DNA of 64,000 nucleotides from Bacteroidota bacterium (lineage in GTDB: Bacteria > Bacteroidota > Bacteroidia > Chitinophagales > Chitinophagaceae). Of the stretch, positions 1 to 64,000 are shown one piece after another; position 1 is the stretch's first letter; each line of letters starts with the position of its first letter. The notes beneath the pieces were generated by a model. The model was not told the DNA's origin, searched no databases, and saw nothing but the letters and a program-made list of their open reading frames with translations. Where the stretch lies: positions 248,001 to 312,000 of the forward strand of contig VGFT01000001.1 in NCBI GenBank assembly GCA_016868775.1, given 5' to 3'. A program made the translations under genes and the position numbers.

Positions 1-590
1 GAAATAAACCGATCGGCTATTCGCTGCTGTTGTCCTACCGTCAGCTTTATCGCAAACCAAAACGTATACACAAATAGTCCCAATGCAAACTGAAAATGCA
101 GTGCCAGTCGCGTGGGCTTCACATAGATCGCATCCCCGGTGAGTCCGCTCGCCACCATGATCCATCCTACCGCCCCCTGCAAGGCCCCTAGCAAAAAGAG
201 GATTAACAACGGGCGCACCATCTCCTTGGTAAACCGCCGCTGATACAGAAATACCAAAAAAGGAATTAGAAACACCACGCCGATCAGTCGGGCCCAGAAC
301 CGATGAAACCATTCCCAGAAAAAAATGAACTTGAACGCATCCAGATCAAAATCAAAATTCAACAGCTGATACTGCGGAGTGGCTTTGTATTTGTTGAATT
401 CCAACAGCCAGTCCGTCTCGTTCAACGGCGGAAAGGTGCCCGTCACCACATTCCACTCCGTGATGGAAAGCCCGCTGCCCGTCAACCGTGTGATCCCACC
501 CAGCAACACCTGCACAACGATCATGAAGATCCCCACCCAGAGCCAAATGCGCACCGGACGATCCGAACGATTCACCAAACTATCTTTCAT
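1..590 (-). CDS. ctaA: Heme A synthase (CtaA/COX15), N-terminal part only
   Basis: Membrane enzyme that oxidises the heme O methyl group to make heme A for cytochrome aa3. About 196 codons are visible from the ATG at 590; the C-terminal part lies beyond the left edge. The start reads MKDSLVNRSDRPVRIWLW, followed by a first membrane segment, the motif GGITRLTGSGLSITEW that is typical of the family, and a HRFWARLIG segment with a likely heme-ligand histidine. Two or more further membrane segments follow (VFLIPFLVFLY, LLILFLLGALQG). The partner enzyme CtaB is encoded about 43 kb away inside the oxidase operon, so the two heme-modifying genes are separated here. A TACCTTTG box lies 4 nt in front of the start codon and supports this start. 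The gene is divergent from rnhB. Confidence 0.9.
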   Translation of the reverse strand, partial: MKDSLVNRSDRPVRIWLWVGIFMIVVQVLLGGITRLTGSGLSITEWNVVTGTFPPLNETDWLLEFNKYKATPQYQLLNFDFDLDAFKFIFFWEWFHRFWARLIGVVFLIPFLVFLYQRRFTKEMVRPLLILFLLGALQGAVGWIMVASGLTGDAIYVKPTRLALHFQFALGLFVYTFWFAIKLTVGQQQRIADRFI

Positions 591-594
591 GCCG

Positions 595-602
595 CAAAGG
601 TA
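595..602 (-). promoter_or_regulatory. Bacteroidota -7 box (TACCTTTG) in front of ctaA
   Basis: The minus-strand 8-mer TACCTTTG matches the Bacteroidota -7 consensus TAnnTTTG and ends 4 nt before the ctaA ATG. A transcript from this box would have almost no 5' leader. I saw no clear TTG at -33. The near-match CATCTTTG at 643-650 on the plus strand stands in the same relation to the rnhB GTG start. Confidence 0.5.
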
Positions 603-653
603 AGCGCCACCGGCCCTCCGAATGAATCTGTTTAATTTTTTACATCTTTGAGT

Positions 654-1250
654 GTGCTTGCGCCCTACTTAGAGAAAAACCGACGTGAGGCCGGGTGTGA
701 TGAAGCCGGCAGAGGCTGTTATGCCGGACCCGTATTCGCGGCGGCCGTTATCCTTCCGGCCGACTTCCACCACCCCCTCCTGAACGATTCCAAACAAGTA
801 TCCGAAAAAAACCGGGAGATCCTGCGCCCCCTAATAGAAAAAGAAGCCATCGCTTTCGCCGTAGCTACCGCCTCAGTCGACGAGATCGACACAATCAACA
901 TTCTTCAGGCCAGCTACCTCGCCATGCACCGGGCCATCAAATCGCTCAAAAAAAAGCCGGCGTTTTTACTGATCGATGGCAATCGCTTCAAACCCTATCC
1001 AAAGATCAATCATCAATGCGTGATTAAGGGCGACGGAAAATTCGCCTCCATCGCCGCGGCCAGCATCCTGGCGAAAACGTACCGCGACGAGTACATGCTG
1101 CGCATCCATCCTGAATTTCCGCAATACGGGTGGAACCGCAACAAAGGCTACGGCACCGCCACCCACCGAAACGCTTTAGAAAAACACGGCCTCTCCCCCC
1201 ACCACCGCCGCAGCTTCAACATCCTGCCCGGACAGATCAAACTGTTCTAG
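654..1250 (+). CDS. rnhB: Ribonuclease HII
   Basis: Cytoplasmic endonuclease that cuts the RNA strand of RNA/DNA hybrids and removes misincorporated ribonucleotides. The protein has about 198 residues, normal for the family. The first active-site block is [13 protein letters not shown] (Asp-Glu pair) close to the N-terminus, followed by the LLIDGNRF aspartate and the block [20 protein letters not shown], which carries the last acidic residues. I chose the GTG at 654, giving [21 protein letters not shown], rather than the TTG at 648. That TTG falls inside a CATCTTTG promoter-like box, and family members usually begin with a short ML-x-PY segment. The gene is divergent from ctaA. Confidence 0.95.
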
Positions 1251-1343
1251 TACTGCTAACTTGCACAAAAACGAATAACTAACGAAACGAATGACTACTT
1301 AAACTAACAACTACTCTGAACGCTCATCCCCTCATCTTCTCCC

Positions 1344-1952
1344 TCACCCCACCCATTCCCCCGCCCCTTCCCTGATAACCATTGGGACATTAGAGGTACA
1401 ATCCACAACTGTAGAGGGCGTGGTACCGCCCGGCCCTCCATCAATAACTGCTTCTACCTGGTTTCCATAATTCTCATACATCACATCCGGGTCGGTGGTG
1501 TCCTCTACCTGGTCGCCTGGGAGGGAAGTACTTAAGATCGGTCGGCCCAATTCCCGCACCAGGGCAAGGGCAATGGGATGATCGGGGATTCGCAAACCGA
1601 TGGTGGATTTGTTGCTCTGTAAGACGCGAGGTACCATGTTGCTGGCCGGAAGAATAAAGGTATACGGCCCCGGCAAATGTTTTTTTAAGATCCGAAACGT
1701 GGGCGTGGCAATGGGTTTGGCAAACTCGCTCAAGTGGGAGAGATCATTGCAGATAAAGGAAAGATTTGCTTTATGAGGCTCGATGCCTTTGAGCCGACAG
1801 ATGCGATCGATCGCTTTTGGTTGAAGAATATCACATCCGATCCCGTAAATGGTATCCGTTGGATAAATCACGACACCGCCATTGCGCAAAATGTCTACCG
1901 CCTGACGAATCAGTCGCGCCTGCGGATCAACGGGATGAATTTGGAGCAACAT
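1344..1952 (-). CDS. Sua5/YciO/YrdC-family threonylcarbamoyl-AMP synthase-like protein
   Basis: Single-domain protein of 202 residues from the YrdC fold, known in the family for making threonylcarbamoyl-AMP from threonine, bicarbonate and ATP for the t6A tRNA modification. Visible motifs are GGVVIYPTDTIYGIGCD (nucleotide/threonine pocket), the KxR-like segment RLKGIEPHKANLSFIC, KKHLPGPYTFILPA and a late STVVDCTS block. It lacks the C-terminal Sua5 domain. The SFICNDLSHLSEFAK stretch resembles the YciO subgroup, whose role in t6A synthesis is less certain, so the exact activity is open. It lies downstream of korB with a 129-base gap and may have its own promoter. The start ATG at 1952 has no TAnnTTTG box. 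Confidence 0.85.
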   Translation of the reverse strand: MLLQIHPVDPQARLIRQAVDILRNGGVVIYPTDTIYGIGCDILQPKAIDRICRLKGIEPHKANLSFICNDLSHLSEFAKPIATPTFRILKKHLPGPYTFILPASNMVPRVLQSNKSTIGLRIPDHPIALALVRELGRPILSTSLPGDQVEDTTDPDVMYENYGNQVEAVIDGGPGGTTPSTVVDCTSNVPMVIREGAGEWVG

Positions 1953-2081
1953 ATAGTGAATTCAACTTTAAGACGACCGAACGCGCCACTTCGCTGCACC
2001 CTCTACAACGAAAAAGAAAAAATGTCAAGTTCACCGAAATAACCCTGATTTCAATGAATCCAAATAACGCTGAATGCTAGA

Positions 2082-3110
2082 TTAACTAATTTCCCATACT
2101 TCTCTCCCCCGCAACAATTCATCCAAATCTGCTGGTTTCTTCTTACCGGCCACGGCCAATTGCTCGGCCATTACGTCTTCATAACAAACCCGCTCTGTCG
2201 CATAGAAAACGCCAAAGGGGCGTGGGAAATGTCCGTCGCGACTGGGATCGTCGAACAACCGGGTCAATACTTGTGCTTTATACAGGTCCGTTTCGTCATG
2301 GATCCAACAATCATCGGCCGTGAATCCATCGGTAAAGGAGACGACTTCGGGTTTCAATCCGTTGAGACGAATGCCTTTGTCTTTCTCGGCGCCGAAAACC
2401 AGCGGCTGACCTTGCTCCAGGAACAATGTTTCGGCCGCCTTGCTGCCTTTTTCGGTGAAGATCTCAAAAGCCCCGTCGTTGAAAATGTTGCAGTTCTGAT
2501 AGATCTCCAGGAAAGAGGCGCCTTTGTGCCCATTGGCCCGAAGCAACATGGCTTGTAAATGTTTCGGGTCGCGATCCATTGAGCGCGCCACGAAGGTTGC
2601 ATCCGCACCCAATGCCAAGGCGGCGGGATTGAACGGATGATCGATGCTTCCCATCGGCGTGCTCTTGGTGATCTTATGTTCTTCGGAGGTAGGGGAATAT
2701 TGTCCCTTCGTCAACCCATAGATCTGATTATTAAAGAGCAGGATGTTCACATTAAAATTGCGGCGAAGCAGATGAATGGTGTGATTGCCTCCGATGCTCA
2801 GGCTGTCGCCGTCACCAGTAATGATCCATACACTGAGATCGGGACGAGATGCTTTCAAGCCCGATGCAATGGACGTGGCCCGTCCGTGAATTGAATGCAT
2901 CCCGAACGTGTTCATGTAGTAGGGAAAACGACTGCTGCATCCGATCCCGGAAATAAAAACGATGTTTTCACGCGGGATGCCAAGCGAAGGCATCACTTTC
3001 TGTACCTGCGCCAAGATGGAATAATCGCCACAACCCGGACACCAACGAATTTCTTGGTCCGATGCAAAATCTTTTGCCGTCAATAACGGCTGTACCGTGG
3101 CTTCCGACAT
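2082..3110 (-). CDS. korB: 2-oxoacid:ferredoxin oxidoreductase beta subunit (KorB type)
   Basis: Thiamine-diphosphate subunit of a 2-oxoglutarate (or related 2-oxoacid):ferredoxin oxidoreductase, which decarboxylates the acid and reduces ferredoxin while forming an acyl-CoA. Cysteines 24 and 27 (WCPGCGDYS) and 58 (GIGCSSRF), together with a late NCNIF cysteine, fit the 4Fe-4S ligands of this family. GDGDSLSIGGNH and the following FNNQIYGLTKGQ form the ThDP/Mg site, and 342 residues is normal. I start at the ATG at 3110 (MSEATVQPLLTAKDF) rather than the upstream in-frame codon, because a TACCTTTG box sits 4 nt before it. The alpha/gamma subunit KorA, usually the immediate neighbour, is not here: upstream is a divergent peptidase and downstream the YrdC-family gene. 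Confidence 0.92.
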   Translation of the reverse strand: MSEATVQPLLTAKDFASDQEIRWCPGCGDYSILAQVQKVMPSLGIPRENIVFISGIGCSSRFPYYMNTFGMHSIHGRATSIASGLKASRPDLSVWIITGDGDSLSIGGNHTIHLLRRNFNVNILLFNNQIYGLTKGQYSPTSEEHKITKSTPMGSIDHPFNPAALALGADATFVARSMDRDPKHLQAMLLRANGHKGASFLEIYQNCNIFNDGAFEIFTEKGSKAAETLFLEQGQPLVFGAEKDKGIRLNGLKPEVVSFTDGFTADDCWIHDETDLYKAQVLTRLFDDPSRDGHFPRPFGVFYATERVCYEDVMAEQLAVAGKKKPADLDELLRGREVWEIS

Positions 3111-3114
3111 ACAA

Positions 3115-3122
3115 CAAAGGTA
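3115..3122 (-). promoter_or_regulatory. Bacteroidota -7 box (TACCTTTG) in front of korB
   Basis: The minus-strand TACCTTTG ends 4 nt before the korB ATG at 3110, the same sequence and spacing as at ctaA. A TTTG lies about 24 bases upstream of the box, slightly farther than a typical -33 element. The position implies a leaderless or nearly leaderless transcript. Confidence 0.5.
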
Positions 3123-3188
3123 ATAAAGAAAGGATATCATACCCGGCAAATGCGCGGTTTCGTACATTGAGGTCTAAATTGTTTGGCT

Positions 3189-5324
3189 ATGCGTTTGCTC
3201 CATTTGATCTGGCTCCTGATTGGCCTCCCCGTACTCGCTCAAAATGGGAAAGAACCCGTTCGGGTGACCGACCTTACCCAGATCCGTTCCATTGGCCCCC
3301 TCGCGGTTAGTCCAGATGGCAACCGAGTCGTCTACTCCGTTACCTCAATTGAACCCGATAAAAAAGAGGACGAATATCAATACCTCAACCAACTTTGGCT
3401 GGCCGAACTAAGCGGAAAAACGCCCCCCCTTCTACTGACCTCCAAAGAAAATGCCAACCAGCCCGCGTGGAGTCCCGATGGTAAACAAATCGCCTTCGTT
3501 CGAACCATCGACGGAAAACCCCAGATCTTCCTCCTCCCCTTGTCGGGTGGCGAACCGATCCAACTAACCTCCTTTCGATACGGCGCCACCAATCCACAAT
3601 TCCACCCCAACGGCAAACAACTGCTCTTCTCTTGCTCGGTGAATTTAAAAGACCTGCAAAAAGATAGTCTGCTCAACGGCGGACGCCCCACACCTCCCTG
3701 GCCCTCAGAACGTCCAAACTTCCCGGATGGGATCCCTTCGGTCAAAGCCGACCCCAACGGCGACCTGAATCAGATCCGAGCCTACCTCGAAAAAAATGCC
3801 AACGACCAAAAAGCAACGATCATACACCGACTCAATTTTCAGGACGAAGCCAACATCAATCCAACCCTCTCCTTCAATCATTATTTCCTGACTGATCTGT
3901 CCCCCGATGCCAAACCCCAACCAGTCACCCACGGCTATTTTCGATTCAATAACGCCAGCTTCCTTCCAAACGGCGACATCATCCTGATCGCACAACTGGA
4001 CTCCACCACGCATCCGGATCGCACCCGAGGCAACCAGATCGGGCGAATCAACACCGAAGGAAAATGGACTCCCCTCCTCCAAGAGCCACAAATCCAATAC
4101 AGCAACCTACGCCTCTCGCCCTCCGGAAAATCAATGGCCTTTCTGCGCGCACCGGAGGAAGGTCTGCAGATCGCCGAGCTCTGTATGGCCACCGTAGATA
4201 ATCCCACCGCCATTAAAACCTATGTAATCGATCGAAACAAAAGCAACCTGCGGTGGAGCACCGATGAGAAATTCATTTTTTTCACGGCCCAATCCAACGG
4301 TGCAGCACCCATTTATCGAACCGATCTGAACACAAACAAGATTTTACCGCTGACCAAAGGAGAGACCGGCATTTCCCAATTAGAAGTTTTGGCCAAACAA
4401 TTGGTGTATGTACAAACCGATATCGAAAGTCCCTTTGAACTCTACCGCAGTGAGATCAATGGAGAAAAAGCGCAACGACTCACCGAACTGAACAACAACT
4501 GGCTGGTCAACAAAAAGATCAGTCGACCTGAAAAACATATTTTCTACAACGAACTCAACCAACCGATCGAATATTGGGTGATGAAACCCACCTTCTATGA
4601 GGAAGGAAAAAAATATCCGTTGCTGTTGGAAATTCACGGGGGACCTTCCTCCATGTGGGGACCCGGAGAGGCCAGCATGTGGCACGAGTATCAATATTTC
4701 TGTAGCCAGGGCTATGGCGTTGTGTATAGCAACCCCCGGGGAAGCGGCGGATATGGACTCGAATTTCTCAAAAGCAACAGAAACGACTGGGGCACCGGCC
4801 CCACCCGCGACGTACTCACCGCCCTCGATCGCACGATAAAAGAAGGATGGGCCGATACCACCAAGCTGCTCGTAACGGGTGGGTCTTATGCGGGTTATCT
4901 GGTGGCCTGGATCCTTTCGCACGATAACCGTTTCGCAGCCGCCTGCTCCCAACGCGGCGTGTACGACCTGGCCACTTTCTTCGGAGAGGGAAATGCCTGG
5001 CGGTTGATCCCCAATTATTTCGATGGCTACCCCTGGCAAGAACCCACACGAAGTGTATTGCAACGGGAATCGCCCATCACCTACGTGGAGAACATCACTA
5101 CGCCGTATATTATTTTCCATGGCGATAACGACCGCCGAACCGGATTTGTACAAAGCGAAATGCTTTACCGAAGTTTGAAAGTGCTCGGTAGGCCGGTAGA
5201 ATATGTTCGACATCCCAACGCCACCCACGAGATCACCCGAAGCGGCGCAAACCGGCAACGGATCGATCAACTCCTTCGCACTTATGAATTCTTTGAACGC
5301 TGGATACAAACCAAAACCAAATGA
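3189..5324 (+). CDS. Secreted S9-family prolyl-oligopeptidase-like peptidase
   Basis: Serine peptidase of the S9 (DPP-IV/acylaminoacyl peptidase) type with about 711 residues. An N-terminal signal peptide (MRLLHLIWLLIGLPVLAQ) predicts export. WD40-like beta-propeller repeats follow (AVSPDGNRVVYS, PAWSPDGKQIAFV, PQFHPNGKQLLFS), then an alpha/beta-hydrolase domain from about residue 430. The catalytic triad is visible: Ser in GGSYAGYL (about residue 566), Asp in HGDNDRRTG (about 648) and His in NATHEI (about 680). I start at the ATG at 3189; an upstream TTG adds only two residues. Its stop overlaps the cytochrome c start in an ATGA, so the two are translationally coupled. The substrate peptide is unknown. 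Confidence 0.93.
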   Translation: MRLLHLIWLLIGLPVLAQNGKEPVRVTDLTQIRSIGPLAVSPDGNRVVYSVTSIEPDKKEDEYQYLNQLWLAELSGKTPPLLLTSKENANQPAWSPDGKQIAFVRTIDGKPQIFLLPLSGGEPIQLTSFRYGATNPQFHPNGKQLLFSCSVNLKDLQKDSLLNGGRPTPPWPSERPNFPDGIPSVKADPNGDLNQIRAYLEKNANDQKATIIHRLNFQDEANINPTLSFNHYFLTDLSPDAKPQPVTHGYFRFNNASFLPNGDIILIAQLDSTTHPDRTRGNQIGRINTEGKWTPLLQEPQIQYSNLRLSPSGKSMAFLRAPEEGLQIAELCMATVDNPTAIKTYVIDRNKSNLRWSTDEKFIFFTAQSNGAAPIYRTDLNTNKILPLTKGETGISQLEVLAKQLVYVQTDIESPFELYRSEINGEKAQRLTELNNNWLVNKKISRPEKHIFYNELNQPIEYWVMKPTFYEEGKKYPLLLEIHGGPSSMWGPGEASMWHEYQYFCSQGYGVVYSNPRGSGGYGLEFLKSNRNDWGTGPTRDVLTALDRTIKEGWADTTKLLVTGGSYAGYLVAWILSHDNRFAAACSQRGVYDLATFFGEGNAWRLIPNYFDGYPWQEPTRSVLQRESPITYVENITTPYIIFHGDNDRRTGFVQSEMLYRSLKVLGRPVEYVRHPNATHEITRSGANRQRIDQLLRTYEFFERWIQTKTK

Positions 5325-5713
5325 AGCGATCGAAGACCCTGACCGTCATGAGCGTTTTACTGACCACGCTGGTTGTACTCACCGCGGCCAACCCCCTTCC
5401 CAAACGAAACCTCCGCGTACTGCCAAAAGACATTCCGGATGCAACGCTCGACAGCATTATGAAACAATTCAACAAGGGACTTGGTGTAGCCTGTAATTTT
5501 TGTCATGTTCGGATACATGAGCAAACCGATAGCCTCAATTACGCATCCGATAAAGACCCGATGAAGATCACAGCCCGAAAAATGCTGCGGATGACTATTG
5601 AGATCAACCGAAAAAATTTCTGGACGGATAAAAGCAAAAAACCCCATGAATTAAATGAGGTAGATTGCTACACCTGCCACAAAGGGGAAGCCTGGATCGA
5701 AACAGGTCGCTGA
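5321..5713 (+). CDS. Small diheme cytochrome c (photosynthetic reaction-centre cytochrome-like domain)
   Basis: Exported 130-residue protein with an N-terminal signal segment (MSVLLTTLVVLTAANP) and two CXXCH heme sites, CNFCH near residue 60 and CYTCH near residue 117. The segment GLGVACNFCHVR, followed by a stretch leading to a second CYTCHKGE, resembles the heme-binding cytochrome domain that in other bacteria is part of the reaction-centre cytochrome; in Bacteroidota it appears as a free periplasmic protein. Its redox partner is unknown. It overlaps the peptidase stop by 4 bases, so a shared transcript is likely. Its stop is 4 bases from the convergent acyl-CoA dehydrogenase stop, leaving no room for a separate terminator. 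Confidence 0.8.
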   Translation: MKRSKTLTVMSVLLTTLVVLTAANPLPKRNLRVLPKDIPDATLDSIMKQFNKGLGVACNFCHVRIHEQTDSLNYASDKDPMKITARKMLRMTIEINRKNFWTDKSKKPHELNEVDCYTCHKGEAWIETGR

Positions 5714-5717
5714 AAAA

Positions 5718-7508
5718 TCAGAAACAATACGCTCCGGCATCGATTAGCTTGGCCGCGATGCGGCGACGCGCCTCCTTGCTGTTGAACGGATCGGTCTTCG
5801 TAAATCGCTTCAGCCCCAACAACATCATCCGCAATTCATCGCCGCTGCCAAAGGCGTTCAGCGCATCCTTACCGTGTTTGTGCACCACATCGGCTGAATC
5901 ATACAAGTAGGTACGAACGATATCCATTGCCAACCGTGTTTTTTCCTCTTCTTCCCGCTCGGTTTGCTTACGCACCCGCAAGAGGGCACTTTCGGCGTGA
6001 AAGACGGTGATGGCCATATCGGCCAAATGCATCAGGATCTCCTGTTCCTGCTCGAGCTGCATCATTAATTTCTGAGCCGCTGCACCGGAGACGAGCAGAA
6101 TGGATTTTTTTAAATTATCGATGAGTTTCTGTTCCGCCGCAAACAAAGAAGTATCGGGCGCTCCGAAATCCGGAATGCTCATCAACTCTTTTTGAATGGC
6201 GAATGCGGGTGTCATCAGATCCAGCCGCCCTGCCATCGCACGTTTCAACGTCATGTCCAGCGTCAACAACCGATTGATTTCATTGGTGCCTTCATAGATG
6301 CGATTGATCCGGCTGTCGCGATACGCCCGCGAGATGCCATACTCGGCACTGTATCCATTGCCGCCATGGATCTGCACCCCCTCATCCACCGCAAAATCCA
6401 ACACCTCACTGCCAAAGACCTTCAGCATCGCACATTCAATGGCATATTCTTCCGCAGCACCGAGCAAGGCCTCGTGAAAAGGCTTTCCCTCCTCCAATAA
6501 TTCCTTTTCCTTCTCATCGATCCATTTGGCACTTCGATACAGCGCAGCATCTCCAACATAAAGAAGGATGGCCATGTCGGCCAATTTTTGTTGGATCGCT
6601 CCGAAAGAAGCGATGGGCTTTTTGAATTGCTCCCGGGTCTTGGCGTATTGGATGGACGTGTTCAGCGCCATCTGTGCGCCCCCCAAGGCTGCAGCACAAA
6701 GCTTAAGTCGACCTATGTTCAAAATATTGAACGCGATCTTGTGCCCTTTGCCGATCTCGCCCAAAACATTTTCGACCGGAACCTTGCAATCTTGAAAATA
6801 CAATTGAACAGTAGAGGAACCCTTGATGCCCATTTTTTGCTCTTCGGGACCTTGAGTGAACCCTTCCATCCCGCGCTCTACAATGAAAGCCGTGAATTGC
6901 TTGCCATCAATCTTGGCAAAAACGGTATAAATCTGCGCAAAGCCGCCATTGGTGATCCAACATTTTTGTCCGTTTAAAAGATAATGCTTCCCATCCGCAA
7001 CCAGCGTAGCCGTGGTGCGCGCACTCAGTGCATCGCTGCCGCTGTTGGGTTCGGTCAACCCATATGCCCCGGCCCACTCCCCGGTAATGAGCTTGGGAAT
7101 GTATTTCTGTTTCTGCTCTTCCGTCCCAAAATAAAGGATCGGTAAGGTACCAATGCCTGTATGTGCCGCCACTGCCACGGAAAATGAAAAACCGGATCCG
7201 AGAAATTGGTTGATGATCGTGGAAGAAATGAAATCCTTTCCCAATCCGCCATACTGCTCAGGAAAAGAAGTGGCCAACAAGCCTTGTTCGCCTGCCTTGC
7301 GTACCAGAGACGCCATTAATCCGGGCTCCAAGGCATCAATGCGATCAATGATGGGATGCACCTCTGTGTTAAGAAACTGCTCACAGAGATCCCGGATCAT
7401 TTGCTGCTCTTCATTGAAATCCTCCGGAGCAAATGTTTCGGAGGGAGACGATGGCCGAACCAACCACTCGCCGCCTTTCAAAGGATGTTGTACGGATATG
7501 GTAGACAT
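5718..7508 (-). CDS. Acyl-CoA dehydrogenase, VLCAD-like with C-terminal extension
   Basis: FAD enzyme that makes the trans-2 double bond in fatty-acid beta-oxidation. About 596 residues, longer than the roughly 380-residue core, because of a C-terminal extension of about 150 residues like that of very-long-chain acyl-CoA dehydrogenases. Visible are the FAD/substrate motifs GAYGLTEPNSGSDA and CWITNGGFAQIY, QIHGGNGYSAEYGISR, and the catalytic-base block RINRIYEGTNEINRL. I start at the ATG at 7508 (MSTISVQHPLKGGEW); the in-frame extension to 7529 adds seven residues without family support. No electron-transfer flavoprotein genes are adjacent. The upstream intergenic region contains a telomere-like inverted repeat. 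Confidence 0.93.
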   Translation of the reverse strand: MSTISVQHPLKGGEWLVRPSSPSETFAPEDFNEEQQMIRDLCEQFLNTEVHPIIDRIDALEPGLMASLVRKAGEQGLLATSFPEQYGGLGKDFISSTIINQFLGSGFSFSVAVAAHTGIGTLPILYFGTEEQKQKYIPKLITGEWAGAYGLTEPNSGSDALSARTTATLVADGKHYLLNGQKCWITNGGFAQIYTVFAKIDGKQFTAFIVERGMEGFTQGPEEQKMGIKGSSTVQLYFQDCKVPVENVLGEIGKGHKIAFNILNIGRLKLCAAALGGAQMALNTSIQYAKTREQFKKPIASFGAIQQKLADMAILLYVGDAALYRSAKWIDEKEKELLEEGKPFHEALLGAAEEYAIECAMLKVFGSEVLDFAVDEGVQIHGGNGYSAEYGISRAYRDSRINRIYEGTNEINRLLTLDMTLKRAMAGRLDLMTPAFAIQKELMSIPDFGAPDTSLFAAEQKLIDNLKKSILLVSGAAAQKLMMQLEQEQEILMHLADMAITVFHAESALLRVRKQTEREEEEKTRLAMDIVRTYLYDSADVVHKHGKDALNAFGSGDELRMMLLGLKRFTKTDPFNSKEARRRIAAKLIDAGAYCF

Positions 7509-7548
7509 AGAAGCAAGAATTGTTTTCAATGTACGAAAATCAACGAGA

Positions 7549-7640
7549 GTTTAGGGAGCAGGGTTTAGGGTTTAGCATAAAATTATTATTCTTTACGGAT
7601 GTTAATTCTCTCTCTAAACACTAAACCCTAAACACTAAAC
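7549..7640. repeat. Telomere-like (TTTAGGG) imperfect inverted repeat
   Basis: Left arm 7549-7575 is built from GTTTAGGG-type units. The right arm 7614-7640 is its imperfect reverse complement (22 of 27 positions), built from CTAAACA and CCTAAA units, with a 38-base loop. It lies between the divergent acyl-CoA dehydrogenase and glycosyltransferase genes. The 17-mer CAGGGTTTAGGGTTTAG at 7559-7575 recurs exactly at 60594-60610, so this looks like a dispersed intergenic repeat. Confidence 0.75.
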
Positions 7641-7648
7641 TATATTTG
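7641..7648 (+). promoter_or_regulatory. Bacteroidota -7 box (TATATTTG) in front of the glycosyltransferase
   Basis: TATATTTG matches TAnnTTTG and ends 3 nt before the ATG at 7652, directly after the right arm of the TTTAGGG repeat. Spacing to the start codon is like that at ctaA and korB. Confidence 0.4.
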
Positions 7649-7651
7649 TTC

Positions 7652-8764
7652 ATGCTCTCCCTCGTCCTGCTCCTTTTTCTGTTGTATTTTCTGCTGCTGG
7701 CAAATTATACCTACCAGTGGAGCCGGATACCGTCAACCCTCCCCCCCACAATAAAACAACAAAGACGTTTTACGGTTCTTGTTCCTGCCCGAAACGAGGA
7801 AAATAATATTGGCGCCTTGCTGGAGGCCGTACAAGGACTCTCCTACCCCCGAGAACTGATCGAAATCATTGTAATTGATGACGGATCGGCCGACCAAACA
7901 CCCACCCTCGTTCAGCAATATCCCTCGATTCAATTGATTCGGCAAAACAATGACGAAGGGCCCGGTGGGAAAAAGAAAGCCATTGAAGCAGGGGTTCTTG
8001 CCGCCCGCCACGAATGGATCCTCACCATCGATGCCGATTCCATTCCGCCCTCCGAATGGATCACAACCCTCAATACGTTTTTGGACAGGGAGGAGATGGT
8101 TTGTGTGGTAGGACCGGTTTCGTTGATCCAATCCGGGCAAAATATGCTTCAGGCCTTTCAGCGTTACAATCACCTCATGTTCCAGGGGATTACCGGGGCC
8201 GCGATCGAGTCGGGGCAACATGCCCTTGGCAACGGCGCCAACCTCTGCTACCGAAAGGATGCCTTTGAAACCGTTGGCGGCTTTCAAGGCATCGACCAGC
8301 TGGCCTCCGGTGATGATGTACTCCTGATTGAAAAATTCATGAACCGATTTCCCGGACAGATTCACTTTCTAAAATCTTCGCAGGCATTGGTTAAAACCCA
8401 ACCCTGCCCCACTTGGAAATCCCTTTGGCAACAACGGGTACGCTGGGTAAGCAAAGCAGGCAGATACAAAAACAGGCAATTGCTTTTCACCCAATGGGCA
8501 ACTGGTTTATTCAATGTGGTTTTACTGATCAACAGCCTGGCTTGTTTTATTTGGCCGAGCGAATGGAGGACCATCCTCGCGATCTGGGGCTTCAAGTCAA
8601 TCACCGAGTGGTTGCTGATCCGCTTCGTTGCGGCTGCTTACAGGGAGCGCGTTTACTTTTTACCCTTCTTATTGCTGCAACCGGTGCATGCGGTTTATTT
8701 GGTGGCCGTGGGACTCCTCGGGCGGGGACGAAAATATGCATGGAAGGGACGAACCGTCCGATAA
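7652..8764 (+). CDS. Membrane-anchored family 2 glycosyltransferase
   Basis: Processive-type GT-A glycosyltransferase of 370 residues. An N-terminal membrane helix (MLSLVLLLFLLYFLLLANY) precedes the catalytic domain, which shows TVLVPARNEENNIGALL, VIDDGSADQ, the DxD metal site TIDADSIPP near residue 130, LASGDDVLLIEKF near 215 and the QQRVRW acceptor/processivity motif near 260. Two or three further membrane helices end the protein. The sugar donor and product cannot be read from the sequence. It lies upstream of an ABC permease in the same direction and faces an O-antigen type cluster, which suggests envelope glycan or glycolipid synthesis. The start codon is supported by the adjacent TATATTTG box. 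Confidence 0.88.
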   Translation: MLSLVLLLFLLYFLLLANYTYQWSRIPSTLPPTIKQQRRFTVLVPARNEENNIGALLEAVQGLSYPRELIEIIVIDDGSADQTPTLVQQYPSIQLIRQNNDEGPGGKKKAIEAGVLAARHEWILTIDADSIPPSEWITTLNTFLDREEMVCVVGPVSLIQSGQNMLQAFQRYNHLMFQGITGAAIESGQHALGNGANLCYRKDAFETVGGFQGIDQLASGDDVLLIEKFMNRFPGQIHFLKSSQALVKTQPCPTWKSLWQQRVRWVSKAGRYKNRQLLFTQWATGLFNVVLLINSLACFIWPSEWRTILAIWGFKSITEWLLIRFVAAAYRERVYFLPFLLLQPVHAVYLVAVGLLGRGRKYAWKGRTVR

Positions 8765-8788
8765 CCCCGAATACTGTAATTTCCCTTA

Positions 8789-9877
8789 ATGATAACTGAT
8801 GAATGGGGGCAATCCCGTGTCTGGACCCGATTCCGTAAGAATTGGTTCGCACTCGCCGCAGCCGGATGGATCGCGCTCAACTGCCTCATGGCCTTAATGG
8901 CTTACTGGTGGATGCCCGATCAATCGCCCTATGCCAACCGGATCATTCTGGAGATCGGAGGTGAAAAGCCCGGTTACACCCAATCATTTCTTCTTGTCAA
9001 CAAACAACAATTACCTACCCCTGTTTCCGGATGGGAACGCTTGCTGAACGGAACCCCGGACGCGTACGAATACATTCCGATTAGCGAACACAGCATTTCC
9101 GGCGACAGTATTTGGGTGCAAAAACGGATCGATGAAAGTCTGTCTGAACCAATGGTCGTTGCAAAATCAACATGCGCCCCCAAGCCCATCCAAACCCAAA
9201 CCTTTTGGCTTGGAACAGATAAATATGGAAGAGATATTCTAAGCCGAATTCTGCTGGGTACGCGAGTAAGTTTGAGCGTGGGACTAATAACCATTTTGCT
9301 ATCGATCGGCATCGGCGGACTACTCGGATCACTGGCCGGATACCTGGGTGGAAAAATCGATCGGGCGATCATGTGGTTCATCAACGTGATGTGGAGCATT
9401 CCCACGCTGCTGTTGGTGTTTGCCATCACCCTCACACTCGGAAAAGGATTTTGGCAGATCTTCATTGCGATCGGACTGACCATGTGGGTGAATGTAGCTC
9501 GGTTGGTACGGGCACAGGTCATGACCCTGAAACAACTGGAATTTATCGAAGCCACTCGGGTATTGGGATTGGGTCCTTGGCGGACCATCTTTCGGCACAT
9601 CTTTCCCAACATCATAGGTCCGGTTACCGTGCTCGCCGCCAGCAATTTCGCTGCATCCATTGTGATCGAAGCCGGATTGAGTTTTCTGGGGATCGGCGTA
9701 CAGCCCCCCATGCCCAGCTGGGGATTGATCATGAAAGAGAACTACAATTTTATCATCACTCAAAATCCCATGCTCGCCCTGGCACCCGGATTGGCCATCA
9801 TGCTGTTGGTCTTGTCCTTCAATATCCTGGGAAATGGCTTACGGGATGCGCTCGATGTGCGTTCGACTACGACCTGA
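8789..9877 (+). CDS. OppC/DppC-type ABC transporter permease, orphan
   Basis: Inner-membrane permease of the peptide/nickel ABC importer class, 362 residues. The order is an N-terminal membrane helix, a long periplasmic segment of about 110 residues, and the BPD_transp_1 domain with GTDKYGRDILSRIL at its entry. The EAA loop region (EFIEATRVLGLGPWRTIFRHIFPN) follows and contacts the ATPase, then SFLGIGVQPPMPSWG, characteristic of OppC. No OppB, binding protein or ATPase gene is adjacent, so partners must lie elsewhere. It begins 24 bases after the glycosyltransferase, probably on the same transcript, and its last 39 bases overlap the end of the convergent polymerase/ligase gene. Confidence 0.9.
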   Translation: MITDEWGQSRVWTRFRKNWFALAAAGWIALNCLMALMAYWWMPDQSPYANRIILEIGGEKPGYTQSFLLVNKQQLPTPVSGWERLLNGTPDAYEYIPISEHSISGDSIWVQKRIDESLSEPMVVAKSTCAPKPIQTQTFWLGTDKYGRDILSRILLGTRVSLSVGLITILLSIGIGGLLGSLAGYLGGKIDRAIMWFINVMWSIPTLLLVFAITLTLGKGFWQIFIAIGLTMWVNVARLVRAQVMTLKQLEFIEATRVLGLGPWRTIFRHIFPNIIGPVTVLAASNFAASIVIEAGLSFLGIGVQPPMPSWGLIMKENYNFIITQNPMLALAPGLAIMLLVLSFNILGNGLRDALDVRSTTT

Positions 9878-11275
9878 TCGTTCCCGATCCAGTATCAACA
9901 GCAGTGAGATCGATAAAAAGAACAACGAGCCGATCTTATCCGTTTCAATGAGATCACTCCAAAAATTTACCACCCCCAGCATCACAACGATCACCCCGAT
10001 CCCGGCCGCCATTTGCCTTTTCCAATTGGCCTGATGTGTATGATAGATCCTTTCTGCATAGTACAGGATCGCCCCAAACAATAATAGAAATAGGAGGAGT
10101 CCGGGTATCCCCTGCTCCACCGCAGTCAGTAAAAAATAATTGTGGATGGTAGACTTATGGGGATTGTTGCTGACCCAGGTCCGATACGCCGGAACGGTAT
10201 AGGGGCGATAGGTGGAATAGAAACTTGCCGGACCAAAGCCGGCAATCGGTTTTTCTTCGATCATCCGAAAACCCGCGATCCATCGATAAAACCGCTCCAC
10301 GGTGGAAACATCCTTTCCCTGATACGTAGCCTGCCAATGCTCGGAAAACTCCGGATGAAAGATCGTTGTTTTATAATCCGGCGCATACTGTAAATACCGA
10401 TTGTCCTGTTTCAACCAGATGAAAACAGAAATCAATAAAAGCAGCACCATCACATACCCATATAGCAGCAACCGTATTCGCAGCAACAGGTAGGCAATCA
10501 ATCCAACGATCAGCGCCAACCAGGCACCGCGGGCAAAAGAAAAGTACAAGGCTCCGCATACCAACGCGATCGCCAGGTTCCACCCCCATTTTCGATTGGC
10601 CTGTTGCCGCACCAACAAAAGCACCGGCAACAGTGTCATCAACATCGCAGAATAAACCACGTGATTGCGGAAATAAGGTTGTACCACCTCACTTACGGAA
10701 GAAAAACTAAAGCCCTCTCCGGCGTGTCGGACCAGCGTAATCAAGGCCAATACGAACAACGGGATGAACAAACAGTACAAGAAATGAATGAGTCGTTCCC
10801 GACTGCGCAACCAGATCAAGGGCGCCAGAAAAAAAGCACCGACGTACCAAGTTTTGGCCAAAAGAAATTTAAGGGAGCGCAAAGGTGTTTCGGAGAGAAG
10901 GATTGGTACGAACATCCAACCCAGCCAGCACATAAAACATATCAACAAAGGATGTTTCCAGTAGAGAGAGGAAAAAACCCGGTTTTGATATACCAGGCAG
11001 CAAAAAGCAAGTACGGTAATCCCCAACATCAGCGGTTCATCGGGAAGATCTGTTCCCAACTGATCGGAAAATGAATACTCAAAGGAGACGGGCAGGGTGA
11101 TCCAAAGAAGCGAGAGTAAGACAACCGGATGTTTCCAGCTAAAGAATCCCAACCCAATCGCAATGGGTAGGGTAACCAGCCACCAATGTTCCGAATAAAT
11201 TGCGATCGCGAGCGCCGGAACAAGGACGGCCAATGCCAGCAGTACGACCGAATTATTTGTCCGGGCTAAGTTCAT
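9839..11275 (-). CDS. O-antigen ligase/polymerase-like membrane protein (Wzy_C/WaaL family)
   Basis: Polytopic membrane protein of 478 residues with about ten to twelve hydrophobic helices and one large periplasmic loop. The signature is near the end of that loop: STIHNYFLLTAVEQGIPGLLLF, the HN-(x)n-G-(x)n-G pattern of the Wzy_C domain. Members polymerise polysaccharide repeat units or ligate them to lipid A-core; which applies here is not decidable. I start at the ATG at 11275 (MNLARTNNS), which overlaps the upstream chain-length gene by 23 bases; the in-frame codon at 11308 is a TTG. Last gene of the Wzx-Wzz-Wzy cluster. Confidence 0.85.
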   Translation of the reverse strand: MNLARTNNSVVLLALAVLVPALAIAIYSEHWWLVTLPIAIGLGFFSWKHPVVLLSLLWITLPVSFEYSFSDQLGTDLPDEPLMLGITVLAFCCLVYQNRVFSSLYWKHPLLICFMCWLGWMFVPILLSETPLRSLKFLLAKTWYVGAFFLAPLIWLRSRERLIHFLYCLFIPLFVLALITLVRHAGEGFSFSSVSEVVQPYFRNHVVYSAMLMTLLPVLLLVRQQANRKWGWNLAIALVCGALYFSFARGAWLALIVGLIAYLLLRIRLLLYGYVMVLLLLISVFIWLKQDNRYLQYAPDYKTTIFHPEFSEHWQATYQGKDVSTVERFYRWIAGFRMIEEKPIAGFGPASFYSTYRPYTVPAYRTWVSNNPHKSTIHNYFLLTAVEQGIPGLLLFLLLFGAILYYAERIYHTHQANWKRQMAAGIGVIVVMLGVVNFWSDLIETDKIGSLFFLSISLLLILDRERSGRSRTHIERIP

Positions 11276-12056
11276 AAACAGTGCGTCGAGCCATCCAAAG
11301 AGATGCAACCAGCCAAACCAGCATTGTTAGTATCGTAACAGCTATCAAGGTCAACCCCCACAGCGGTTTATCTGAAAAAACCGGCACCACAGCGGGGTCA
11401 AGTACTTGAATGGACGAAGGCCGCTGCTCCAATAACAGGGTGTACTGATCGATAAAACCAAGGTATTGGATCTCTTGCTGAAGCTTTTGGGCAAAAGGAA
11501 GTGAATCCGACCCCCGAAGCCGCGACAACCCCTTTTGAAGGGCATCGCGAGTCTGTTGATTTTGTCGACCCATCAGATCGCGGTGTAAGCTATCAAGTCG
11601 AGCCGTCAGCGCATTGGCCAAGTCAGCCGCCAACACCGGATCGGTATCCCACACGTGAACCTTCAATTCGTTGTATTCGCTTTTGTACACTTTTGCATCC
11701 TTCTTCAATTGCTTAACCGCTCTCCAAATTCCTTTCTCCCCCAAATCAGAGATGAAATAATGTTTGACCAGGTTGAATTGACGAACCAGCGGACGATACA
11801 CCGTATCCAAACGCCCGCTACCAACCAATAGATCCAATTCATCCGGCGAACCCAGTGGTGAATACAATTGCTGTATCTGTTTGCTGAACAGGCGATTGGG
11901 GTCGGATGCATAAGCGCTGGAAGGAACCGACGTAGTTTCTCCTTTGTACTTTATGGGCAGGAACCAAAGCACAATGCAGGTGATCGACCAGGCCAGCAAC
12001 AAACTGATGGCAAGAAAACGTATTCGTTTTTTCAAGAGTTGAATAAAGTCCGGCAT
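11253..12056 (-). CDS. Wzz-like chain-length determinant protein
   Basis: Inner-membrane protein of 267 residues with the polysaccharide co-polymerase layout. There is a cytoplasmic start (MPDFIQLLKKRIRF), a membrane helix (FLAISLLLAWSITCIVLWFL), a periplasmic region rich in charged helices, then a second helix near the C-terminus (LWGLTLIAVTILTMLVWLVAS). A proline-containing segment just before the last helix (DPAVVPVFSDKPLW) is typical of the family. There is no tyrosine-kinase domain. It probably sets the chain length of the polymer handled by the neighbours. I start at the ATG at 12056; the longer frame upstream is not protein-like. Confidence 0.8.
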   Translation of the reverse strand: MPDFIQLLKKRIRFLAISLLLAWSITCIVLWFLPIKYKGETTSVPSSAYASDPNRLFSKQIQQLYSPLGSPDELDLLVGSGRLDTVYRPLVRQFNLVKHYFISDLGEKGIWRAVKQLKKDAKVYKSEYNELKVHVWDTDPVLAADLANALTARLDSLHRDLMGRQNQQTRDALQKGLSRLRGSDSLPFAQKLQQEIQYLGFIDQYTLLLEQRPSSIQVLDPAVVPVFSDKPLWGLTLIAVTILTMLVWLVASLWMARRTVYELSPDK

Positions 12057-12073
12057 AAAAGGGGTTGTATCCG

Positions 12074-13375
12074 TTACAGTAAAAACCAGATCAGGCTGGT
12101 CGTAAATATAACAACTAAATAGCTCGAATAGGGTTGGGGCTGACCGGTGCGGCGATGCACAGCGAACATCAGCGCCAGACCCGTTAATACCTGCGAAAGC
12201 AGGGTGGAACGGGCAGAACCCATGGCACCCATTTCCGGAATCCATAGATAAGAACAAAGAATATGTACCAACAAAGCCCAGGCAATGATCAACTGGAAAA
12301 GGCGCAGCTCCCCACGAGCGGTCAGCACCGTCCCGTATACGTGAATGAGGGAGTAACCAAGTACAGAACAAAACAACGTCGGCAGCAAAGCCGCGATCTC
12401 GGCCGATCGTTCCGGATACAAATAGGAGGCAATCGAGGAGGGCAGTGCCACTACCCCCACCAGAGCCGTGAGAGCGAAAATCAACAATCCATTCCGGGCA
12501 TTGTCGATGGCCGAACGGATGGTGGTTAGATCGTTGATGTGGCGGGACAAATAGGGCAATAGAAAACTGGCCACCAGGTACCCAACTATGTTAGCCGCAT
12601 CCACCAGTCGAATGGCAGCAGCGTAGCGTCCGGCTTCCCAACCACCCAAGGAGCTCCATCGAGTCAAAAAAAAGCCGTCGAGCCGGATCTGGGCACTCAT
12701 CAACAATACAATTAGGGCATATGGCAGCGCCATTCGTAAATGGGAAGGGAGAACGGTAAATCGCTCGACCCGAAACAACTTGCGCCGCAGTAAATAATAA
12801 ATCAATGCCCCCAGCGAAAAAACCAACGTTGCGATCTGCAGCAAGATGAAAGCAGGTATACCAATGGAGCCGGGAAAAAGAACACCGGACAACCAAAGAA
12901 TACTCAGAGGGATTAGCAGGAACTTATCCAACACCGAAAACCATACATCGGCAGAAAAATCCTGTGCCGCCGACACCCAAGCCCGAAAAAAAACATAGGT
13001 TGAGTTCAAGGCTTGGAGGATCGCAACACCAAAAAGCCAATGGGCAGGAAGGGCAGGATACAGCCGGGAAATGCCAGCAATGACGGCAAAATAAACCAAC
13101 AACAACAAGGCCTTGATCCAAAACAAACCAGCCAGTTTTCTGGACGACGTGGCAGGGTCGGCTGCTTCCCGCTGGAGAAGAGTGGTGAGTCCCAGATCCA
13201 GCAGAAACCCGGCCGTGAGGGCAAGTCCCCAAACCGTATAGTAACGGCCATACACCAGTAGTCCCACCTCGTTCTGTACCCAGCGATCGATGCCCAGGAT
13301 CCAGACCGGCTTGATCAGGAGATTTGCCAGAATCAACCGAATCAGTGAACGATTATACAGCCGGGCGGTAATCAT
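12074..13375 (-). CDS. Polysaccharide flippase (Wzx/MATE-like)
   Basis: Lipid-linked oligosaccharide flippase of the MVF/PST superfamily, about 433 residues with 12 or more predicted membrane helices and few hydrophilic loops. The N-terminal half contains the typical short loops with basic residues (WILGIDRWVQNEVGLLVYGRYYT). It is the first gene of a leftward three-gene set, 17 bases upstream of the Wzz-like gene, so Wzx, Wzz and Wzy functions are encoded together without glycosyltransferases in between. I start at the ATG at 13375; 13411 is a TTG that would place the start almost in the divergent DUF3078 promoter. Confidence 0.82.
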   Translation of the reverse strand: MITARLYNRSLIRLILANLLIKPVWILGIDRWVQNEVGLLVYGRYYTVWGLALTAGFLLDLGLTTLLQREAADPATSSRKLAGLFWIKALLLLVYFAVIAGISRLYPALPAHWLFGVAILQALNSTYVFFRAWVSAAQDFSADVWFSVLDKFLLIPLSILWLSGVLFPGSIGIPAFILLQIATLVFSLGALIYYLLRRKLFRVERFTVLPSHLRMALPYALIVLLMSAQIRLDGFFLTRWSSLGGWEAGRYAAAIRLVDAANIVGYLVASFLLPYLSRHINDLTTIRSAIDNARNGLLIFALTALVGVVALPSSIASYLYPERSAEIAALLPTLFCSVLGYSLIHVYGTVLTARGELRLFQLIIAWALLVHILCSYLWIPEMGAMGSARSTLLSQVLTGLALMFAVHRRTGQPQPYSSYLVVIFTTSLIWFLL

Positions 13376-13399
13376 GTGCCGAACGAAAATAACAATGTT

Positions 13400-13407
13400 T
13401 ATTTTTG
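13400..13407 (+). promoter_or_regulatory. Bacteroidota -7 box (TATTTTTG) upstream of the DUF3078 gene
   Basis: Plus-strand TATTTTTG matches TAnnTTTG and lies 20 bases upstream of the ATG at 13428, in the short gap shared with the divergent flippase gene. It implies a short 5' leader. Confidence 0.4.
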
Positions 13408-13427
13408 GCAAAAATCAAATTACTGTC

Positions 13428-14351
13428 ATGCGACTTGTGCTTGTATTCAGCCTTTTCTCTCTTTCGTTAGAAGCAATGGGACAAGATGCCGAAATTAGAA
13501 AGCTACGGACCGACGCTTCTCGCCCCATCAAAAAAGAAATCGACACGTTAAAAAAAGATTGGCATCGTGGCGCCTTATTGGGGATCAATCTATCGCAAGG
13601 ATCACTGAGCAATTGGGCCGCAGGAGGTGATGATTTTTCTTTATCGGTTAATACAAACCTAAATCTTTTTGCATTCTATTCGAATCGAAAACATAGCTGG
13701 GATAATACCTTCGACCTGAACCTGGGTTATGTAAATACAACCAGCCAGGGAGGAAGAAAAAACGATGACCGATTTGATTTCGTAACGAAGTATGGTTTTT
13801 CGGTCAACCGTAAATTAAACATATCCGTATTGGCGAACCTTCGTTCCCAGCTTTTCAAAGGATTCACATATTCAGGGGGCGTAAAGACATATTCCTCCAC
13901 CTTTCTGGCACCCGGATACATATTGAAAAGCTTGGGGTTGGACTTTAAACCCATCAAAGACCTATCAGTTTATGTCTCCCCCATTACGGCCCGATGGCTG
14001 ATCGTACGAGATACCGCCTTGGCCAATAAGGGCTACTATGGTGTTACTCCGGGTAAAACATCCAGCTTTGCCTTTGGAGCCTTTGCAACGATCACCTATC
14101 AGCGGATCATTAATAAAATTATCACCTATAAGGGACGTATGGACCTGTTTTCAAATTACAAACACAATCCCTTGAACGTAGACCTTTTTATGGCCAATGC
14201 CTTCAATGCAAAACTGGGAAAATCGTTGGGAGTGAGTTGGAGTTTGGACTTTATTTATGACGACGACGTCCGGCTATTTGGGAAAAATCAACGTTCGCCC
14301 GGATTGCAGATCAAATCCCTGATCGGCTTCGGCTTTATCAAGCGATTCTGA
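13428..14351 (+). CDS. DUF3078 family secreted protein
   Basis: Bacteroidota-specific exported protein of about 307 residues, start MRLVLVFSLFSLSLEAMGQ (signal peptide). The N-terminal block GALLGINLSQGSLSNWAAGGDD is the DUF3078 signature. The rest alternates aromatic and charged residues in amphipathic strands (KHSWDNTFDLNLGYVNTTSQGG, KLNISVLANLRSQLFKGF), which suggests an outer-membrane beta-barrel. No specific role is established for the family. It is followed 21 bases later by trmB and may head a transcript with trmB, DUF5522 and the ATL gene. Confidence 0.85.
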   Translation: MRLVLVFSLFSLSLEAMGQDAEIRKLRTDASRPIKKEIDTLKKDWHRGALLGINLSQGSLSNWAAGGDDFSLSVNTNLNLFAFYSNRKHSWDNTFDLNLGYVNTTSQGGRKNDDRFDFVTKYGFSVNRKLNISVLANLRSQLFKGFTYSGGVKTYSSTFLAPGYILKSLGLDFKPIKDLSVYVSPITARWLIVRDTALANKGYYGVTPGKTSSFAFGAFATITYQRIINKIITYKGRMDLFSNYKHNPLNVDLFMANAFNAKLGKSLGVSWSLDFIYDDDVRLFGKNQRSPGLQIKSLIGFGFIKRF

Positions 14352-14372
14352 GAAGACAAGGAAAAAGTGAGT

Positions 14373-15083
14373 ATGGGACAAAAAAAATTGATCCGATTTG
14401 CAGAGCTTGAAACATTTCCCCACGTGCTTCAATTCCCGGAAGCCATGGCAGGCAAATGGAACGAACATTTTCAAAACAATCTCCCAATCACCCTCGAACT
14501 GGCCTGCGGAAAGGGAGAATATGCTATCGGATTAGCACGACTCTATCCAAAAAGAAATTTTATCGGCGTCGATATCAAAGGCAATCGGCTCTGGGTGGGA
14601 GCTAAGATCGCCCAGCAGAACAACTTACATAACGTAGCCTTCCTACGCACGCAGATCGACCGAATCGGGGAATATTTTTCCCCCGGAGAAGTGGAAGAGA
14701 TCTGGATCACGTTTCCCGACCCCCAGTTGCGGTGGAGCAAATTGAAAAAAAGACTCACCCACCCCAAGTTTCTTCGACTGTATCAAAACTTCCTGGTGCC
14801 TGGAGGGAAGATCCACCTGAAAACCGATAGTCCGGACCTCTACGGCTTCACCAAGCTGGTGATTGAGCTCTATCAATTGGCGTTGGTGCAGGATATCCCC
14901 GACCTGAAAAATATTGAAGAGAAAAATCCGGAATGGGGCATCCAAACACATTATGAATCACTCGACATCGCTGGATCCAACCGCATTCACTACCTCTGCT
15001 TCCAATTAACGACCGGACTACAGAACCAAGAACTCGATCCGTTGTTAAAAGAGAAATCCCGTACCAATGCAATCGTTGATTGA
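14373..15083 (+). CDS. trmB: tRNA (guanine-N7)-methyltransferase
   Basis: SAM-dependent enzyme that methylates G46 in the variable loop of tRNAs. About 236 residues. The SAM-binding region reads LELACGKGEYAIGLARLYP with the acidic FIGVDIKGNRLW strand. The substrate/catalytic motif is ITFPDPQLRWSKLKKRLTHP, followed by GGKIHLKTDSPDLYGF, all family hallmarks. I start at the ATG at 14373; a GTG two codons upstream is an alternative. Its 3' end overlaps the DUF5522 gene by 17 bases, suggesting coupled translation. Confidence 0.95.
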   Translation: MGQKKLIRFAELETFPHVLQFPEAMAGKWNEHFQNNLPITLELACGKGEYAIGLARLYPKRNFIGVDIKGNRLWVGAKIAQQNNLHNVAFLRTQIDRIGEYFSPGEVEEIWITFPDPQLRWSKLKKRLTHPKFLRLYQNFLVPGGKIHLKTDSPDLYGFTKLVIELYQLALVQDIPDLKNIEEKNPEWGIQTHYESLDIAGSNRIHYLCFQLTTGLQNQELDPLLKEKSRTNAIVD

Positions 15084-15264
15084 AGGAATTGATTATTATT
15101 TGAGCCCGGAAGGGAGAGTCGTTTTTACCGAAAAATATCACTTGGATAAGGGTTATTGCTGTGGCAATGGCTGTCGGCATTGCCCTTACGATTTTGAAGG
15201 CGTTCCCGAACCCCGACGCTCGGAACTTATTGAGTCGCGTAACGAAGCAAACAGCTCCTCTTGA
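15067..15264 (+). CDS. DUF5522 small cysteine-rich protein
   Basis: 65-residue protein containing the compact DUF5522 motif: GRVVFTEKYHLDKGYCCGN directly followed by GCRHCPYDF. The cysteines (CC, C, C) and a histidine could bind zinc or an iron-sulfur cluster, but this is inference. The family is widespread in Bacteroidota and has no firm function. It overlaps trmB by 17 bases and the following ATL gene by 4 bases (TTGA), so its production is tied to a tRNA-modification enzyme and a DNA-damage-recognition-like protein. Confidence 0.85.
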   Translation: MQSLIEGIDYYLSPEGRVVFTEKYHLDKGYCCGNGCRHCPYDFEGVPEPRRSELIESRNEANSSS

Positions 15265-15635
15265 AAAAAGATTCGAATAAACTGAACATCCTCAAGCCCT
15301 CCGAAAATCCGGATACCTCTTTTTTTGAATCGGTGTTTGAGTTGGTGCGACAAATCCCAAAAGGCCGTGTTACTTCTTACGGCGCCATCGCGGCAGCCCT
15401 CGGCACCAAGGGAAGCGCCCGAATGGTGGGCTGGGCCATGAATCAAAGTCACTTTGTAAAACCTGCCGTTCCGGCCCACCGCGTAGTGAACCGACAAGGC
15501 AGACTAACCGGAAAAATGCATTTCTCCCCGCCAGAGCGCATGCAACAATTACTAGAAAAAGAAGGAATTCGAGTAGCAGAAGATCAAGTCGTCAATTACG
15601 ATAAACATTTTTGGGACCCGAACGAAATGATCTGA
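15261..15635 (+). CDS. Alkyltransferase-like (ATL) protein, MGMT family without the catalytic cysteine
   Basis: 124-residue protein with the DNA-binding fold of O6-methylguanine-DNA methyltransferase: IPKGRVTSYGAIAAALG (helix-turn-helix with arginine finger) and GWAMNQSHF. The active-site motif PCHRV reads PAHRV here, with Ala in place of the acceptor Cys, so it cannot transfer alkyl groups to itself. Known ATL proteins bind O6-alkylguanine lesions and flag them for nucleotide excision repair. The start is the TTG at 15261, overlapping the DUF5522 stop. Its stop abuts that of the convergent phosphodiester glycosidase gene without a gap. Confidence 0.88.
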   Translation: MKKDSNKLNILKPSENPDTSFFESVFELVRQIPKGRVTSYGAIAAALGTKGSARMVGWAMNQSHFVKPAVPAHRVVNRQGRLTGKMHFSPPERMQQLLEKEGIRVAEDQVVNYDKHFWDPNEMI

Positions 15636-16658
15636 TCACTTCCGCTTGATCAGCACCGCACTCACTACGTTTCGCTCAACGCCCGCATCCCCCGGACGAA
15701 CCGTCAACCGTCCCGATATAACCATAGAGGTCGAACCGCCTCCATCCAGGTTAATGGCATCGGTACAACCCAGCTGATTTAACATAGCAGCCAAATCGGC
15801 CAGATTGATACCCGGATAACCGGCCCCACCATTGTCTCCCTCCACCGCCAACAAAAGAACAATCCCATTGGACGTATACCCGAGTGCAGATCGCGGACGA
15901 CTGGTGGTATTATTGATATTGATCAATTCCGCTACATCGGAAATCGTTACCTGCCCACCTCGCAACAACATCGGAGAACCTCCAATGGCGGTGGGAACGG
16001 TCCACTGCGACCCCCCTGCCGGAAAGGTTTCCGTCGGTTCCGGCTGAGGAACGGCTCCTTCTACATTGGGACTGGGGATCGGATAACTATAGATGTTTTC
16101 ATTGGTGGCCCCCACGTGATAGATCCACGCCGTCGTGGGCGCTCCGTTCGTCTGTATACCAAAAGCTGCTCGGGTTGGATAATAGATATTGGGCGGTCGA
16201 CTTACCGACTTGATGTTGTGAGAACTTTGCGTGTTGTTGTACTTGACCAGGCTATAAGAGGAATTGCCGCCGAAATAACCTCCGTTGATGGCTCCATATA
16301 CGATCCCGGTTTCCTGTGACACAAATTCACTGACCTTTTTAGCCGTAGCCGATTGAACCGGCTTGAAATCATAAATACCCAACTTGCTGTCATAAGCCAG
16401 ACAAAATGCCTTTACGGTTCGTCCGTTGAAAATAGTATCAAAACTAAAGGCCTGAATTCCGCTGGGAAAACTGGAACTGTACGAGGAATTGTACTTCCAG
16501 CCCGCGGAAAGCGTGATGATCGGTACAATAACCGGAGGTGTAGTACCGCCGCCGCCGCCACCAGAATTGTTTCCACCTCCACCCGATCCACCGTCCTTCG
16601 AACAAGCAGCCGTAAAAAGAAGAACAAATGAAAGGACAAAAAAAAGTTTTGTTTTCAT
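15636..16658 (-). CDS. Phosphodiester glycosidase family lipoprotein (NAGPA/DUF2233)
   Basis: 340-residue lipoprotein; the signal ends in a lipobox with Cys19 (LFTAAC). A very glycine-rich tether of about 25 residues follows before the NAGPA domain. Domain marks are GAINGGYFGG near residue 125, RSALGYTSNGIVLLLAVEG and the terminal AINLDGGGSTSMV. Mammalian NAGPA removes N-acetylglucosamine from a phosphodiester on mannose 6-phosphate (the uncovering enzyme); bacterial members act on phosphodiester-linked sugars. Last gene of the five-gene operon led by the MFS transporter, 5 bases after the GHL10 gene. It probably removes phosphodiester-linked sugar caps outside the inner membrane; the true substrate is unknown. 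Confidence 0.87.
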   Translation of the reverse strand: MKTKLFFVLSFVLLFTAACSKDGGSGGGGNNSGGGGGGTTPPVIVPIITLSAGWKYNSSYSSSFPSGIQAFSFDTIFNGRTVKAFCLAYDSKLGIYDFKPVQSATAKKVSEFVSQETGIVYGAINGGYFGGNSSYSLVKYNNTQSSHNIKSVSRPPNIYYPTRAAFGIQTNGAPTTAWIYHVGATNENIYSYPIPSPNVEGAVPQPEPTETFPAGGSQWTVPTAIGGSPMLLRGGQVTISDVAELININNTTSRPRSALGYTSNGIVLLLAVEGDNGGAGYPGINLADLAAMLNQLGCTDAINLDGGGSTSMVISGRLTVRPGDAGVERNVVSAVLIKRK

Positions 16659-16663
16659 GACGA

Positions 16664-17749
16664 TTATTTGATGGTGTCGGGGTACAGAGGCCCGGACAAC
16701 CGATTCAGGGTTTCATAATAAAAGAATACTTCACCGTTGTAACCATAGGCACGATTGAGTTCAATAAATCGATTGAGCAAAGCGCGCGTGGCTTGATATC
16801 CATCGCCCAGTGACGTCAGCACACCCGGAAAGATCTTACGGCGCTGATCGGCTGGAACCTGCTTGTTCAGATCCTTCAACAATTTCTCATAGGCTTCGGC
16901 GTTGTACCGATATAATTGGGGAAATACATAATCGGCATATCCCTCTCGCAACCAGGTCGGCCAATCCTGCAAGTACTCCTGCTTGCTCCAAGGGTAAATG
17001 CTGGGCGACCAAGTAACCAAACAATTCGGCTTATGCGACTTAACCAGTTGATATAACTGCTGACCGAATGCACTTAACTTATCGGCACGCCATTGTACCC
17101 AATCGGGTTCCTTGGAATCGAGTGCTGCTCGCTGATCACCCCCGGTATTTCCGTAGGCACTCACCGTAGAGGCCTCGTATCCACCCTCGGAGGGCATGGC
17201 CGGCAACCGGTCATCCCCCTGGATCCCGTCAATGTCATAACGAAGAACGATCTCTTCCACCAATTCTTTTAGAAATTGCTGGGGACCGGAATGCAAGGTA
17301 TTCCACCAATAAAACCCATTTTTCTGCAACAGATTTCCCTTTGAATTTCGTCCGGCCCAGTCGGGATATTTCTTATTCCAAACCGACAACGAATCCTTAT
17401 ACGAATAGGAAAAGCCGAATTCCATCCACGCATGAACGCGCAAGCCCACGGCATGTGCCTCCTCGATCATTTCCTGCAACGGATCACGGCCCTTGTAAGC
17501 AGGGTCCTGCAATTGTCCTACATATTGATTCGTAACCTGGCTGGGGAACATCGTTTTCCCATTGTTCCAAACGACCATAAACAAATCTGTCAACCCCTGA
17601 TCGCGACACTGCATTACCGCCTCCCGGATCTGCTGTCGGGAATTCAATACGGTACTACCGGAGCTGGTCACCCAAACCCCCCGGATCGGGTCTTGCCCAA
17701 AAACGGATAACACGCTCAAACACCCAAGCAATAAAAAGATCTTCCTCAT
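16664..17749 (-). CDS. Secreted GHL10 (DUF187) family glycoside hydrolase-like protein, copy 1
   Basis: 361 residues with a signal peptide (MRKIFLLLGCLSVLSVFGQ). It is a TIM-barrel GHL10 protein starting with IRGVWVTSSGSTVLNS, then GLRVHAWMEFGFSYSY, KNGFYWWNTLHSGPQQFLKEL and the acidic strand end DIDGIQGDDRLPAMP near residue 205, which should contain the catalytic acids. A late FPQLYRYN and GEVFFYYETL complete the barrel. It is clearly paralogous to the gene at 20744 over its whole length. GHL10 enzymes are linked to peptidoglycan or other N-acetyl-sugar glycans, but the substrate of this subgroup is not known. It directly abuts the DUF4434 gene. Confidence 0.85.
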   Translation of the reverse strand: MRKIFLLLGCLSVLSVFGQDPIRGVWVTSSGSTVLNSRQQIREAVMQCRDQGLTDLFMVVWNNGKTMFPSQVTNQYVGQLQDPAYKGRDPLQEMIEEAHAVGLRVHAWMEFGFSYSYKDSLSVWNKKYPDWAGRNSKGNLLQKNGFYWWNTLHSGPQQFLKELVEEIVLRYDIDGIQGDDRLPAMPSEGGYEASTVSAYGNTGGDQRAALDSKEPDWVQWRADKLSAFGQQLYQLVKSHKPNCLVTWSPSIYPWSKQEYLQDWPTWLREGYADYVFPQLYRYNAEAYEKLLKDLNKQVPADQRRKIFPGVLTSLGDGYQATRALLNRFIELNRAYGYNGEVFFYYETLNRLSGPLYPDTIK

Positions 17750-18682
17750 TTAGATTTGATTGACATACTCCAAATATCGGTTATAGAGATGATGGGCGGA
17801 AGGGTACATTGATTGGGGACTCATAAAATGCGAAAACTCAAAAGTGATCGCCTTGTCGTATCCGGCGCGACAGGCCGCCTCCAATTTCAAGCGTAACTTT
17901 TCGAATTTGATCGGCAAAAATTTAATGGGCATATCTCGATCGAAAGACTCCGCATTGGTCCAGCACTGCATACCGTATTTATCCGCCAGCTTCTTATTGA
18001 TCCGAAAGAAATCCTCCAATTCATGAAAATCGATGTGGCCATCCTGAAACGCGACGGCATCTACCGCTCCTTGCATCCCTGCAAAAAGCTCATCCCATTC
18101 CCGCTCGTGCGCCTGAAGAGAAACCGCATCGGTCTTGGTTAGTTCCGCTTGTGCAGCCATCACCGCTTTCTTCCCGTCGATCCACGGAGAGATAAAGGTG
18201 TGAAGACCGCCACTAACCTCCTTGCACTGCTTCCCCAACGTATGAAAAGCTTCGGTAGCGCCTTTGGTCTTGCGACTGATCTCCATGGACAAATACCAAC
18301 CCTGAAAAGAGGGATGATGCCCATATTTCTGCCAGACTTCCTCGATCACAAACCGATTGGCATCGATCTCGTGCTGCATATTGCCGGTATCCCAATAGCG
18401 ACCGCTGTCGTACAACCCAAAATAAAACTTCATTTGGTGTTTGTCGGCCAGCGTTAGAAACAAATCAATCAGATCCACCGGTGGTGCATAACAACCAAAC
18501 TCCTTCATCAAATATGTGGACGGATACGTAATGAACCGACGATAACCTGAACGGATCACGATCACGGTATCGATGCCTGCCGCTTTCATGTGCTGAAAAT
18601 CACGGGCCCATTCGGCAGCACCCCAGTTCTGGTGAGGGATGTCGTGACTGATCTCGTCAATGAACGTACCGGTGATGCGCAT
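17750..18682 (-). CDS. DUF4434 TIM-barrel protein
   Basis: 310-residue protein matching DUF4434, a glycoside-hydrolase-like TIM barrel common in Bacteroidota glycan loci. Barrel strands are visible: RITGTFIDEISHDIP, GIDTVIVIRSGYR, KFYFGLYDSGRYWD, GWYLSMEIS (candidate acid/base Glu), AVAFQDGHIDFHEL, CWTNAESFD (second candidate Glu) and AITFEFSHFMSP. Unlike its operon neighbours it has no signal peptide, so it probably acts in the cytoplasm on imported fragments. It abuts the GHL10 gene and lies 2 bases after the SGNH gene, so co-translation is likely. The activity is not established. Confidence 0.82.
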   Translation of the reverse strand: MRITGTFIDEISHDIPHQNWGAAEWARDFQHMKAAGIDTVIVIRSGYRRFITYPSTYLMKEFGCYAPPVDLIDLFLTLADKHQMKFYFGLYDSGRYWDTGNMQHEIDANRFVIEEVWQKYGHHPSFQGWYLSMEISRKTKGATEAFHTLGKQCKEVSGGLHTFISPWIDGKKAVMAAQAELTKTDAVSLQAHEREWDELFAGMQGAVDAVAFQDGHIDFHELEDFFRINKKLADKYGMQCWTNAESFDRDMPIKFLPIKFEKLRLKLEAACRAGYDKAITFEFSHFMSPQSMYPSAHHLYNRYLEYVNQI

Positions 18683-18684
18683 GA

Positions 18685-19356
18685 TTACATCAGCTTAAGA
18701 TCGATTAGAACCTGTTTCCATTTCAAGTATCCGGCGCCATTCAGATGCAGTCCGTCATTGGTGTACTTCACATCCAACTTTTTATCGGCATTCAAAAAAT
18801 GCGGATAAAGGTCTACATAAACATGTCCTCTTTTCTGACACATTTCCTTTAACTGGGCGTTGATGGAAAGAATGTGATCGGTCTTGCCCTGATGCGCCTT
18901 GAATCGAGCAAAGGCATCGTTGGTAGGCAAGATGCTTTGTACCAATACGGTCGTTTGGGGCGATTCCTTTTCAACGCGCTCAACGATTCGGTTGTAGTTG
19001 CGAACGATCACTTCATCGGGTGTGTTTCGGGATACATCATTCACCCCGATCAAAATAAAAATCTTACTGGGCTTGGCGGAAAGGACCTCATCCATCCGGG
19101 CAAGCACTCCGTAGGTTATGTCTCCGCTGATCCCCCGGTTGATCACCAGGTTATTCTGCCAGATCTCCGACCATTCCCCCATGTCTGTTATGCTGTTGCC
19201 TAAAAAAACGATCTCACCGGCTCGATCTGGAAGGGCCCGAAACAAGGTCACTTTTTGCTCGTAATAGGTAGTTTGATAAGAAGAGTCCCAGGTTTGCCCG
19301 AATAAACCCGACTGAAGAAAAATTATCAAGAAAAAAATTAGATTGACCCGTTTCAT
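18685..19356 (-). CDS. Secreted SGNH/GDSL hydrolase (carbohydrate esterase-like)
   Basis: 223 residues with a signal peptide (MKRVNLIFFLIIFLQSGLFGQ). All four SGNH blocks are present: FLGNSITDMG with Ser55 as nucleophile, NRGISGD with the oxyanion Gly, IGVNDVSRNT with the Asn, and NDGLHLNGAGY with catalytic Asp and His near residues 205-208. Within a glycan operon it most likely removes O-acetyl groups from sugars, but lipase or other esterase activity cannot be excluded. It lies 12 bases after the MFS gene and 2 bases before DUF4434. Confidence 0.87.
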   Translation of the reverse strand: MKRVNLIFFLIIFLQSGLFGQTWDSSYQTTYYEQKVTLFRALPDRAGEIVFLGNSITDMGEWSEIWQNNLVINRGISGDITYGVLARMDEVLSAKPSKIFILIGVNDVSRNTPDEVIVRNYNRIVERVEKESPQTTVLVQSILPTNDAFARFKAHQGKTDHILSINAQLKEMCQKRGHVYVDLYPHFLNADKKLDVKYTNDGLHLNGAGYLKWKQVLIDLKLM

Positions 19357-19368
19357 GATACAGATTGT

Positions 19369-20646
19369 CTATGATTTAATGGTTTCCGGCTTTCGCAAAG
19401 GTACAAGAGCGGTCACGATAAAGGCCGGAATGGTAGAAATCAAGACCCAAATGAAAAAATTCGAATACCCATACCGATCACTGATATACCCGCTGATCAT
19501 TGAGGCCGCAGTGTATCCCAAATACGTAATGGCACTTCCAAACGCATAATGAGCCAACGGATACTTCCCCGGCGCCAACTGCTGCATGATAAATAATATG
19601 ATGCCGATGAATCCAAAGCCATAGCCAAAGTACTCGACCGATAAGGCAATTGAGATGGTGAGCATATCCGAGGGCAGGAACCAGGCGAGATATGCGTATA
19701 CCGCGAAAGGCAAATTGAAAAAAGTACAGAGCATCAGCAGCATTTGACGCGTAAGTCCTTTATTGGATACCAGATATCCCGCCAACAACGACCCGGCTAT
19801 AAAAGCAATCGTACCATAAACACCCGTCAGTAACCCAACCTGCGTTTCACTTAAACCCAACCCCCCCTTGGAGTGATCTGCTAAAAAGAAAAGTGGGGTG
19901 ATCTTCATTGCCTGCCCCTCAGCAAAACGATACAACGTAATAAACGCAATACCACCCCAAACCGCCGGCTTCTGAAAGAAACTCCGGATCACATCCACCA
20001 ACGTCTCCCACACCTCCGCGCCGGTTTTCACCGATCGCTCCTCCTGCGTTCGAGGCAATACCCGCGTGCTGTATAATCCCACTAAAAACATCACCACCGC
20101 ATACAATCCCAATACGATCGACCACCCTTTCACATTTCCCATCGAGGCCACTAAACTTCCTGCCAAAAAAACCATTCCTCCATTGGAAAAAACTTTGGCG
20201 ACATTATAGAAAGTTCCCTGCCAGCCCACCCACTGCGCCTGCTCCTTCTCGCTTAATTCAGCTAAATACATACCATCCGCCGCCATGTCTTGCGTAGCCC
20301 CCATAAAAGCCAATAAAAAAAAGAAGACGATGGAAAGCGGAAAAAAATGTTCGGTATACAAACTCATGGCCGCCAAGGCAAAGCAAATGGCAGCCAACAT
20401 CTGCGTTGCATAGATATAAAAACGCCGGGAACGAAACATCTCCAGAAACGGCCCCCACAACGGCTTAAAACTCCAAGGCAACACGATCACCCCGGTCCAA
20501 AAAGCGATTTGACCGTCGGTGTATCCCAGTTTTTTGTACAAAACAGACAACGCCGTACCATTCAACATAATGTTGGGCAGTCCCATCGCAAACCAAGTCG
20601 TTGGTACCCATCTCAACGGAGAAGGGGAAAGATTCAATTTGTTCAA
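19369..20646 (-). CDS. MFS transporter, AmpG-like
   Basis: 425-residue 12-helix major facilitator protein, first gene of the leftward five-gene operon. The N-terminus WFAMGLPNIMLNGTALSVLYKKLGYTDGQI and the helix WKP-like segment LPWSFKPLWGPFLE resemble AmpG-type permeases, which import anhydro-muropeptides or GlcNAc-containing disaccharides. GATQDMAADGMYLAEL on helix 4 is another such block. No in-frame ATG exists before the conserved N-terminus, so the start is the TTG at 20646. This is supported by a 12-base element directly upstream that also abuts the ATG of the AGE epimerase gene. It likely takes up the small product released by the neighbouring hydrolases. Confidence 0.85.
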   Translation of the reverse strand: MNKLNLSPSPLRWVPTTWFAMGLPNIMLNGTALSVLYKKLGYTDGQIAFWTGVIVLPWSFKPLWGPFLEMFRSRRFYIYATQMLAAICFALAAMSLYTEHFFPLSIVFFFLLAFMGATQDMAADGMYLAELSEKEQAQWVGWQGTFYNVAKVFSNGGMVFLAGSLVASMGNVKGWSIVLGLYAVVMFLVGLYSTRVLPRTQEERSVKTGAEVWETLVDVIRSFFQKPAVWGGIAFITLYRFAEGQAMKITPLFFLADHSKGGLGLSETQVGLLTGVYGTIAFIAGSLLAGYLVSNKGLTRQMLLMLCTFFNLPFAVYAYLAWFLPSDMLTISIALSVEYFGYGFGFIGIILFIMQQLAPGKYPLAHYAFGSAITYLGYTAASMISGYISDRYGYSNFFIWVLISTIPAFIVTALVPLRKPETIKS

Positions 20647-20674
20647 GGCAAGCAGTTGATTTTTAGATAAATAG
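20647..20674 (-). promoter_or_regulatory. Shared leader/promoter element of the MFS operon
   Basis: In the sense direction this reads CTATTTATC, a 7-base spacer, then CAACTGCTTGCC, directly followed by the TTG start codon. The same two words, with a 4-base spacer, occur directly before the ATG of the AGE epimerase operon (37933-37957). The upstream TTC-x-CTATTTATC context is also shared. CTATTTATC does not match the usual TAnnTTTG box, so it may be an operator or a promoter read by an alternative sigma factor; CAACTGCTTGCC may be the transcribed leader. Confidence 0.65.
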
Positions 20675-20743
20675 AGAATATGAAAGTTAATAAAAATAAT
20701 TAATAACCAAGCGAAATCAGCACATATTTTTAATTAAGTTCGC

Positions 20744-21943
20744 ATGCGCTTCCGCATGAAATTTACCCCTTTTACCACTCGGATCTTGGCCAGCCTGCTG
20801 GTTGTATTTTCCCTATTCGCCTGCAAAAAAAATGACGGGGGTGGAGGAAGTGGTGGAGGCGGAAACGGTGGCGGTGGCGGCGGGGGAGGAAGTACAACCC
20901 CGGTATGGGATCCAAATGCCCTGCGTGGGGTTTGGGTAACCACTACGGCAAGCACCGCGCTGGACAGCCGCAACAACATCCAGCAAATGGTCACCCAATG
21001 CAAGGCCGCCGGCATCAATCACCTCTTCATCGTGGTGTATAACAATGCCCGCACCATGTATCCCAGTACGGTGATGAACAATCTGATCGGTAAATCCATC
21101 TTAGAACGATTTGAGGGACGTGACCCGTTGCAAGAGTGTGTGGAAGAAGGGCATGCAAAAGGACTCAAAGTTCATGCCTGGTTTGAATATGGATTTTCCT
21201 CTTCGTATTCTGCAAGTGGCGGACCCATCGTAGCGGCCAAACCCCATTGGGCCGCCAGAGACATGAACGGATCGCTGGTCGTGAAAAACGGATTCGACTG
21301 GTTGAACCCCATCCACCCCGAAGTGCAACAATTCATGATCGACCTGTTCAAAGAAGTGGTGACGCGATACGATGTGGATGGTGTTCAAGGCGACGACCGA
21401 TTGCCCGCCATGCCCACCACCGGCAGCTACGATGCCTATACCACCGCACTCTACGCGGCCGAAAACAACGGCGCCTCTCCTCCCCCCAGCGCTACCGATG
21501 CCACTTGGCTGAACTGGCGCGCAAAAAAATTGAACGCCTTTCTCAAACGGTTACGCACCGAAGTAAAGGCGATCAAACCAGCCATTCAACTCACCGTTTC
21601 CCCCAGCCCTTATCCGTGGGGACTAACCGAATACTTACAAGACTGGCCCACTTGGGTCGACAGTAGCTATGTAGATGCCATCCTGCCGCAATGCTACCGA
21701 TACGACATCAGCGCCTATGATGCCACGCTTTCTCAACAAAAGACCTATTACCGCAATCCCAATGTTCCCCTGTACCCGGGCGTATTGCTTCGATCCGGTA
21801 CCTATGTGGCGCCAACTGCTTTCCTGACCCAAATGATACAGGCAAACCGAAACAAAGGTTTCAAAGGAGAAGCCTTCTTCTTCTACGAAGGAATTCCGCC
21901 TACGGCCCCTTGGTTCAGCGGACAATACCCCTTCATCAAATAA
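20744..21943 (+). CDS. GHL10 (DUF187) family glycoside hydrolase-like lipoprotein, copy 2
   Basis: 399 residues (387 if the ATG at 20756 is used, which gives the cleaner signal MKFTPFTTRILASLLVVF). The lipobox SLFAC anchors it, and a glycine/serine/asparagine tether of about 22 residues precedes the barrel. The barrel follows copy 1 closely: LRGVWVTTTASTALDS, GLKVHAWFEYGFSSSY, VKNGFDWLNPIHPEVQQF, DVDGVQGDDRLPAMP and GEAFFFYEGI. Compared with copy 1 it is a membrane lipoprotein rather than a soluble exported protein, so the two probably act in different places or on successive substrates. First gene of the rightward operon with GH92 and GH20; the GH92 start is 6 bases downstream. Confidence 0.86.
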   Translation: MRFRMKFTPFTTRILASLLVVFSLFACKKNDGGGGSGGGGNGGGGGGGGSTTPVWDPNALRGVWVTTTASTALDSRNNIQQMVTQCKAAGINHLFIVVYNNARTMYPSTVMNNLIGKSILERFEGRDPLQECVEEGHAKGLKVHAWFEYGFSSSYSASGGPIVAAKPHWAARDMNGSLVVKNGFDWLNPIHPEVQQFMIDLFKEVVTRYDVDGVQGDDRLPAMPTTGSYDAYTTALYAAENNGASPPPSATDATWLNWRAKKLNAFLKRLRTEVKAIKPAIQLTVSPSPYPWGLTEYLQDWPTWVDSSYVDAILPQCYRYDISAYDATLSQQKTYYRNPNVPLYPGVLLRSGTYVAPTAFLTQMIQANRNKGFKGEAFFFYEGIPPTAPWFSGQYPFIK

Positions 21944-21949
21944 ATCACG

Positions 21950-24109
21950 ATGCACCGTATCGCCGGAATGCTCCTGCTGCTCAGTATCACGCATTTACTA
22001 GCGGCCCAAAAACTGACCCGCTGGGTAGATCCTTTTTTGGGCACAGGCGGACACGGACACGTCTACCCCGGCGCCACCGTTCCTTTCGGAATGGTGCAAC
22101 TCAGTCCCGATAACGGCGTCGAAGGATGGGACTGGTGCAGTGGCTATCACTACTCCAGCAACACCATTGCCGGATTCAGTCACACCCACCTCAGCGGAAC
22201 CGGCATCGGCGATTGGTGCGACATCTCCGTGCTTCCCCTCACCGACACAACAGAAATATCTAAATCTAAAATCCTCCTGCCTTTCGATCATAAAAACGAA
22301 AAAGCCAGTCCGGGTTATTATTCCGTCAAATTAAACAACGGCACTCTCTGCGAACTCACCGCCGATACCCGCACCGGTCACCACCGATACACCTTCCACA
22401 ATAAAAACGGCTGGTTGCGTTTCGATATGGGCTTCGCGATCAATTGGGATAAATCCACCGCCGGTATGCTGCAACGCATCGATGATAAAACAATTGTTGG
22501 ATATCGTTACAGCACAGGTTGGGCAAAGGGACAAAAAGTGTATTTCGCCGCCCGCTTCTCGCAACCCATCTCCTACCACCAATTTCTCGATGATTCTGTT
22601 CATACGAAGGATCAAGCATTTGGTCCACACTCTAAGATCCTCCTGCAATTCAATGAAGGTTCGAAACTGCTTCTACAAGTAACACTCAGCTCCGTCAGCA
22701 CCGAAAAGGCATTGCTAGAACTCAATTACCCAACACGCAATAACGATTTCGAGTCGGTTCGAAGAACAGCCGAACAGCATTGGGAAAAAGAATTGAAAAA
22801 AATTCAGATCGATACCACCGACAAAGCCTTCGCAACCCGCTTCTATACCGCCCTCTACCGAACGGGTCTGGCCCCCGTCATCCACAGCGATCGGGATGGT
22901 GCCTATCAAACCTGGGACTACAAAAACAAAATATTCGCAAAAGGAAAAAACAAATACACGATTTTCTCTCAGTGGGATGTGTTTCGCGCACTTTCGCCCC
23001 TATTCAGCCTCACACAACCCGATCGGATGCCCGATCTGCTCAACAGCTTGCTGCAACGGTATGAAGACGACGGACTCCTTCCGGTTTGGGACATCAGCAC
23101 TTGGGAAGCCAATACAATGACCGGCTACCACAGCATACCCATCCTCGCCGACGCAATCTTGAAAAACATCAAAGGATTCGACTACGAAAAAGCCTACACG
23201 GCCATGCGCGCCTCCGCGTTTCAAAAACAACGCGGCACCCCCGCTTACATCCAGTACGGTTACGTTCCGCAAGATAAATACGGCTGGAGCGTAACCATGA
23301 CGCTGGAATACGCCTTTGACGATTGGTGTATCGCACAAGTGGCCCAAAAACTCGGAAAAGAAGAAGATCATAAACTCTTTACCCAACGGGCCGGCAGCTA
23401 TGCCAAACTCTTTGACGCCAATACCGGATTCATGCGCGGTCGCAAATCGGATGGTTCATTTATTGAACCATTTGATCCGCTCCTCTCGGAACACGGATTC
23501 GACGGACAATACATAGAGGGCACGGCCTGGCAACACAGCTTCTTCGTTCCTCATGCCGTTGATTCACTGGCTGCGCTTTACGGGGGCAAAGAGAAACTGG
23601 TAGCCAAGTTAGATGAACTGTTCACGGCTCCGTCGGAGCTGCATGGCGATAATGTTTCCATTGATGTAACCGGACTGATCGGACAATACGCCCACGGCAA
23701 CGAACCCAGTCACCACATCATTTATATGTACACCGCCCTCGGACATCCTGAAAAAGCCGCCAAATGGCTACAGGTAGTTGCCGACAGTATTTATAAAAAC
23801 GGTCCCGACGGACTCAGCGGCAACGACGATTGCGGACAAATGAGCGCCTGGTATTTATGGACAAGTCTGGGCCTCTACCCCATGAACCCCTGCGGAGGCG
23901 AATACCTGTTTGGATATCCGCTGATACGAAAAGCTACCATGCAGCTTCCCAATAAGAAAACTCTTCGCTTCGAAGTAAAAAAAGAAAAAAAACAAGGTCC
24001 GCCGCACATAACCCGCGTAGAGTGGAATGGTCGATCCATCCCGGTTCGTTCCATACAACATTCCGAATTGCTAAAAGGCGGTACCCTTACCTATTATGTT
24101 GCTGAGTAA
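21950..24109 (+). CDS. GH92 family alpha-mannosidase
   Basis: 719 residues with a signal peptide ending near AAQ, so exported. GH92 enzymes are calcium-dependent exo-alpha-mannosidases acting on N-glycans and yeast mannan; some subfamilies cleave mannose-phosphodiester caps. The N-terminal beta-domain shows VDPFLGTGGHGHVYPGATVP and GFSHTHLSGTGIGD. The catalytic (alpha/alpha)6 domain has EGTAWQHSFFVPH (general-acid Glu about residue 523), GNEPSHHIIYMY and GNDDCGQMSAWY (acidic pair about 626-627, at the catalytic base). All key blocks are present, so it should be active. The linkage preference cannot be told. It overlaps the GH20 gene by 14 bases. Confidence 0.94.
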   Translation: MHRIAGMLLLLSITHLLAAQKLTRWVDPFLGTGGHGHVYPGATVPFGMVQLSPDNGVEGWDWCSGYHYSSNTIAGFSHTHLSGTGIGDWCDISVLPLTDTTEISKSKILLPFDHKNEKASPGYYSVKLNNGTLCELTADTRTGHHRYTFHNKNGWLRFDMGFAINWDKSTAGMLQRIDDKTIVGYRYSTGWAKGQKVYFAARFSQPISYHQFLDDSVHTKDQAFGPHSKILLQFNEGSKLLLQVTLSSVSTEKALLELNYPTRNNDFESVRRTAEQHWEKELKKIQIDTTDKAFATRFYTALYRTGLAPVIHSDRDGAYQTWDYKNKIFAKGKNKYTIFSQWDVFRALSPLFSLTQPDRMPDLLNSLLQRYEDDGLLPVWDISTWEANTMTGYHSIPILADAILKNIKGFDYEKAYTAMRASAFQKQRGTPAYIQYGYVPQDKYGWSVTMTLEYAFDDWCIAQVAQKLGKEEDHKLFTQRAGSYAKLFDANTGFMRGRKSDGSFIEPFDPLLSEHGFDGQYIEGTAWQHSFFVPHAVDSLAALYGGKEKLVAKLDELFTAPSELHGDNVSIDVTGLIGQYAHGNEPSHHIIYMYTALGHPEKAAKWLQVVADSIYKNGPDGLSGNDDCGQMSAWYLWTSLGLYPMNPCGGEYLFGYPLIRKATMQLPNKKTLRFEVKKEKKQGPPHITRVEWNGRSIPVRSIQHSELLKGGTLTYYVAE

Positions 24110-26576
24110 AAAACTTTATTTTCTTTTCGTGGGTTGGCTGCTCGGCACAACCTTAATTGCACAGACAAATTCCAAACTCATTCCAAAGAAGGGATTGTTT
24201 TTGGAAACATCTGGACTGACCTGGGGCATGGGCTCGGAGGTAAACTTTTTTACAGCCGACAGAAAACAGCATCACTACTATTTTACTTGGTGGGAACAAG
24301 ATGTGCTTGTCGACAAGCCCGAAGACACCCGTCTGGAATTGGGAAGTCGGAACACGGCGATCTACGGTATCTATCAATTGGAACAGAGCGAGCGTAAAAT
24401 GCAAAGCCGGATCGACTGCAAATGGAATCGGAGCGATACCGGCTTGGCTGAGATTACGTACCTGCGCCTCTGGAAACCCTATTTTCAAGAAGCCCGCTGG
24501 ATGGATGCGAAAGGAAAAGAGATCAAAGACTGGAAACAGTTCACCGGCAAAAAGATCATCGCCTTTACCCCCTTCGGCAATTTTGAATTCAATAGCTCGT
24601 TGCCCTTCAAAGCTAGGACGATCGAAAATAGCAGCCCGGGACCAACCGATCATTCCCAACGCAGCCAATACCTGGAGTTTTACGAGAATAACATCTCCGT
24701 CGATAGCAACCTAGTATTACAACGTAATTTTTGGATCGAAGTCCTGGAGGAAAAAGAAAACAACGAAACGCGAACCGGCATTAAATATATTCAGCCGGTA
24801 CCGGTATCGGCAGTATGGGATCCACACCCCACTAAAAATATGATACTGCCGCAACCCGAAAAGTTGGAGCAGCTGTCAGGTACGTATCTGTTCCCGTTGG
24901 AATATCCCTCAGCGTCCGATACAGTTGGGGATGCCCTGAGAGCGATCATTTCGCTACACTGGCAATTGGGCCAAAAACATCATCCATCCATCAACGTTAG
25001 TTATTCCGATCAGCTGAATGACCAAGAATACCGGATCGATGTGACACCGGATAAGATCCGCATAGAATGTGGTTCCGATACGGCCTTGCAATATGCGCTA
25101 CATACCTTGGCACAATCCGCAGAGATCGAACAGGGAAGAATTGCAATACCCTGCATGCGTATAGTTGACAAACCCAAAACCAGCTGGCGGGGTATTCACA
25201 TGTTCACGGGCCCCACAGCCCTCGATCTGCATACGCGGATGTATCAGCGCGTGCTCCTGCCGTTGAAAATGAACAAAACCGTGATCCAATGTGAACAGGC
25301 CATGTGGACTTCCTTCCCGGAAATACACAACCCTATCTCCGTTTCGCTTAACGACCTTCGTACGGAGTTCGAGTTGCTTCGAAAAAATAGAGTAGAGCCG
25401 ATTCCCTTGATCCAGAGTCTTGGTCACATGGAATGGTTTTTCAAACCCAAATCAACCCGCTGGCTCGCCATCAATCCACAATATCCTTACACTCTAAACA
25501 CGGATCTACCGGAAGCCAAAAAGGCAATTCGAAAAATCTGGGATGAAGCGATCGATCTGCTTAAGCCAACTACGATCCATGTTGGATTTGACGAGATCGG
25601 CATGATCGGATTTAATTTGCCCCGCGAAAAAGAGGTGGATCTGTTCAAGGATCAACTATCCTTTTTACATCTTTATGCCAAGGAGCGAAACAAAAAACTC
25701 ATGATCTGGGGTGATATGGGACTCGCTCCGGGAGAAGCTCCGGATGCTTGCAATGGGATCAATCCAACGAGATCCAAAGCGATTCGCGAGGTGATACCGG
25801 CCGGAACCTTTGTAGCCGATTGGCATTATTTGAATAACCCCGATCCGGCTGGATACAAAAAGAGTCTACAAATCTGGAAGCAAAATCAAAACATTCCACT
25901 GGCCTCCCCCTGGCTCTGGCCGAACAACGTACACGGATTTGTAAAAGCGGCCATCGATGAGAATGTCGGCGTGCTACAAACCACTTGGGCTGATTTCGAG
26001 AGCAGTGAGAAGAATATGTTGATCAACATCGAGCAGTTCGGTGCGTATATATTGGCACTTGATTATGCGTGGAGTGGACGCGCCGAAATACCCGATAAAC
26101 TTCCTTATGATCCCATTCGGGAATGGACCCGTCGATTCTACGATCAATCAAAGCCAATGCAGCCAAAAGCCGGGTACAAATTGATCGATTCTCTGTCATT
26201 AAAAGACATTACGAGAACCATCTCGAACGACCGGCCCGATGGAATTAGCGTAATACTTGACAGAGGACTTTCGGCTATTGGAATATCCTGTCAGACCCGA
26301 ACGAATATCATTTTGCCAGAGGGTACCACCATCGCTGAATTAGAAATAGTTGCAAATGAACAGGTCATCCGTCGGATTCCCATTCGCTACGGAACCGAGG
26401 TTCGGGCATACACAGACAACCGTCCGATGCATGCCGCACTGGATGGACAAGAAGCCCATACGCTCTGGCAATTTTGGGAAAAGCAAGAAACCATCGATCG
26501 AATCCGGATCAACCTCAAACAGTCAGCTGGCGAATTGATCATTAAGAATTTGCAACTAGTAAAATCTTCTGAGTAA
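24096..26576 (+). CDS. Divergent GH20-type beta-N-acetylhexosaminidase with large N-terminal region
   Basis: 826 residues with a signal peptide (MLLSKKLYFLFVGWLLGTTLIAQ). An N-terminal region of about 280 residues has no recognised motif. It is followed by a GH20b-like domain (EYRIDVTPDKIRIECGSDTALQYALHTLAQ) and a TIM barrel from about residue 360 (SWRGIHMFTGP). The GH20 signature H-x-G-x-D-E is present as HVGFDEIG, with Asp499-Glu500 as the catalytic pair. The remaining barrel is far from classical GH20, so substrate preference may be unusual. The last 150 residues look like a beta-sandwich. Third gene of the rightward operon, overlapping GH92 by 14 bases. It would release terminal beta-linked GlcNAc or GalNAc. 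Confidence 0.83.
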   Translation: MLLSKKLYFLFVGWLLGTTLIAQTNSKLIPKKGLFLETSGLTWGMGSEVNFFTADRKQHHYYFTWWEQDVLVDKPEDTRLELGSRNTAIYGIYQLEQSERKMQSRIDCKWNRSDTGLAEITYLRLWKPYFQEARWMDAKGKEIKDWKQFTGKKIIAFTPFGNFEFNSSLPFKARTIENSSPGPTDHSQRSQYLEFYENNISVDSNLVLQRNFWIEVLEEKENNETRTGIKYIQPVPVSAVWDPHPTKNMILPQPEKLEQLSGTYLFPLEYPSASDTVGDALRAIISLHWQLGQKHHPSINVSYSDQLNDQEYRIDVTPDKIRIECGSDTALQYALHTLAQSAEIEQGRIAIPCMRIVDKPKTSWRGIHMFTGPTALDLHTRMYQRVLLPLKMNKTVIQCEQAMWTSFPEIHNPISVSLNDLRTEFELLRKNRVEPIPLIQSLGHMEWFFKPKSTRWLAINPQYPYTLNTDLPEAKKAIRKIWDEAIDLLKPTTIHVGFDEIGMIGFNLPREKEVDLFKDQLSFLHLYAKERNKKLMIWGDMGLAPGEAPDACNGINPTRSKAIREVIPAGTFVADWHYLNNPDPAGYKKSLQIWKQNQNIPLASPWLWPNNVHGFVKAAIDENVGVLQTTWADFESSEKNMLINIEQFGAYILALDYAWSGRAEIPDKLPYDPIREWTRRFYDQSKPMQPKAGYKLIDSLSLKDITRTISNDRPDGISVILDRGLSAIGISCQTRTNIILPEGTTIAELEIVANEQVIRRIPIRYGTEVRAYTDNRPMHAALDGQEAHTLWQFWEKQETIDRIRINLKQSAGELIIKNLQLVKSSE

Positions 26577-26608
26577 CTTTTCGATGTTTGAGTCTCTGCT
26601 AATGGTTT

Positions 26609-26678
26609 GCGTGTACCCGAACGGCCAACAAATCTACAACTGATTTACAAAAAATTCTGTTGGCTGGCGGGTACACGC
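26609..26678. repeat. Bulged inverted repeat, cassette-site-like hairpin
   Basis: Perfect 11-bp outer arms (26609-26619 GCGTGTACCCG and 26668-26678), a 3-4 base unpaired step, then 7-bp inner arms (GCCAACA at 26624-26630 with TGTTGGC at 26658-26664) and a loop of 27 bases. The two-stem shape with an internal unpaired spacer resembles folded attC-type sites, but the strict attC core words are absent. It lies after the GH20 stop and next to an AT-rich single gene and a broken integrase. It could also be a transcription terminator stem, though the nearest T-run begins about 13 bases beyond it. Confidence 0.6.
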
Positions 26679-26691
26679 TGTTATGGAATGG

Positions 26692-27014
26692 TTATTTTTT
26701 TGATCTACAAAACTTTTTACAACTTCTTTTATTTTTAAATTTATAGTAAAGATGTCTTTCTAGTTCCATTTCTGTAAATGAACCTCTATATGGTTTAGGA
26801 TCCTCATTACTTGAATAATAAATTGTATATACTTTTTTCCCGTTTATTTCTTTTGGAAATATTGGTTTATCGGTAATTAAATCAAATAGTGTGTATTGCT
26901 TTTTCCAAAATACATTGGCATAATCTTTTCGCGTGTCTGGGTCTCTTATCGTTTTTTGAGCATTTGCAAACCCAAACGTAAAGAGCATAGTCGCTAAAAT
27001 CAATATTTTTTCAT
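26692..27014 (-). pseudogene. Small exported protein, reading frame broken at a homopolymer near its start
   Basis: The open frame ends at 26692 and encodes about 100 residues of unrecognised sequence with many Lys, Tyr and Phe (YANVFWKKQYTLFDLITDK and a basic C-terminus). From the TTG at 27003 it begins ILATMLFTFGFANAQ, a clear signal-peptide end. The natural start should be the ATG at 27014, followed by a run of six A (27006-27011 in plus coordinates), but this puts a stop after four codons. One additional A would give MKKILILATMLFTFGFANAQ, a perfect signal peptide. So the gene is either frameshifted in nature, phase-variable, or affected by a sequencing indel. It is much more AT-rich than its surroundings and lies between a hairpin and an integrase pseudogene. 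Function unknown. Confidence 0.6.
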
Positions 27015-27160
27015 TTTGTTATTTTTTAATATTTGTTCTTACTCTATAGGATTTTCAGAATACTCCCAGTTTTTAGAGTGGTTTTCTTGTCTCCACTTTT
27101 TTCTCTGTAATTTACAGGTGGTCAGCCTGCCTTTAACCGCTATGTCTGTTTAACTTGCCC

Positions 27161-27246
27161 ATAACTTACTTATAGGTCTAATATTCGCATCCCTACACAA
27201 CCAATTCCGGCGTATAGGCCTGCTTTTTCTTTGTATAGTAAGTTAT
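27161..27246. repeat. 10-bp inverted repeat at the 3' end of the integrase pseudogene
   Basis: ATAACTTACT at 27161-27170 and its exact reverse complement at 27237-27246, separated by 66 bases. The right arm ends on the stop codon of the integrase C-terminal frame. It may be part of a recombination site or a remnant of mobile-element structure. A short perfect palindrome (CTGTAA-T-TTACAG, 27105-27117) lies nearby in the same 231-base gene-free stretch, in which I see no gene. Confidence 0.4.
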
Positions 27247-28346
27247 TATAAATCGTCGAAAGGGCTACGAATCTGTTCAAGATTTTTGTTGCTGACGTGT
27301 GTATATATTTCCGTGGTACGGCTGCTGCCATGACCCAGCAAAACCTGGATATATCGCAGATCTGTACCACACTCCAATAAATGTGTTGCATAACTGTGCC
27401 GAAGCCAGTGCAAAGTAGCCGGCTTCCCAATCCCCGCCTTGCACAGCGCCTGTTAAAAAAACCTGCTGTATGCTCTTTTCGCTGTATTGTGCATCTCCCT
27501 GGCCCTCAAACAAATACAGCTTTGGGCGGTAAGCAACATAATAGCTGCGCAATTGTTCAAGCAGAGTCGCCGGAATCGGTACCACCCGGTCCTTCTTACC
27601 CTTGGCTTGCCTAATAAACAACAAGCCCCGATCCGATTGAATGTCTGTCGGTTTAATATTTAATAATTCGCCCCGGCGAAGGCCACAAGCATAAATAAGG
27701 GCCAACATAACCCGATGCTTCTCATTGACCGGTGCGGCTAAAATTCGCTTCACCTCCGATTTAGACAATATATTGGGTAGCCGCTTTTCTCGCCTCGGAC
27801 GCACGATCCCCTCCGGATTTATTCGCATGCCCGATTGAATACTAAAAAATAATTTCACCGCATTGATAATCTGATTCTGAAACGAAACCGATAACCCCCT
27901 CTTTAATATATACTCCGTATTGAAACGGATGATGTCCTCATCCGACACAACACGCAGCGGCTTATCCTGTAAAAATTGCAAAAACACCCACAACGCATCA
28001 ATATATACACGTACGGTATTATCACTATATCGCTTGCTTTGCATCCATTGCTCAAACCTTACCACCTCAACCCCATACAGCTCTTCCACCCGACCACGTC
28101 CTACCAAACGAGCCACTTCCTGATCGGCTTCCGCACAGCTTACAACCGCGTGCTTTGACAACTCGACCTTCACGTGCTCATACTGAAATGCGTATACGCT
28201 ACCAACCAACTGCGATGAACTGAACTCCACTTAGCATCACCCAGCCGCTTTACGATCTCAATCAATACAGCATGATACGGAAATTGAATGCGTATCCACT
28301 GCTGTTTACCCGTTTGTAATAAACGAACCTGAATCAATGGCAACAT
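27246..28346 (-). pseudogene. Tyrosine recombinase/integrase, broken by two frameshifts
   Basis: Three reading frames must be joined. The N-terminal arm-type domain begins at the ATG at 28346 (MLPLIQVRLLQTGKQQWIRI, later AKWSSVHRSWLVAYT). The frame changes at about 28165-28200; the core-binding domain (YSDNTVRVYIDALWVFLQFL) and the first half of the catalytic domain follow, with Arg in ACGLRRGELL and Lys in QAKGKKDR. A second shift near the A-run at 27455-27461 is needed to read [16 protein letters not shown] (His-x-x-Arg), [15 protein letters not shown] (His and nucleophile Tyr, codon 27303-27305) and the end SPFDDL. All catalytic residues survive, so decay is recent or the indels are sequencing artefacts. 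It lies between the two halves of the glycan locus. Confidence 0.85.
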
Positions 28347-28466
28347 AATTTGGTTTTTCAAAACCAAGCAAATTATCCCGATGCATCAGACAATGCCATT
28401 TTTTAAACGTTTAGAATATTAATGCCCCGCCTATACGTCATGTAGCGTCAGCTTAAATCAGCTGCT

Positions 28467-29855
28467 TCAAGTTCTCCAGAACCAGCGCTTCTTAACAAAG
28501 AGGTAGGTAATGAGCGAGACGATCCCCGTAAATACCACCCCCTTCGCAAATCCCATCCAGGCATTCTGGTGCATGGCATCCCAATAAGGCTTCACCCCAC
28601 TCAGCGTCATCAGTGGCAATAACAGCAAGCTGCCCGCAACATAGGCTACCATCGGATTTTGTCCCTGTACAGAAAAATAGTTCAGGGGAATACGAAGGAT
28701 TCGATCAAAGCGCCACGACTCAAATACGATCAAAGCAACAAAGGCCAAACCGGAACAAACAAAATAATAACTGTAATTAGACGGATCTTTCTTGATGCCC
28801 CCCTCAAATGCTTCGAAGACTAATCCCAATAGCAATAGATAGGCGCCTGCCTGAAAAAATTTTAATAGATTCTGATTGGCATTGCTTCGAAGCAGCAAAT
28901 ACATACTTACCAAGATCATGACAGACCCAATCAGATTCAATTCCAACTGACGGGTGTACAAGCCAAATAAATTCCAACCGATCAACATCAACTCCAACCA
29001 ACCTGCCCGACGCAAAGATTTTTCGGATGAGACAGGCGACGCCTGCAATTGCATCAGCCATTCTCCGGCAAACATGCCGGGAATGACAAAAAATAAGTAT
29101 TTCAGGAAATAGAACTTGTACGCCCAATCGATCTTGAATGACCCGATCGAATCAAATGAATAGAAATCCTTCACCCACCCGGGTTGCTTGGCTGATAAAA
29201 ATATTCCCATGATAACTGGAAGAATAGCTACACGGACCCAGGGACGATGTTGCGCGCAACCATAGATGATCGTTCCGAAAAAAGCCATGTTGGCCAACAC
29301 CATAAGGATGATATCCGAACGATATAAGTCGAATGATGCCTCTTTTGCATAATGAATCTGCGTCATCCATACAATAGAGGCAATCAGTGCAATTACCCGG
29401 AGCATCGTTCGCATACGATCGGCAAGGATCGACCTCCAATCGTACAGTACCACGAAAAGCAGCATAAATGCGGACAAGGATTGAAGTTGATCCATGGTTC
29501 GAGGCTGATCCGATAAAACCCAGGCTTTGAAGTGTTGCGTGAATAAGGCAAAGAATAATAACAGTACGAACCGACGAATAGCTAACCAAAACAAATTTGA
29601 AAAGGTATCCTTCTGTATGGGCTGACGGATTACCAGCGGAAAAGCGGCGCCCATACTGAACAGAAAAAACGGAAAAACCAGGTCAACCCACGTGATCCCG
29701 GGGCGAGTGGGATCAAACACATGAGCAGGTGGTGGTACTTGCGCATGGTACATCCACCCGGGCAATACATCTCCAAAAGCAATGCTCCCGGAAAGCACCA
29801 TGGTTAGGATGGCGAATCCCCGAAGGGCATCCAGCGACTCAAGTCTTTGTTTCAT
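28467..29855 (-). CDS. DUF5009 membrane protein, NagX/HGSNAT-like acetyltransferase
   Basis: 462-residue membrane protein with about ten to eleven helices. The N-terminus LESLDALRGFAILTMVLSGS and the following ITWVDLVFPFFLFSMGAAFPL are typical of the acyltransferase-3/HGSNAT-related family (DUF5009). Eukaryotic HGSNAT acetylates terminal glucosamine across the lysosomal membrane; bacterial NagX proteins are found in N-acetylglucosamine utilisation loci, where an acetyl transfer role is proposed but not settled. Last gene of the leftward AGE-FAD-SusC-SusD-DUF5009 set. A terminator-like hairpin separates it from SusD, so it may be expressed at a lower level or from its own promoter. The start ATG is at 29855. 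Confidence 0.83.
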   Translation of the reverse strand: MKQRLESLDALRGFAILTMVLSGSIAFGDVLPGWMYHAQVPPPAHVFDPTRPGITWVDLVFPFFLFSMGAAFPLVIRQPIQKDTFSNLFWLAIRRFVLLLFFALFTQHFKAWVLSDQPRTMDQLQSLSAFMLLFVVLYDWRSILADRMRTMLRVIALIASIVWMTQIHYAKEASFDLYRSDIILMVLANMAFFGTIIYGCAQHRPWVRVAILPVIMGIFLSAKQPGWVKDFYSFDSIGSFKIDWAYKFYFLKYLFFVIPGMFAGEWLMQLQASPVSSEKSLRRAGWLELMLIGWNLFGLYTRQLELNLIGSVMILVSMYLLLRSNANQNLLKFFQAGAYLLLLGLVFEAFEGGIKKDPSNYSYYFVCSGLAFVALIVFESWRFDRILRIPLNYFSVQGQNPMVAYVAGSLLLLPLMTLSGVKPYWDAMHQNAWMGFAKGVVFTGIVSLITYLFVKKRWFWRT

Positions 29856-29869
29856 GACAACGAATGTCC

Positions 29870-29899
29870 AAAAAAAAGGCCACCCTGGAAAGGGCGGCC
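29870..29899 (-). terminator. Intrinsic terminator/attenuator after susD
   Basis: In the minus-strand transcript GGCCGCCCT pairs with AGGGTGGCC (one G-U pair) around a 4-base loop, immediately followed by eight T residues. It sits 26 bases after the SusD stop and 14 bases before the DUF5009 start, so it would reduce or stop read-through into DUF5009. Confidence 0.8.
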
Positions 29900-29925
29900 G
29901 TTTTCTTGCTTATGTATACTGATTA

Positions 29926-31701
29926 TTACCAGCCTGTGTTTTGAACGAGATTTTTATTTTTGTCCAACTCCCCTTGCGGAATGGGCCAAAGCTTATATCT
30001 CGGATTTTGGTTGGTACGGGTTTGAACCCGAGTCTTCAACCGCTTGGGCACACTAGCAGTGTAATTGGGAATATCATTGTTGTCGAACGTGGGCGTTCCC
30101 GCAGGCACGTTAGGATCTAATGATACGCCTACGACTGGGAAGCTATTCGCCTGAGAATAGATATCCCAGCGACGCAGATCGATCAAACGCTGTCCCTCTC
30201 CTGCCAATTCCACCGCGCGTTCGCGACGAACTTGCTGACGAAGGGCAGCCTGAGAACCGGAAGTTACCGGCGGCATGCGGGCACGGGCCCGAACGGCATT
30301 GAGTGCTGCGAACATGTTCGCATCAAGTTCATTCAGCTCAGTCTTGGCCTCTGCGTACATCAGGAGGATGTCGGCATAGCGCATGTTGATATAACCGGTC
30401 TTGGTTTCCCAAGAGTACTGTGTGGAGTCGTTGTACTTTCTCCAGATATATCCAACGCCACCACTGGAACCGGTAGCACCGGCAAACCAGGGAGAAGCCA
30501 GAAATCCGATCCAGTCTATGTTGCTGGGAACGTTATCGTACACGTTGGTATTCCAGTTGAACTTACGGCGCACATTGGAATAAATATTGAATATAGTGCG
30601 CTCCTTGGGCTGTACGTAAGGCAAAGCAGGAGTTTTGGACGTATTATGCACCATGGTATCGCCTTGCATGTAGAGTGTCCAGCGTAAACGAGGATCGCGG
30701 TTCAGAGAAGGCGCCGCCGGGTTGTAAACAGCGGATTGATCAATCCGCTTTCCGTCGATACCCTCGAACTTATCAACGAGCGACTGGGTCGGGAAATGGC
30801 TGCTTTGAGAAGTACCTACCTGGCGGGGAATCGTCAATACGGTCAACCAGTTCTGCGGATCCAATACATCCGTGGGATAGGTCTGAACAAACATACACTC
30901 GCGGTTTGCGTTGGCACGCTGACCCGACAGAATGAACAGATCCGTATAACGCGGATTCAACCCATATTGGTTGGAGGTAATGACGGCTTGCGTGGCGTTC
31001 TTGGCGGTAGACCAATCGCTGATCAACAAAGCCAGCTTGGCTTTCACACCCAAGGCTACGCCTTTATTAACGCGACCATAGTTGATGATGGGGGCAGCAC
31101 CCGCCTGATCAAATAATTGAGCGGCCTCATCAAGATCCGTATAAAGAGCGGCTACTGCCTGAGATACGGGTGTACGAGAAATGGTCTCATATTCTTCCGG
31201 CGCCAATGGCTTTTGGAAAAACACAGGATCTCCAAACCATCCCATGATGTGATAATAACCCCAGGCACGCAGTGTGAGCGCTTCTGCACGGATGCGGCGG
31301 TAACTGGCAGCGGGAACATTGGCTTCCCCTTTTTTCATACCATCGAGCAGGATGTTGGCACGGGTAACCAGTTTGTAAGCCTGAGTCCAGCAGGTAGAAG
31401 GAAGCGAGTTCGAGATCAAAAACGGACCGCCATCGCCCATGGCGATCTGGTCTTCTGCATTACCGGTACGCTTGATCGCGAGATCGGTAGTTGCCTCCAC
31501 GGCAAAAAGTAAAGGGGTGTTGTTGGGAAAGGCCCAGAAGGAAGAAGCGTAGACGCCATTCAATCCCAGGTCCATCTCCGCCTCCGTCTGGAAGAAAGTG
31601 GCCGACGAGGCACTATCCAACGGCTGCCGGTCGAGAAATTTACTACAACCCGCAACGAGCACCAGCGATGCGATCAATACGATCGATGTTATCTTTTTCA
31701 T
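29926..31701 (-). CDS. SusD/RagB-family nutrient-binding lipoprotein
   Basis: Surface glycan-binding lipoprotein that caps the SusC transporter. 591 residues. The signal ends in the lipobox VLVAGC with Cys19, followed by SKFLDRQPLDS and the SusD N-terminal segment. TPR-like helices occur in the centre (YRRIRAEALTLRAWGYYHIMGWFGD, the classical SusD stretch). The C-terminal RagB/SusD region includes YADILLMYAEAKTELNELD and RRERAVELAGEGQRLIDLRRWD, a strong family mark. It starts 18 bases after the SusC gene. Ligand specificity cannot be told from sequence; the context suggests N-acetylhexosamine- or mannose-containing glycans. Confidence 0.96.
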   Translation of the reverse strand: MKKITSIVLIASLVLVAGCSKFLDRQPLDSASSATFFQTEAEMDLGLNGVYASSFWAFPNNTPLLFAVEATTDLAIKRTGNAEDQIAMGDGGPFLISNSLPSTCWTQAYKLVTRANILLDGMKKGEANVPAASYRRIRAEALTLRAWGYYHIMGWFGDPVFFQKPLAPEEYETISRTPVSQAVAALYTDLDEAAQLFDQAGAAPIINYGRVNKGVALGVKAKLALLISDWSTAKNATQAVITSNQYGLNPRYTDLFILSGQRANANRECMFVQTYPTDVLDPQNWLTVLTIPRQVGTSQSSHFPTQSLVDKFEGIDGKRIDQSAVYNPAAPSLNRDPRLRWTLYMQGDTMVHNTSKTPALPYVQPKERTIFNIYSNVRRKFNWNTNVYDNVPSNIDWIGFLASPWFAGATGSSGGVGYIWRKYNDSTQYSWETKTGYINMRYADILLMYAEAKTELNELDANMFAALNAVRARARMPPVTSGSQAALRQQVRRERAVELAGEGQRLIDLRRWDIYSQANSFPVVGVSLDPNVPAGTPTFDNNDIPNYTASVPKRLKTRVQTRTNQNPRYKLWPIPQGELDKNKNLVQNTGW

Positions 31702-31719
31702 ATTTCGCTGTTTTAAAAA

Positions 31720-34700
31720 TTAGAAATTAATATTTACGCCGGCGGTAATGGTCCGCATCAGCGGATAGAACTCAGCGGTTTGACTATTGATCTCTGGATC
31801 AAAACCATCCCAGGCCTTTGTGAATGTGAGTACATTCTGGGCACTTACATACACTTTGGCACTGCGAATGCCTGTTTTCTTCAGCATCGCCTCGGGTATC
31901 CGATAGGCCAGGTTGATGTTCTTGATGCGGAAGAAGGAAGCATCCCGGATCCACTGAGAGGAGGCAACATAGTTGTTTCCGCCATTACCCGAAGGCAACA
32001 GACGAGGGAAGCGCGCATCGGGATTTCCGGGTGTCCAGTAATCCTTATGCATGGCCAACAACGAAGCAGCGAAATCGGTACTGGCAAACGGAACCGCACC
32101 GGTACCACTGTAGTAGTTATTGCGCTTTCCAACACCCTGACCGAACAGGTTCAGATCAAAATGACCATAGCTGAGGTTCAGGTTGATGCTGTACTCGTAA
32201 CGGGGGAAGTTGTTGCCGATGAACGTACGGTCAAAAGCATCCACTTTACCGTCGGGTTTTCCATTCGGACCGCTGATGTCCGCATATTTCACGTCACCGG
32301 GCTTGGGACCAATGGCGGGATTAACATTCCAAGGAACACCAAATTGTACCGGAGAAGCTTTGATGTCGTTGGAATCGCTGAAATAACCAAGCGACTGATA
32401 TCCAAAATAACTCCAGAGCGCCTGCGTGGGCGCGGTACGGATTGAACCGCCATCCAGGAAGGGAACACCGGGCAAAGTATTGACACGGTTCTGGACATCG
32501 GAAATCATCGCCGTTACATCCATCTTCAGCTTGTTGAAGTTCTTCTTATAATTCATGCTGAACTCCCAGCCTTTGTTTTCCATGCTACCCGCATTTACAA
32601 AAGGAGCACTGAGCCCAACATAAGCCGGAATTGGACGAACCAACAACATATCCTTGATCAAACGATAATAGAAATCGAGTGTGAAAGAAAGATTGTTTTT
32701 GAAGGTCACATCAATACCTGCGTTATTCTGAAACGATTGCTCCCAGGTAATACCGGGGTTCGGAGCCTCCAACAACGCATAACCCAAGGTGGTTACGTTG
32801 TTGATGTAGTTAAAGGTTCCGTTGTTAGGGTTGGAATACGTACCGGTAGCAAAATTGACCGCGAAGGGATAGATCTCCGGCAATGCCTGGTTACCCATCG
32901 AACCGGCCGATCCGCGGATTTTGGCAAACGTGATGAACTTGGAGAAGGGGAAGAATTTTTCCTTCGAGATAATCCAGCCGGCTGATCCGGAAGGGAAGAA
33001 TCCCCACTGCTTATTCAACTCTTGTGAGAAGCGGGAAGAACCATCGTAACGGCCGTTCAATTCAAAGTAATACTTGTCCGCCAAACTATAGTTGAAGCGG
33101 GAGTAAAATCCGGCTAGTGCCGTCTCGTAGGCAGATCCTGAGTTGTTGAGGTTAGACGCTCCCAAACCCAGATAAGGCTGGTTGGGATTCAGGAAACCGG
33201 TACGGGAAGCGCCGATACCCGAATAGGTGAATTCCTCTGTTTGAGCACCAGCCAGCAATTTGAAATTGCTTTGTCCTACCCGCGCTGAATAAGTGGCCTG
33301 CGCCAAATAAGTAGTACGCACGTTGGTGGAATAAGACTCTGACAAAGAAGTGGTACCCGGCCATACGCCAACCTTATCGTATGCACGTGTCACCAAATTG
33401 GGTACATAGATATCCGCATTCTTCACGAACGATTTGTTATTCGGCACCCAATATTCACGCGCCCAAGAAGCTTCGATCTCAACATTGCTGATGGGACGAT
33501 AATTCACCCCGATCTTGGAAAGGATCGAGTTGGTCTTGGTATACGCCGTACCGGCCGCTTCGGCCATCGCCAGCGGGTTCCGGTTGTTGGTCTGTCCGGC
33601 TGTGCCGTACATACCCGGACCAAACTTCGCTGCACCGATAGCCGGCAAACCAATAGCCTGACGAATGATGAACTCCGCTGAACCGGTAGACGGATTGATC
33701 GTCTTGCTGTTGTTCACGTTCAACACCCCATTGATGCTCAGCTTATCGTTGATTTTGAAATCCGGATTGAAACGGATATCATAACGAGTGAAACTGTTAT
33801 TCGGGATCAACCCCTGCTGATTCAAATAGGTAACCGAAGCGAAAATGTTGGTATTCTCTCCGGCCGAATTCAGCGTCAGGTTATGGTTCTGCATGATCCC
33901 ACTGTTGGTCAGCAACAGGTCCACCCAGTTGTTGTTGATCACATCCAGGTTGTTGTGCGGAAACTGCTTGTATTGATCGATCACGGATTGTGGGAACAAA
34001 AAGGCGTTGGGGTTACCGGTACGATTTTGTTCTGCCAGATTGCTCAGCTCCATATGCTCGATCGCCGATGTGCGCTCGGGAATCGCGGTAGCTTGCTGCT
34101 TGGTCAGGAACGCATTGTAAGAAACCTGCACTCCTTTTCCTTTGGCGCGACGGGTCTTAACCAGAATTACCCCGTTCGCCGCCCGCGTACCATAAATAGC
34201 CGTAGACGCCGCGTCCTTCAAAATGGTGATGCTTTCAATGGCATTGGGATCAATGGCATCCAGACTGGATACCACACCGTCGACCATGATCAGGGGACTC
34301 TGTCCCGCATAGATTGAACCCAATCCACGAATACGGATAGAGGCTCCATCCGCACCCGGACGGCCGGATTGCTGTTGAACCGTTACACCAGGTGCCAATC
34401 CCTGCAAGAGATTGCTGGCCGTGGCCACCTGACGCTTGAGCAGTTCTTCCTGCTTCAGGGTAACTACCGAGCCCGTGATCGCGGCTTTCTTCTGCTGTCC
34501 ATAACCGACCACGACCACCTCGGAGAGGCTGGCATTGGTGGCCTTCATCTGAACAGAAACAGAACCGCCCTCCGCTTTCACCTCTTGGCTCTCATAGCCA
34601 ACACCACTGAATACAAGGGTCTCTCCTTTCTGTACGGTAAGCGCATACTCGCCCACCGAATTGGTAATGGTTCCGGAAGGCTTGCCCTTCACCGAAACGG

Positions 34701-34821
34701 AAATGCCTTCCAGGCCATTCCCATTGGCGTCGGTCACCCTTCCAGCCACTTTTAGATTTTGTGCCCAGACAGCTGCCCATGCGAACAGCAACATCGAGCA
34801 CAATAAGGCTGCTTTTTTCAT
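31720..34821 (-). CDS. SusC/RagA-family TonB-dependent outer-membrane transporter
   Basis: 1033-residue outer-membrane oligosaccharide importer. Order: signal peptide (MKKAALLCSMLLFAWAAVWA), carboxypeptidase-regulatory-like domain (VAGRVTDANGNGLEGISVSV), TonB-box-like SEVVVVGYGQQKKA, plug domain with ASNLLQGLAPGVTV and RGLGSIYAGQSPLIMVDG, the SusC-specific block ITILKDAASTAIYGTRAANG, and a 22-stranded barrel ending in GVNINF with a terminal Phe. There is no extra N-terminal signalling domain, so it is not a direct partner of an ECF anti-sigma system. Coupled with SusD downstream and the FAD oxidoreductase upstream. Confidence 0.97.
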   Translation of the reverse strand: MKKAALLCSMLLFAWAAVWAQNLKVAGRVTDANGNGLEGISVSVKGKPSGTITNSVGEYALTVQKGETLVFSGVGYESQEVKAEGGSVSVQMKATNASLSEVVVVGYGQQKKAAITGSVVTLKQEELLKRQVATASNLLQGLAPGVTVQQQSGRPGADGASIRIRGLGSIYAGQSPLIMVDGVVSSLDAIDPNAIESITILKDAASTAIYGTRAANGVILVKTRRAKGKGVQVSYNAFLTKQQATAIPERTSAIEHMELSNLAEQNRTGNPNAFLFPQSVIDQYKQFPHNNLDVINNNWVDLLLTNSGIMQNHNLTLNSAGENTNIFASVTYLNQQGLIPNNSFTRYDIRFNPDFKINDKLSINGVLNVNNSKTINPSTGSAEFIIRQAIGLPAIGAAKFGPGMYGTAGQTNNRNPLAMAEAAGTAYTKTNSILSKIGVNYRPISNVEIEASWAREYWVPNNKSFVKNADIYVPNLVTRAYDKVGVWPGTTSLSESYSTNVRTTYLAQATYSARVGQSNFKLLAGAQTEEFTYSGIGASRTGFLNPNQPYLGLGASNLNNSGSAYETALAGFYSRFNYSLADKYYFELNGRYDGSSRFSQELNKQWGFFPSGSAGWIISKEKFFPFSKFITFAKIRGSAGSMGNQALPEIYPFAVNFATGTYSNPNNGTFNYINNVTTLGYALLEAPNPGITWEQSFQNNAGIDVTFKNNLSFTLDFYYRLIKDMLLVRPIPAYVGLSAPFVNAGSMENKGWEFSMNYKKNFNKLKMDVTAMISDVQNRVNTLPGVPFLDGGSIRTAPTQALWSYFGYQSLGYFSDSNDIKASPVQFGVPWNVNPAIGPKPGDVKYADISGPNGKPDGKVDAFDRTFIGNNFPRYEYSINLNLSYGHFDLNLFGQGVGKRNNYYSGTGAVPFASTDFAASLLAMHKDYWTPGNPDARFPRLLPSGNGGNNYVASSQWIRDASFFRIKNINLAYRIPEAMLKKTGIRSAKVYVSAQNVLTFTKAWDGFDPEINSQTAEFYPLMRTITAGVNINF

Positions 34822-34849
34822 AAATAATCGATTTTGTTTGGTTGGTTTT

Positions 34850-36739
34850 TTATGGTGATATAATGTTTCCTTGATGATTGACCGCCCTGGATCGAAACGG
34901 ATCCGCCAACCGATCCAAAGCCACCGCTACCTCGATCCGTCGCACCGGACGGTCCGCACTCCACGATGAAAATCCGGCCGATTCAAACAGTTCACTTACT
35001 TGTCCAGCCGTGAAGGTGCCAGTACGAAATTGATCCAATACCCAAATCAGATCTTTCCCCATAACGAACAACCCGGGATCTTGTTGAGCCGTTTTTTGGA
35101 TATAGGCAGATAAGCCTTGATTTAAATCCGACCAACGAACCAACGAGTCAGCATCGAACCAAGTCCGATTGGCCCAACCCGATGGCTGTAATCGGCCCCG
35201 CAATAAACCCGTCGCACCAATTCGCTGCACCGAAGCAAAATGCGGATGCGCCGGGGTGATGTCGGCATACGGCATGATATACGCCTTCGCATCCAATAAC
35301 GCCTGCTGCAATTCCCGAACCGGCACATCGATCGCTGCTCGATGCGACAGCGCGGCTTTGGCTGCCAATAGTCCGGCTGCCTGTCCCGTCAACAACACAC
35401 AAGGCTGCAACCGCGTGGTTCCATTGACCACATTGCTCACGCTGATCGATTTTTCTGCCGCAATAATTCCTTTGTAGACGGGCGGAATCAAAGAGCCCAA
35501 TGGCACATTATAAGAAGGCACCGGATAAAATCCCAAATGCTGCGGGGCGTTGGGATTCTTGCGATGATGATGATCGATCGGATAATCACCTACCGAAATA
35601 CCCGTCCGATACAACGAGGCTTCCTCGCTGAAAGGACGAGAAAGATGCTGAACCTTGAATCGGGTTAGCCCCCGCATCCGCCTTCCCTCTCGGTGATAAA
35701 CCATATACGGCAACCGATCCGATGTCTGAAACTCATCGTTGGCTAAGCCAAGGTGACGAAAACCCAATTGCGTCTGCAAAAAATAAATAAAACGCAAGGT
35801 TTGTTGCTTGGCCGCTTCCAGTGCTTCCCGACGCTGCACAGGGTTGAGCGAGATCAAGGAGAGATAAATATCATTTCCATACCCGGGCCAATTGATCATG
35901 TACTTCCGGTTCGGCAGCTGACCATAGGCGATCATCTTCTTCGCGTCCACATTGGGCGCCAAACGAGTTTTATCCAAATAATAATCGGTACAAGCGCCGT
36001 CGAATTCAAGCGGGTCGTAATTCGGCGGACGAACAATGGTGCAATCGGCTCCCACTCCATAATCCTTTAAAATCGCCGCATACGTAACATCCTGAATGAT
36101 GTCATTCGAAGCCGGTACGTTCACGTCCTCTCCTGTCACCGAAGAAGCTTCCATGCCCACATCAAAAGGAACTCCCGCCAACGCGATCGCATCCCCCAAC
36201 TCCGTGGCATCAATCAACTGCCGAGAACGCACTACTAATTCTTTCCCGGTCGTCCCCTGCTTAAAACGTGCTCCGTTGATTCGATCTCCTTTTTTAAGCA
36301 CCTCCACCAATTCATATCCATACAGCACCGTCAGATTCGATTCACGCGCCGCCATCGATTTGAAAATACTATCCCCCACATGCGGTTCAAATTGTGTGTT
36401 GCTCACCCAACCGGTTGCAACTTTATTGGGACCACCATAAACCTTATACAACTGCTCGCGAAACTCCGCCCACAAACCCGAAGGAAGCAAATGATTGCCA
36501 TCGGTGGCCGAAACGCCCGCCGCTGTCAACATGCCGCCCAGCCAAGGCGTTGGCTCCACAATTAACGTACGAGCACCGGTACGGGCCGATTGAATGCCGG
36601 CCGCAGTTCCTCCTACACCACCACCCACAACCAACACATCTACCCGACGCGATTGCGCATAGGCCGATCGACTGCTAAGCAGATTCAATCCGGCCAACAC
36701 CAAGATCATGAGCAATATAGGTGAACGCTTGAGGATCAT
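34850..36739 (-). CDS. Secreted FAD-dependent oxidoreductase (FAD_oxidored family)
   Basis: 629 residues with an export signal (LMILVLAGLNLLSSRSAYAQ). The FAD-binding Rossmann start is RVDVLVVGGGVGGTAAGIQS, followed by EPTPWLGGMLTAAGVSATDGNH and LIDATELGDAIALAG, all typical of this family (PF12831). A late PCVLLTGQAAGLLAAKAA block closes the FAD domain, and the last ~120 residues form a separate helical region. Secreted members are frequent in Bacteroidota glycan loci; sugar oxidation is a reasonable guess but no substrate is proven. The start ATG overlaps the AGE epimerase stop (ATGA), so translation is coupled. Confidence 0.85.
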   Translation of the reverse strand: MILKRSPILLMILVLAGLNLLSSRSAYAQSRRVDVLVVGGGVGGTAAGIQSARTGARTLIVEPTPWLGGMLTAAGVSATDGNHLLPSGLWAEFREQLYKVYGGPNKVATGWVSNTQFEPHVGDSIFKSMAARESNLTVLYGYELVEVLKKGDRINGARFKQGTTGKELVVRSRQLIDATELGDAIALAGVPFDVGMEASSVTGEDVNVPASNDIIQDVTYAAILKDYGVGADCTIVRPPNYDPLEFDGACTDYYLDKTRLAPNVDAKKMIAYGQLPNRKYMINWPGYGNDIYLSLISLNPVQRREALEAAKQQTLRFIYFLQTQLGFRHLGLANDEFQTSDRLPYMVYHREGRRMRGLTRFKVQHLSRPFSEEASLYRTGISVGDYPIDHHHRKNPNAPQHLGFYPVPSYNVPLGSLIPPVYKGIIAAEKSISVSNVVNGTTRLQPCVLLTGQAAGLLAAKAALSHRAAIDVPVRELQQALLDAKAYIMPYADITPAHPHFASVQRIGATGLLRGRLQPSGWANRTWFDADSLVRWSDLNQGLSAYIQKTAQQDPGLFVMGKDLIWVLDQFRTGTFTAGQVSELFESAGFSSWSADRPVRRIEVAVALDRLADPFRSRAVNHQGNIISP

Positions 36740-37932
36740 CCGGGCAATTCAGATAATGTTTTATACACTTGATACAACGAACGCGGAATGTGAAAACAAC
36801 CTTTCCATTTTCCACCCTTCAACGGCAACAACACCTCTCCCCGACGATTCAGGTATCCAAACCACTCGCCATATTCCTCATCCCGAAAATGCGACCAGGT
36901 ATACGCGTGTAGTTTCTCGAACCACTGCGCACAACGCGGATCGCCCGTCAAGGCATACCCCTTGGCTAATCCCACCAGCGTCTCTACATGTACCCACCAA
37001 AGTTTTTGATCCCACTCCAATTGCTGCGGCGGATGTCCTTTGATATCCAGAAAATAAAAAATACCGCCGTGCTCCTGATCCCATCCATGCTCCAACGTAT
37101 GGAGCAAAATATCCTTCGCTTTTTCGATCAATGCTTGATCTCCAAATCGATTGCCCAGATCCATGATGAACCACATCGCCTCAATGGCGTGACCCGGATT
37201 GAATACCCTTCCTTCAAAACTATCGCTGGGCGTTCCATCCGGATGCACATTCTCCAGGATCAATCCCGAATCCGGCTGATAAAAGACATTCATCACCTGA
37301 TCCACCACCTGCGGAGCAAATGAATTCACCCGATTGGCCCCGATCAAATGCTCCAACTCCAACGAGAGGTTGCATAAGATCATGGGTAAACTAAAATTCT
37401 TAAGGGGACGAGTACCCGGTACCGCCTTGCTGTAAATGCCCTTCCAATTGTCCTGCCGACGAATGATGTTCTCAAACGTATCCAAGGCGATCTGCTTCCA
37501 CTCATCTCGTGGCTGCACCCGATCCAACGCCGCAAACGCCATTGTCGCAAAACAATCACTGAAAATATTATACGGCTGCACAAGCGGTATTCCTTCCGCC
37601 GTTAACGAAAAATACCAATTGCCCTCGGCATCCCGTCCATGCTGCTTCAAAAACTCCGCACCCAATAAGGCCGTATGCAACCACTGCGGATTCGCCTCCA
37701 ACTGCTTATACATATAACTGAAACACCAAACCTGCCGACCCTGCAACCACACAAACTTGTCGGTATCGTATACCTTCCCGTACCGATCCAAACACGTGAA
37801 ATAACCACCGTTCTTTTCATCGCGGCTGTGCTCCACCCAAAACGGCAGAATGTTATCCTTTAATTCGGATAAATACAATTCACTGTGACGGGCAATCCCC
37901 ATAGAGGTTGCGGCAGCAGCATTCGCAAGCAT
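36736..37932 (-). CDS. AGE family epimerase (N-acylglucosamine 2-epimerase type)
   Basis: 398-residue (alpha/alpha)6-barrel sugar epimerase without a signal peptide, so cytoplasmic. Family marks: GGYFTCLDRYGKVYDTDKF, KFVWLQGRQVWCFSYMY, GRVFNPGHAIEAMWF (catalytic His), QKLWWVHVETLVGLAKGY and KGCFHIPRSLYQ (second catalytic His). The KGCFH block favours the GlcNAc/ManNAc 2-epimerase group over cellobiose epimerases, but this is not certain. It would channel N-acetyl sugars into catabolism. First gene of the SusCD operon. The ATG at 37932 is supported by an abutting element identical to that before the MFS gene. Confidence 0.9.
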   Translation of the reverse strand: MLANAAAATSMGIARHSELYLSELKDNILPFWVEHSRDEKNGGYFTCLDRYGKVYDTDKFVWLQGRQVWCFSYMYKQLEANPQWLHTALLGAEFLKQHGRDAEGNWYFSLTAEGIPLVQPYNIFSDCFATMAFAALDRVQPRDEWKQIALDTFENIIRRQDNWKGIYSKAVPGTRPLKNFSLPMILCNLSLELEHLIGANRVNSFAPQVVDQVMNVFYQPDSGLILENVHPDGTPSDSFEGRVFNPGHAIEAMWFIMDLGNRFGDQALIEKAKDILLHTLEHGWDQEHGGIFYFLDIKGHPPQQLEWDQKLWWVHVETLVGLAKGYALTGDPRCAQWFEKLHAYTWSHFRDEEYGEWFGYLNRRGEVLLPLKGGKWKGCFHIPRSLYQVYKTLSELPG

Positions 37933-37957
37933 GGCAAGCAGTTGGATGGATAAATAG
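37933..37957 (-). promoter_or_regulatory. Shared leader/promoter element of the AGE-SusCD operon
   Basis: In the sense direction CTATTTATC, a 4-base spacer and CAACTGCTTGCC directly precede the ATG at 37932. Both words and the abutting position match the MFS operon start at 20647-20674 (spacer 7 there). This links the two operons as one regulon. The rest of the 166-base gap to the ROK gene is AT-rich. Confidence 0.65.
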
Positions 37958-37998
37958 CGAAGCCTTCAAATAAACACAATATTTTTAACAAATCAGGG

Positions 37999-38045
37999 GT
38001 ACTTTTTAATTTATTTTATTAAGATAGAAGTTTTTCGTACTTTTT
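37999..38045. promoter_or_regulatory. Paired GTACTTTTT direct repeats between the AGE operon and the ROK gene
   Basis: GTACTTTTT occurs at 37999-38007 and again at 38037-38045 in the AT-rich gap between the divergent operon and its regulator gene. A repeated word in such a place could be an operator for the ROK repressor, but the word is T-rich and chance is possible. Confidence 0.3.
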
Positions 38046-38098
38046 CTGCTCAAATTGGTTAGTTTGCCTACCCGCATTTTAGTCGGACGAAAACCATC

Positions 38099-39331
38099 AT
38101 GGCCAGCCACCTGCGACTTTTTGAAGTATTCAGCGACGAGAACGCCTCCGGGGTGGTGTTCAAGAACAGATCACTCAAAAGATTGATAATCAATACGATA
38201 GATAAGAATGGCCATTCTACCATTACCGAGCTGAGTCGGGAACTGAACACCAGTGTGCCCAAGGTCACCAGCTTGGTGAACGAACTGATCGAGGATGGCC
38301 TGCTGAAGGACGAAGGCAAATTCGATTCCACCGGTGGGCGAAGGGCCAGTATATATGGACTGGTGTCGGAGGCCTGTTATTTTATCGGGGTGGATGTAAA
38401 GCGATACTACGTGAATGTGGGGCTATTGAATTTCAAGAAGCAATTGGTCGATCTCCACGAAAAGATCCCCTACAAATTGGAGAACACCCCGGAGTCCTTA
38501 AAACAATTATTGACCATCATCCGAAACTTTATCAAGGAGCAGAAGATCAAGCAGGAAAAGATCCTGAGCGTGGGCATCAACTTATCGGGCCGCATCAATC
38601 ACACCAACGGATACAGTTACAGCTATTTTCATTTTCATGAAGAGCCGCTGGCCATGGTGATCGAAAAAGAGATCGGCATTCCGGTGGTGTTGGAAAACGA
38701 CTCCCGCGCCATGGCGTATGGGGAATATTGCGGCGCGGAGATCCAAAACCGAAGCAACGTGCTGTTCGTGAACATGGATTACGGAATTGGTCTGGGGGTA
38801 TTGATCGATGGAAAACTGTATTACGGAAAATCTGGTTTCAGCGGAGAGTTCGGGCACATCCCCTTCTTTGAAAACGAAATACTTTGTCACTGTGGCAAAA
38901 AAGGCTGTCTGGAAACCGAGGCCTCCGGTATGGCCCTGATCCGAAAATTTAGTGAACGGATCGAACAGGGTTCAAGCTCATCGGCCATGCGAAAGAAAAA
39001 ATCCGTAGGCGAAATCACGCTGCTCGACATCATTCAGGCCGCCCAAAACGAAGACATCCTCTCCATCGAGATCCTGGCCGATATCGGTGAGAAATTGGGA
39101 AAAGGAATTGCGATGCTGATAAACGTGTTCAATCCGGAATTACTGATCTTGGGCGGAACCCTCTCGGAAACGGGTGATTATTTACGACTGCCCATCCGCA
39201 GCGCCGTGAACAAATACTCCCTCAGCTTGGTGAACAGCGATACACAACTGCTGCTTTCCAAATTGGGAGAACGAGCCGGGGTCATGGGCGCTTGCCTGAT
39301 CGCCCGAAACAAAGTACTCTATCGTTATTGA
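38099..39331 (+). CDS. ROK-family transcriptional regulator (NagC/Mlc type)
   Basis: 410 residues. An N-terminal winged helix-turn-helix (STITELSRELNTSVPKVTSLVNELIEDGLL, read in two parts around residues 40-70) is followed by a ROK sugar-binding domain. Marks are VLENDSRAMAYGEYCGA, VNMDYGIGLGVLIDGKLY, GFSGEFGHIPF and the zinc site CHCGKKGCLETEASG. It lacks obvious loss of the kinase-like active site, so sugar-kinase activity cannot be excluded, but the DNA-binding domain argues for a repressor that senses a (N-acetyl)hexose or its phosphate. It is divergent from the AGE-SusCD operon, the classical position of a local regulator. Its last 7 bases overlap the convergent DUF420 gene. Confidence 0.92.
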   Translation: MASHLRLFEVFSDENASGVVFKNRSLKRLIINTIDKNGHSTITELSRELNTSVPKVTSLVNELIEDGLLKDEGKFDSTGGRRASIYGLVSEACYFIGVDVKRYYVNVGLLNFKKQLVDLHEKIPYKLENTPESLKQLLTIIRNFIKEQKIKQEKILSVGINLSGRINHTNGYSYSYFHFHEEPLAMVIEKEIGIPVVLENDSRAMAYGEYCGAEIQNRSNVLFVNMDYGIGLGVLIDGKLYYGKSGFSGEFGHIPFFENEILCHCGKKGCLETEASGMALIRKFSERIEQGSSSSAMRKKKSVGEITLLDIIQAAQNEDILSIEILADIGEKLGKGIAMLINVFNPELLILGGTLSETGDYLRLPIRSAVNKYSLSLVNSDTQLLLSKLGERAGVMGACLIARNKVLYRY

Positions 39332-39867
39332 TAGTAGGGACTGATCAAAAAATAAACGATCACACCAGTCACTGCCACATAAAACCAGACGGGCCAAGTG
39401 AATTTCACCAGCTTTTTATGTGCCGGCCACTCGCCGATCAAGGCGCGATAAGCAGAGAATAAAATGAAAGGAAGGATGAGTCCGGCTAACGGAATATGCG
39501 TGAACAAGATCAAGTAGTAAACCGTTCGAATCGTACCCTCGCCCCCAAAGGGTGTTTCCCCGGCAAATAAATGATGCGCAATATAACTCAGGAGAAAAAG
39601 TACGGAGAGGATCATAGCCGCCATCATCATTCGCTTGTGCAATAGATACTTCCCAGATTTAACACTGAACAAGCCTCCGAGTAACAGGACCATAACGAGT
39701 GAATTGATCACCGCATTGATCTTGGCGAACACGTGCACGTCAAATCCAAGATCGACCTTCAATTCTATTCTCCCGAGGATCACTACCGCTGCAAAAACGA
39801 TAGCGGAAAAGGTGAAGATCAGCACGCGGGCTTTTGCATCGTTTTTTTTCCAAACAGCAGATAACAT
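39325..39867 (-). CDS. DUF420 membrane protein linked to cytochrome oxidase
   Basis: 180-residue membrane protein with about five helices and several conserved histidines (HKRMMMAAMILSVLFLLSYIAHHLF, ILFTHIPLAGLILPF), matching DUF420. Family members are often encoded with SCO and heme-copper oxidase subunits and are related to oxidase assembly proteins such as CtaM, but a defined role in Bacteroidota is not established. Last gene of the long respiratory operon, one base after the SCO gene. Confidence 0.85.
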   Translation of the reverse strand: MLSAVWKKNDAKARVLIFTFSAIVFAAVVILGRIELKVDLGFDVHVFAKINAVINSLVMVLLLGGLFSVKSGKYLLHKRMMMAAMILSVLFLLSYIAHHLFAGETPFGGEGTIRTVYYLILFTHIPLAGLILPFILFSAYRALIGEWPAHKKLVKFTWPVWFYVAVTGVIVYFLISPYYQ

Positions 39868-39868
39868 G

Positions 39869-40666
39869 TTAGCGAGATTTTTTTAAGAAGAATAAAAGAG
39901 CGATCACTCCAAACAAGGCGGCCAGAAAGGCAAAAGCCATGATGGGGAGTTTTCCGGCAAGGAAAGATTTTCGGTTCGGATCTTTTTCCATGGTGAGCAG
40001 CACCAGATCATTCGAGAGTTTTTTCAAATCCGTCGAATCCAATCCGCTGTAATATCCACGAACCGTACGGGCAGAATCCAACAGGACGAACTTATCGCTG
40101 TGTACAAAATTGGAATCCACGCCTTCCCCATCGATCAGCCCCAACTTGATCTCTTCCAATACAAAACGATAGATCGAATCTCGGTTGCCGGTAAGGACCC
40201 ACCACTGGTCGGGGTTTATTTGAAAACGGTCGGCCCAAGCTTTTATTCGCTCCAAACTATCTCGCTCCGGATCAATACTCACCGAAAGAAAATGAACCTG
40301 CTTGTTGGTCTTGTCGCCCACCCGCTTGCCATTGTGGATCGATTCGGCCATACGCTTCATGTTTAGGGTCATAGCTGGACAAATCGTTGGGCAACGCGTA
40401 AAGAAGAAATCCATGATCAGGATCTTACCCCGCAAACTGTCAAACGTAACCGTATCGCCCAGTTGATTGATGAGTCGCGGCTCCTGTACCCGATGCCAAA
40501 CCGTATCCGAGACTTGCTTTCCCTTTTTAACCCGCTGAACCACCGAATCCGGAAAATAATGAGGCGGCATCCGGGTAGCCGATCCACTCAGGTCGGACAC
40601 CAGAAAATAGGCAACCAGAGGCACAAAAAGTGCCAATAAAATGGCGAGAAATGTACGTTTGTTCAA
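39869..40666 (-). CDS. SCO family copper chaperone for cytochrome oxidase
   Basis: 265 residues with a membrane anchor at each end: the N-terminal helix (TFLAILLALFVPLVAYFLV) and a second hydrophobic segment (LPIMAFAFLAALFGVIALLFFL) with a basic tail. The thioredoxin-like domain carries the copper motif CPTIC (Cys92 and Cys96) and the distal His in NFVHSDKFVLLD. SCO proteins deliver copper to the CuA centre of subunit II or act as thiol reductases on it. No ATG is in frame near the conserved start, so the TTG at 40666 is used. It sits between ctaF and DUF420 in the oxidase operon. Confidence 0.93.
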   Translation of the reverse strand: MNKRTFLAILLALFVPLVAYFLVSDLSGSATRMPPHYFPDSVVQRVKKGKQVSDTVWHRVQEPRLINQLGDTVTFDSLRGKILIMDFFFTRCPTICPAMTLNMKRMAESIHNGKRVGDKTNKQVHFLSVSIDPERDSLERIKAWADRFQINPDQWWVLTGNRDSIYRFVLEEIKLGLIDGEGVDSNFVHSDKFVLLDSARTVRGYYSGLDSTDLKKLSNDLVLLTMEKDPNRKSFLAGKLPIMAFAFLAALFGVIALLFFLKKSR

Positions 40667-40726
40667 GCAGGTACGATTGTGTCGATCTTAGAACACCCGG
40701 GAACCCCAAGGGTTCGGCAAGAACGA

Positions 40727-41149
40727 CTATTTATGCGCGCCATGCTTCACCGGCATGGTCGATTCCTTAAAATGCCGGTCGTATTTATTGCGCAAATTCT
40801 TGTAGGAGCTACCATCCCAGATAAAGGCCCCGATGAACCACACGAAGAGCAACAAGGGAACCACAATGGTCATGATCATGTTGCGGATCTCATCGCCCAG
40901 GTGCATGAAAACAGAAACGATGTAATAGGCCTTGGCCAAGGTGAGGATGCAGACCATGCCCTTGAACATCAGCACCAACAATTCACTGGGATTCTCTCCT
41001 TTGTGAATATTGTAAATAGCCAGACCAATGGCCAGCTCAATTACGGTGATCACCGACAAGAGAATGGTGGTGTTGCGGACACGCTTCTTAAAAGTGGCGT
41101 CGTCTACGTGGTGATGTTCGGTTACTTCTTCAAATGCAGGATGTATCAT
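40727..41149 (-). CDS. ctaF: Cytochrome c oxidase subunit IV (CtaF/COX4_pro type)
   Basis: 140-residue protein with three membrane helices (TILLSVITVIELAIGLAIY, MVCILTLAKAYYIVSVFMHLGDEI, MTIVVPLLLFVWFIGAFIW) and a histidine-rich N-terminus (TEHHHVDD). The FMHLGDE segment is typical of prokaryotic subunit IV. It is thought to stabilise the oxidase core. Placed after the two subunit III genes in the operon. Confidence 0.88.
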   Translation of the reverse strand: MIHPAFEEVTEHHHVDDATFKKRVRNTTILLSVITVIELAIGLAIYNIHKGENPSELLVLMFKGMVCILTLAKAYYIVSVFMHLGDEIRNMIMTIVVPLLLFVWFIGAFIWDGSSYKNLRNKYDRHFKESTMPVKHGAHK

Positions 41150-41206
41150 AATTAGTTCGGCGTTTGGAGTTCAATGTTCGGAGTCGTAGTTGATGATTTG
41201 CAGTTA

Positions 41207-42088
41207 TTAGATCAGGTAGAAGCAGAGGAAAACGAATACCCACACCAGATCTACGAAGTGCCAGTAGAGTCCGGCCTTTTCGATCATCAGGTAATGTCCG
41301 CGTTTGGCAAACACATCTTTCTGCGTCATGATCAGCATCACGATGTTGATGACCACGCCGGAGAATACGTGAAAGCCGTGGAAGCCGGTGATGCCGAAGA
41401 AGTATCCGCCGAAGGCAACGGGACCATTCTTTCGGATGTGCAAGGCATCGAGGTTGGCCGTAACGGTCTTCATCAAATCGTCGTGATTCATTTTCATGGC
41501 CGCGGCATGCGTAATGTTATGATCGCTCAGGTGCGCCAGATTCACTAAAGTTTCGTGCGGCGTCTTGGCCAAGGCCGCAATCGCGGCTTCGTTCGTTACC
41601 AAGTCACCCCAGGGATTAACACTGGTAGTTTGTCCAACAATGTTAAGTTGACCATCCATCAACACCGCATGCTCACCGGTGATCAGGTGATGCCACTCCC
41701 AAGCCTGACAACCCAAGAAAGCAGCGCCTCCGATGATGGTCCAAATCAGCCACTTGATCACTCCTTTCTTATCGTTGTTGTGACCGGCATGTACCGCCAA
41801 TACCATGGTCACCGAACTGATGATCAGGATAAAGGTCATCACACTCACAAACGCCAACGGCAGGTTGGCATGCCCGGCGCCGGGAAACGCATTGAACACT
41901 ACGTTCGGATCGGGCCAAAAATTCTGACTGAAACGGATCGTACCGTAGGAGATCAGAAAGGCCCCAAAGGTGAAGGCATCACTCATGAGAAAATACCACA
42001 TCATGAGTTTGCCGTACTCGAGGTTAAAGGGACTCTTCCCGCCGGTCCACCATTTGTTTTGCTGAACGAATGTTGTAGTTGTCGACAT
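41207..42088 (-). CDS. ctaE: Cytochrome c oxidase subunit III, long form
   Basis: 293 residues with seven predicted helices. The conserved end FFGITGFHGFHVFSGVVIN, followed by KAGLYWHFVDLVWVFVFLCFYLI, is the subunit III signature. The N-terminal half (YGKLMMWYFLMSDAFTFGAF) matches the Bacteroidota form. A loop of about 50 extra residues between the two halves carries the HLITGEHAVL and HETLVNLAHLSDHN stretches. It works with the aa3 catalytic subunits without binding metal. It lies 30 bases after the short subunit III gene. Confidence 0.93.
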   Translation of the reverse strand: MSTTTTFVQQNKWWTGGKSPFNLEYGKLMMWYFLMSDAFTFGAFLISYGTIRFSQNFWPDPNVVFNAFPGAGHANLPLAFVSVMTFILIISSVTMVLAVHAGHNNDKKGVIKWLIWTIIGGAAFLGCQAWEWHHLITGEHAVLMDGQLNIVGQTTSVNPWGDLVTNEAAIAALAKTPHETLVNLAHLSDHNITHAAAMKMNHDDLMKTVTANLDALHIRKNGPVAFGGYFFGITGFHGFHVFSGVVINIVMLIMTQKDVFAKRGHYLMIEKAGLYWHFVDLVWVFVFLCFYLI

Positions 42089-42118
42089 GCTATTTCGTTT
42101 ATCGAATGTTATCGTTTT

Positions 42119-42700
42119 TTATTGTCCGCCTCCCACTACCCAGAAGAAGACGAAAAGATAGATCCACAAGAGATCTACAAAATGCCAATAGGTTGCCGCG
42201 ATCTCCACCGGTACGGTGTTGTACGATTTCACCGAACCCACAAACGAGCGGATCGCCATCACCAACAGCACGATCACTCCGGCGATCACATGCAACGCAT
42301 GCAACCCAAAGATCACATAGAGGAATTGTCCAGCTCCTGCTCCCTGGAAAGTCACCTGCTTCGACCACAATTCCTGAAACCCGATCCACTGCGAAGCCAC
42401 AAACGCCGCACCCAATCCCAACGTCACCCACATCCACAACCGATAGTTCCGCATCACCCGTTCCCGAAATCCCTTCAGCGCCAATTGCATGGTACCACTG
42501 CTGAGCAGCATCAGAATAGTGGAGATCGTAAACCACACCGGCATGGCAACGGGTTTCCAGTTCACCTGATTACTCTTAACAATAAAGGCACTGGTAAGTC
42601 CGGCAAACATCATCAGCAAGCTTCCGATCGCCACCCAAAGGGTGAACTTATGCGGATGCATGCGCTTTTGTTCCATCTTATTCGTCATACTCATATTCAT
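42119..42700 (-). CDS. ctaE: Cytochrome c oxidase subunit III, short form
   Basis: 193 residues with five helices, the compact subunit III-like protein that accompanies the long form in many Bacteroidota. The end reads VEIAATYWHFVDLLWIYLFVFFWVV, with LYVIFGLHALHVIAGVIVLL before it. The N-terminus (MEQKRMHPHKFTLWVAIGSLLMMFAGLTSA) is typical of the subgroup. Two subunit III paralogues in one operon suggest one may replace or complement the other in the complex. It lies 13 bases after ctaB. Confidence 0.9.
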   Translation of the reverse strand: MNMSMTNKMEQKRMHPHKFTLWVAIGSLLMMFAGLTSAFIVKSNQVNWKPVAMPVWFTISTILMLLSSGTMQLALKGFRERVMRNYRLWMWVTLGLGAAFVASQWIGFQELWSKQVTFQGAGAGQFLYVIFGLHALHVIAGVIVLLVMAIRSFVGSVKSYNTVPVEIAATYWHFVDLLWIYLFVFFWVVGGGQ

Positions 42701-42713
42701 CTTTCCGACTATC

Positions 42714-43604
42714 TTAACCGATCGTATTCTTGCTGAGCAACCAACTCAACATCACTACCGGCAAATACAAATAACTACCAAACATCACGCGGCGAGCCTG
42801 CTTCACGTCCATCCCCTGATACAACTGCACACACCGCACGATCAAAAATTCATTCGAGAGCAAGATCAATCCCAATCCCACTTGTCCACTCACCGAAGCA
42901 TACTCACAGATGCCAGTGAAAAAAGGCATCAGCGTAACCGGCAACAGCAACAGTGCATACAGCACCGTTTGCAAGGCGGTGAAGCGAGTGGGACCTTGAT
43001 CGGCCGGAAGGAGTTTGAAACCAACCGCCGAGTAATCGCGATGCGCCACCCAGGCAATGGCCCAGAAATGCGGAAACTGCCAAAAGAACTGGAACGCAAA
43101 CACGATCCATCCTCCAATCCCCAGTTCCCCCTCGCCAGCTGTCCACCCGATCAAACAAGGCAAAGCCCCGGGGATAGCCCCCATCAAAACGGCCAGCGAA
43201 CTGACTTTCTTCAACGGGGTGTAGACAAACGCGTAGAGGAATAAACTCAGAGCCGCCAACGCCGCCGTGAGAAAGTTAAATGCCCACGCAAGCCAACTCA
43301 CTCCCAAAATGCCCGTCGCGATCGCAAAGATCCAGCCGGCGGTTACCGACATCCGCCCTGATGCGATGGGACGAGAAGCGGTTCGCTTCATGCCCGCATC
43401 CGTGTCCTTTTCCGTACACTGATTCATCGCGTTGGCACTACCGGTGACCAAAAATCCACTGACAAAGAGCGAAAGGATCCGGTAGAGCGGATCGGCGAAC
43501 GACTCATAGCCGCGCGTGAGCATAAAACTCACTACGCTGCTGAACACCACCAGGATACTCAGCGTAGGCTTCGTCAACATCCAATAATCCCGTATTCTCG
43601 ACAT
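42714..43604 (-). CDS. ctaB: Protoheme IX farnesyltransferase (heme O synthase)
   Basis: UbiA-family membrane prenyltransferase of 296 residues that adds a farnesyl group to heme B, giving heme O, the precursor of heme A. Marks: YWMLTKPTLSILVVFSSVVS, ANAMNQCTEKDTDAGMKRTASR (the N/D-x-x-x-D Mg-diphosphate motif of heme O synthases), and AHRDYSAVGFKLLPA. About eight or nine helices. The start ATG is at 43604; a TTG two codons upstream is an alternative. It lies between ctaD and the subunit III genes, ensuring heme supply with oxidase expression. The next enzyme, CtaA, is at the left edge of the window. Confidence 0.94.
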   Translation of the reverse strand: MSRIRDYWMLTKPTLSILVVFSSVVSFMLTRGYESFADPLYRILSLFVSGFLVTGSANAMNQCTEKDTDAGMKRTASRPIASGRMSVTAGWIFAIATGILGVSWLAWAFNFLTAALAALSLFLYAFVYTPLKKVSSLAVLMGAIPGALPCLIGWTAGEGELGIGGWIVFAFQFFWQFPHFWAIAWVAHRDYSAVGFKLLPADQGPTRFTALQTVLYALLLLPVTLMPFFTGICEYASVSGQVGLGLILLSNEFLIVRCVQLYQGMDVKQARRVMFGSYLYLPVVMLSWLLSKNTIG

Positions 43605-43640
43605 CGCCAACGCTGAATGTTTTTATCGAACCATCGATGA

Positions 43641-45458
43641 TCAGTGAGACTTCGTCTCCTGTGCACCCACCGGCTCGGTTTGCGGAATGAACTCACGTCC
43701 ATCCTTCCCATAATCATAAGGCCAACGATGCACCTCGGGAATGTCGCCTTCCCAATTCCCGTGTCCAGGACGAATGGGGGTCGTCCACTCCAACGTATTC
43801 GCACCCCAAGGATTGGCAGTACGAACCTTACGCCCTTTGAATATGGAATAAAAGAAGTTGAATACAAATAAGAGCTGGGCAGCGAACACCACGATCGAAA
43901 CCACGGTGATCATCTTGTCCAGATCTGCAAAATCATTGAACGATACCCAGCCCCGCTTATCGAGGTAACGACGCGGAACCCCAGCCAATCCCTGATAGTG
44001 CATCGGCCAGAAAATCAAATAAGATCCGATCATGGTTACCCAGAAGTGCATATAGGCCATCGTATTGTTCAGGTAACGACCGAACATCTTGGGGAACCAA
44101 TGATAAACCCCGGCGAACATGCCGAAGAAAGAAGCCACTCCCATCACAATGTGGAAGTGCGCCACCACGAACATGGTATCGTGCAGGTGGATATCAATGG
44201 TAGAGTTACCGAGGAAAATACCGGTCAGTCCACCTGAAATAAACAAGCTCACAAAACCGATCGCAAACAACGTGGCCGGCGTAAAACGAATGTTTCCGCG
44301 CCAGATCGTTGTGATCCAGTTGAACACTTTGATGGCCGAAGGCACCGCGATGAGTAAGGTCAGCAACACGAATACCGATCCGAGGAACGGATTCAGTCCC
44401 GTTACGAACATATGGTGCGCCCACACCAGGAAGGCAAGAATACAAATTGCGAACAACGAACCCAGCATCGCCATGTAACCGAAAATGGGCTTGCGGGAAT
44501 TCACCGACAGGATCTCGGATACCATTCCCATCGCAGGCAACAAAATGATGTATACTTCGGGGTGACCCAAGAACCAGAACAAGTGCTGATACAGGATCGC
44601 ACTGCCGCCCTCATTGGGAAGGATCTCGCCGTTTACAACGATATCACTCAGGTAGAAGCTGGTACCCAGGTTGCGATCGAACAGCAACAGGATCGCACCG
44701 GAGAGCAACACGGGGAAAGACAATACGCCGAGCACCGCAGTGAAGAACATAGCCCAAATAGGAAGCGGCAAACGCGTCATGCTCATGCCCTTGGTGCGCA
44801 TGTTCAGAATCGTAGCGATGTAGTTCAACCCTCCCAACAGAGAAGAGATGATGAAAAGCGACATGCTGATCAACCAAAGATCCGCACCGAGTTTTTGTCC
44901 GTCGCCTGCCTGACGAAGCGCACTGAGCGGAGGATACATTGTCCATCCGCCAGATGCCGGTCCGGTATGCACAAAGATCGAACTCAGCATTACCACGCCG
45001 GCCAAGAAGAAGAACCAGTAAGAAAGCATGTTCAGGAATGGAGAGGCCATATCCCGCGCACCCACTTGAAGCGGAATAAGCAGGTTCGCGAAGGTTCCGC
45101 TCAGTCCGGCTGTCAACACAAAGAACACGAGTACGGTTCCGTGAATGGTTACCAGTCCGTAATAAAATTCAGGCTGGATCTGTCCGCCTTTGGCCCACTC
45201 CCCGAAAAACGTTTCGAGGATTGGAAAAGATTCTTCCGGATATCCCAACTGGAGCCGGAAGAGAACGGAGAAGAGTCCGCCAATGATGGCCCACACGATA
45301 CCCGTGATCAGGAATTGCTTCCCGATGGTCTTGTGGTCCATACTGAAAATATACTTCGACACGAAAGTCTCATGATGATGCTCATGGGCCTGTTCGTGTG
45401 GATGGGCAACGTGCGCTCCTTCGGAGACGGCTGCGGATGTTTTCACTGCTTCATTCAT
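43641..45458 (-). CDS. ctaD: Cytochrome c oxidase subunit I (aa3 type)
   Basis: Catalytic heme-copper subunit of 605 residues with 12 or more helices. Ligands are visible: VTIHGTVLVFFVLTAGL (heme a His), WFLGHPEVYIILLPAMG (CuB His and cross-linked Tyr), LVWAHHMFVTGL (two CuB His) and VVAHFHIVMGV (heme a3 and a His). The GHPEVY Tyr is that of A-type oxidases. A histidine-rich N-terminus (EQAHEHHHETFVSKY) precedes the first helix. Electrons come from the CuA centre of CtaC. The gene lies 35 bases downstream of ctaC and upstream of ctaB. Confidence 0.97.
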   Translation of the reverse strand: MNEAVKTSAAVSEGAHVAHPHEQAHEHHHETFVSKYIFSMDHKTIGKQFLITGIVWAIIGGLFSVLFRLQLGYPEESFPILETFFGEWAKGGQIQPEFYYGLVTIHGTVLVFFVLTAGLSGTFANLLIPLQVGARDMASPFLNMLSYWFFFLAGVVMLSSIFVHTGPASGGWTMYPPLSALRQAGDGQKLGADLWLISMSLFIISSLLGGLNYIATILNMRTKGMSMTRLPLPIWAMFFTAVLGVLSFPVLLSGAILLLFDRNLGTSFYLSDIVVNGEILPNEGGSAILYQHLFWFLGHPEVYIILLPAMGMVSEILSVNSRKPIFGYMAMLGSLFAICILAFLVWAHHMFVTGLNPFLGSVFVLLTLLIAVPSAIKVFNWITTIWRGNIRFTPATLFAIGFVSLFISGGLTGIFLGNSTIDIHLHDTMFVVAHFHIVMGVASFFGMFAGVYHWFPKMFGRYLNNTMAYMHFWVTMIGSYLIFWPMHYQGLAGVPRRYLDKRGWVSFNDFADLDKMITVVSIVVFAAQLLFVFNFFYSIFKGRKVRTANPWGANTLEWTTPIRPGHGNWEGDIPEVHRWPYDYGKDGREFIPQTEPVGAQETKSH

Positions 45459-45493
45459 ACGATATGGTTTGTACAGGTTCTTGGATGGATCGA

Positions 45494-46534
45494 TTAATTT
45501 ATTACGACGTCTTTGGTAGACGCAGCAGGTGCTTCTTTTTTATTGGCCGGATCTTTATCGGGATTGGCTACCAGGTACTGAGGCTTCTTTGAAGCCAACC
45601 AGGCATCAAACTCTTCCTGGGTCTCCACAACCACCACGCCACGCATACTCCAGTGACCTCTTCCGCACATCTGGTCGCAAGAAAGCTCATATACGAAATC
45701 CGGATTGCCGGTCTTCTCCTTCATTTGCTTTGTGGTGTATTTAGGCGTAAACCACATCGTCGTAGGCGTACCCGGCACCGCATCCATCTTCATGCGGAAG
45801 TGTACCAGCCCCACGTCGTGAATCACATCTTTAGCCCCGATCACCAGTTTAACAGGCTTACCCACCACCAGGTGCATCTCTTGCTCTACGAACACATCAT
45901 CCTTATTGGTAGAATCTTCCCAGATCTGTCCGGCCGGGTTGCCGTTGACAGGATCGACGTTCTTAAAATATTTTTTACCGAGTATGCCATCCGCTCCGGG
46001 GTAACGGAACTCCCATCCAAACTGCTTGCCCACCACTTCCACTTGCATCGCATCTTTGGGTGCCTCCCCGGTAATTCGGAACCAGTACACGATCCCGAAA
46101 CCGACCAAGACGGTCAGGGCGATAGCCGGGATCACGGTCCAGATCAACTCCAGTGTATTGTTGTGCGGATAGAAATAGGCTTTTCGGTCGTCCGACTCCT
46201 GATACTTATAAGCAAACCAGAACAAAGCGATCTGAGTAATGAGGAATACCACAAAGGTGACGGCCAGGGTAACGTACAACATCTGGTCGACCAGCTCGCC
46301 GTGATCAGAGGCCGGCTCGCCCAGGATACGCCCTTTGAATTTTTCGTTGCAGAGATATACCCCGATCAAACCGAGGACCAGAAATGCCAATAACATAAAG
46401 GCATTGATCCGGTTGGTCTGCTTTCGGGTGCGCTCCCAACCGCGTAACACCGCCACATACTCACTGGCTTTGGAGATCTGAAAAATGATCACGAAGGCCA
46501 GTACCAGGATCGCTATAATGAGGAAAGCTTGCAT
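45494..46534 (-). CDS. ctaC: Cytochrome c oxidase subunit II with CuA site
   Basis: 346 residues, the CuA subunit that accepts electrons from cytochrome c. Three hydrophobic segments (an extra N-terminal helix plus the usual hairpin) precede the cupredoxin domain. The CuA ligands are clear: DVIHDVGLVHF (His), then SCDQMCGRGHWSM with two Cys, His and Met. No CXXCH is present, so there is no fused cytochrome c and the oxidase is aa3, not caa3. A flexible, Lys/Ala-rich tail ends the protein. It follows actF by 50 bases, consistent with direct electron transfer from the ACIII cytochromes. Confidence 0.96.
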   Translation of the reverse strand: MQAFLIIAILVLAFVIIFQISKASEYVAVLRGWERTRKQTNRINAFMLLAFLVLGLIGVYLCNEKFKGRILGEPASDHGELVDQMLYVTLAVTFVVFLITQIALFWFAYKYQESDDRKAYFYPHNNTLELIWTVIPAIALTVLVGFGIVYWFRITGEAPKDAMQVEVVGKQFGWEFRYPGADGILGKKYFKNVDPVNGNPAGQIWEDSTNKDDVFVEQEMHLVVGKPVKLVIGAKDVIHDVGLVHFRMKMDAVPGTPTTMWFTPKYTTKQMKEKTGNPDFVYELSCDQMCGRGHWSMRGVVVVETQEEFDAWLASKKPQYLVANPDKDPANKKEAPAASTKDVVIN

Positions 46535-46584
46535 AACGTAAAGTTCTAGGACGTGATTGGATTAGGTTGAATTCGTTTAGGTTA

Positions 46585-47811
46585 TCAGGTGTGATGGATC
46601 AAACTTTCTTTGACGAAGGGGTGATTCTTGGCCAGCAACGGTGCCTGGGTCAGCGCCCGGCCTACCACAAAAAGGATCAATCCCACAAAAAACAGGGCCA
46701 CCCCGAAATCGTACAGGATCATCGGCACATGATCCGGCGATACGGCCGGAAACACCATCTGATAAAAATCGAGCCAGTGCCCAAAAATGATCAGCACCGC
46801 CATAAAGGCCACGGTACCGTAATTCCGCTTGGCACCACGCGTCATCAGGATCAAGAGCGGTGCAATGAAATTGATGATCAGCATCAACCAAAAAATTCCG
46901 CTGTAGATTCCTTGTGCACGGGGTTTGAAATACACGGTCTCCTCCGGAATGTTCGCATACCAGATGAGCATGAACTGCGAGAACCAGAGGTAGGTCCAGA
47001 AAACCGAGAAGGCAAACGTGAACTTGCCGAGGTCGTGCAAATGTTCATTGTTTACATACTCTAAATAATTGTTGTTCTTCAGGTAGATGACAAACAAGGC
47101 GATCAGTGCTACACCCGATACGAATGTGCTGGCAAACGTATACCAGCTGTACATAGTGCTGTACCAATGTGCATCAATGCTCATCAGCCACAACCAGGGA
47201 GTGGAAGAAAGAACCGTGAGGGCGAATACCACGATGAACAAGGCCGCCCAAACCGTATTGTTCCAGATGTATTTCTTGCGCCCCTCCAGATCGGAGATCG
47301 GATGCTCATCCAAGCTGCGGGAGAGCTGACGCATTTTCCAACCCAAGAGCGACCAAAGTCCGATCGTCAGGATCGTGGCTGCAGTAAAGAAATTCTTATT
47401 TAAAAATCCTTTTTTGTGATTCAATACCGGATCTCCCGCCACGTGATGGGTGTCCGTCCAGTGATAGATACTATGATCGCCGCCAAATACGATCGCAAGC
47501 AAAATTCCCAAACAGATCACCCCGATCACCGGCACTACGGTTGAGATGGCTTCCGGCACGCGACGAAACGCCATCTGCCAGCCACCCCAGGCAAGGGTGG
47601 TGGCGCAGATGAAGAACATGGAAGCATTCACCACCAATAAGAAGAAAACACTGTTTTGCAACAGAGAAGCCCAAAAGCGGGCACCCTCGTGGCCCCCTTT
47701 TGCTCCGTGTGTAAACCAAAGGGCCCCGATGGACAATAGGCCAATGGCCATGAGCAACAACGAAACGGTGTTGTAGCGCTTCGGAATGATGAATTGATCG
47801 CGGATTGACAT
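46585..47811 (-). CDS. actF: Alternative complex III subunit ActF
   Basis: 408-residue integral membrane subunit of quinol:cytochrome c oxidoreductase (ACIII), with about ten helices. It is related to ActC (NrfD fold) and adjoins the quinol site region. Recognisable stretches are WLWLMSIDAHWYSTMYSWYTFAS and FWTYLWFSQFMLIWYANIPEE, typical of ActF. Sixth and last ACIII gene, 28 bases after actE and just upstream of ctaC. Its role is structural and possibly in proton movement. Confidence 0.93.
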   Translation of the reverse strand: MSIRDQFIIPKRYNTVSLLLMAIGLLSIGALWFTHGAKGGHEGARFWASLLQNSVFFLLVVNASMFFICATTLAWGGWQMAFRRVPEAISTVVPVIGVICLGILLAIVFGGDHSIYHWTDTHHVAGDPVLNHKKGFLNKNFFTAATILTIGLWSLLGWKMRQLSRSLDEHPISDLEGRKKYIWNNTVWAALFIVVFALTVLSSTPWLWLMSIDAHWYSTMYSWYTFASTFVSGVALIALFVIYLKNNNYLEYVNNEHLHDLGKFTFAFSVFWTYLWFSQFMLIWYANIPEETVYFKPRAQGIYSGIFWLMLIINFIAPLLILMTRGAKRNYGTVAFMAVLIIFGHWLDFYQMVFPAVSPDHVPMILYDFGVALFFVGLILFVVGRALTQAPLLAKNHPFVKESLIHHT

Positions 47812-47839
47812 CAGTATTCGTTTAGGTTCTTCGATTCAG

Positions 47840-48460
47840 TTAAGGTTTTGGTGTTGCCGTGGTATCGGCCGGAGCCGCACCCGTCGCTTTTGCACCTTGT
47901 TTATTTTTAATAAAGGTGATCACCATCCAGCGCTGCTTGGTGCTCAGCTGGGAGGCATAACTGCCCATGGCATTCTTTCCGTAGGTCAGCGAGTGAAACA
48001 TGGTTCCCTCCGCCATCGCCTCGTATTTCGCATCGCCTACCAATGCAATTGGCTTGGAGGGATAGGGACCGTTTCCGTCGTTCCACAACGGACCGTTTCC
48101 GTCGAGTTTCTTACCATGACAGATTCCACAATTCACCAAATACAGCCGCTCGGCCTCCTTCAAATCAACGGAGGTTGGATCCAGCGGATTTTTGACCGCA
48201 GCCGACATCGCATAGCCAGCCGAATCGTTCTTGTAAGGATACGCAGGGGCTCCATCAACAGAGATGGTACCGGGCACCGGCGCAGCCGTGTAGTTTACTC
48301 CGGCTTTTGTCAAGGCCTCCGTAGAGGCATAGGTCTCATAGGCCCGGCTGTAATTCATATCGGGCATATAAACCGTACCGGGGTCACGACGTACTTCGGA
48401 GCATCCCACCCAGAGGAGGGTGGCAGTCAGCAGTCCGGAAAAGATCGATAGACGTTTCAT
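47840..48460 (-). CDS. actE: Alternative complex III monoheme cytochrome c ActE
   Basis: About 206-residue lipoprotein-like cytochrome; the signal (MKRLSIFSGLLTATLLWVGC) ends in a lipobox Cys. One CXXCH (NCGICHGKKLDGNGPL) lies near residue 113, with a Met-containing ligand region near AMGSYASQLS. It is the likely exit point of electrons from ACIII to the CuA of CtaC. I start at the ATG at 48460; the codon before it is a TTG. It lies 18 bases after actD. Confidence 0.93.
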   Translation of the reverse strand: MKRLSIFSGLLTATLLWVGCSEVRRDPGTVYMPDMNYSRAYETYASTEALTKAGVNYTAAPVPGTISVDGAPAYPYKNDSAGYAMSAAVKNPLDPTSVDLKEAERLYLVNCGICHGKKLDGNGPLWNDGNGPYPSKPIALVGDAKYEAMAEGTMFHSLTYGKNAMGSYASQLSTKQRWMVITFIKNKQGAKATGAAPADTTATPKP

Positions 48461-48478
48461 CAAAATCGGTATTAAAAA

Positions 48479-49063
48479 TTAGGCATTGGTCGTTTGTGCA
48501 GTTGGCTCGGTGTCTCTGTCATAACGACCCAACCACCAGCCGGTCTCTTTTTCCATCACGGTCACCTCGGTTGCCCCTACACTTTCCAGAAACTTCTTGG
48601 CTTCGGCTTCATTGGTCTCCTCCGTACATTCAATGACCATTACGAACGTATCATCGGTTGAACGGGGATTGAAATGATCCTTCTTGACAAAAGGAGCGAG
48701 TTGGCAGAGATAACAAAAGGTCAATACCATCCCCACGGCAGCGAACAACACGGTCAACTCAAACGTCACCGGAATCCAGGCCGGCAACGCAAAGAAGGGT
48801 TTACCTCCGAAGTTGATCGGCCAATCCAAGGTCAACGCCCAAGTGATGAAGCCAACCGCCGTAGAAGTACCGGTGATCCCATAAATAAAACCAGCCGTGT
48901 GCAAACTGGTATCGCGCAAGCCCATGGCCTGATCGAGCCCGTGGATCGGAAACGGCGTGAAGACGTCGTGGAGCTTGTACCCGGCGCGGCGCACTTTCTT
49001 GACAGCGGTGAACAGCACCGGCTCGTCGTAAAAGTTACCGACCACGAATTTTTGTACACTCAT
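48479..49063 (-). CDS. actD: Alternative complex III subunit ActD (DUF3341)
   Basis: 194 residues. A cytoplasmic N-terminal domain (KFVVGNFYDEPVLFTAVKKVRRAG, then DVFTPFPIHGLDQAMGL) is the DUF3341 signature. Two membrane helices and a short C-terminal acidic region (FVMVIECTEETNEAEAKKFL) follow. It is a structural subunit of ACIII without cofactors. It lies between actC and actE. Confidence 0.93.
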   Translation of the reverse strand: MSVQKFVVGNFYDEPVLFTAVKKVRRAGYKLHDVFTPFPIHGLDQAMGLRDTSLHTAGFIYGITGTSTAVGFITWALTLDWPINFGGKPFFALPAWIPVTFELTVLFAAVGMVLTFCYLCQLAPFVKKDHFNPRSTDDTFVMVIECTEETNEAEAKKFLESVGATEVTVMEKETGWWLGRYDRDTEPTAQTTNA

Positions 49064-49119
49064 AATATAGCGCCCTTTCGGGTTATTTGCGGTCCGCCAA
49101 TAGCGAACCGGTTAACAAA

Positions 49120-50574
49120 TCAATGATGATCGTCGTGCACATGCTTGGCCGCATACGCATCGAGCGATTCGTTCTCTACCTGCGTCATGTCCGCCTTGTA
49201 GTTTTTGGCGTTTTTCTTCAGGATGTGCTTAATCTCGGCGATCGCGATCACCGGGAAATATTTCGAGAACAGGAAATAACAAGTAAAGAACAATCCAAAG
49301 GTTCCCAGGTAAAAACCCACCTCCCAAATGGTCGGTGTATAATACGTACTCCAGGATGACGGCAAGTAATCGCGGTAAACGGAGGTCACGATGATCACAA
49401 ACCGCTCAAACCACATCCCGATGTTCACCAGAACTGACATAAAAAACGTAACGAACAAATTGCGGCGCATCTTGCGGAACCAGAAGATCTGGGGTGACAA
49501 TACGTTGCAACCCATCATCAACCAATAACTCCAGCCATAGGGACTATTCAAATTCAATCGGTTCTCTTTGAAGGCATACCACTCGTAGGGCACGGCACTG
49601 TACCAGGCCATGAACAATTCGGTGAGATAGGCAATGCCCACGATCGAACCCGTCAGCACGATCACCTTATTCATTACATCGATGTGCTCGATGGTGATGT
49701 ATTCTTCCAAGCCCAACACTTTGCGCGTTACCACCAACAGCGTCTGCACCATCGCAAATCCGGAAAAGATCGCACCCGCCACGAAATACGGCGGGAAGAT
49801 CGTGGTGTGCCAACCCGGAACGATGGAGGTGGCGAAGTCAAAGGATACGATCGTGTGTACCGACAACACCAACGGTGTACTCAACCCGGCCAACACCAGC
49901 GAGAGTGCCTCGTGGCGTTGCCAATGCTTGGTGGAACCAGTCCATCCAAAAGAAGCCACCCCATAAAACATCTTCGCCCATTTCTTCTTGGCCCGGTCAC
50001 GCAACGTAGCCAGATCGGGAATCAGACCCGAATACCAGAACAGCAGCGATACGGTGAAATAAGTAGAGATCGCGAACACGTCCCACAACAACGGTGAGTT
50101 GAAATTCACCCAAAGCGGACCCCGCGTGTTGGGATAGGGCAATACGAAAAATGCGTTCCACACACGACCCATGTGCCAGATCGGAAACTGTCCCGCACAC
50201 ATGACCGCAAAAATGGTCATCGCCTCTGCGGCGCGGTTCACACCCGTACGCCATCCCTGACGGAATAGCAAGAGAATCGCGGAGATCAGGGTTCCGGCAT
50301 GACCGATACCCACCCACCAAACGAAATTGGTGATGTCCCAACCCCAACCAATGGTGCGGTTCAAATTCCATTGACCGGTACCATAAGTAACCTCCATAGC
50401 CACGGAAAGGACCCCGAACAACAACAAGGCAACGGATACCAAAAACCCGATCCACCAAAGCCGCGAGGGCTTGGCTTCGACCGGGCGACAAATGTCCTCC
50501 GTCACCTGATGATAATCCTTGGTGCCTTCTACCAGGGGTTGTCTGACTTGTGATTCATACCGAAGTGATGCCAT
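49120..50574 (-). CDS. actC: Alternative complex III subunit ActC (NrfD-like quinol subunit)
   Basis: 484 residues with about ten helices of the NrfD/PsrC fold. The block NRTIGWGWDITNFVWWVGIGHAGTLISAIL and the following HMGRVWNAFFVLPYPNTRGP are typical. This subunit binds the quinol near the ActB interface. A histidine-containing C-terminal tail (YAAKHVHDDHH) is present. It lies 25 bases after actB and 56 bases before actD. Confidence 0.95.
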   Translation of the reverse strand: MASLRYESQVRQPLVEGTKDYHQVTEDICRPVEAKPSRLWWIGFLVSVALLLFGVLSVAMEVTYGTGQWNLNRTIGWGWDITNFVWWVGIGHAGTLISAILLLFRQGWRTGVNRAAEAMTIFAVMCAGQFPIWHMGRVWNAFFVLPYPNTRGPLWVNFNSPLLWDVFAISTYFTVSLLFWYSGLIPDLATLRDRAKKKWAKMFYGVASFGWTGSTKHWQRHEALSLVLAGLSTPLVLSVHTIVSFDFATSIVPGWHTTIFPPYFVAGAIFSGFAMVQTLLVVTRKVLGLEEYITIEHIDVMNKVIVLTGSIVGIAYLTELFMAWYSAVPYEWYAFKENRLNLNSPYGWSYWLMMGCNVLSPQIFWFRKMRRNLFVTFFMSVLVNIGMWFERFVIIVTSVYRDYLPSSWSTYYTPTIWEVGFYLGTFGLFFTCYFLFSKYFPVIAIAEIKHILKKNAKNYKADMTQVENESLDAYAAKHVHDDHH

Positions 50575-50599
50575 ATTCTTTCTCGTTCAAGGTTCAATA

Positions 50600-53500
50600 T
50601 CAATGATGCGCCGGCGCTTTTTCCCCCGCCGCAGGAGCATGCTCCTCAACAGCCACATGATGTGCTTGCGGCTCGATCAACTCATCCGTATTTCGCACTT
50701 TAGCCAAATAGCTCACATTGGGCAACACATGCAGTTGCTCCAATACATAATAACTGCGGCTGTGGTTGCTCGTACGCACCTGCGCGATCTCACTTTCCTT
50801 ATCATGTACGTTACCAAAAACGATCGCATTGGCCGAACAAGCAGTCTGACAAGCCGTCTTCGCATCGCCATCAGCAAGCGGACGATTCTGCTTCTTCGCC
50901 TCCAACTTAGCCGCCTGTAAGCGCTGGAAACAGAATGAACATTTTTCGATCACCCCGCGCGAACGAACCGTTACATCCGGATTCAGTACCATGCGGGTCA
51001 GGTCGTCATTCATCTGCTCAACCACCGGATCCAACTTACCTACCACCTGCTGATCCCGGTTGTTCGGGAAGCTGTCGGCACCGGTATAATCAGCCCAGTT
51101 GAAACGGCGAACTTTAAAGGGACAGTTATTCGCGCAATAACGCGTACCAATACAACGGTTGTAGGTCATTTGATTGATACCCTCCGCGCTGTGGTTAGTA
51201 GCGGCTACGGGACAAACATTCTCGCAAGGCGCATTGTCGCAATGCTGACACATCATGGGCTGGAATACCACGCCCTTCAGCTGATTCGGATCGGTCGCAT
51301 CACTCACGAAATACCGATCGATCCGCAACCAATGCATATCGTGATAACGCAACACCTCACTCTTGCCCACCACGGGAACGTTGTTCTCGGCGTTACACGC
51401 CACCACGCAAGCACCACAACCATAGCAGGCATTCATATCAATGTTCATGCCCCACTTGATGCCGGGCTGAACGTGTTCTCCATATAATGTAGCGTTCTTG
51501 CGGAAATCCGTCGTATCCGAACCTTTTCCGTAAGCCTCCTCAAGGTGATTGCGATAATCCGGAATGGTATTGGGGTATTTCACCAACGTAGCCAAGGTCG
51601 TTTCCCGAACTACTTCAGTACGATCATCATAGGTGCCGTGGATCTGCGTCGTGGCCACTTTGTGTTTGCGACCGGCATCGGCCAATGTCACCGAACCCTG
51701 ATAAGAAACCGTTGTGCCATCGAAAGAACTGAACACATAGGCATTCTGTCCCACGCCCGCAGCCGTCTTTCCCAATTTCTCTCCGCGGCCATATCCAACG
51801 GCAATGGCAATGGTATTCGATTGCATGCCGGGCACCACAATTACCGGCAACTCCACCTCTTTTTTGCCCATGGTGATCTTCACCACCGGCTTTTGCGGAT
51901 AGAACTCGTAATTATTTATCTCCTTCTCCGTACCATGCATCAAATCGAGCTTCAACAACTCCTTCGCCATCGGCATGCTCATCAACGCGTAGTTATCCCA
52001 CGTGGCCTTGCTCACCCCATCGGGCAATTCCTGAAGCCAGGGATTGGTAGCCCCGGTGCCGGTACCAATGGATGTTTTCTGATAAAGCACCACTTCGGTT
52101 CCGTTAACTGCTGCATAGGCGTTGAGGGCAGCCGTAGCGCCCGCCAACGCAGCCGAGGAATAACTTCCGGCACCTGAACCCGCACGAGCCTCTTCCTTCA
52201 GTCCGTTCTGCAGTCCTTCATTGAAGGCCGCCTCCCCACCGGGCTGATTGTTCCAATAATTTTTAAAATACACGTCGTAATCCGTGTCGTTTCCACTCCA
52301 CTTCAATAGGGATGTTTGAAAGGGACGGGTCTTGAATAAGGGATGAATCGTGGGCTGCTGAAAACAGGTTACCCCTGCTTTCGGATTCGCATCCCCCCAA
52401 CTCTCCAAATAATGCGGAGCCGGTACGCTGAACATACACTGCTCGGTTGTTTCGTCCATTCGCTCATTGAAGGAAACAGTTAGCTTCACTTTTTTCAGGG
52501 CCGCAGCAAAACGATCCGCATCATGGTAATTATATACCGGGTTCGCCCCGTAGATCATCAGTGTACCTACCTGGCCCGCCTCCATGGCTTCCACCAAGGC
52601 GGTCATGTCGCTGTCAATTCCCTTGCGGTAATTGGCAGGGCGACTCCAATCGATCGTAGAACCAAATGCACCGATCGCTTGATTGATGGCATTCACCACC
52701 ACCTGAATATTCTTGTCGTTGCTTCCGCAAACCACCAAGCTTTTTCCTTTACTCTTATTAAGATCGGCGGCAACTTTCTCCACACCGGCTTTCAGTTTCG
52801 CATCACTCAACGCTACCGCACCGCCATTCAAGGCAGCCAGCAGGGCCAGCGCTACTGCACCGGTTTGAGAGGGACGATGTACAAAACGCTCATCGGCACT
52901 GGCACCCGTCAAGCTCAGGTATCCTTCGAATTGATAATGCTTGCTCATGGTCGGATTCTTCGCATCTACCTTTCGACCAACGGTGTATCCTTTAGCAAAT
53001 TCAACCGGACTCAACCAGGTACCCAGAAAATCGGCACCCAAACTCACCACCACATTTGCTTTTGAAAAATCATAGCTGGGCAACTGACGTCCAAACCCGC
53101 AGGCCTCATTGGCCAACAACAGACCGCTATATGAAACCGCATCGTACTGAACATGCTTCAATCCAACAAAACCATTGACAATGGCTTGTGTAGAAGGAGA
53201 ATTTAAGGTGGAAGTCAGCAATACGGTCGTACCACCAGCGGCTTTCATTTGCTCCGCGATCAGTTTATCGAGCTGTTCGTATGTTGGTACCTCCTGAAAC
53301 GAATCGCCTTTTTTCTGTTGTGGATACCGCAGCCGATGCTGGTCGTACAGATCCAACACCGACGCCTGTACACGGGCAGAGGTACCCCCATGGGCAAAAG
53401 AACTGTTCTCGAGTTGGTTTCCTTCGATTTTAATGGGACGACCATCGCGCACCTTTGCCAAAACGGGCACCACATCTCCCTCCTGCACATAAGTGGTGGC

Positions 53501-53776
53501 ATAATATTGTGCCACGCCCGGGATCAGATTCTCCGGCTTGTTGGCATAAGGGATCACTTTTTTCACCGGGATCTCGCAGCTGGCTGCGAGCGTGGCGGCT
53601 GCCGTGCTGAAACCGAGATATTTCAAGAAATCACGACGCGGCGCCTTGGCATCGGCCAAGGTTCCATCAAATCCCTCAAAAGGAAGTTCCTCACGAAACT
53701 CATCTTGGGTTTGCTGACGAAACGATTCGCCCGATTTCACTTCTCCGAAACTCTGCCAGTACTTGTTTTGGCTCAT
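50600..53776 (-). CDS. actB: Alternative complex III subunit ActB (molybdopterin oxidoreductase-like plus Fe-S domains)
   Basis: 1058 residues. The twin-arginine-variant signal (KAPRRDFLKYLGFSTAAA) is followed by a lipobox-like Cys. The large N-terminal part is related to molybdopterin oxidoreductases but in ACIII carries no molybdenum. The C-terminal ferredoxin-like part has four cluster-binding regions: NACYGCGACVVACNAENN, MCQHCDNAPCENVCP, NRCIGTRYCANNCP, and EKCSFCF together with the late CQTACSANAIVFG cysteines. They form a wire between the quinol site and the ActA hemes. The complex sits on the periplasmic face. Second gene of the operon, 49 bases after actA. Confidence 0.96.
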   Translation of the reverse strand: MSQNKYWQSFGEVKSGESFRQQTQDEFREELPFEGFDGTLADAKAPRRDFLKYLGFSTAAATLAASCEIPVKKVIPYANKPENLIPGVAQYYATTYVQEGDVVPVLAKVRDGRPIKIEGNQLENSSFAHGGTSARVQASVLDLYDQHRLRYPQQKKGDSFQEVPTYEQLDKLIAEQMKAAGGTTVLLTSTLNSPSTQAIVNGFVGLKHVQYDAVSYSGLLLANEACGFGRQLPSYDFSKANVVVSLGADFLGTWLSPVEFAKGYTVGRKVDAKNPTMSKHYQFEGYLSLTGASADERFVHRPSQTGAVALALLAALNGGAVALSDAKLKAGVEKVAADLNKSKGKSLVVCGSNDKNIQVVVNAINQAIGAFGSTIDWSRPANYRKGIDSDMTALVEAMEAGQVGTLMIYGANPVYNYHDADRFAAALKKVKLTVSFNERMDETTEQCMFSVPAPHYLESWGDANPKAGVTCFQQPTIHPLFKTRPFQTSLLKWSGNDTDYDVYFKNYWNNQPGGEAAFNEGLQNGLKEEARAGSGAGSYSSAALAGATAALNAYAAVNGTEVVLYQKTSIGTGTGATNPWLQELPDGVSKATWDNYALMSMPMAKELLKLDLMHGTEKEINNYEFYPQKPVVKITMGKKEVELPVIVVPGMQSNTIAIAVGYGRGEKLGKTAAGVGQNAYVFSSFDGTTVSYQGSVTLADAGRKHKVATTQIHGTYDDRTEVVRETTLATLVKYPNTIPDYRNHLEEAYGKGSDTTDFRKNATLYGEHVQPGIKWGMNIDMNACYGCGACVVACNAENNVPVVGKSEVLRYHDMHWLRIDRYFVSDATDPNQLKGVVFQPMMCQHCDNAPCENVCPVAATNHSAEGINQMTYNRCIGTRYCANNCPFKVRRFNWADYTGADSFPNNRDQQVVGKLDPVVEQMNDDLTRMVLNPDVTVRSRGVIEKCSFCFQRLQAAKLEAKKQNRPLADGDAKTACQTACSANAIVFGNVHDKESEIAQVRTSNHSRSYYVLEQLHVLPNVSYLAKVRNTDELIEPQAHHVAVEEHAPAAGEKAPAHH

Positions 53777-53825
53777 GGAATTCAGTTTGAAAGATTCTGG
53801 TTGCTTCTTTGGGTTACGCGATGGA

Positions 53826-55091
53826 TCAATAGTGACATTTTTGGCACTCCAGTCCGCCGATGTCCTTCACCTTCACGCTATCCATCTTGCCACTTTTAAG
53901 ATCATCATGGAACTTCTCGTATAAGCTGTAGAATTTATTGCCCCCGGTGCTGTCGTAATTGAAATTGACCTTGGTCTCCCGGTGACAATTGATACACCAG
54001 CCCATACTCAACTCGGCCACTTGCTTCACTTCGTGCATATCGGTTATCTCGCCGTGACAACTTTGACACTGCACATTTCCGGCACGTACGTGCTGCGCGT
54101 GATTGAAATAAACATGATCAGGCAGGTTGTGAATCTTCACCCACTCGATGGGTTTGGCTTTGGAAGGATCCCACTGATTGGGATTGCTGGTATCGAAACC
54201 TGCATACTTGTACAACTTGGCGATCTCTGCAGTACCATTGATCTCCTTGCCCTCTTCATCAAAGAGTTTGGGACCTTTTTCGTAGGTATTGATTGCCTTG
54301 TGACAGTTCATGCACACATTGGTGGAGGGTATGGCCGCATGCTTGCTCTCCCAGGCACTGCCATGGCAATACAAGCAATTAATCTGATTGATGCCGGCAT
54401 GTACTTTATGAGAATAATAGATGGGTTGCTCGGGTTGATAATCTTTTTGCCGCCCCATTCCGATGGCCCCTTTGGCCACCATGTAACCTCCCAGCACAAA
54501 AAATACGATCGAGATCAAGGCGATGTTGGTCTTGTTGCGAAAGAAGGGAATTGGTGCCGGTGTCTTGACACCATTCGACTCGTCCGACAACCGCTTGAGG
54601 TTGCTGTTCACCTGCATCAGGATCAGCGCGATCACTCCCAACACCAGGGATATGATCCCAAAAATCACTGCATTCTGATCGCCCTGCGGCTCAGACGTTC
54701 CGGCTCCGGGTGCCGCTACTTTCACGATCGCCGCGTCGTTGATGTACGCCACTATGTTGTCGACATCGGCCAGGGTAATCTCCGAAAAAGCAGTCATCAT
54801 AGAGCCATACTTGGCTTTGAGCCCCTGTGTGTACGGGTCTTTCGCCATATATGCAGCCGGGTTGTTGATCCAGGCCTGCAACTCTTTGTGATCAGCCCAT
54901 TTGTGCCGCTCCTCCAGGCCCTTCAAAGCAGGGCCCGTACCATCCTTCAGCACGTTGTGGCAAGAAGCACATTTACCCATGAACAAGGCCTTACCGGCAG
55001 CAATGTCTTGAGCAAACAACGAGGAAGTAAGGGAAAACAGGGAGAGCAAGAGGACTAAGAAACGTCTTTGGAGCACGTGTTGATGGATCAT
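53826..55091 (-). CDS. actA: Alternative complex III multiheme cytochrome ActA, hexaheme fusion
   Basis: 421 residues. After a signal peptide (FLVLLLSLFSLTSSLFAQ) comes a class I-like monoheme domain (GKCASCHNVLKDG, with Met in YGSMMTAF). Then come a linker, two membrane helices (around residues 145-165 and 190-210), and a pentaheme domain with NCLYCH, VCMNCH, CQSCH, WCINCH and the terminal CQKCHY. That makes six CXXCH sites. The core ActA of the complex is usually described as pentaheme, so the N-terminal monoheme module is an additional electron carrier. First gene of the ACIII-oxidase operon. A TATTTTTG promoter box lies 47 bases upstream. Confidence 0.93.
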   Translation of the reverse strand: MIHQHVLQRRFLVLLLSLFSLTSSLFAQDIAAGKALFMGKCASCHNVLKDGTGPALKGLEERHKWADHKELQAWINNPAAYMAKDPYTQGLKAKYGSMMTAFSEITLADVDNIVAYINDAAIVKVAAPGAGTSEPQGDQNAVIFGIISLVLGVIALILMQVNSNLKRLSDESNGVKTPAPIPFFRNKTNIALISIVFFVLGGYMVAKGAIGMGRQKDYQPEQPIYYSHKVHAGINQINCLYCHGSAWESKHAAIPSTNVCMNCHKAINTYEKGPKLFDEEGKEINGTAEIAKLYKYAGFDTSNPNQWDPSKAKPIEWVKIHNLPDHVYFNHAQHVRAGNVQCQSCHGEITDMHEVKQVAELSMGWCINCHRETKVNFNYDSTGGNKFYSLYEKFHDDLKSGKMDSVKVKDIGGLECQKCHY

Positions 55092-55133
55092 ACTACACGA
55101 TTGATGAGAAAGGTGGATAATGCAGTCAGAATT

Positions 55134-55151
55134 CGGCGCAAAAATACGCCG
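55134..55151 (-). promoter_or_regulatory. Promoter of the ACIII-oxidase operon, -7 box inside an inverted repeat
   Basis: On the minus strand TATTTTTG (55146 to 55139) matches the Bacteroidota TAnnTTTG consensus. It is flanked by CGGCG (55134-55138) and CGCCG (55147-55151), perfect 5-bp inverted arms separated by 8 bases. The box is 47 bases from the actA ATG. The surrounding 241-base gap to the DUF6787 gene contains nothing else I recognise. Confidence 0.5.
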
Positions 55152-55332
55152 ACAGGGTGAAAATAGTTGGGGGCAACGGGTTTTTTTTATGTCATCTTAT
55201 TGCTTGCGACTCAGGCTCTTTGCGCATATATAGGAACCAGAAAAAACTTTGGATAATTTCCCGTTTGCGCAAACCAAAACCCCGTTTAAATCGGCCGGAT
55301 TTCCGGACCTTTGCGCCAGAAATCACCACCCA

Positions 55333-55626
55333 ATGTATTGGTACACTCGGTTGCAGGAAAAATGGAAAGTAAACGGCATTCAACTTACCCTGATCCTGGT
55401 CACTTTCGCCGTAGGTGGAAGCTTGACCGGACAAGTAGCAAAGTGGGTCATGGATGCCCTGGGGGTAGAAGGTGTTTGGTATTGGGGGTTGCTTTACTTG
55501 TTGATTGTCACTGCTTTGTGGCCAATGATGGTACTCTTGGTAAGTTTGCCAATGGGACAATTCCGCTTCTTCCTGAACTACATCAAGAAACTGGCCGGTA
55601 AACTCGGCCTGCGAAAAAACACATGA
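55333..55626 (+). CDS. DUF6787 family small membrane protein
   Basis: 97 residues from the ATG at 55333 (MYWYTRLQEKWKVNGIQLTLI). Two membrane helices (IQLTLILVTFAVGGSLTG, WGLLYLLIVTALWPMMVLLVSLP) and the basic end FFLNYIKKLAGKLGLRKN match the DUF6787 family found across Bacteroidota. Function is unknown. A longer frame upstream is rejected because its first 28 residues look unlike protein in this family. The stop overlaps the purN start by ATGA. Confidence 0.82.
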   Translation: MYWYTRLQEKWKVNGIQLTLILVTFAVGGSLTGQVAKWVMDALGVEGVWYWGLLYLLIVTALWPMMVLLVSLPMGQFRFFLNYIKKLAGKLGLRKNT

Positions 55627-56198
55627 TCCGCCTTGCGATTCTCGCCTCCGGCGGAGGCTCCAACGCCGACGCCATCCTTAGATACTTCGCCGGTCACCCT
55701 CAGATCCGGATCGTGCTAATCGCATGCAACCGTAAAATGGCAGGAGTATACCAAATAGCTGAAAATCATGGAGTTGAGTCGATTCACCTTTCCCGAGAGC
55801 GCTTTCAATCAGGGGATGGATACCTGCCCGTTTTTCGGGAAAAGCAGGTAAGAGGACTGATCTTGGCCGGTTTTTTATGGAAACTTCCCCCAACGCTGAT
55901 CCAAGCCTACACGCACCGGATCCTAAACATCCATCCGGCCCTTCTGCCCAAGTTCGGTGGGCAAGGCATGTACGGCATACACGTACACCAGGCTGTTTTG
56001 GCCGCCCATGAAACCGAATCCGGCATCACCATCCACCGAGTCGATGAACACTACGACAACGGCGATGTTGTTTTTCAAACTGCTTGCCCCGTCGACCCGC
56101 ACGACACCCCCGAATCCCTCGGCAAACGCATCCTCCAACTCGAACATCAACACTATCCCCCCACCATCGAAAACTATTTCTCCCAACTACCTAACTAA
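55623..56198 (+). CDS. purN: Phosphoribosylglycinamide formyltransferase
   Basis: 191-residue cytoplasmic enzyme of purine synthesis that transfers a formyl group from 10-formyl-tetrahydrofolate to GAR. Marks: LAILASGGGSNADAILRYF (phosphate loop), NIHPALLPKFGGQGMYG with the catalytic Asn and His, HQAVLAAHETESGITIH and VDEHYDNGDVVFQ with the catalytic Asp. The length is normal. It overlaps the DUF6787 gene by 4 bases and is followed 22 bases later by an unrelated secreted protein. Other pur genes are not in the window. Confidence 0.95.
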   Translation: MIRLAILASGGGSNADAILRYFAGHPQIRIVLIACNRKMAGVYQIAENHGVESIHLSRERFQSGDGYLPVFREKQVRGLILAGFLWKLPPTLIQAYTHRILNIHPALLPKFGGQGMYGIHVHQAVLAAHETESGITIHRVDEHYDNGDVVFQTACPVDPHDTPESLGKRILQLEHQHYPPTIENYFSQLPN

Positions 56199-56220
56199 AA
56201 ACCAACTACCCAAACTACCC

Positions 56221-56991
56221 TTGACCGCTTTCGTACGATATCTTCTCTTGACACTGTCACTCCCCATCAGCACCGCACCATTACTCGCGCAGGAATACAC
56301 GGTCAAGGGGTACGTCCTCGACAGCTCCCGCAACTATCCCATGGAAGCGGTGAGTGTACTGACGTCAACCGGAAAAGGAACCATTACCAACACCGATGGC
56401 TTCTATGAAATACGCGTGCTTGAGAACGATTCGATTTGGTTTAGCTACCTCGGCAAAAGCACGCAAAAGTTTCCGGTACTGCGCATCGCGAATCCGCTGC
56501 AATTCGATGTTTCACTGCAAGTCAATGTACCGATCCTGCGGGAGGTAAAGATTCGTCCCCGGAATTACCGACAAGATTCGATCCAAAACCGACAGGATTA
56601 TGCCAAGATCTTTGATTTTCAAAAACCCCGCATCACAACCGTTACACCCCAATACGGGATGGGGATGGGATTCGACCTGCAAGAACTGATCAACATATTC
56701 CGGTTCCGCCGAAACCGAAGCATGCTTGCCTTCCAAGAACGGTTGCTGCTGGAAGAGGAAGATAAATATGTTGATTCCCGCTTAAATAAGGCACTGGTCC
56801 GCCGACTCACTCTGCTCGAGCCCCCGATACTCGATAGTTTCATGCGCCTGTTTCGTCCTTCTTACGATTTTACAAAGAGTGCGGACGACTATCAATTTCG
56901 TCTCTACATCAAGCAAGCACATTATCGATTCCGCTACGGCCTTCCACCCGATCCACGCTATACAACACGTTTATTCCCGATTGAAGAATAG
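56221..56991 (+). CDS. Secreted protein with carboxypeptidase-regulatory-like domain
   Basis: 256 residues from the TTG at 56221, giving the signal peptide MTAFVRYLLLTLSLPISTAP and cleavage after LLAQ; no ATG is available before it. An N-terminal beta-sandwich (EYTVKGYVLDSSRNYPMEAV, GKGTITNTDGFYEIRVLEND) matches the CarboxypepD_reg-like domain seen in many Bacteroidota envelope proteins. The rest is helical and rich in Arg (FDLQELINIFRFRRNRSMLAF, RRLTLLEPPILDSFMRLFRP). No catalytic motif is seen. It probably stays in the periplasm or outer membrane. Function unknown. Confidence 0.72.
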   Translation: MTAFVRYLLLTLSLPISTAPLLAQEYTVKGYVLDSSRNYPMEAVSVLTSTGKGTITNTDGFYEIRVLENDSIWFSYLGKSTQKFPVLRIANPLQFDVSLQVNVPILREVKIRPRNYRQDSIQNRQDYAKIFDFQKPRITTVTPQYGMGMGFDLQELINIFRFRRNRSMLAFQERLLLEEEDKYVDSRLNKALVRRLTLLEPPILDSFMRLFRPSYDFTKSADDYQFRLYIKQAHYRFRYGLPPDPRYTTRLFPIEE

Positions 56992-57021
56992 CTGTAACTT
57001 GTCGTACAATTTACCTCGTAT

Positions 57022-58605
57022 ATGTTTAAATGGATCGGCTGGCTGCTGCTGCCAACAACCCTTCTGGCTCAAAACAATTTACCCGATCTGCTGATCGTAA
57101 ACGGCCGCATTCTGGACGGAACCGGCAATCCCTGGTATCAGGCTGATGTAGCCATACACAACGGAAAAATTGTAACCATCGGGAAAAATTTACCCCGCAA
57201 CGCCTACCGAATCATCGATGCCGGCAACCGAATCGTAGCCCCCGGCTTCATCGACGTTCATACCCATATCGAAGAGGACGAAAAACGTGAACCGCTGGCA
57301 ATGAGCTTCATTTATGATGGAGTAACAACCTGCATAACCGGCAACTGCGGAATGTCGAACGTTAACATCGGTCAATACCTGAATTGGATCGACTCCCTGA
57401 AACCCTCCGTGAATGTGGCAAGTTTACTTGGACAAAGCGATGTGCGTAAAGCAGTACTCGGACGCGCCAACCGAAATGCAACCGCCGAAGAACTAAAACA
57501 AATGTTACAAATCGTCGAAAAAGCGATGCAAGACGGAGCAATGGGACTCTCCACCGGACTCATTTATATCCCAGGCACCTTCACCCCCACCGACGAACTC
57601 ATTGCCCTCGCCCGAATCGCCGGAAAATACAACGGTGTGTATGCCACCCACATGCGCGATGAAGGCGATAGCATCACACAAGCGATCGAAGAAGCATTGA
57701 GAATCGGACGTGAAGGAAACCTGCCCGTACAAATCTCACATTTCAAGCTTAGCGGACAACAGAACTGGGGCCGCAGCAAAAAAACCCTCGCCCAAGTAGA
57801 TCAAGCAAGAGCAAGCGGGTTGGATGTTACCATCGACCAGTACCCCTACACCGCCAGCAGTACCTCCATCAGTACCTTGCTGCCAGATCATATTCTGGCT
57901 GATGGACAAGATTCAATCCAAGCCCGTCTCCAACGACCAGCCATCCGAGAAGAAGTCATCAAATACATCCTCGCCCGACTCAAAAAAAGAGGTCTGCGGC
58001 ATCTGAATTATGCTGTCGTGGCCTATTTCAAACCCGATACCTCCTACAACGGAAAAAGTATTGAGGAAATCAATTTGATGAAGGGAAGAAAACACAACGC
58101 CCGCGCCGAAGCAGAAACCGTGATGGATATACAGATCGCCGGTGGTGCCAGCGCCGTATTTCATGGAATGGGCGAAGTAGATGTTCAACAGATCATGAAA
58201 TACCCGTACAACATGATCGCCAGCGATGCCAGCATCCGCGTCTTCAACGAAGGTGTTCCCCACCCACGAGGATACGGAACCAACGCCCGCGTTCTCGGTC
58301 TGTTTGTAAGGGAAAAAAATATCCTTACCCTTGAAGAGGCGATCCGTCGCATGACCTCCCTGCCGGCACAGAAATTCAATTTAAAAGACCGCGGACTACT
58401 AAAAGAAGGAATGGCTGCTGATATCGTGGTATTCGACGAAAAAACCGTGAGCGACCGGGCCACGTTCGAAAAACCGCACGCATATTCAATCGGATTTGAA
58501 TACGTACTTGTGAACGGCGTACTAACCATCGACCAGGGAAAGCATACCAAAGCCCGAGCCGGAAAAGCCTTGCGAAACAACTCGTTCGGATTAGTAGTTC
58601 AATAA
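57022..58605 (+). CDS. Secreted D-aminoacylase (N-acyl-D-amino-acid amidohydrolase family)
   Basis: 527 residues of the amidohydrolase superfamily with a signal peptide (MFKWIGWLLLPTTLLAQ). Metal-site marks: APGFIDVHTHIEED (HxH), TGNCGMSN (metal Cys of this subfamily), YATHMRDEGD and VQISHFKLSG (His ligands), ASDASIRVF (Asp). The composite beta-sandwich at both ends (LIVNGRILDGTGNPWYQADV and FEYVLVNGVLTIDQG) is typical. It removes acyl groups from D-amino acids, perhaps from cell-wall-derived compounds. The last 15 bases overlap the convergent E1 gene. Confidence 0.92.
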   Translation: MFKWIGWLLLPTTLLAQNNLPDLLIVNGRILDGTGNPWYQADVAIHNGKIVTIGKNLPRNAYRIIDAGNRIVAPGFIDVHTHIEEDEKREPLAMSFIYDGVTTCITGNCGMSNVNIGQYLNWIDSLKPSVNVASLLGQSDVRKAVLGRANRNATAEELKQMLQIVEKAMQDGAMGLSTGLIYIPGTFTPTDELIALARIAGKYNGVYATHMRDEGDSITQAIEEALRIGREGNLPVQISHFKLSGQQNWGRSKKTLAQVDQARASGLDVTIDQYPYTASSTSISTLLPDHILADGQDSIQARLQRPAIREEVIKYILARLKKRGLRHLNYAVVAYFKPDTSYNGKSIEEINLMKGRKHNARAEAETVMDIQIAGGASAVFHGMGEVDVQQIMKYPYNMIASDASIRVFNEGVPHPRGYGTNARVLGLFVREKNILTLEEAIRRMTSLPAQKFNLKDRGLLKEGMAADIVVFDEKTVSDRATFEKPHAYSIGFEYVLVNGVLTIDQGKHTKARAGKALRNNSFGLVVQ

Positions 58606-60564
58606 CTCCTGTAGGGAATGGGCCAAACGTGACTTGGCCAAAAACTGCTGTTCCAGCTCAATACTAAAGGGAACGGGTGTATCCAGCGAAGCGCAACGCA
58701 TGACGGGCGCATCGAGATATTGAAAACAATGCTGCCCGATCCAAGCACTGATCTCGCCGCCAATACCGCCGATCAACGTATCCTCGTGTAAGATCAAAAT
58801 GCGACCGGTCCGCTTGACGGATTCGCGTATGGCCTCATAGTCCAGCGGCAACAAGGTGCGCAAGTCGAGAATGTCAATGGAAAGATTAGGATTCGATTGC
58901 GCATACTCCAAGGCCCAGTGCACGCCACTGCCATAAGTGATGATGGAAATCTCTTCTCCCTCTTGAACCACCCGGGCTTTGCCGATCTCGATGGAGTAGT
59001 ATTCACTTGGTACAGGGCCGCTAATGGAACGATACAAGGCTTTGTGCTCAAAGAACATCACCGGATTGGGATCGTTGATGGCAGCGATCAATAATCCTTT
59101 GGCATCGGCCGGGGTACTCGGATAAACGACTTTTAGTCCAGGTGTATGTACAAACCACGCCTCGTTATTTTGAGAATGAAAGGGCCCTGCTCCCACGCCA
59201 CCGCCGGTGGGCATACGGATCACCACATCGGCGCTTTGTCCCCACCGGTAATGGATCTTCGCCAAATTATTGATGATCTGATTGAATCCCACCGTCACAA
59301 AATCGGCGAACTGCATTTCCATCATGCTCTTGAATCCTTCGAGTGACAATCCCAACGCCGCCCCCACGATCGCACTCTCACACAAGGGCGTATTGCGCAC
59401 CCGCTCCTTTCCAAACTTTTGAACAAACCCCTCCGTGATCTTAAAGGCGCCCCCATACTCGGCAATATCCTGCCCCATCAACACCAAATTCGAATGCCGC
59501 TCCATACTCTGCTCCAACCCCGCCTTTATCGCATCAATCATCCGCAACTCCGAACCCCCAAACTCTCCAAACTGGCCAAACTGCGTTTTCGCGTAGACAT
59601 CATCCACTTCCGCAGCCTCCTCCCCGAAAACGCCACTTGTTTGAAACCCAACCGTCAACTCCGCCTCAATCTTATCCTTGCATTCCTGCCGAATCTCCGC
59701 CACCTTCATCTCGGTGAGCACACCGGTCTCAATCAACCAGCGCTGAAAATTTTTCACCGGATCTTTTTGCTCCCACTCCTCAAAAAGATGCGAAGGCACA
59801 TATTTGGTGCCGCTGGCCTCCTCGTGTCCGCGCATGCGAAACGTCATGCATTCAATCAAATAGGGTTTTTGTTCCCGAATGCAATACTCCCGCACTCCTT
59901 TGATCGTATCATAAACGGTCATCAAATTGTTTCCGTCGATCTGTACCCCCTCCATGCCATAGCCCTTGGCTTTGTCGACCAGCGATGTACACCGATACTG
60001 TTCATTCACCGGGGTGCTGAGTCCATAACCATTGTTCTCAATGATGAAAATGACAGGAAGGTCCCATACCGCCGCTACGTTCAACGCTTCATGAAAATCT
60101 CCTTCACTGGTTCCTCCATCGCCCGTAAACGCCAGTGATACTTTATTTTCCTTTCGCAACTTGTGGGCCAATGCCACCCCATCGGCTATGGCCAGCTGCG
60201 GACCCAGGTGAGAGATCATTCCACAGATATGATGCGCCTGCGTACCGAAATGAAAACTGCGTTCACGCCCTTTTGAATAGCCCGTGGGCAATCCCTGCCA
60301 CTGCATGAATAGTTTGCTCAAGGGCATGTCACGTGTAGTGAAAACCCCCAGATTCCGGTGCAAGGGCATGATCCATTCATCCTGCTCCAGTGCCAGTGTG
60401 GCCCCCACTGAAATGGCTTCCTGCCCAATGCCACTGAACCACTTGGAGATTTTTCCCTGCCGTAGCAATACCAACATCTTCTCCTCGATCATCCGCGGCC
60501 ATAAGATGGCTCGGTAAAACCGGATCAGCTCCTCGTTGGTATGTTGCTTGCGATCGAATTGCAT
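58591..60564 (-). CDS. Fused alpha/beta 2-oxoacid dehydrogenase E1 component
   Basis: 657 residues: the E1 alpha and beta chains, separate in most bacteria, are joined as is common in Bacteroidota. The alpha half has SFHFGTQAHHICGMISHLGP and the ThDP motif GDGGTSEGDFHEALNVAAVW followed by ENNGYGLST. The beta half from about residue 330 shows GQDIAEYGGAFKITEGF, NTPLCESAIVGAALG and MPTGGGVGAGPFHSQNNEAW. It decarboxylates a branched-chain 2-oxoacid or pyruvate and passes the acyl group to E2, which is not encoded nearby. I start at the ATG at 60564, 4 nt after a TATCTTCG near-match to the promoter box. It overlaps the D-aminoacylase end by 15 bases. Confidence 0.93.
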   Translation of the reverse strand: MQFDRKQHTNEELIRFYRAILWPRMIEEKMLVLLRQGKISKWFSGIGQEAISVGATLALEQDEWIMPLHRNLGVFTTRDMPLSKLFMQWQGLPTGYSKGRERSFHFGTQAHHICGMISHLGPQLAIADGVALAHKLRKENKVSLAFTGDGGTSEGDFHEALNVAAVWDLPVIFIIENNGYGLSTPVNEQYRCTSLVDKAKGYGMEGVQIDGNNLMTVYDTIKGVREYCIREQKPYLIECMTFRMRGHEEASGTKYVPSHLFEEWEQKDPVKNFQRWLIETGVLTEMKVAEIRQECKDKIEAELTVGFQTSGVFGEEAAEVDDVYAKTQFGQFGEFGGSELRMIDAIKAGLEQSMERHSNLVLMGQDIAEYGGAFKITEGFVQKFGKERVRNTPLCESAIVGAALGLSLEGFKSMMEMQFADFVTVGFNQIINNLAKIHYRWGQSADVVIRMPTGGGVGAGPFHSQNNEAWFVHTPGLKVVYPSTPADAKGLLIAAINDPNPVMFFEHKALYRSISGPVPSEYYSIEIGKARVVQEGEEISIITYGSGVHWALEYAQSNPNLSIDILDLRTLLPLDYEAIRESVKRTGRILILHEDTLIGGIGGEISAWIGQHCFQYLDAPVMRCASLDTPVPFSIELEQQFLAKSRLAHSLQELLNY

Positions 60565-60568
60565 GATG

Positions 60569-60576
60569 CGAAGATA
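60569..60576 (-). promoter_or_regulatory. Promoter-like box (TATCTTCG) in front of the E1 gene
   Basis: TATCTTCG differs from TAnnTTTG at one base and ends 4 nt before the ATG at 60564, the same spacing as at ctaA and korB. Immediately upstream lies the TTTAGGG-type repeat. Confidence 0.3.
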
Positions 60577-60580
60577 GAGC

Positions 60581-60610
60581 AACCCTTAGGGTTCAGGGTT
60601 TAGGGTTTAG
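60581..60610. repeat. Telomere-like TTTAGGG repeat, second copy
   Basis: The palindrome-like word AACCCTTAGGGTT (60581-60593) is followed by CAGGGTTTAGGGTTTAG (60594-60610). The latter 17-mer is identical to 7559-7575. It lies in the 71-base gap between the E1 start and the end of the M16 gene, again adjacent to a promoter-like box. Confidence 0.7.
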
Positions 60611-60635
60611 TTTCTATTAACATGGAATCCTTCCA

Positions 60636-61913
60636 TTAAATTACGATCAATTCATAGAAGTCTTCCTCGCGCAGATATTGTTGGGCTAAATGACGAAGCT
60701 GAGCAGGTGTAATAGATTTGATGGTTCGGATGGTTTGATAAAAATATTCATCGGTGCATCCGTGCAAGATCAGGTTCTTCCATCGACCAATGATTTGAAA
60801 CGGTCCATCCAGATCCTCCAACAACGACCCCATCAGGTAATTTTTCACGAGCGACAACTCATCGTCGTCCACCAGCTCTTCCCGAAGGATCTGCATTTCT
60901 TTGTATACTTCCTGAATGGTTGCCTCGCAAACATCCTTGCCTGCCTCGATGCTGATCATCCAGCCCGAAGCCTGCATCAAATTCATCAGGTAACTGTGTA
61001 TGCCGTAGGTATAACCCTTGTCCTCTCGAATATTACTCATCAACCTCGAACCGAAAAAGCCTCCGAAAAGCGTATTCAAGATCACCGAGGGCTGAAAATC
61101 GGGATGCGAGCGGTTCGGAAAAGGCCTTACCAATCTGATCGCACCCTGAACCCCGGCAGGATCGTTCTGAATCCTATATTTTTTTTGCTCCGCCGGATGA
61201 AACGCGTGCAGCGGACGAGCCACTTTCTGATTTGGCAGGTCGCCAAAATGCTTTTCCAACTCCTCCCGAAAATTTGAAGGCAGCCGACCCGCCACAAACA
61301 ACATGAACTCCCCGTTCCTATAATAGCGGTCGTAAAACCGCAACAGCTGATCGGTCGTCAGCGCATCAAAATCTTCTGCCTTTGTATACCTGCCATACGG
61401 ATGATCGGCGCCGAATAAATAGGCATCGATCAAACGCCCGGCCACAAAATCAGATTTTTTCAAATTGACCGACAAGCGCTGCTTCATGTTCTGCACGTAG
61501 ATCGACAACTCCTCTTCCGGCATGATGGAATCCACGATCAACTCCCGAACCACGGGCAGCAAGGTGGCAATGTGCTTCGACAATCCATGCAGCGAGATCG
61601 TAGCCGTTTCATTGAAACAGCTTCGCTGCAAAAAAGCTCCGTGATATTCAAAAAACTCATTGATCTGAAACGCTGTGCGCCGGGTGGTTCCATTTCGCAA
61701 CAAGAAATTCGCCGTAGCCGCCTCCAGATTGGCCGTTTCATAACTGTTGCCCGACCAAAAAACCCACTCCACCGACATCACCTCTTCCGCCCCGCCAGTA
61801 AACGCGTATACGGGCACCCCATTACGTAAGGTAAAGGCCTCCACCTTCGGCAAGGTCAATTCAAAATCGACCGCATCCACGATCGAAGGGGGCAGGGTAC
61901 GGTTGAGGCTCAT
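60636..61913 (-). CDS. M16-family peptidase, non-catalytic subunit
   Basis: 425 residues of the M16 (insulinase/mitochondrial processing peptidase) fold without a signal peptide. The zinc motif HxxEH is absent; the matching region reads ETANLEAATANFLLRNGT. The C-terminal Arg/Tyr-type block is kept (LFGGFFGSRLMSNIREDKGYTYG), as in the inactive partner of bacterial M16B pairs, where it helps bind substrate. It overlaps the catalytic gene by 4 bases (ATGA), so the two are made in equal amounts and probably form a heterodimer. Confidence 0.9.
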   Translation of the reverse strand: MSLNRTLPPSIVDAVDFELTLPKVEAFTLRNGVPVYAFTGGAEEVMSVEWVFWSGNSYETANLEAATANFLLRNGTTRRTAFQINEFFEYHGAFLQRSCFNETATISLHGLSKHIATLLPVVRELIVDSIMPEEELSIYVQNMKQRLSVNLKKSDFVAGRLIDAYLFGADHPYGRYTKAEDFDALTTDQLLRFYDRYYRNGEFMLFVAGRLPSNFREELEKHFGDLPNQKVARPLHAFHPAEQKKYRIQNDPAGVQGAIRLVRPFPNRSHPDFQPSVILNTLFGGFFGSRLMSNIREDKGYTYGIHSYLMNLMQASGWMISIEAGKDVCEATIQEVYKEMQILREELVDDDELSLVKNYLMGSLLEDLDGPFQIIGRWKNLILHGCTDEYFYQTIRTIKSITPAQLRHLAQQYLREEDFYELIVI

Positions 61914-63157
61914 GCAGAAACGGCTTTGGCACGGTAATACAAAACATTGGCGTTCGAAGAACGAAATACATTTTTGGCCTGATCCAGCAACTCCGGTACC
62001 GTAACGGCCGCATATCGACCAAACTCCGTATTCATTAGCTGCGCATCCCCCAGCAACTCATAATAAGCCAAACTGTTCGCGCGGTTCATCAAGCTCATAT
62101 CCTCAAAGGCGATCATGCTCTCCGTCTTGTTCTTCACTTTTTGCAATTCCGCCTCGGTCACTCCTTCATTCAAGATCCGATCCACCTCCTTTTGAACCGC
62201 CGCCTCGGCCACTTCCAACTGCACACCGGCGACCAACTTCCCTTCAATGGTCAATAAGCCACGATCGGTCGACCCAAAATGATAACACTCCACATTGCTA
62301 AATAATTGCTGCTCCTTCACCAACGACTGATGCAACCGAGCCGAGGCACCACTGCCCAAGATATCCGTGAGCATATCCACCGCCTGATAACCGGCCTCCA
62401 TACGCGCCGGCATATGCCAACACATATATAAGGCATCCAAGGGCACATCGGCGGAACGCTCGAGCCGACGCCCCGCGGTCTGCTCCGGCTCAACCGGTAA
62501 CCGTCGATCATATTTAACCCCGGAGGGAATATCTCCAAACCATTTCTCGGCCAGTCGGCGGATTTCGTCGGTTTTCACCGGACCAGCCACGACCAAAATG
62601 GCGTTGGACGGACAATAATGCTTCTTAAAAAACGCCTTCACATCCGACAAGGTGGCCTCCTCAATATGCTTCAATTCTTTACCAATGGTCATCCACCGAT
62701 ACGGATGCGTGGTGTAGGCCAACGCCCGAAGGGTATGCCCAACATCGCCGTAGGGCTTGTTGAGATAATGCTCTTTGAATTCCTCACACACCACCTTTCG
62801 TTGCACATCGAGACTTTTTTCGCTGAACGCCAACGACAACATCCGATCGCTCTCCAGCCAAAACGCCGTCTCCAAATTGATCGCCGGCAAACTGATGTAA
62901 TAGTTGGTCAGATCATTGGTGGTATACGCATTGTTTTCCCCCCCGGCCCGCTGCAAGGGCTCATCGTACTCCGGAATGTTCACCGAACCGCCAAACATCA
63001 AATGCTCGAACAAATGAGCAAAGCCAGTGCGATCCGGGTCTTCGTCCCGCGCCCCCACATCGTACATCACGTTCAACACCGCATTGGGCGTAGTAAAATC
63101 GGGATGAACGATCACGCGCAAACCGTTCAGCAATTGAAAACGTTCAAAGGAGATCAT
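61910..63157 (-). CDS. M16-family zinc metallopeptidase, catalytic subunit
   Basis: 415 residues. The inverted zinc motif is TGFAHLFEHLMFGG with His48, Glu51 and His52, and the downstream Glu lies in the KVVCEEFKEHYLN region. It cleaves short peptides inside the cavity formed with its partner. There is no signal peptide; I start at the ATG at 63157 (MISFERFQLLNGLRVI). A TAGTTTTG promoter box lies 12 nt upstream, overlapping the stop codon of the aspartyl protease gene. Confidence 0.93.
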   Translation of the reverse strand: MISFERFQLLNGLRVIVHPDFTTPNAVLNVMYDVGARDEDPDRTGFAHLFEHLMFGGSVNIPEYDEPLQRAGGENNAYTTNDLTNYYISLPAINLETAFWLESDRMLSLAFSEKSLDVQRKVVCEEFKEHYLNKPYGDVGHTLRALAYTTHPYRWMTIGKELKHIEEATLSDVKAFFKKHYCPSNAILVVAGPVKTDEIRRLAEKWFGDIPSGVKYDRRLPVEPEQTAGRRLERSADVPLDALYMCWHMPARMEAGYQAVDMLTDILGSGASARLHQSLVKEQQLFSNVECYHFGSTDRGLLTIEGKLVAGVQLEVAEAAVQKEVDRILNEGVTEAELQKVKNKTESMIAFEDMSLMNRANSLAYYELLGDAQLMNTEFGRYAAVTVPELLDQAKNVFRSSNANVLYYRAKAVSA

Positions 63158-63169
63158 GGCAATGAACCG

Positions 63170-63177
63170 CAAAACTA
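63170..63177 (-). promoter_or_regulatory. Bacteroidota -7 box (TAGTTTTG) overlapping a stop codon
   Basis: TAGTTTTG matches TAnnTTTG and lies 12 nt before the M16 ATG at 63157. Its first three bases are the TAG stop codon of the upstream aspartyl protease gene. Confidence 0.35.
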
Positions 63178-64000
63178 CCGAATGCGAAGCACCCGGAACT
63201 CGAGTTCACCAATCTTTTCGTCGCGCCGGTAAATGATGCGCACCCGCTCCCCCGCTTTTTGAAGCTGGATCTTGTAATCGTTGAGCACGCCATTGAAGCT
63301 TTTGTTGACAGCGATCACCTCATCCCCCTCCAGCAATCCGGCCGCTGCCGCCGGAGAACCAGGTGCCAAATACCCTACCCGAATCTTGTTGCCCACCAAA
63401 TAGAGCTCCACCCCGGAATACGAATAGTCAAAAGCATCTCCCAGAAATCGATTGGGCGTAAGATGCATCTCCTGCTGGGGATAATTGACCACCACCTGGA
63501 AACGACGCAAAATGTCGTTGCCAATCAAGCCCGCCCACTCCGGATAATTGGTGACATTGTAATCGTCGTTGAAAATATTGATGGGTACCTTCCGAAATCG
63601 ATAGGGACCGATCCGAAACTGACGCAGAGTAGTCAACTCCATTTCAATGCGCCCCCCAACGCCCTCGCCCGATTTGATCCAACGCTTTCGACTGCCATCC
63701 AATACCCCCGAAGACTTTACATAGCGGCTCGAAAACAACACATTCAACCCCGCCCCCAAATCCACTAAAAAATTGGGCTTATCCGTACCCAGATCCTGCA
63801 CCTCGGCCGGGTGACTCGGAAGCTTATCCATCGTCAACTTCATCGTATATCCACGCTTGGGATAACCGACCGACCCGGGCGCAAACCAATCCATCTGCAT
63901 TTCCTCGTTGTCAATACAAACCACATACCGACTCAATAAAGAATATCCAATAATGCCGTCGATCCGAATCCCATAAACAGAAGTCAACACCGAATAATCA
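63175..64000 (-). CDS. Retropepsin-like aspartyl protease with C-terminal PDZ domain, N-terminus cut
   Basis: The gene runs off the right edge; about 275 C-terminal codons are seen. The pattern IRIDGIIGYSLLSRYVVCID is the end of a first retropepsin-like domain. PNFLVDLGAGLNVLFSSRYV is the active-site-like strand of a second, reading DLGA instead of the common DTGA. GLIGNDILRRFQVVVNYPQQEMHL closes that domain. The C-terminal PDZ domain reads KIRVGYLAPGSPAAAAGLLEGDEVIAVN. The double aspartyl/PDZ arrangement is common in Bacteroidota exported proteins. Its target is unknown. It lies 17 bases upstream of the M16 gene. Confidence 0.85.
   Translation of the reverse strand, partial: DYSVLTSVYGIRIDGIIGYSLLSRYVVCIDNEEMQMDWFAPGSVGYPKRGYTMKLTMDKLPSHPAEVQDLGTDKPNFLVDLGAGLNVLFSSRYVKSSGVLDGSRKRWIKSGEGVGGRIEMELTTLRQFRIGPYRFRKVPINIFNDDYNVTNYPEWAGLIGNDILRRFQVVVNYPQQEMHLTPNRFLGDAFDYSYSGVELYLVGNKIRVGYLAPGSPAAAAGLLEGDEVIAVNKSFNGVLNDYKIQLQKAGERVRIIYRRDEKIGELEFRVLRIR

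Follow-up and report, generated by a model that had tools for sequence, protein, structure and literature searches.

A predicted ROK operator and a putative leader shared by two glycan operons of a Chitinophagaceae bacterium

In the 64,000-nucleotide stretch of DNA analyzed here (the window), we consider it fairly probable that two separate elements are shared by two sugar-uptake operons of an uncultured bacterium, an epimerase operon and an MFS transporter operon: a 22-bp palindrome acting as the ROK operator of a small regulon, and a 12-mer forming a conserved leader. Judged from sequence, the palindrome most likely serves the adjacent ROK regulator as its operator, and it is better evidence for a common switch than the 12-mer is. 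The 12-mer is probably functional, contributing to the expression of these genes, since four genomes retain it at both operons and it recurs before another transporter in relatives.

The epimerase operon (minus strand) encodes, in order, an N-acyl-D-glucosamine 2-epimerase (AGE), an FAD oxidoreductase, SusC, SusD, and a DUF5009 protein. In the MFS operon, the AmpG-like transporter is followed by a GDSL lipase, a DUF4434 protein, a GHL10 protein, and an NAGPA-type protein. The protein encoded divergently from the epimerase operon combines a ROK domain (residues 96 to 404) with an N-terminal DNA-binding helix-turn-helix (HTH_24, 8.9e-9, residues 26 to 70), the two parts looked for in a ROK regulator. 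This arrangement is that of NagC and Mlc, its top NCBIfam matches (202 and 185 bits); however, both scores lie far below the equivalog cut-offs (650 and 530), so that assignment as a NagC equivalog (NF047937) was rejected, and the operator predicted here differs in being almost pure A+T. Assignment of the MFS protein as an AmpG muropeptide transporter was likewise rejected, the score of 133.1 bits comparing with a TIGR00901 cut-off of 350. Relatives suggest, by eye, a start of the divergent GHL10 gene at 20756. A tyrosine recombinase gene (Phage_integrase, window 27277-28230) lies between the GH20b and DUF5009 genes, and its C-terminal part looks altered by eye.

Features of the two loci, in window positions
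Feature	Position	Strand	Remarks
AmpG-like MFS transporter, gene 1 of MFS operon	19369..20646	-	Pfam MFS_1; TIGR00901 133 bits
12-mer CAACTGCTTGCC	20647..20658	-	Abuts TTG of MFS operon; 11/12 columns identical in four related genomes
9-mer CTATTTATC, MFS operon	20666..20674	-	Possible -7-like box; relatives do not conserve it
AT-rich palindrome GTTAATAAAAATAATTAATAAC, predicted ROK operator	20686..20707		Between MFS and GHL10 operons; PWM 14.0 bits, rank 2/239
GHL10 glycosidase-like gene	20744..21943	+	Divergent from MFS; followed by GH92 and GH20b-domain protein
DUF5009 membrane protein	28467..29855	-	Pfam DUF5009
SusD-like lipoprotein	29926..31701	-	Pfam SusD_RagB
SusC-like TonB-dependent transporter	31720..34821	-	Pfam Plug, CarbopepD_reg_2, TonB_dep_Rec_b-barrel
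FAD-dependent oxidoreductase, gene 2 of epimerase operon	34850..36739	-	Pfam FAD_oxidored
N-acyl-D-glucosamine 2-epimerase (AGE)	36736..37932	-	NF052547 656.8 bits, above the cut-off of 600; Pfam GlcNAc_2-epim
12-mer CAACTGCTTGCC	37933..37944	-	Abuts ATG of epimerase operon; 9/12 columns identical in four related genomes
9-mer CTATTTATC, epimerase operon	37949..37957	-	Possible -7-like box; relatives do not conserve it
AT-rich palindrome CTTTTTAATTTATTTTATTAAG, predicted ROK operator	38002..38023		Between epimerase operon and ROK gene; PWM 16.5 bits, rank 1/239
ROK-family regulator with N-terminal winged HTH	38099..39331	+	Divergent from epimerase operon; Pfam ROK 4e-58, HTH_24

An AT-rich palindrome as predicted ROK operator

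When the AGE-ROK and MFS-GHL10 intergenic regions were compared, their best ungapped 20-mer match was AT-rich and identical at 17 of 20 bases, a level reached by none of 173 other intergenic regions (best, 16). Each of the two regions holds a 22-bp palindrome, with a consensus of about CTWAATAAAWWATTTTAWTAAG, and the two copies match their own reverse complements at 14/22 and 16/22 bases. We scored it with a symmetrised PWM trained on 15 AGE upstream loci of other genomes, the genome under study and all MFS sites being excluded; the 22-bp seed was chosen by eye among AGE upstream regions, after the AGE and MFS alignments had been seen. Among the 239 intergenic regions of a 464-kb genome sample (the window plus 400 kb of the same contig), our two regions ranked first and second, with 16.5 and 14.0 bits, the third reaching 7.7 bits. 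Outside intergenic regions two sites appeared, one of 11.4 bits (window 24102) and one of 10.8 bits elsewhere in the 464-kb sample. The former (24102-24123) is the third-best match to the operator motif and lies inside the start of the GH20b-domain gene; it may be a chance match or an internal site.

A sequence-only covariance model, R1, was then used, comprising 19 AGE-upstream sites (the AGE site of this genome included, no MFS site) and leaving out four weaker training sites (L226, L233, L238, and L241) and duplicate sites. In the genome under study, with 150 of 306 first-look candidates scored, R1 gave two matches at E<=5, namely, the AGE (0.114) and MFS (1.26) sites. Among the 12 related genomes having the MFS gene, it found the MFS site in 10 (G007, G029, G034, G016, G013, G006, G017, G025, G023, and G033; E of 0.11 to 1.64) and missed those of G014 and G060. 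These E-values are weak singly, and their force lies in which places come up. In sets of 500 mononucleotide shuffles, the observed PWM score was reached at most once for 12 of 13 MFS regions and all 13 AGE regions; the exception was the G060 MFS region, whose 7.7 bits were reached by 17 of 500 shuffles.

The motif also followed the presence of a ROK gene. Counting it as present at 9 bits or more in the 300 nt upstream, a threshold set after the scores had been seen, we found it in 19 of 21 untrained loci with a ROK match inside the retrieved locus versus 3 of 44 without (65 loci; Fisher 2e-11), and, with own-genus loci left out, in 13 of 15 with a ROK gene (Fisher 1e-8). The 21 ROK loci include a partial ROK match (L247), a ROK gene 2.4 kb away (L253), and a same-strand ROK gene (L277), and 2 of the 19 positive loci (L262 and L287) do not exceed their own 40 shuffles; contigs end close upstream in several of the 65 loci, among them L232, one of the three exceptions. 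Part of the contrast reflects composition, because divergent promoters are A+T-richer than operon-internal regions, and, the predicted operator being nearly pure A+T, another AT-binding protein could bind it instead.

As looked for in a ROK regulator, the palindrome thus occurs, on sequence criteria, both in the regulator's own divergent promoter region and in the promoters of its presumed targets. If it is the ROK operator in both regions, then AGE-FAD-SusCD, ROK, MFS, and GHL10-GH92-GH20b would constitute one small amino-sugar/glycan regulon under a sugar ligand: the regulator would bind the palindrome and control the AGE, ROK, MFS, and GHL10 operons upon an amino-sugar signal. At MFS and GHL10, the palindrome would overlap the -33 region or lie a short way upstream of it; at AGE it would lie further upstream. 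The original prediction had linked the two operons as a regulon through the repeat abutting their start codons, itself proposed as a possible ROK operator. The link between the operons is retained, via the 22-bp palindrome, but the part of the operator is not one for the 12-mer: the palindrome fits it instead, and a third gene carries the 12-mer without a palindrome.

The 12-mer before the two start codons

On the minus strand, positions 20647-20674 read CTATTTATC-TAAAAAT-CAACTGCTTGCC, followed by TTG (20646-20644), and positions 37933-37957 read CTATTTATC-CATC-CAACTGCTTGCC, followed by ATG (37932-37930), so that the sequences, coordinates, and spacers (7 and 4) first reported were correct at both sites. 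The gapped pair of 9-mer and 12-mer was found twice in the window, versus 0.00 times in shuffles, and a search of the entire 2.03-Mb genome returned exactly two places, both abutting a start codon, as the original prediction would have it; the 12-mer alone likewise occurs exactly twice in the whole genome. Allowing one mismatch added 20 further sites, and inspection of the frames covering each of them showed none directly before a start, L097 being located within a frame shortly after the ATG.

In the 464-kb sample, where a simple ORF rule called 367 genes, positions -12 to -1 were fully identical in 1 of 67,161 gene pairs, the MFS/epimerase pair. Sharing an exact 12-mer somewhere within upstream stretches of up to 40 nt was not rare, as 55 such 12-mers were counted among the sampled genes, many of which overlap or come from simple sequence or TAAACCC arrays; similarly, 2 of 173 other intergenic regions have some 12-mer in common with the epimerase region. 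The unusual feature is the exact position of the shared 12-mer, not the sharing of some 12-mer upstream. On the genome counts, the shuffles, and the pairwise comparison, chance was rejected as the source of the pair at this position. The word TGCTTGCC was present within 35 nt before, or at, only 2 of the 367 sampled starts, which are these two (0.3 expected), and a general start-codon signal of the genome was therefore rejected as well.

Orthologous upstream regions were compared in the 13 genus genomes (the one under study, G000, included) that have both an epimerase of at least 71% identity and an MFS orthologue, distant AGE homologues (24 to 37% identity) being left out of the counts. The core of the 12-mer, AAYTGCTTGYC, was kept at both operons in four of them, as the original prediction would lead one to expect. 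G000 and G007 carry an exact 12-mer at the epimerase, where G014 has one change and G060 three; at the MFS gene, the copy is exact in G000, G007, and G060, with one change in G014. Over these four genomes 9 of its 12 columns are invariant at AGE and 11 at MFS, compared to 1 and 4, respectively, of the preceding 12 columns. Coevolution of the two sites at a C/T position (C at both in G000 and G007, T at both in G014) was considered and dropped because G060 has T at AGE and C at MFS.

The 9-mer, which had been presented as a constant part of the element, is changed or lost in the three nearest relatives: at AGE it reads CTTTTCATC in G007 and CTATTTTTT in G014, at MFS it reads CTATTTCTT in both, and in G060 it is unrecognisable at AGE and MFS alike. 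The 9-mer and the 12-mer are not one conserved unit, and the former is at most a weak, replaceable -7-like box.

Upstream of AGE, the 12-mer is absent from the nine more distant genus genomes (9 of the 13 with both operons), in which AGE begins ATGCTWGC and MFS shows GCTTGYC, with its TTG as the apparent start codon. The MFS region of G017 keeps the 12-mer with one change, and that of G025 keeps it with one inserted base. The G017 MFS orthologue is broken by two stops; its upstream region was counted and its frame left unrepaired. Both stops are TAG codons within one matching piece (L331 10485-11612; L040/L041), and a neighboring gene contains a masked stretch. These comparisons, in which apparent MFS start codons were read by eye, also bear on the proposal that the element fixes both start codons: relatives support the ATG of the epimerase gene, but the element does not fix the TTG of the MFS gene, for which 10 of 13 genomes apparently use the TTG within GCTTGYC as start, in a different frame.

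Recurrence of the leader at other genes

A search of 13 genomes for the 12-mer gave 26 sites, and most of those whose context was read lie inside frames. In G023, however, one of the sites immediately precedes the ATG of a nucleoside-symporter-type MFS gene, on a contig other than that of AGE/MFS. Directly before the ATG of this third transporter, TATTTAT-N3-CAAYTGCYTGCY, with at most one change in the 12-mer, was found in 9 of 16 genomes read (G023, G025, G006, G033, G017, G013, G034, G016, and G002). The leader is degraded in G003 and G011, G020 has only AGCTTGCC nearby, and it is absent from G000, G007, G014, and G060 among the 16. In the six leader-bearing relatives scored, the third transporter has no palindrome (best PWM score, 4.7 bits or less). 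Decay of the leader in G003 and G011, which have no AGE and MFS orthologues, is suggestive but weak evidence, because G002 (74% complete) keeps the leader though it too is without these orthologues. The upstream region of the third transporter differs in the clade of the genome under study. In L332 and L333, the transporter adjoins what we take, by eye, to be a GMC-oxidoreductase-like gene and a divergent Gfo/Idh/MocA-like gene. The GHL10 leaders of G014 and G060 (GAACGCTTGTCT before ATG) also look related by eye, those of G000 and G007 less so.

In 394 genomes of the family, CAAYTGCTTGCCWTG gave 36 sites in 34 genomes; a count by eye put the reversed control at about 10. We read 30 of the 36: two belong to G000/G014, and of the other 28, 24 fall within frames of 200 codons or more and four (L132, L133, L136, and L144) within shorter frames. 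In one of the 24, L142, the word lies 17 codons from the beginning of a 522-codon frame and is immediately followed by an ATG. Apart from these five candidates, the 30 sites read included no clear regulatory copy outside the genus, and G000 and G014, each with two sites at starts, were the only ones to have any among the eight own-genus genomes drawn. A widespread family element was rejected on this search. A relaxed pattern within the genus produced more than 100 sites in 38 of 42 genomes, and in the 27 of these loci that were read the only recurrent class at starts was the third transporter.

Promoter geometry, rival readings, and known systems

In the 367-gene sample, TAnnTTTG shows a peak at exactly 12 nt upstream of the called start (12 of 57 matches), and A is enriched at -11 (49%) and -10 (44%). 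The peak suggests a set of leaderless mRNAs and fits the published geometry: the Bacteroidota primary promoter is described, in the portion of the source available, as TTTG/TAnnTTTG, with transcription in Flavobacterium johnsoniae starting 12 nt from the T (T-12) and its mRNAs being mostly leadered (PMC6847099). By the T-12 rule, the TATTTATC box at -24 would place the AGE mRNA start at the first letters of the 12-mer. The likeness to the primary promoter as there described (PMC6847099) is a TA spaced suitably for transcription to start immediately ahead of the 12-mer; the difference is that TATTTATC agrees with only four of six fixed bases and lacks conservation, changing in relatives. The promoter call behind the leader is thus weak, since CTATTTATC is off TAnnTTTG at 2 of 6 fixed positions, is changed at the G007 AGE, and is unrecognisable in G060. 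By the geometry of the phylum, the epimerase mRNA would start at about -12/-11, in which case the 12-mer would be essentially its whole 5' UTR; such a leader could act at the DNA level, as a start-site or initially transcribed element, or at the RNA level. Arrays of the heptamers TAAACCC/TAAACAC lie near gene starts at window 7563-7640 and 60591-60609 (7 matches with one mismatch allowed, versus 0.75 expected), and these words also precede other genes in the genome sample.

A purely RNA-level role is a possible reading to which we give a limited share of our confidence. A small RNA or RNA-binding protein would read (AA)YTGCTTGYC at mRNA 5' ends and control translation or decay of a dispersed glycan-uptake regulon. 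TGCTTGYC indeed occurs around the start codons of separate operons in varied registers and frames, as pairing near the ribosome site predicts, and many of its changes are C/T (by eye), tolerable to an antisense G, but transitions are the commonest change anyway. A precedent is GibS of Bacteroides thetaiotaomicron, described in the accessible part of its report as a GlcNAc-induced small RNA that changes the transcript levels of metabolic enzymes (PMC7366714). The likeness is RNA-level control tied to N-acetylglucosamine, which one reading of the leader needs; the difference is that the small RNA is known there, whereas none was identified here in the 464-kb sample, which is 23% of the genome. 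A complementary-seed scan of that sample gave four other intergenic matches, and no 16S was found in it. An extended form, which we hold to be similarly doubtful, is that a Chitinophagaceae-like clade labels the mRNAs of a dispersed glycan-uptake set with a 5'-terminal tag, AAYTGCTTGYC, which covers the start codon or immediately precedes it; a trans-acting RNA or protein would recognise the tag, adding a further level of control to that by ROK. The tagged set would then be epimerase-SusCD, AmpG-like MFS, GHL10-GH92-GH20b, and, in relatives, the nucleoside-symporter-type MFS.

No likelier, in our estimate, is that the 12-mer plays no part in regulation in its own right. In the AGE region of this genome, CTGCTTGCC|ATGCTTGCG forms a tandem repeat of 9 bp, which could have arisen by duplication of the start region: the AGE copy would be a start-region relic (ATGCTTGCC duplicated or edited to CTGCTTGCC-ATGCTTGCG), the MFS copy an ancestral TTG start, and their identity partly convergence. 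Relatives starting with ATGCTTGCC or ATGCTAGC at AGE and with C-TTG-YC at MFS are in line with this. However, the CAAY part matches too, most of the 12-mer is conserved at AGE in G007, G014, and G060 despite its position upstream of the start, and the same element abuts the ATG of another transporter in 9 of the 16 genomes read.

Unlikely, and more so than the preceding readings, is a dedicated promoter, CTATTTATC-N4-7-CAACTGCTTGCC, for an alternative sigma factor. The -7-like word does depart from TAnnTTTG, the third transporter has TATATTTAT ahead of the element in those leader-bearing relatives that were read, and upstream of AGE in G029, G013, G034, and G016 TATTTAW is followed at about the same spacing by AACTGC, with the start codon about 30 nt further downstream. 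Nevertheless, G007 has an altered 9-mer and G060 has lost it, the exact pair occurs at no other place in the genome, and no sigma factor is linked. Finally, it is very improbable that the 12-mer, alone or together with the 9-mer, serves as the ROK operator: both copies do lie in promoter regions of the predicted ROK regulon and a weak CAA-N4-TTG dyad can be seen by eye, but the 12-mer is absent upstream of AGE in 9 of the 13 genus genomes that keep both AGE and MFS and also in the wider AGE loci read, while the palindrome persists and tracks ROK genes, and the third transporter of relatives has the 12-mer with no palindrome (4.7 bits or less in the six scored).

Returning to the reading with a palindromic operator and a separate leader, the operons seem to make up a single small ROK regulon of a known type, because amino-sugar ROK regulators are already known, including the predicted NanR of Bacteroides, and the leader looks like an extra, lineage-specific feature. 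In the available part of its description, the regulon of NanR (BT0433), a ROK regulator, covers sialic acid and N-acetylglucosamine and is itself predicted (PMC3878776). The likeness, drawn apart from any comparison of motifs, lies in a ROK regulator, an amino-sugar pathway, the same phylum, and prediction by comparative genomics; the difference is that Bacteroides is a different bacterial group. Within the accessible portions of the open-licence literature on ROK operators and epimerase-SusD-ROK loci in this phylum, we found no description of such an operator or leader.

The eye-catching repeat of the original prediction is thus real, yet it is not the operator. The palindrome provides a concrete predicted operator, and a predicted regulon, for the ROK regulator that adjoins N-acylglucosamine 2-epimerase in many Bacteroidota loci. 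Bacteroidota are a phylum without Shine-Dalgarno signals, and a short conserved leader abutting start codons may offer a handle on the control of such mRNAs.
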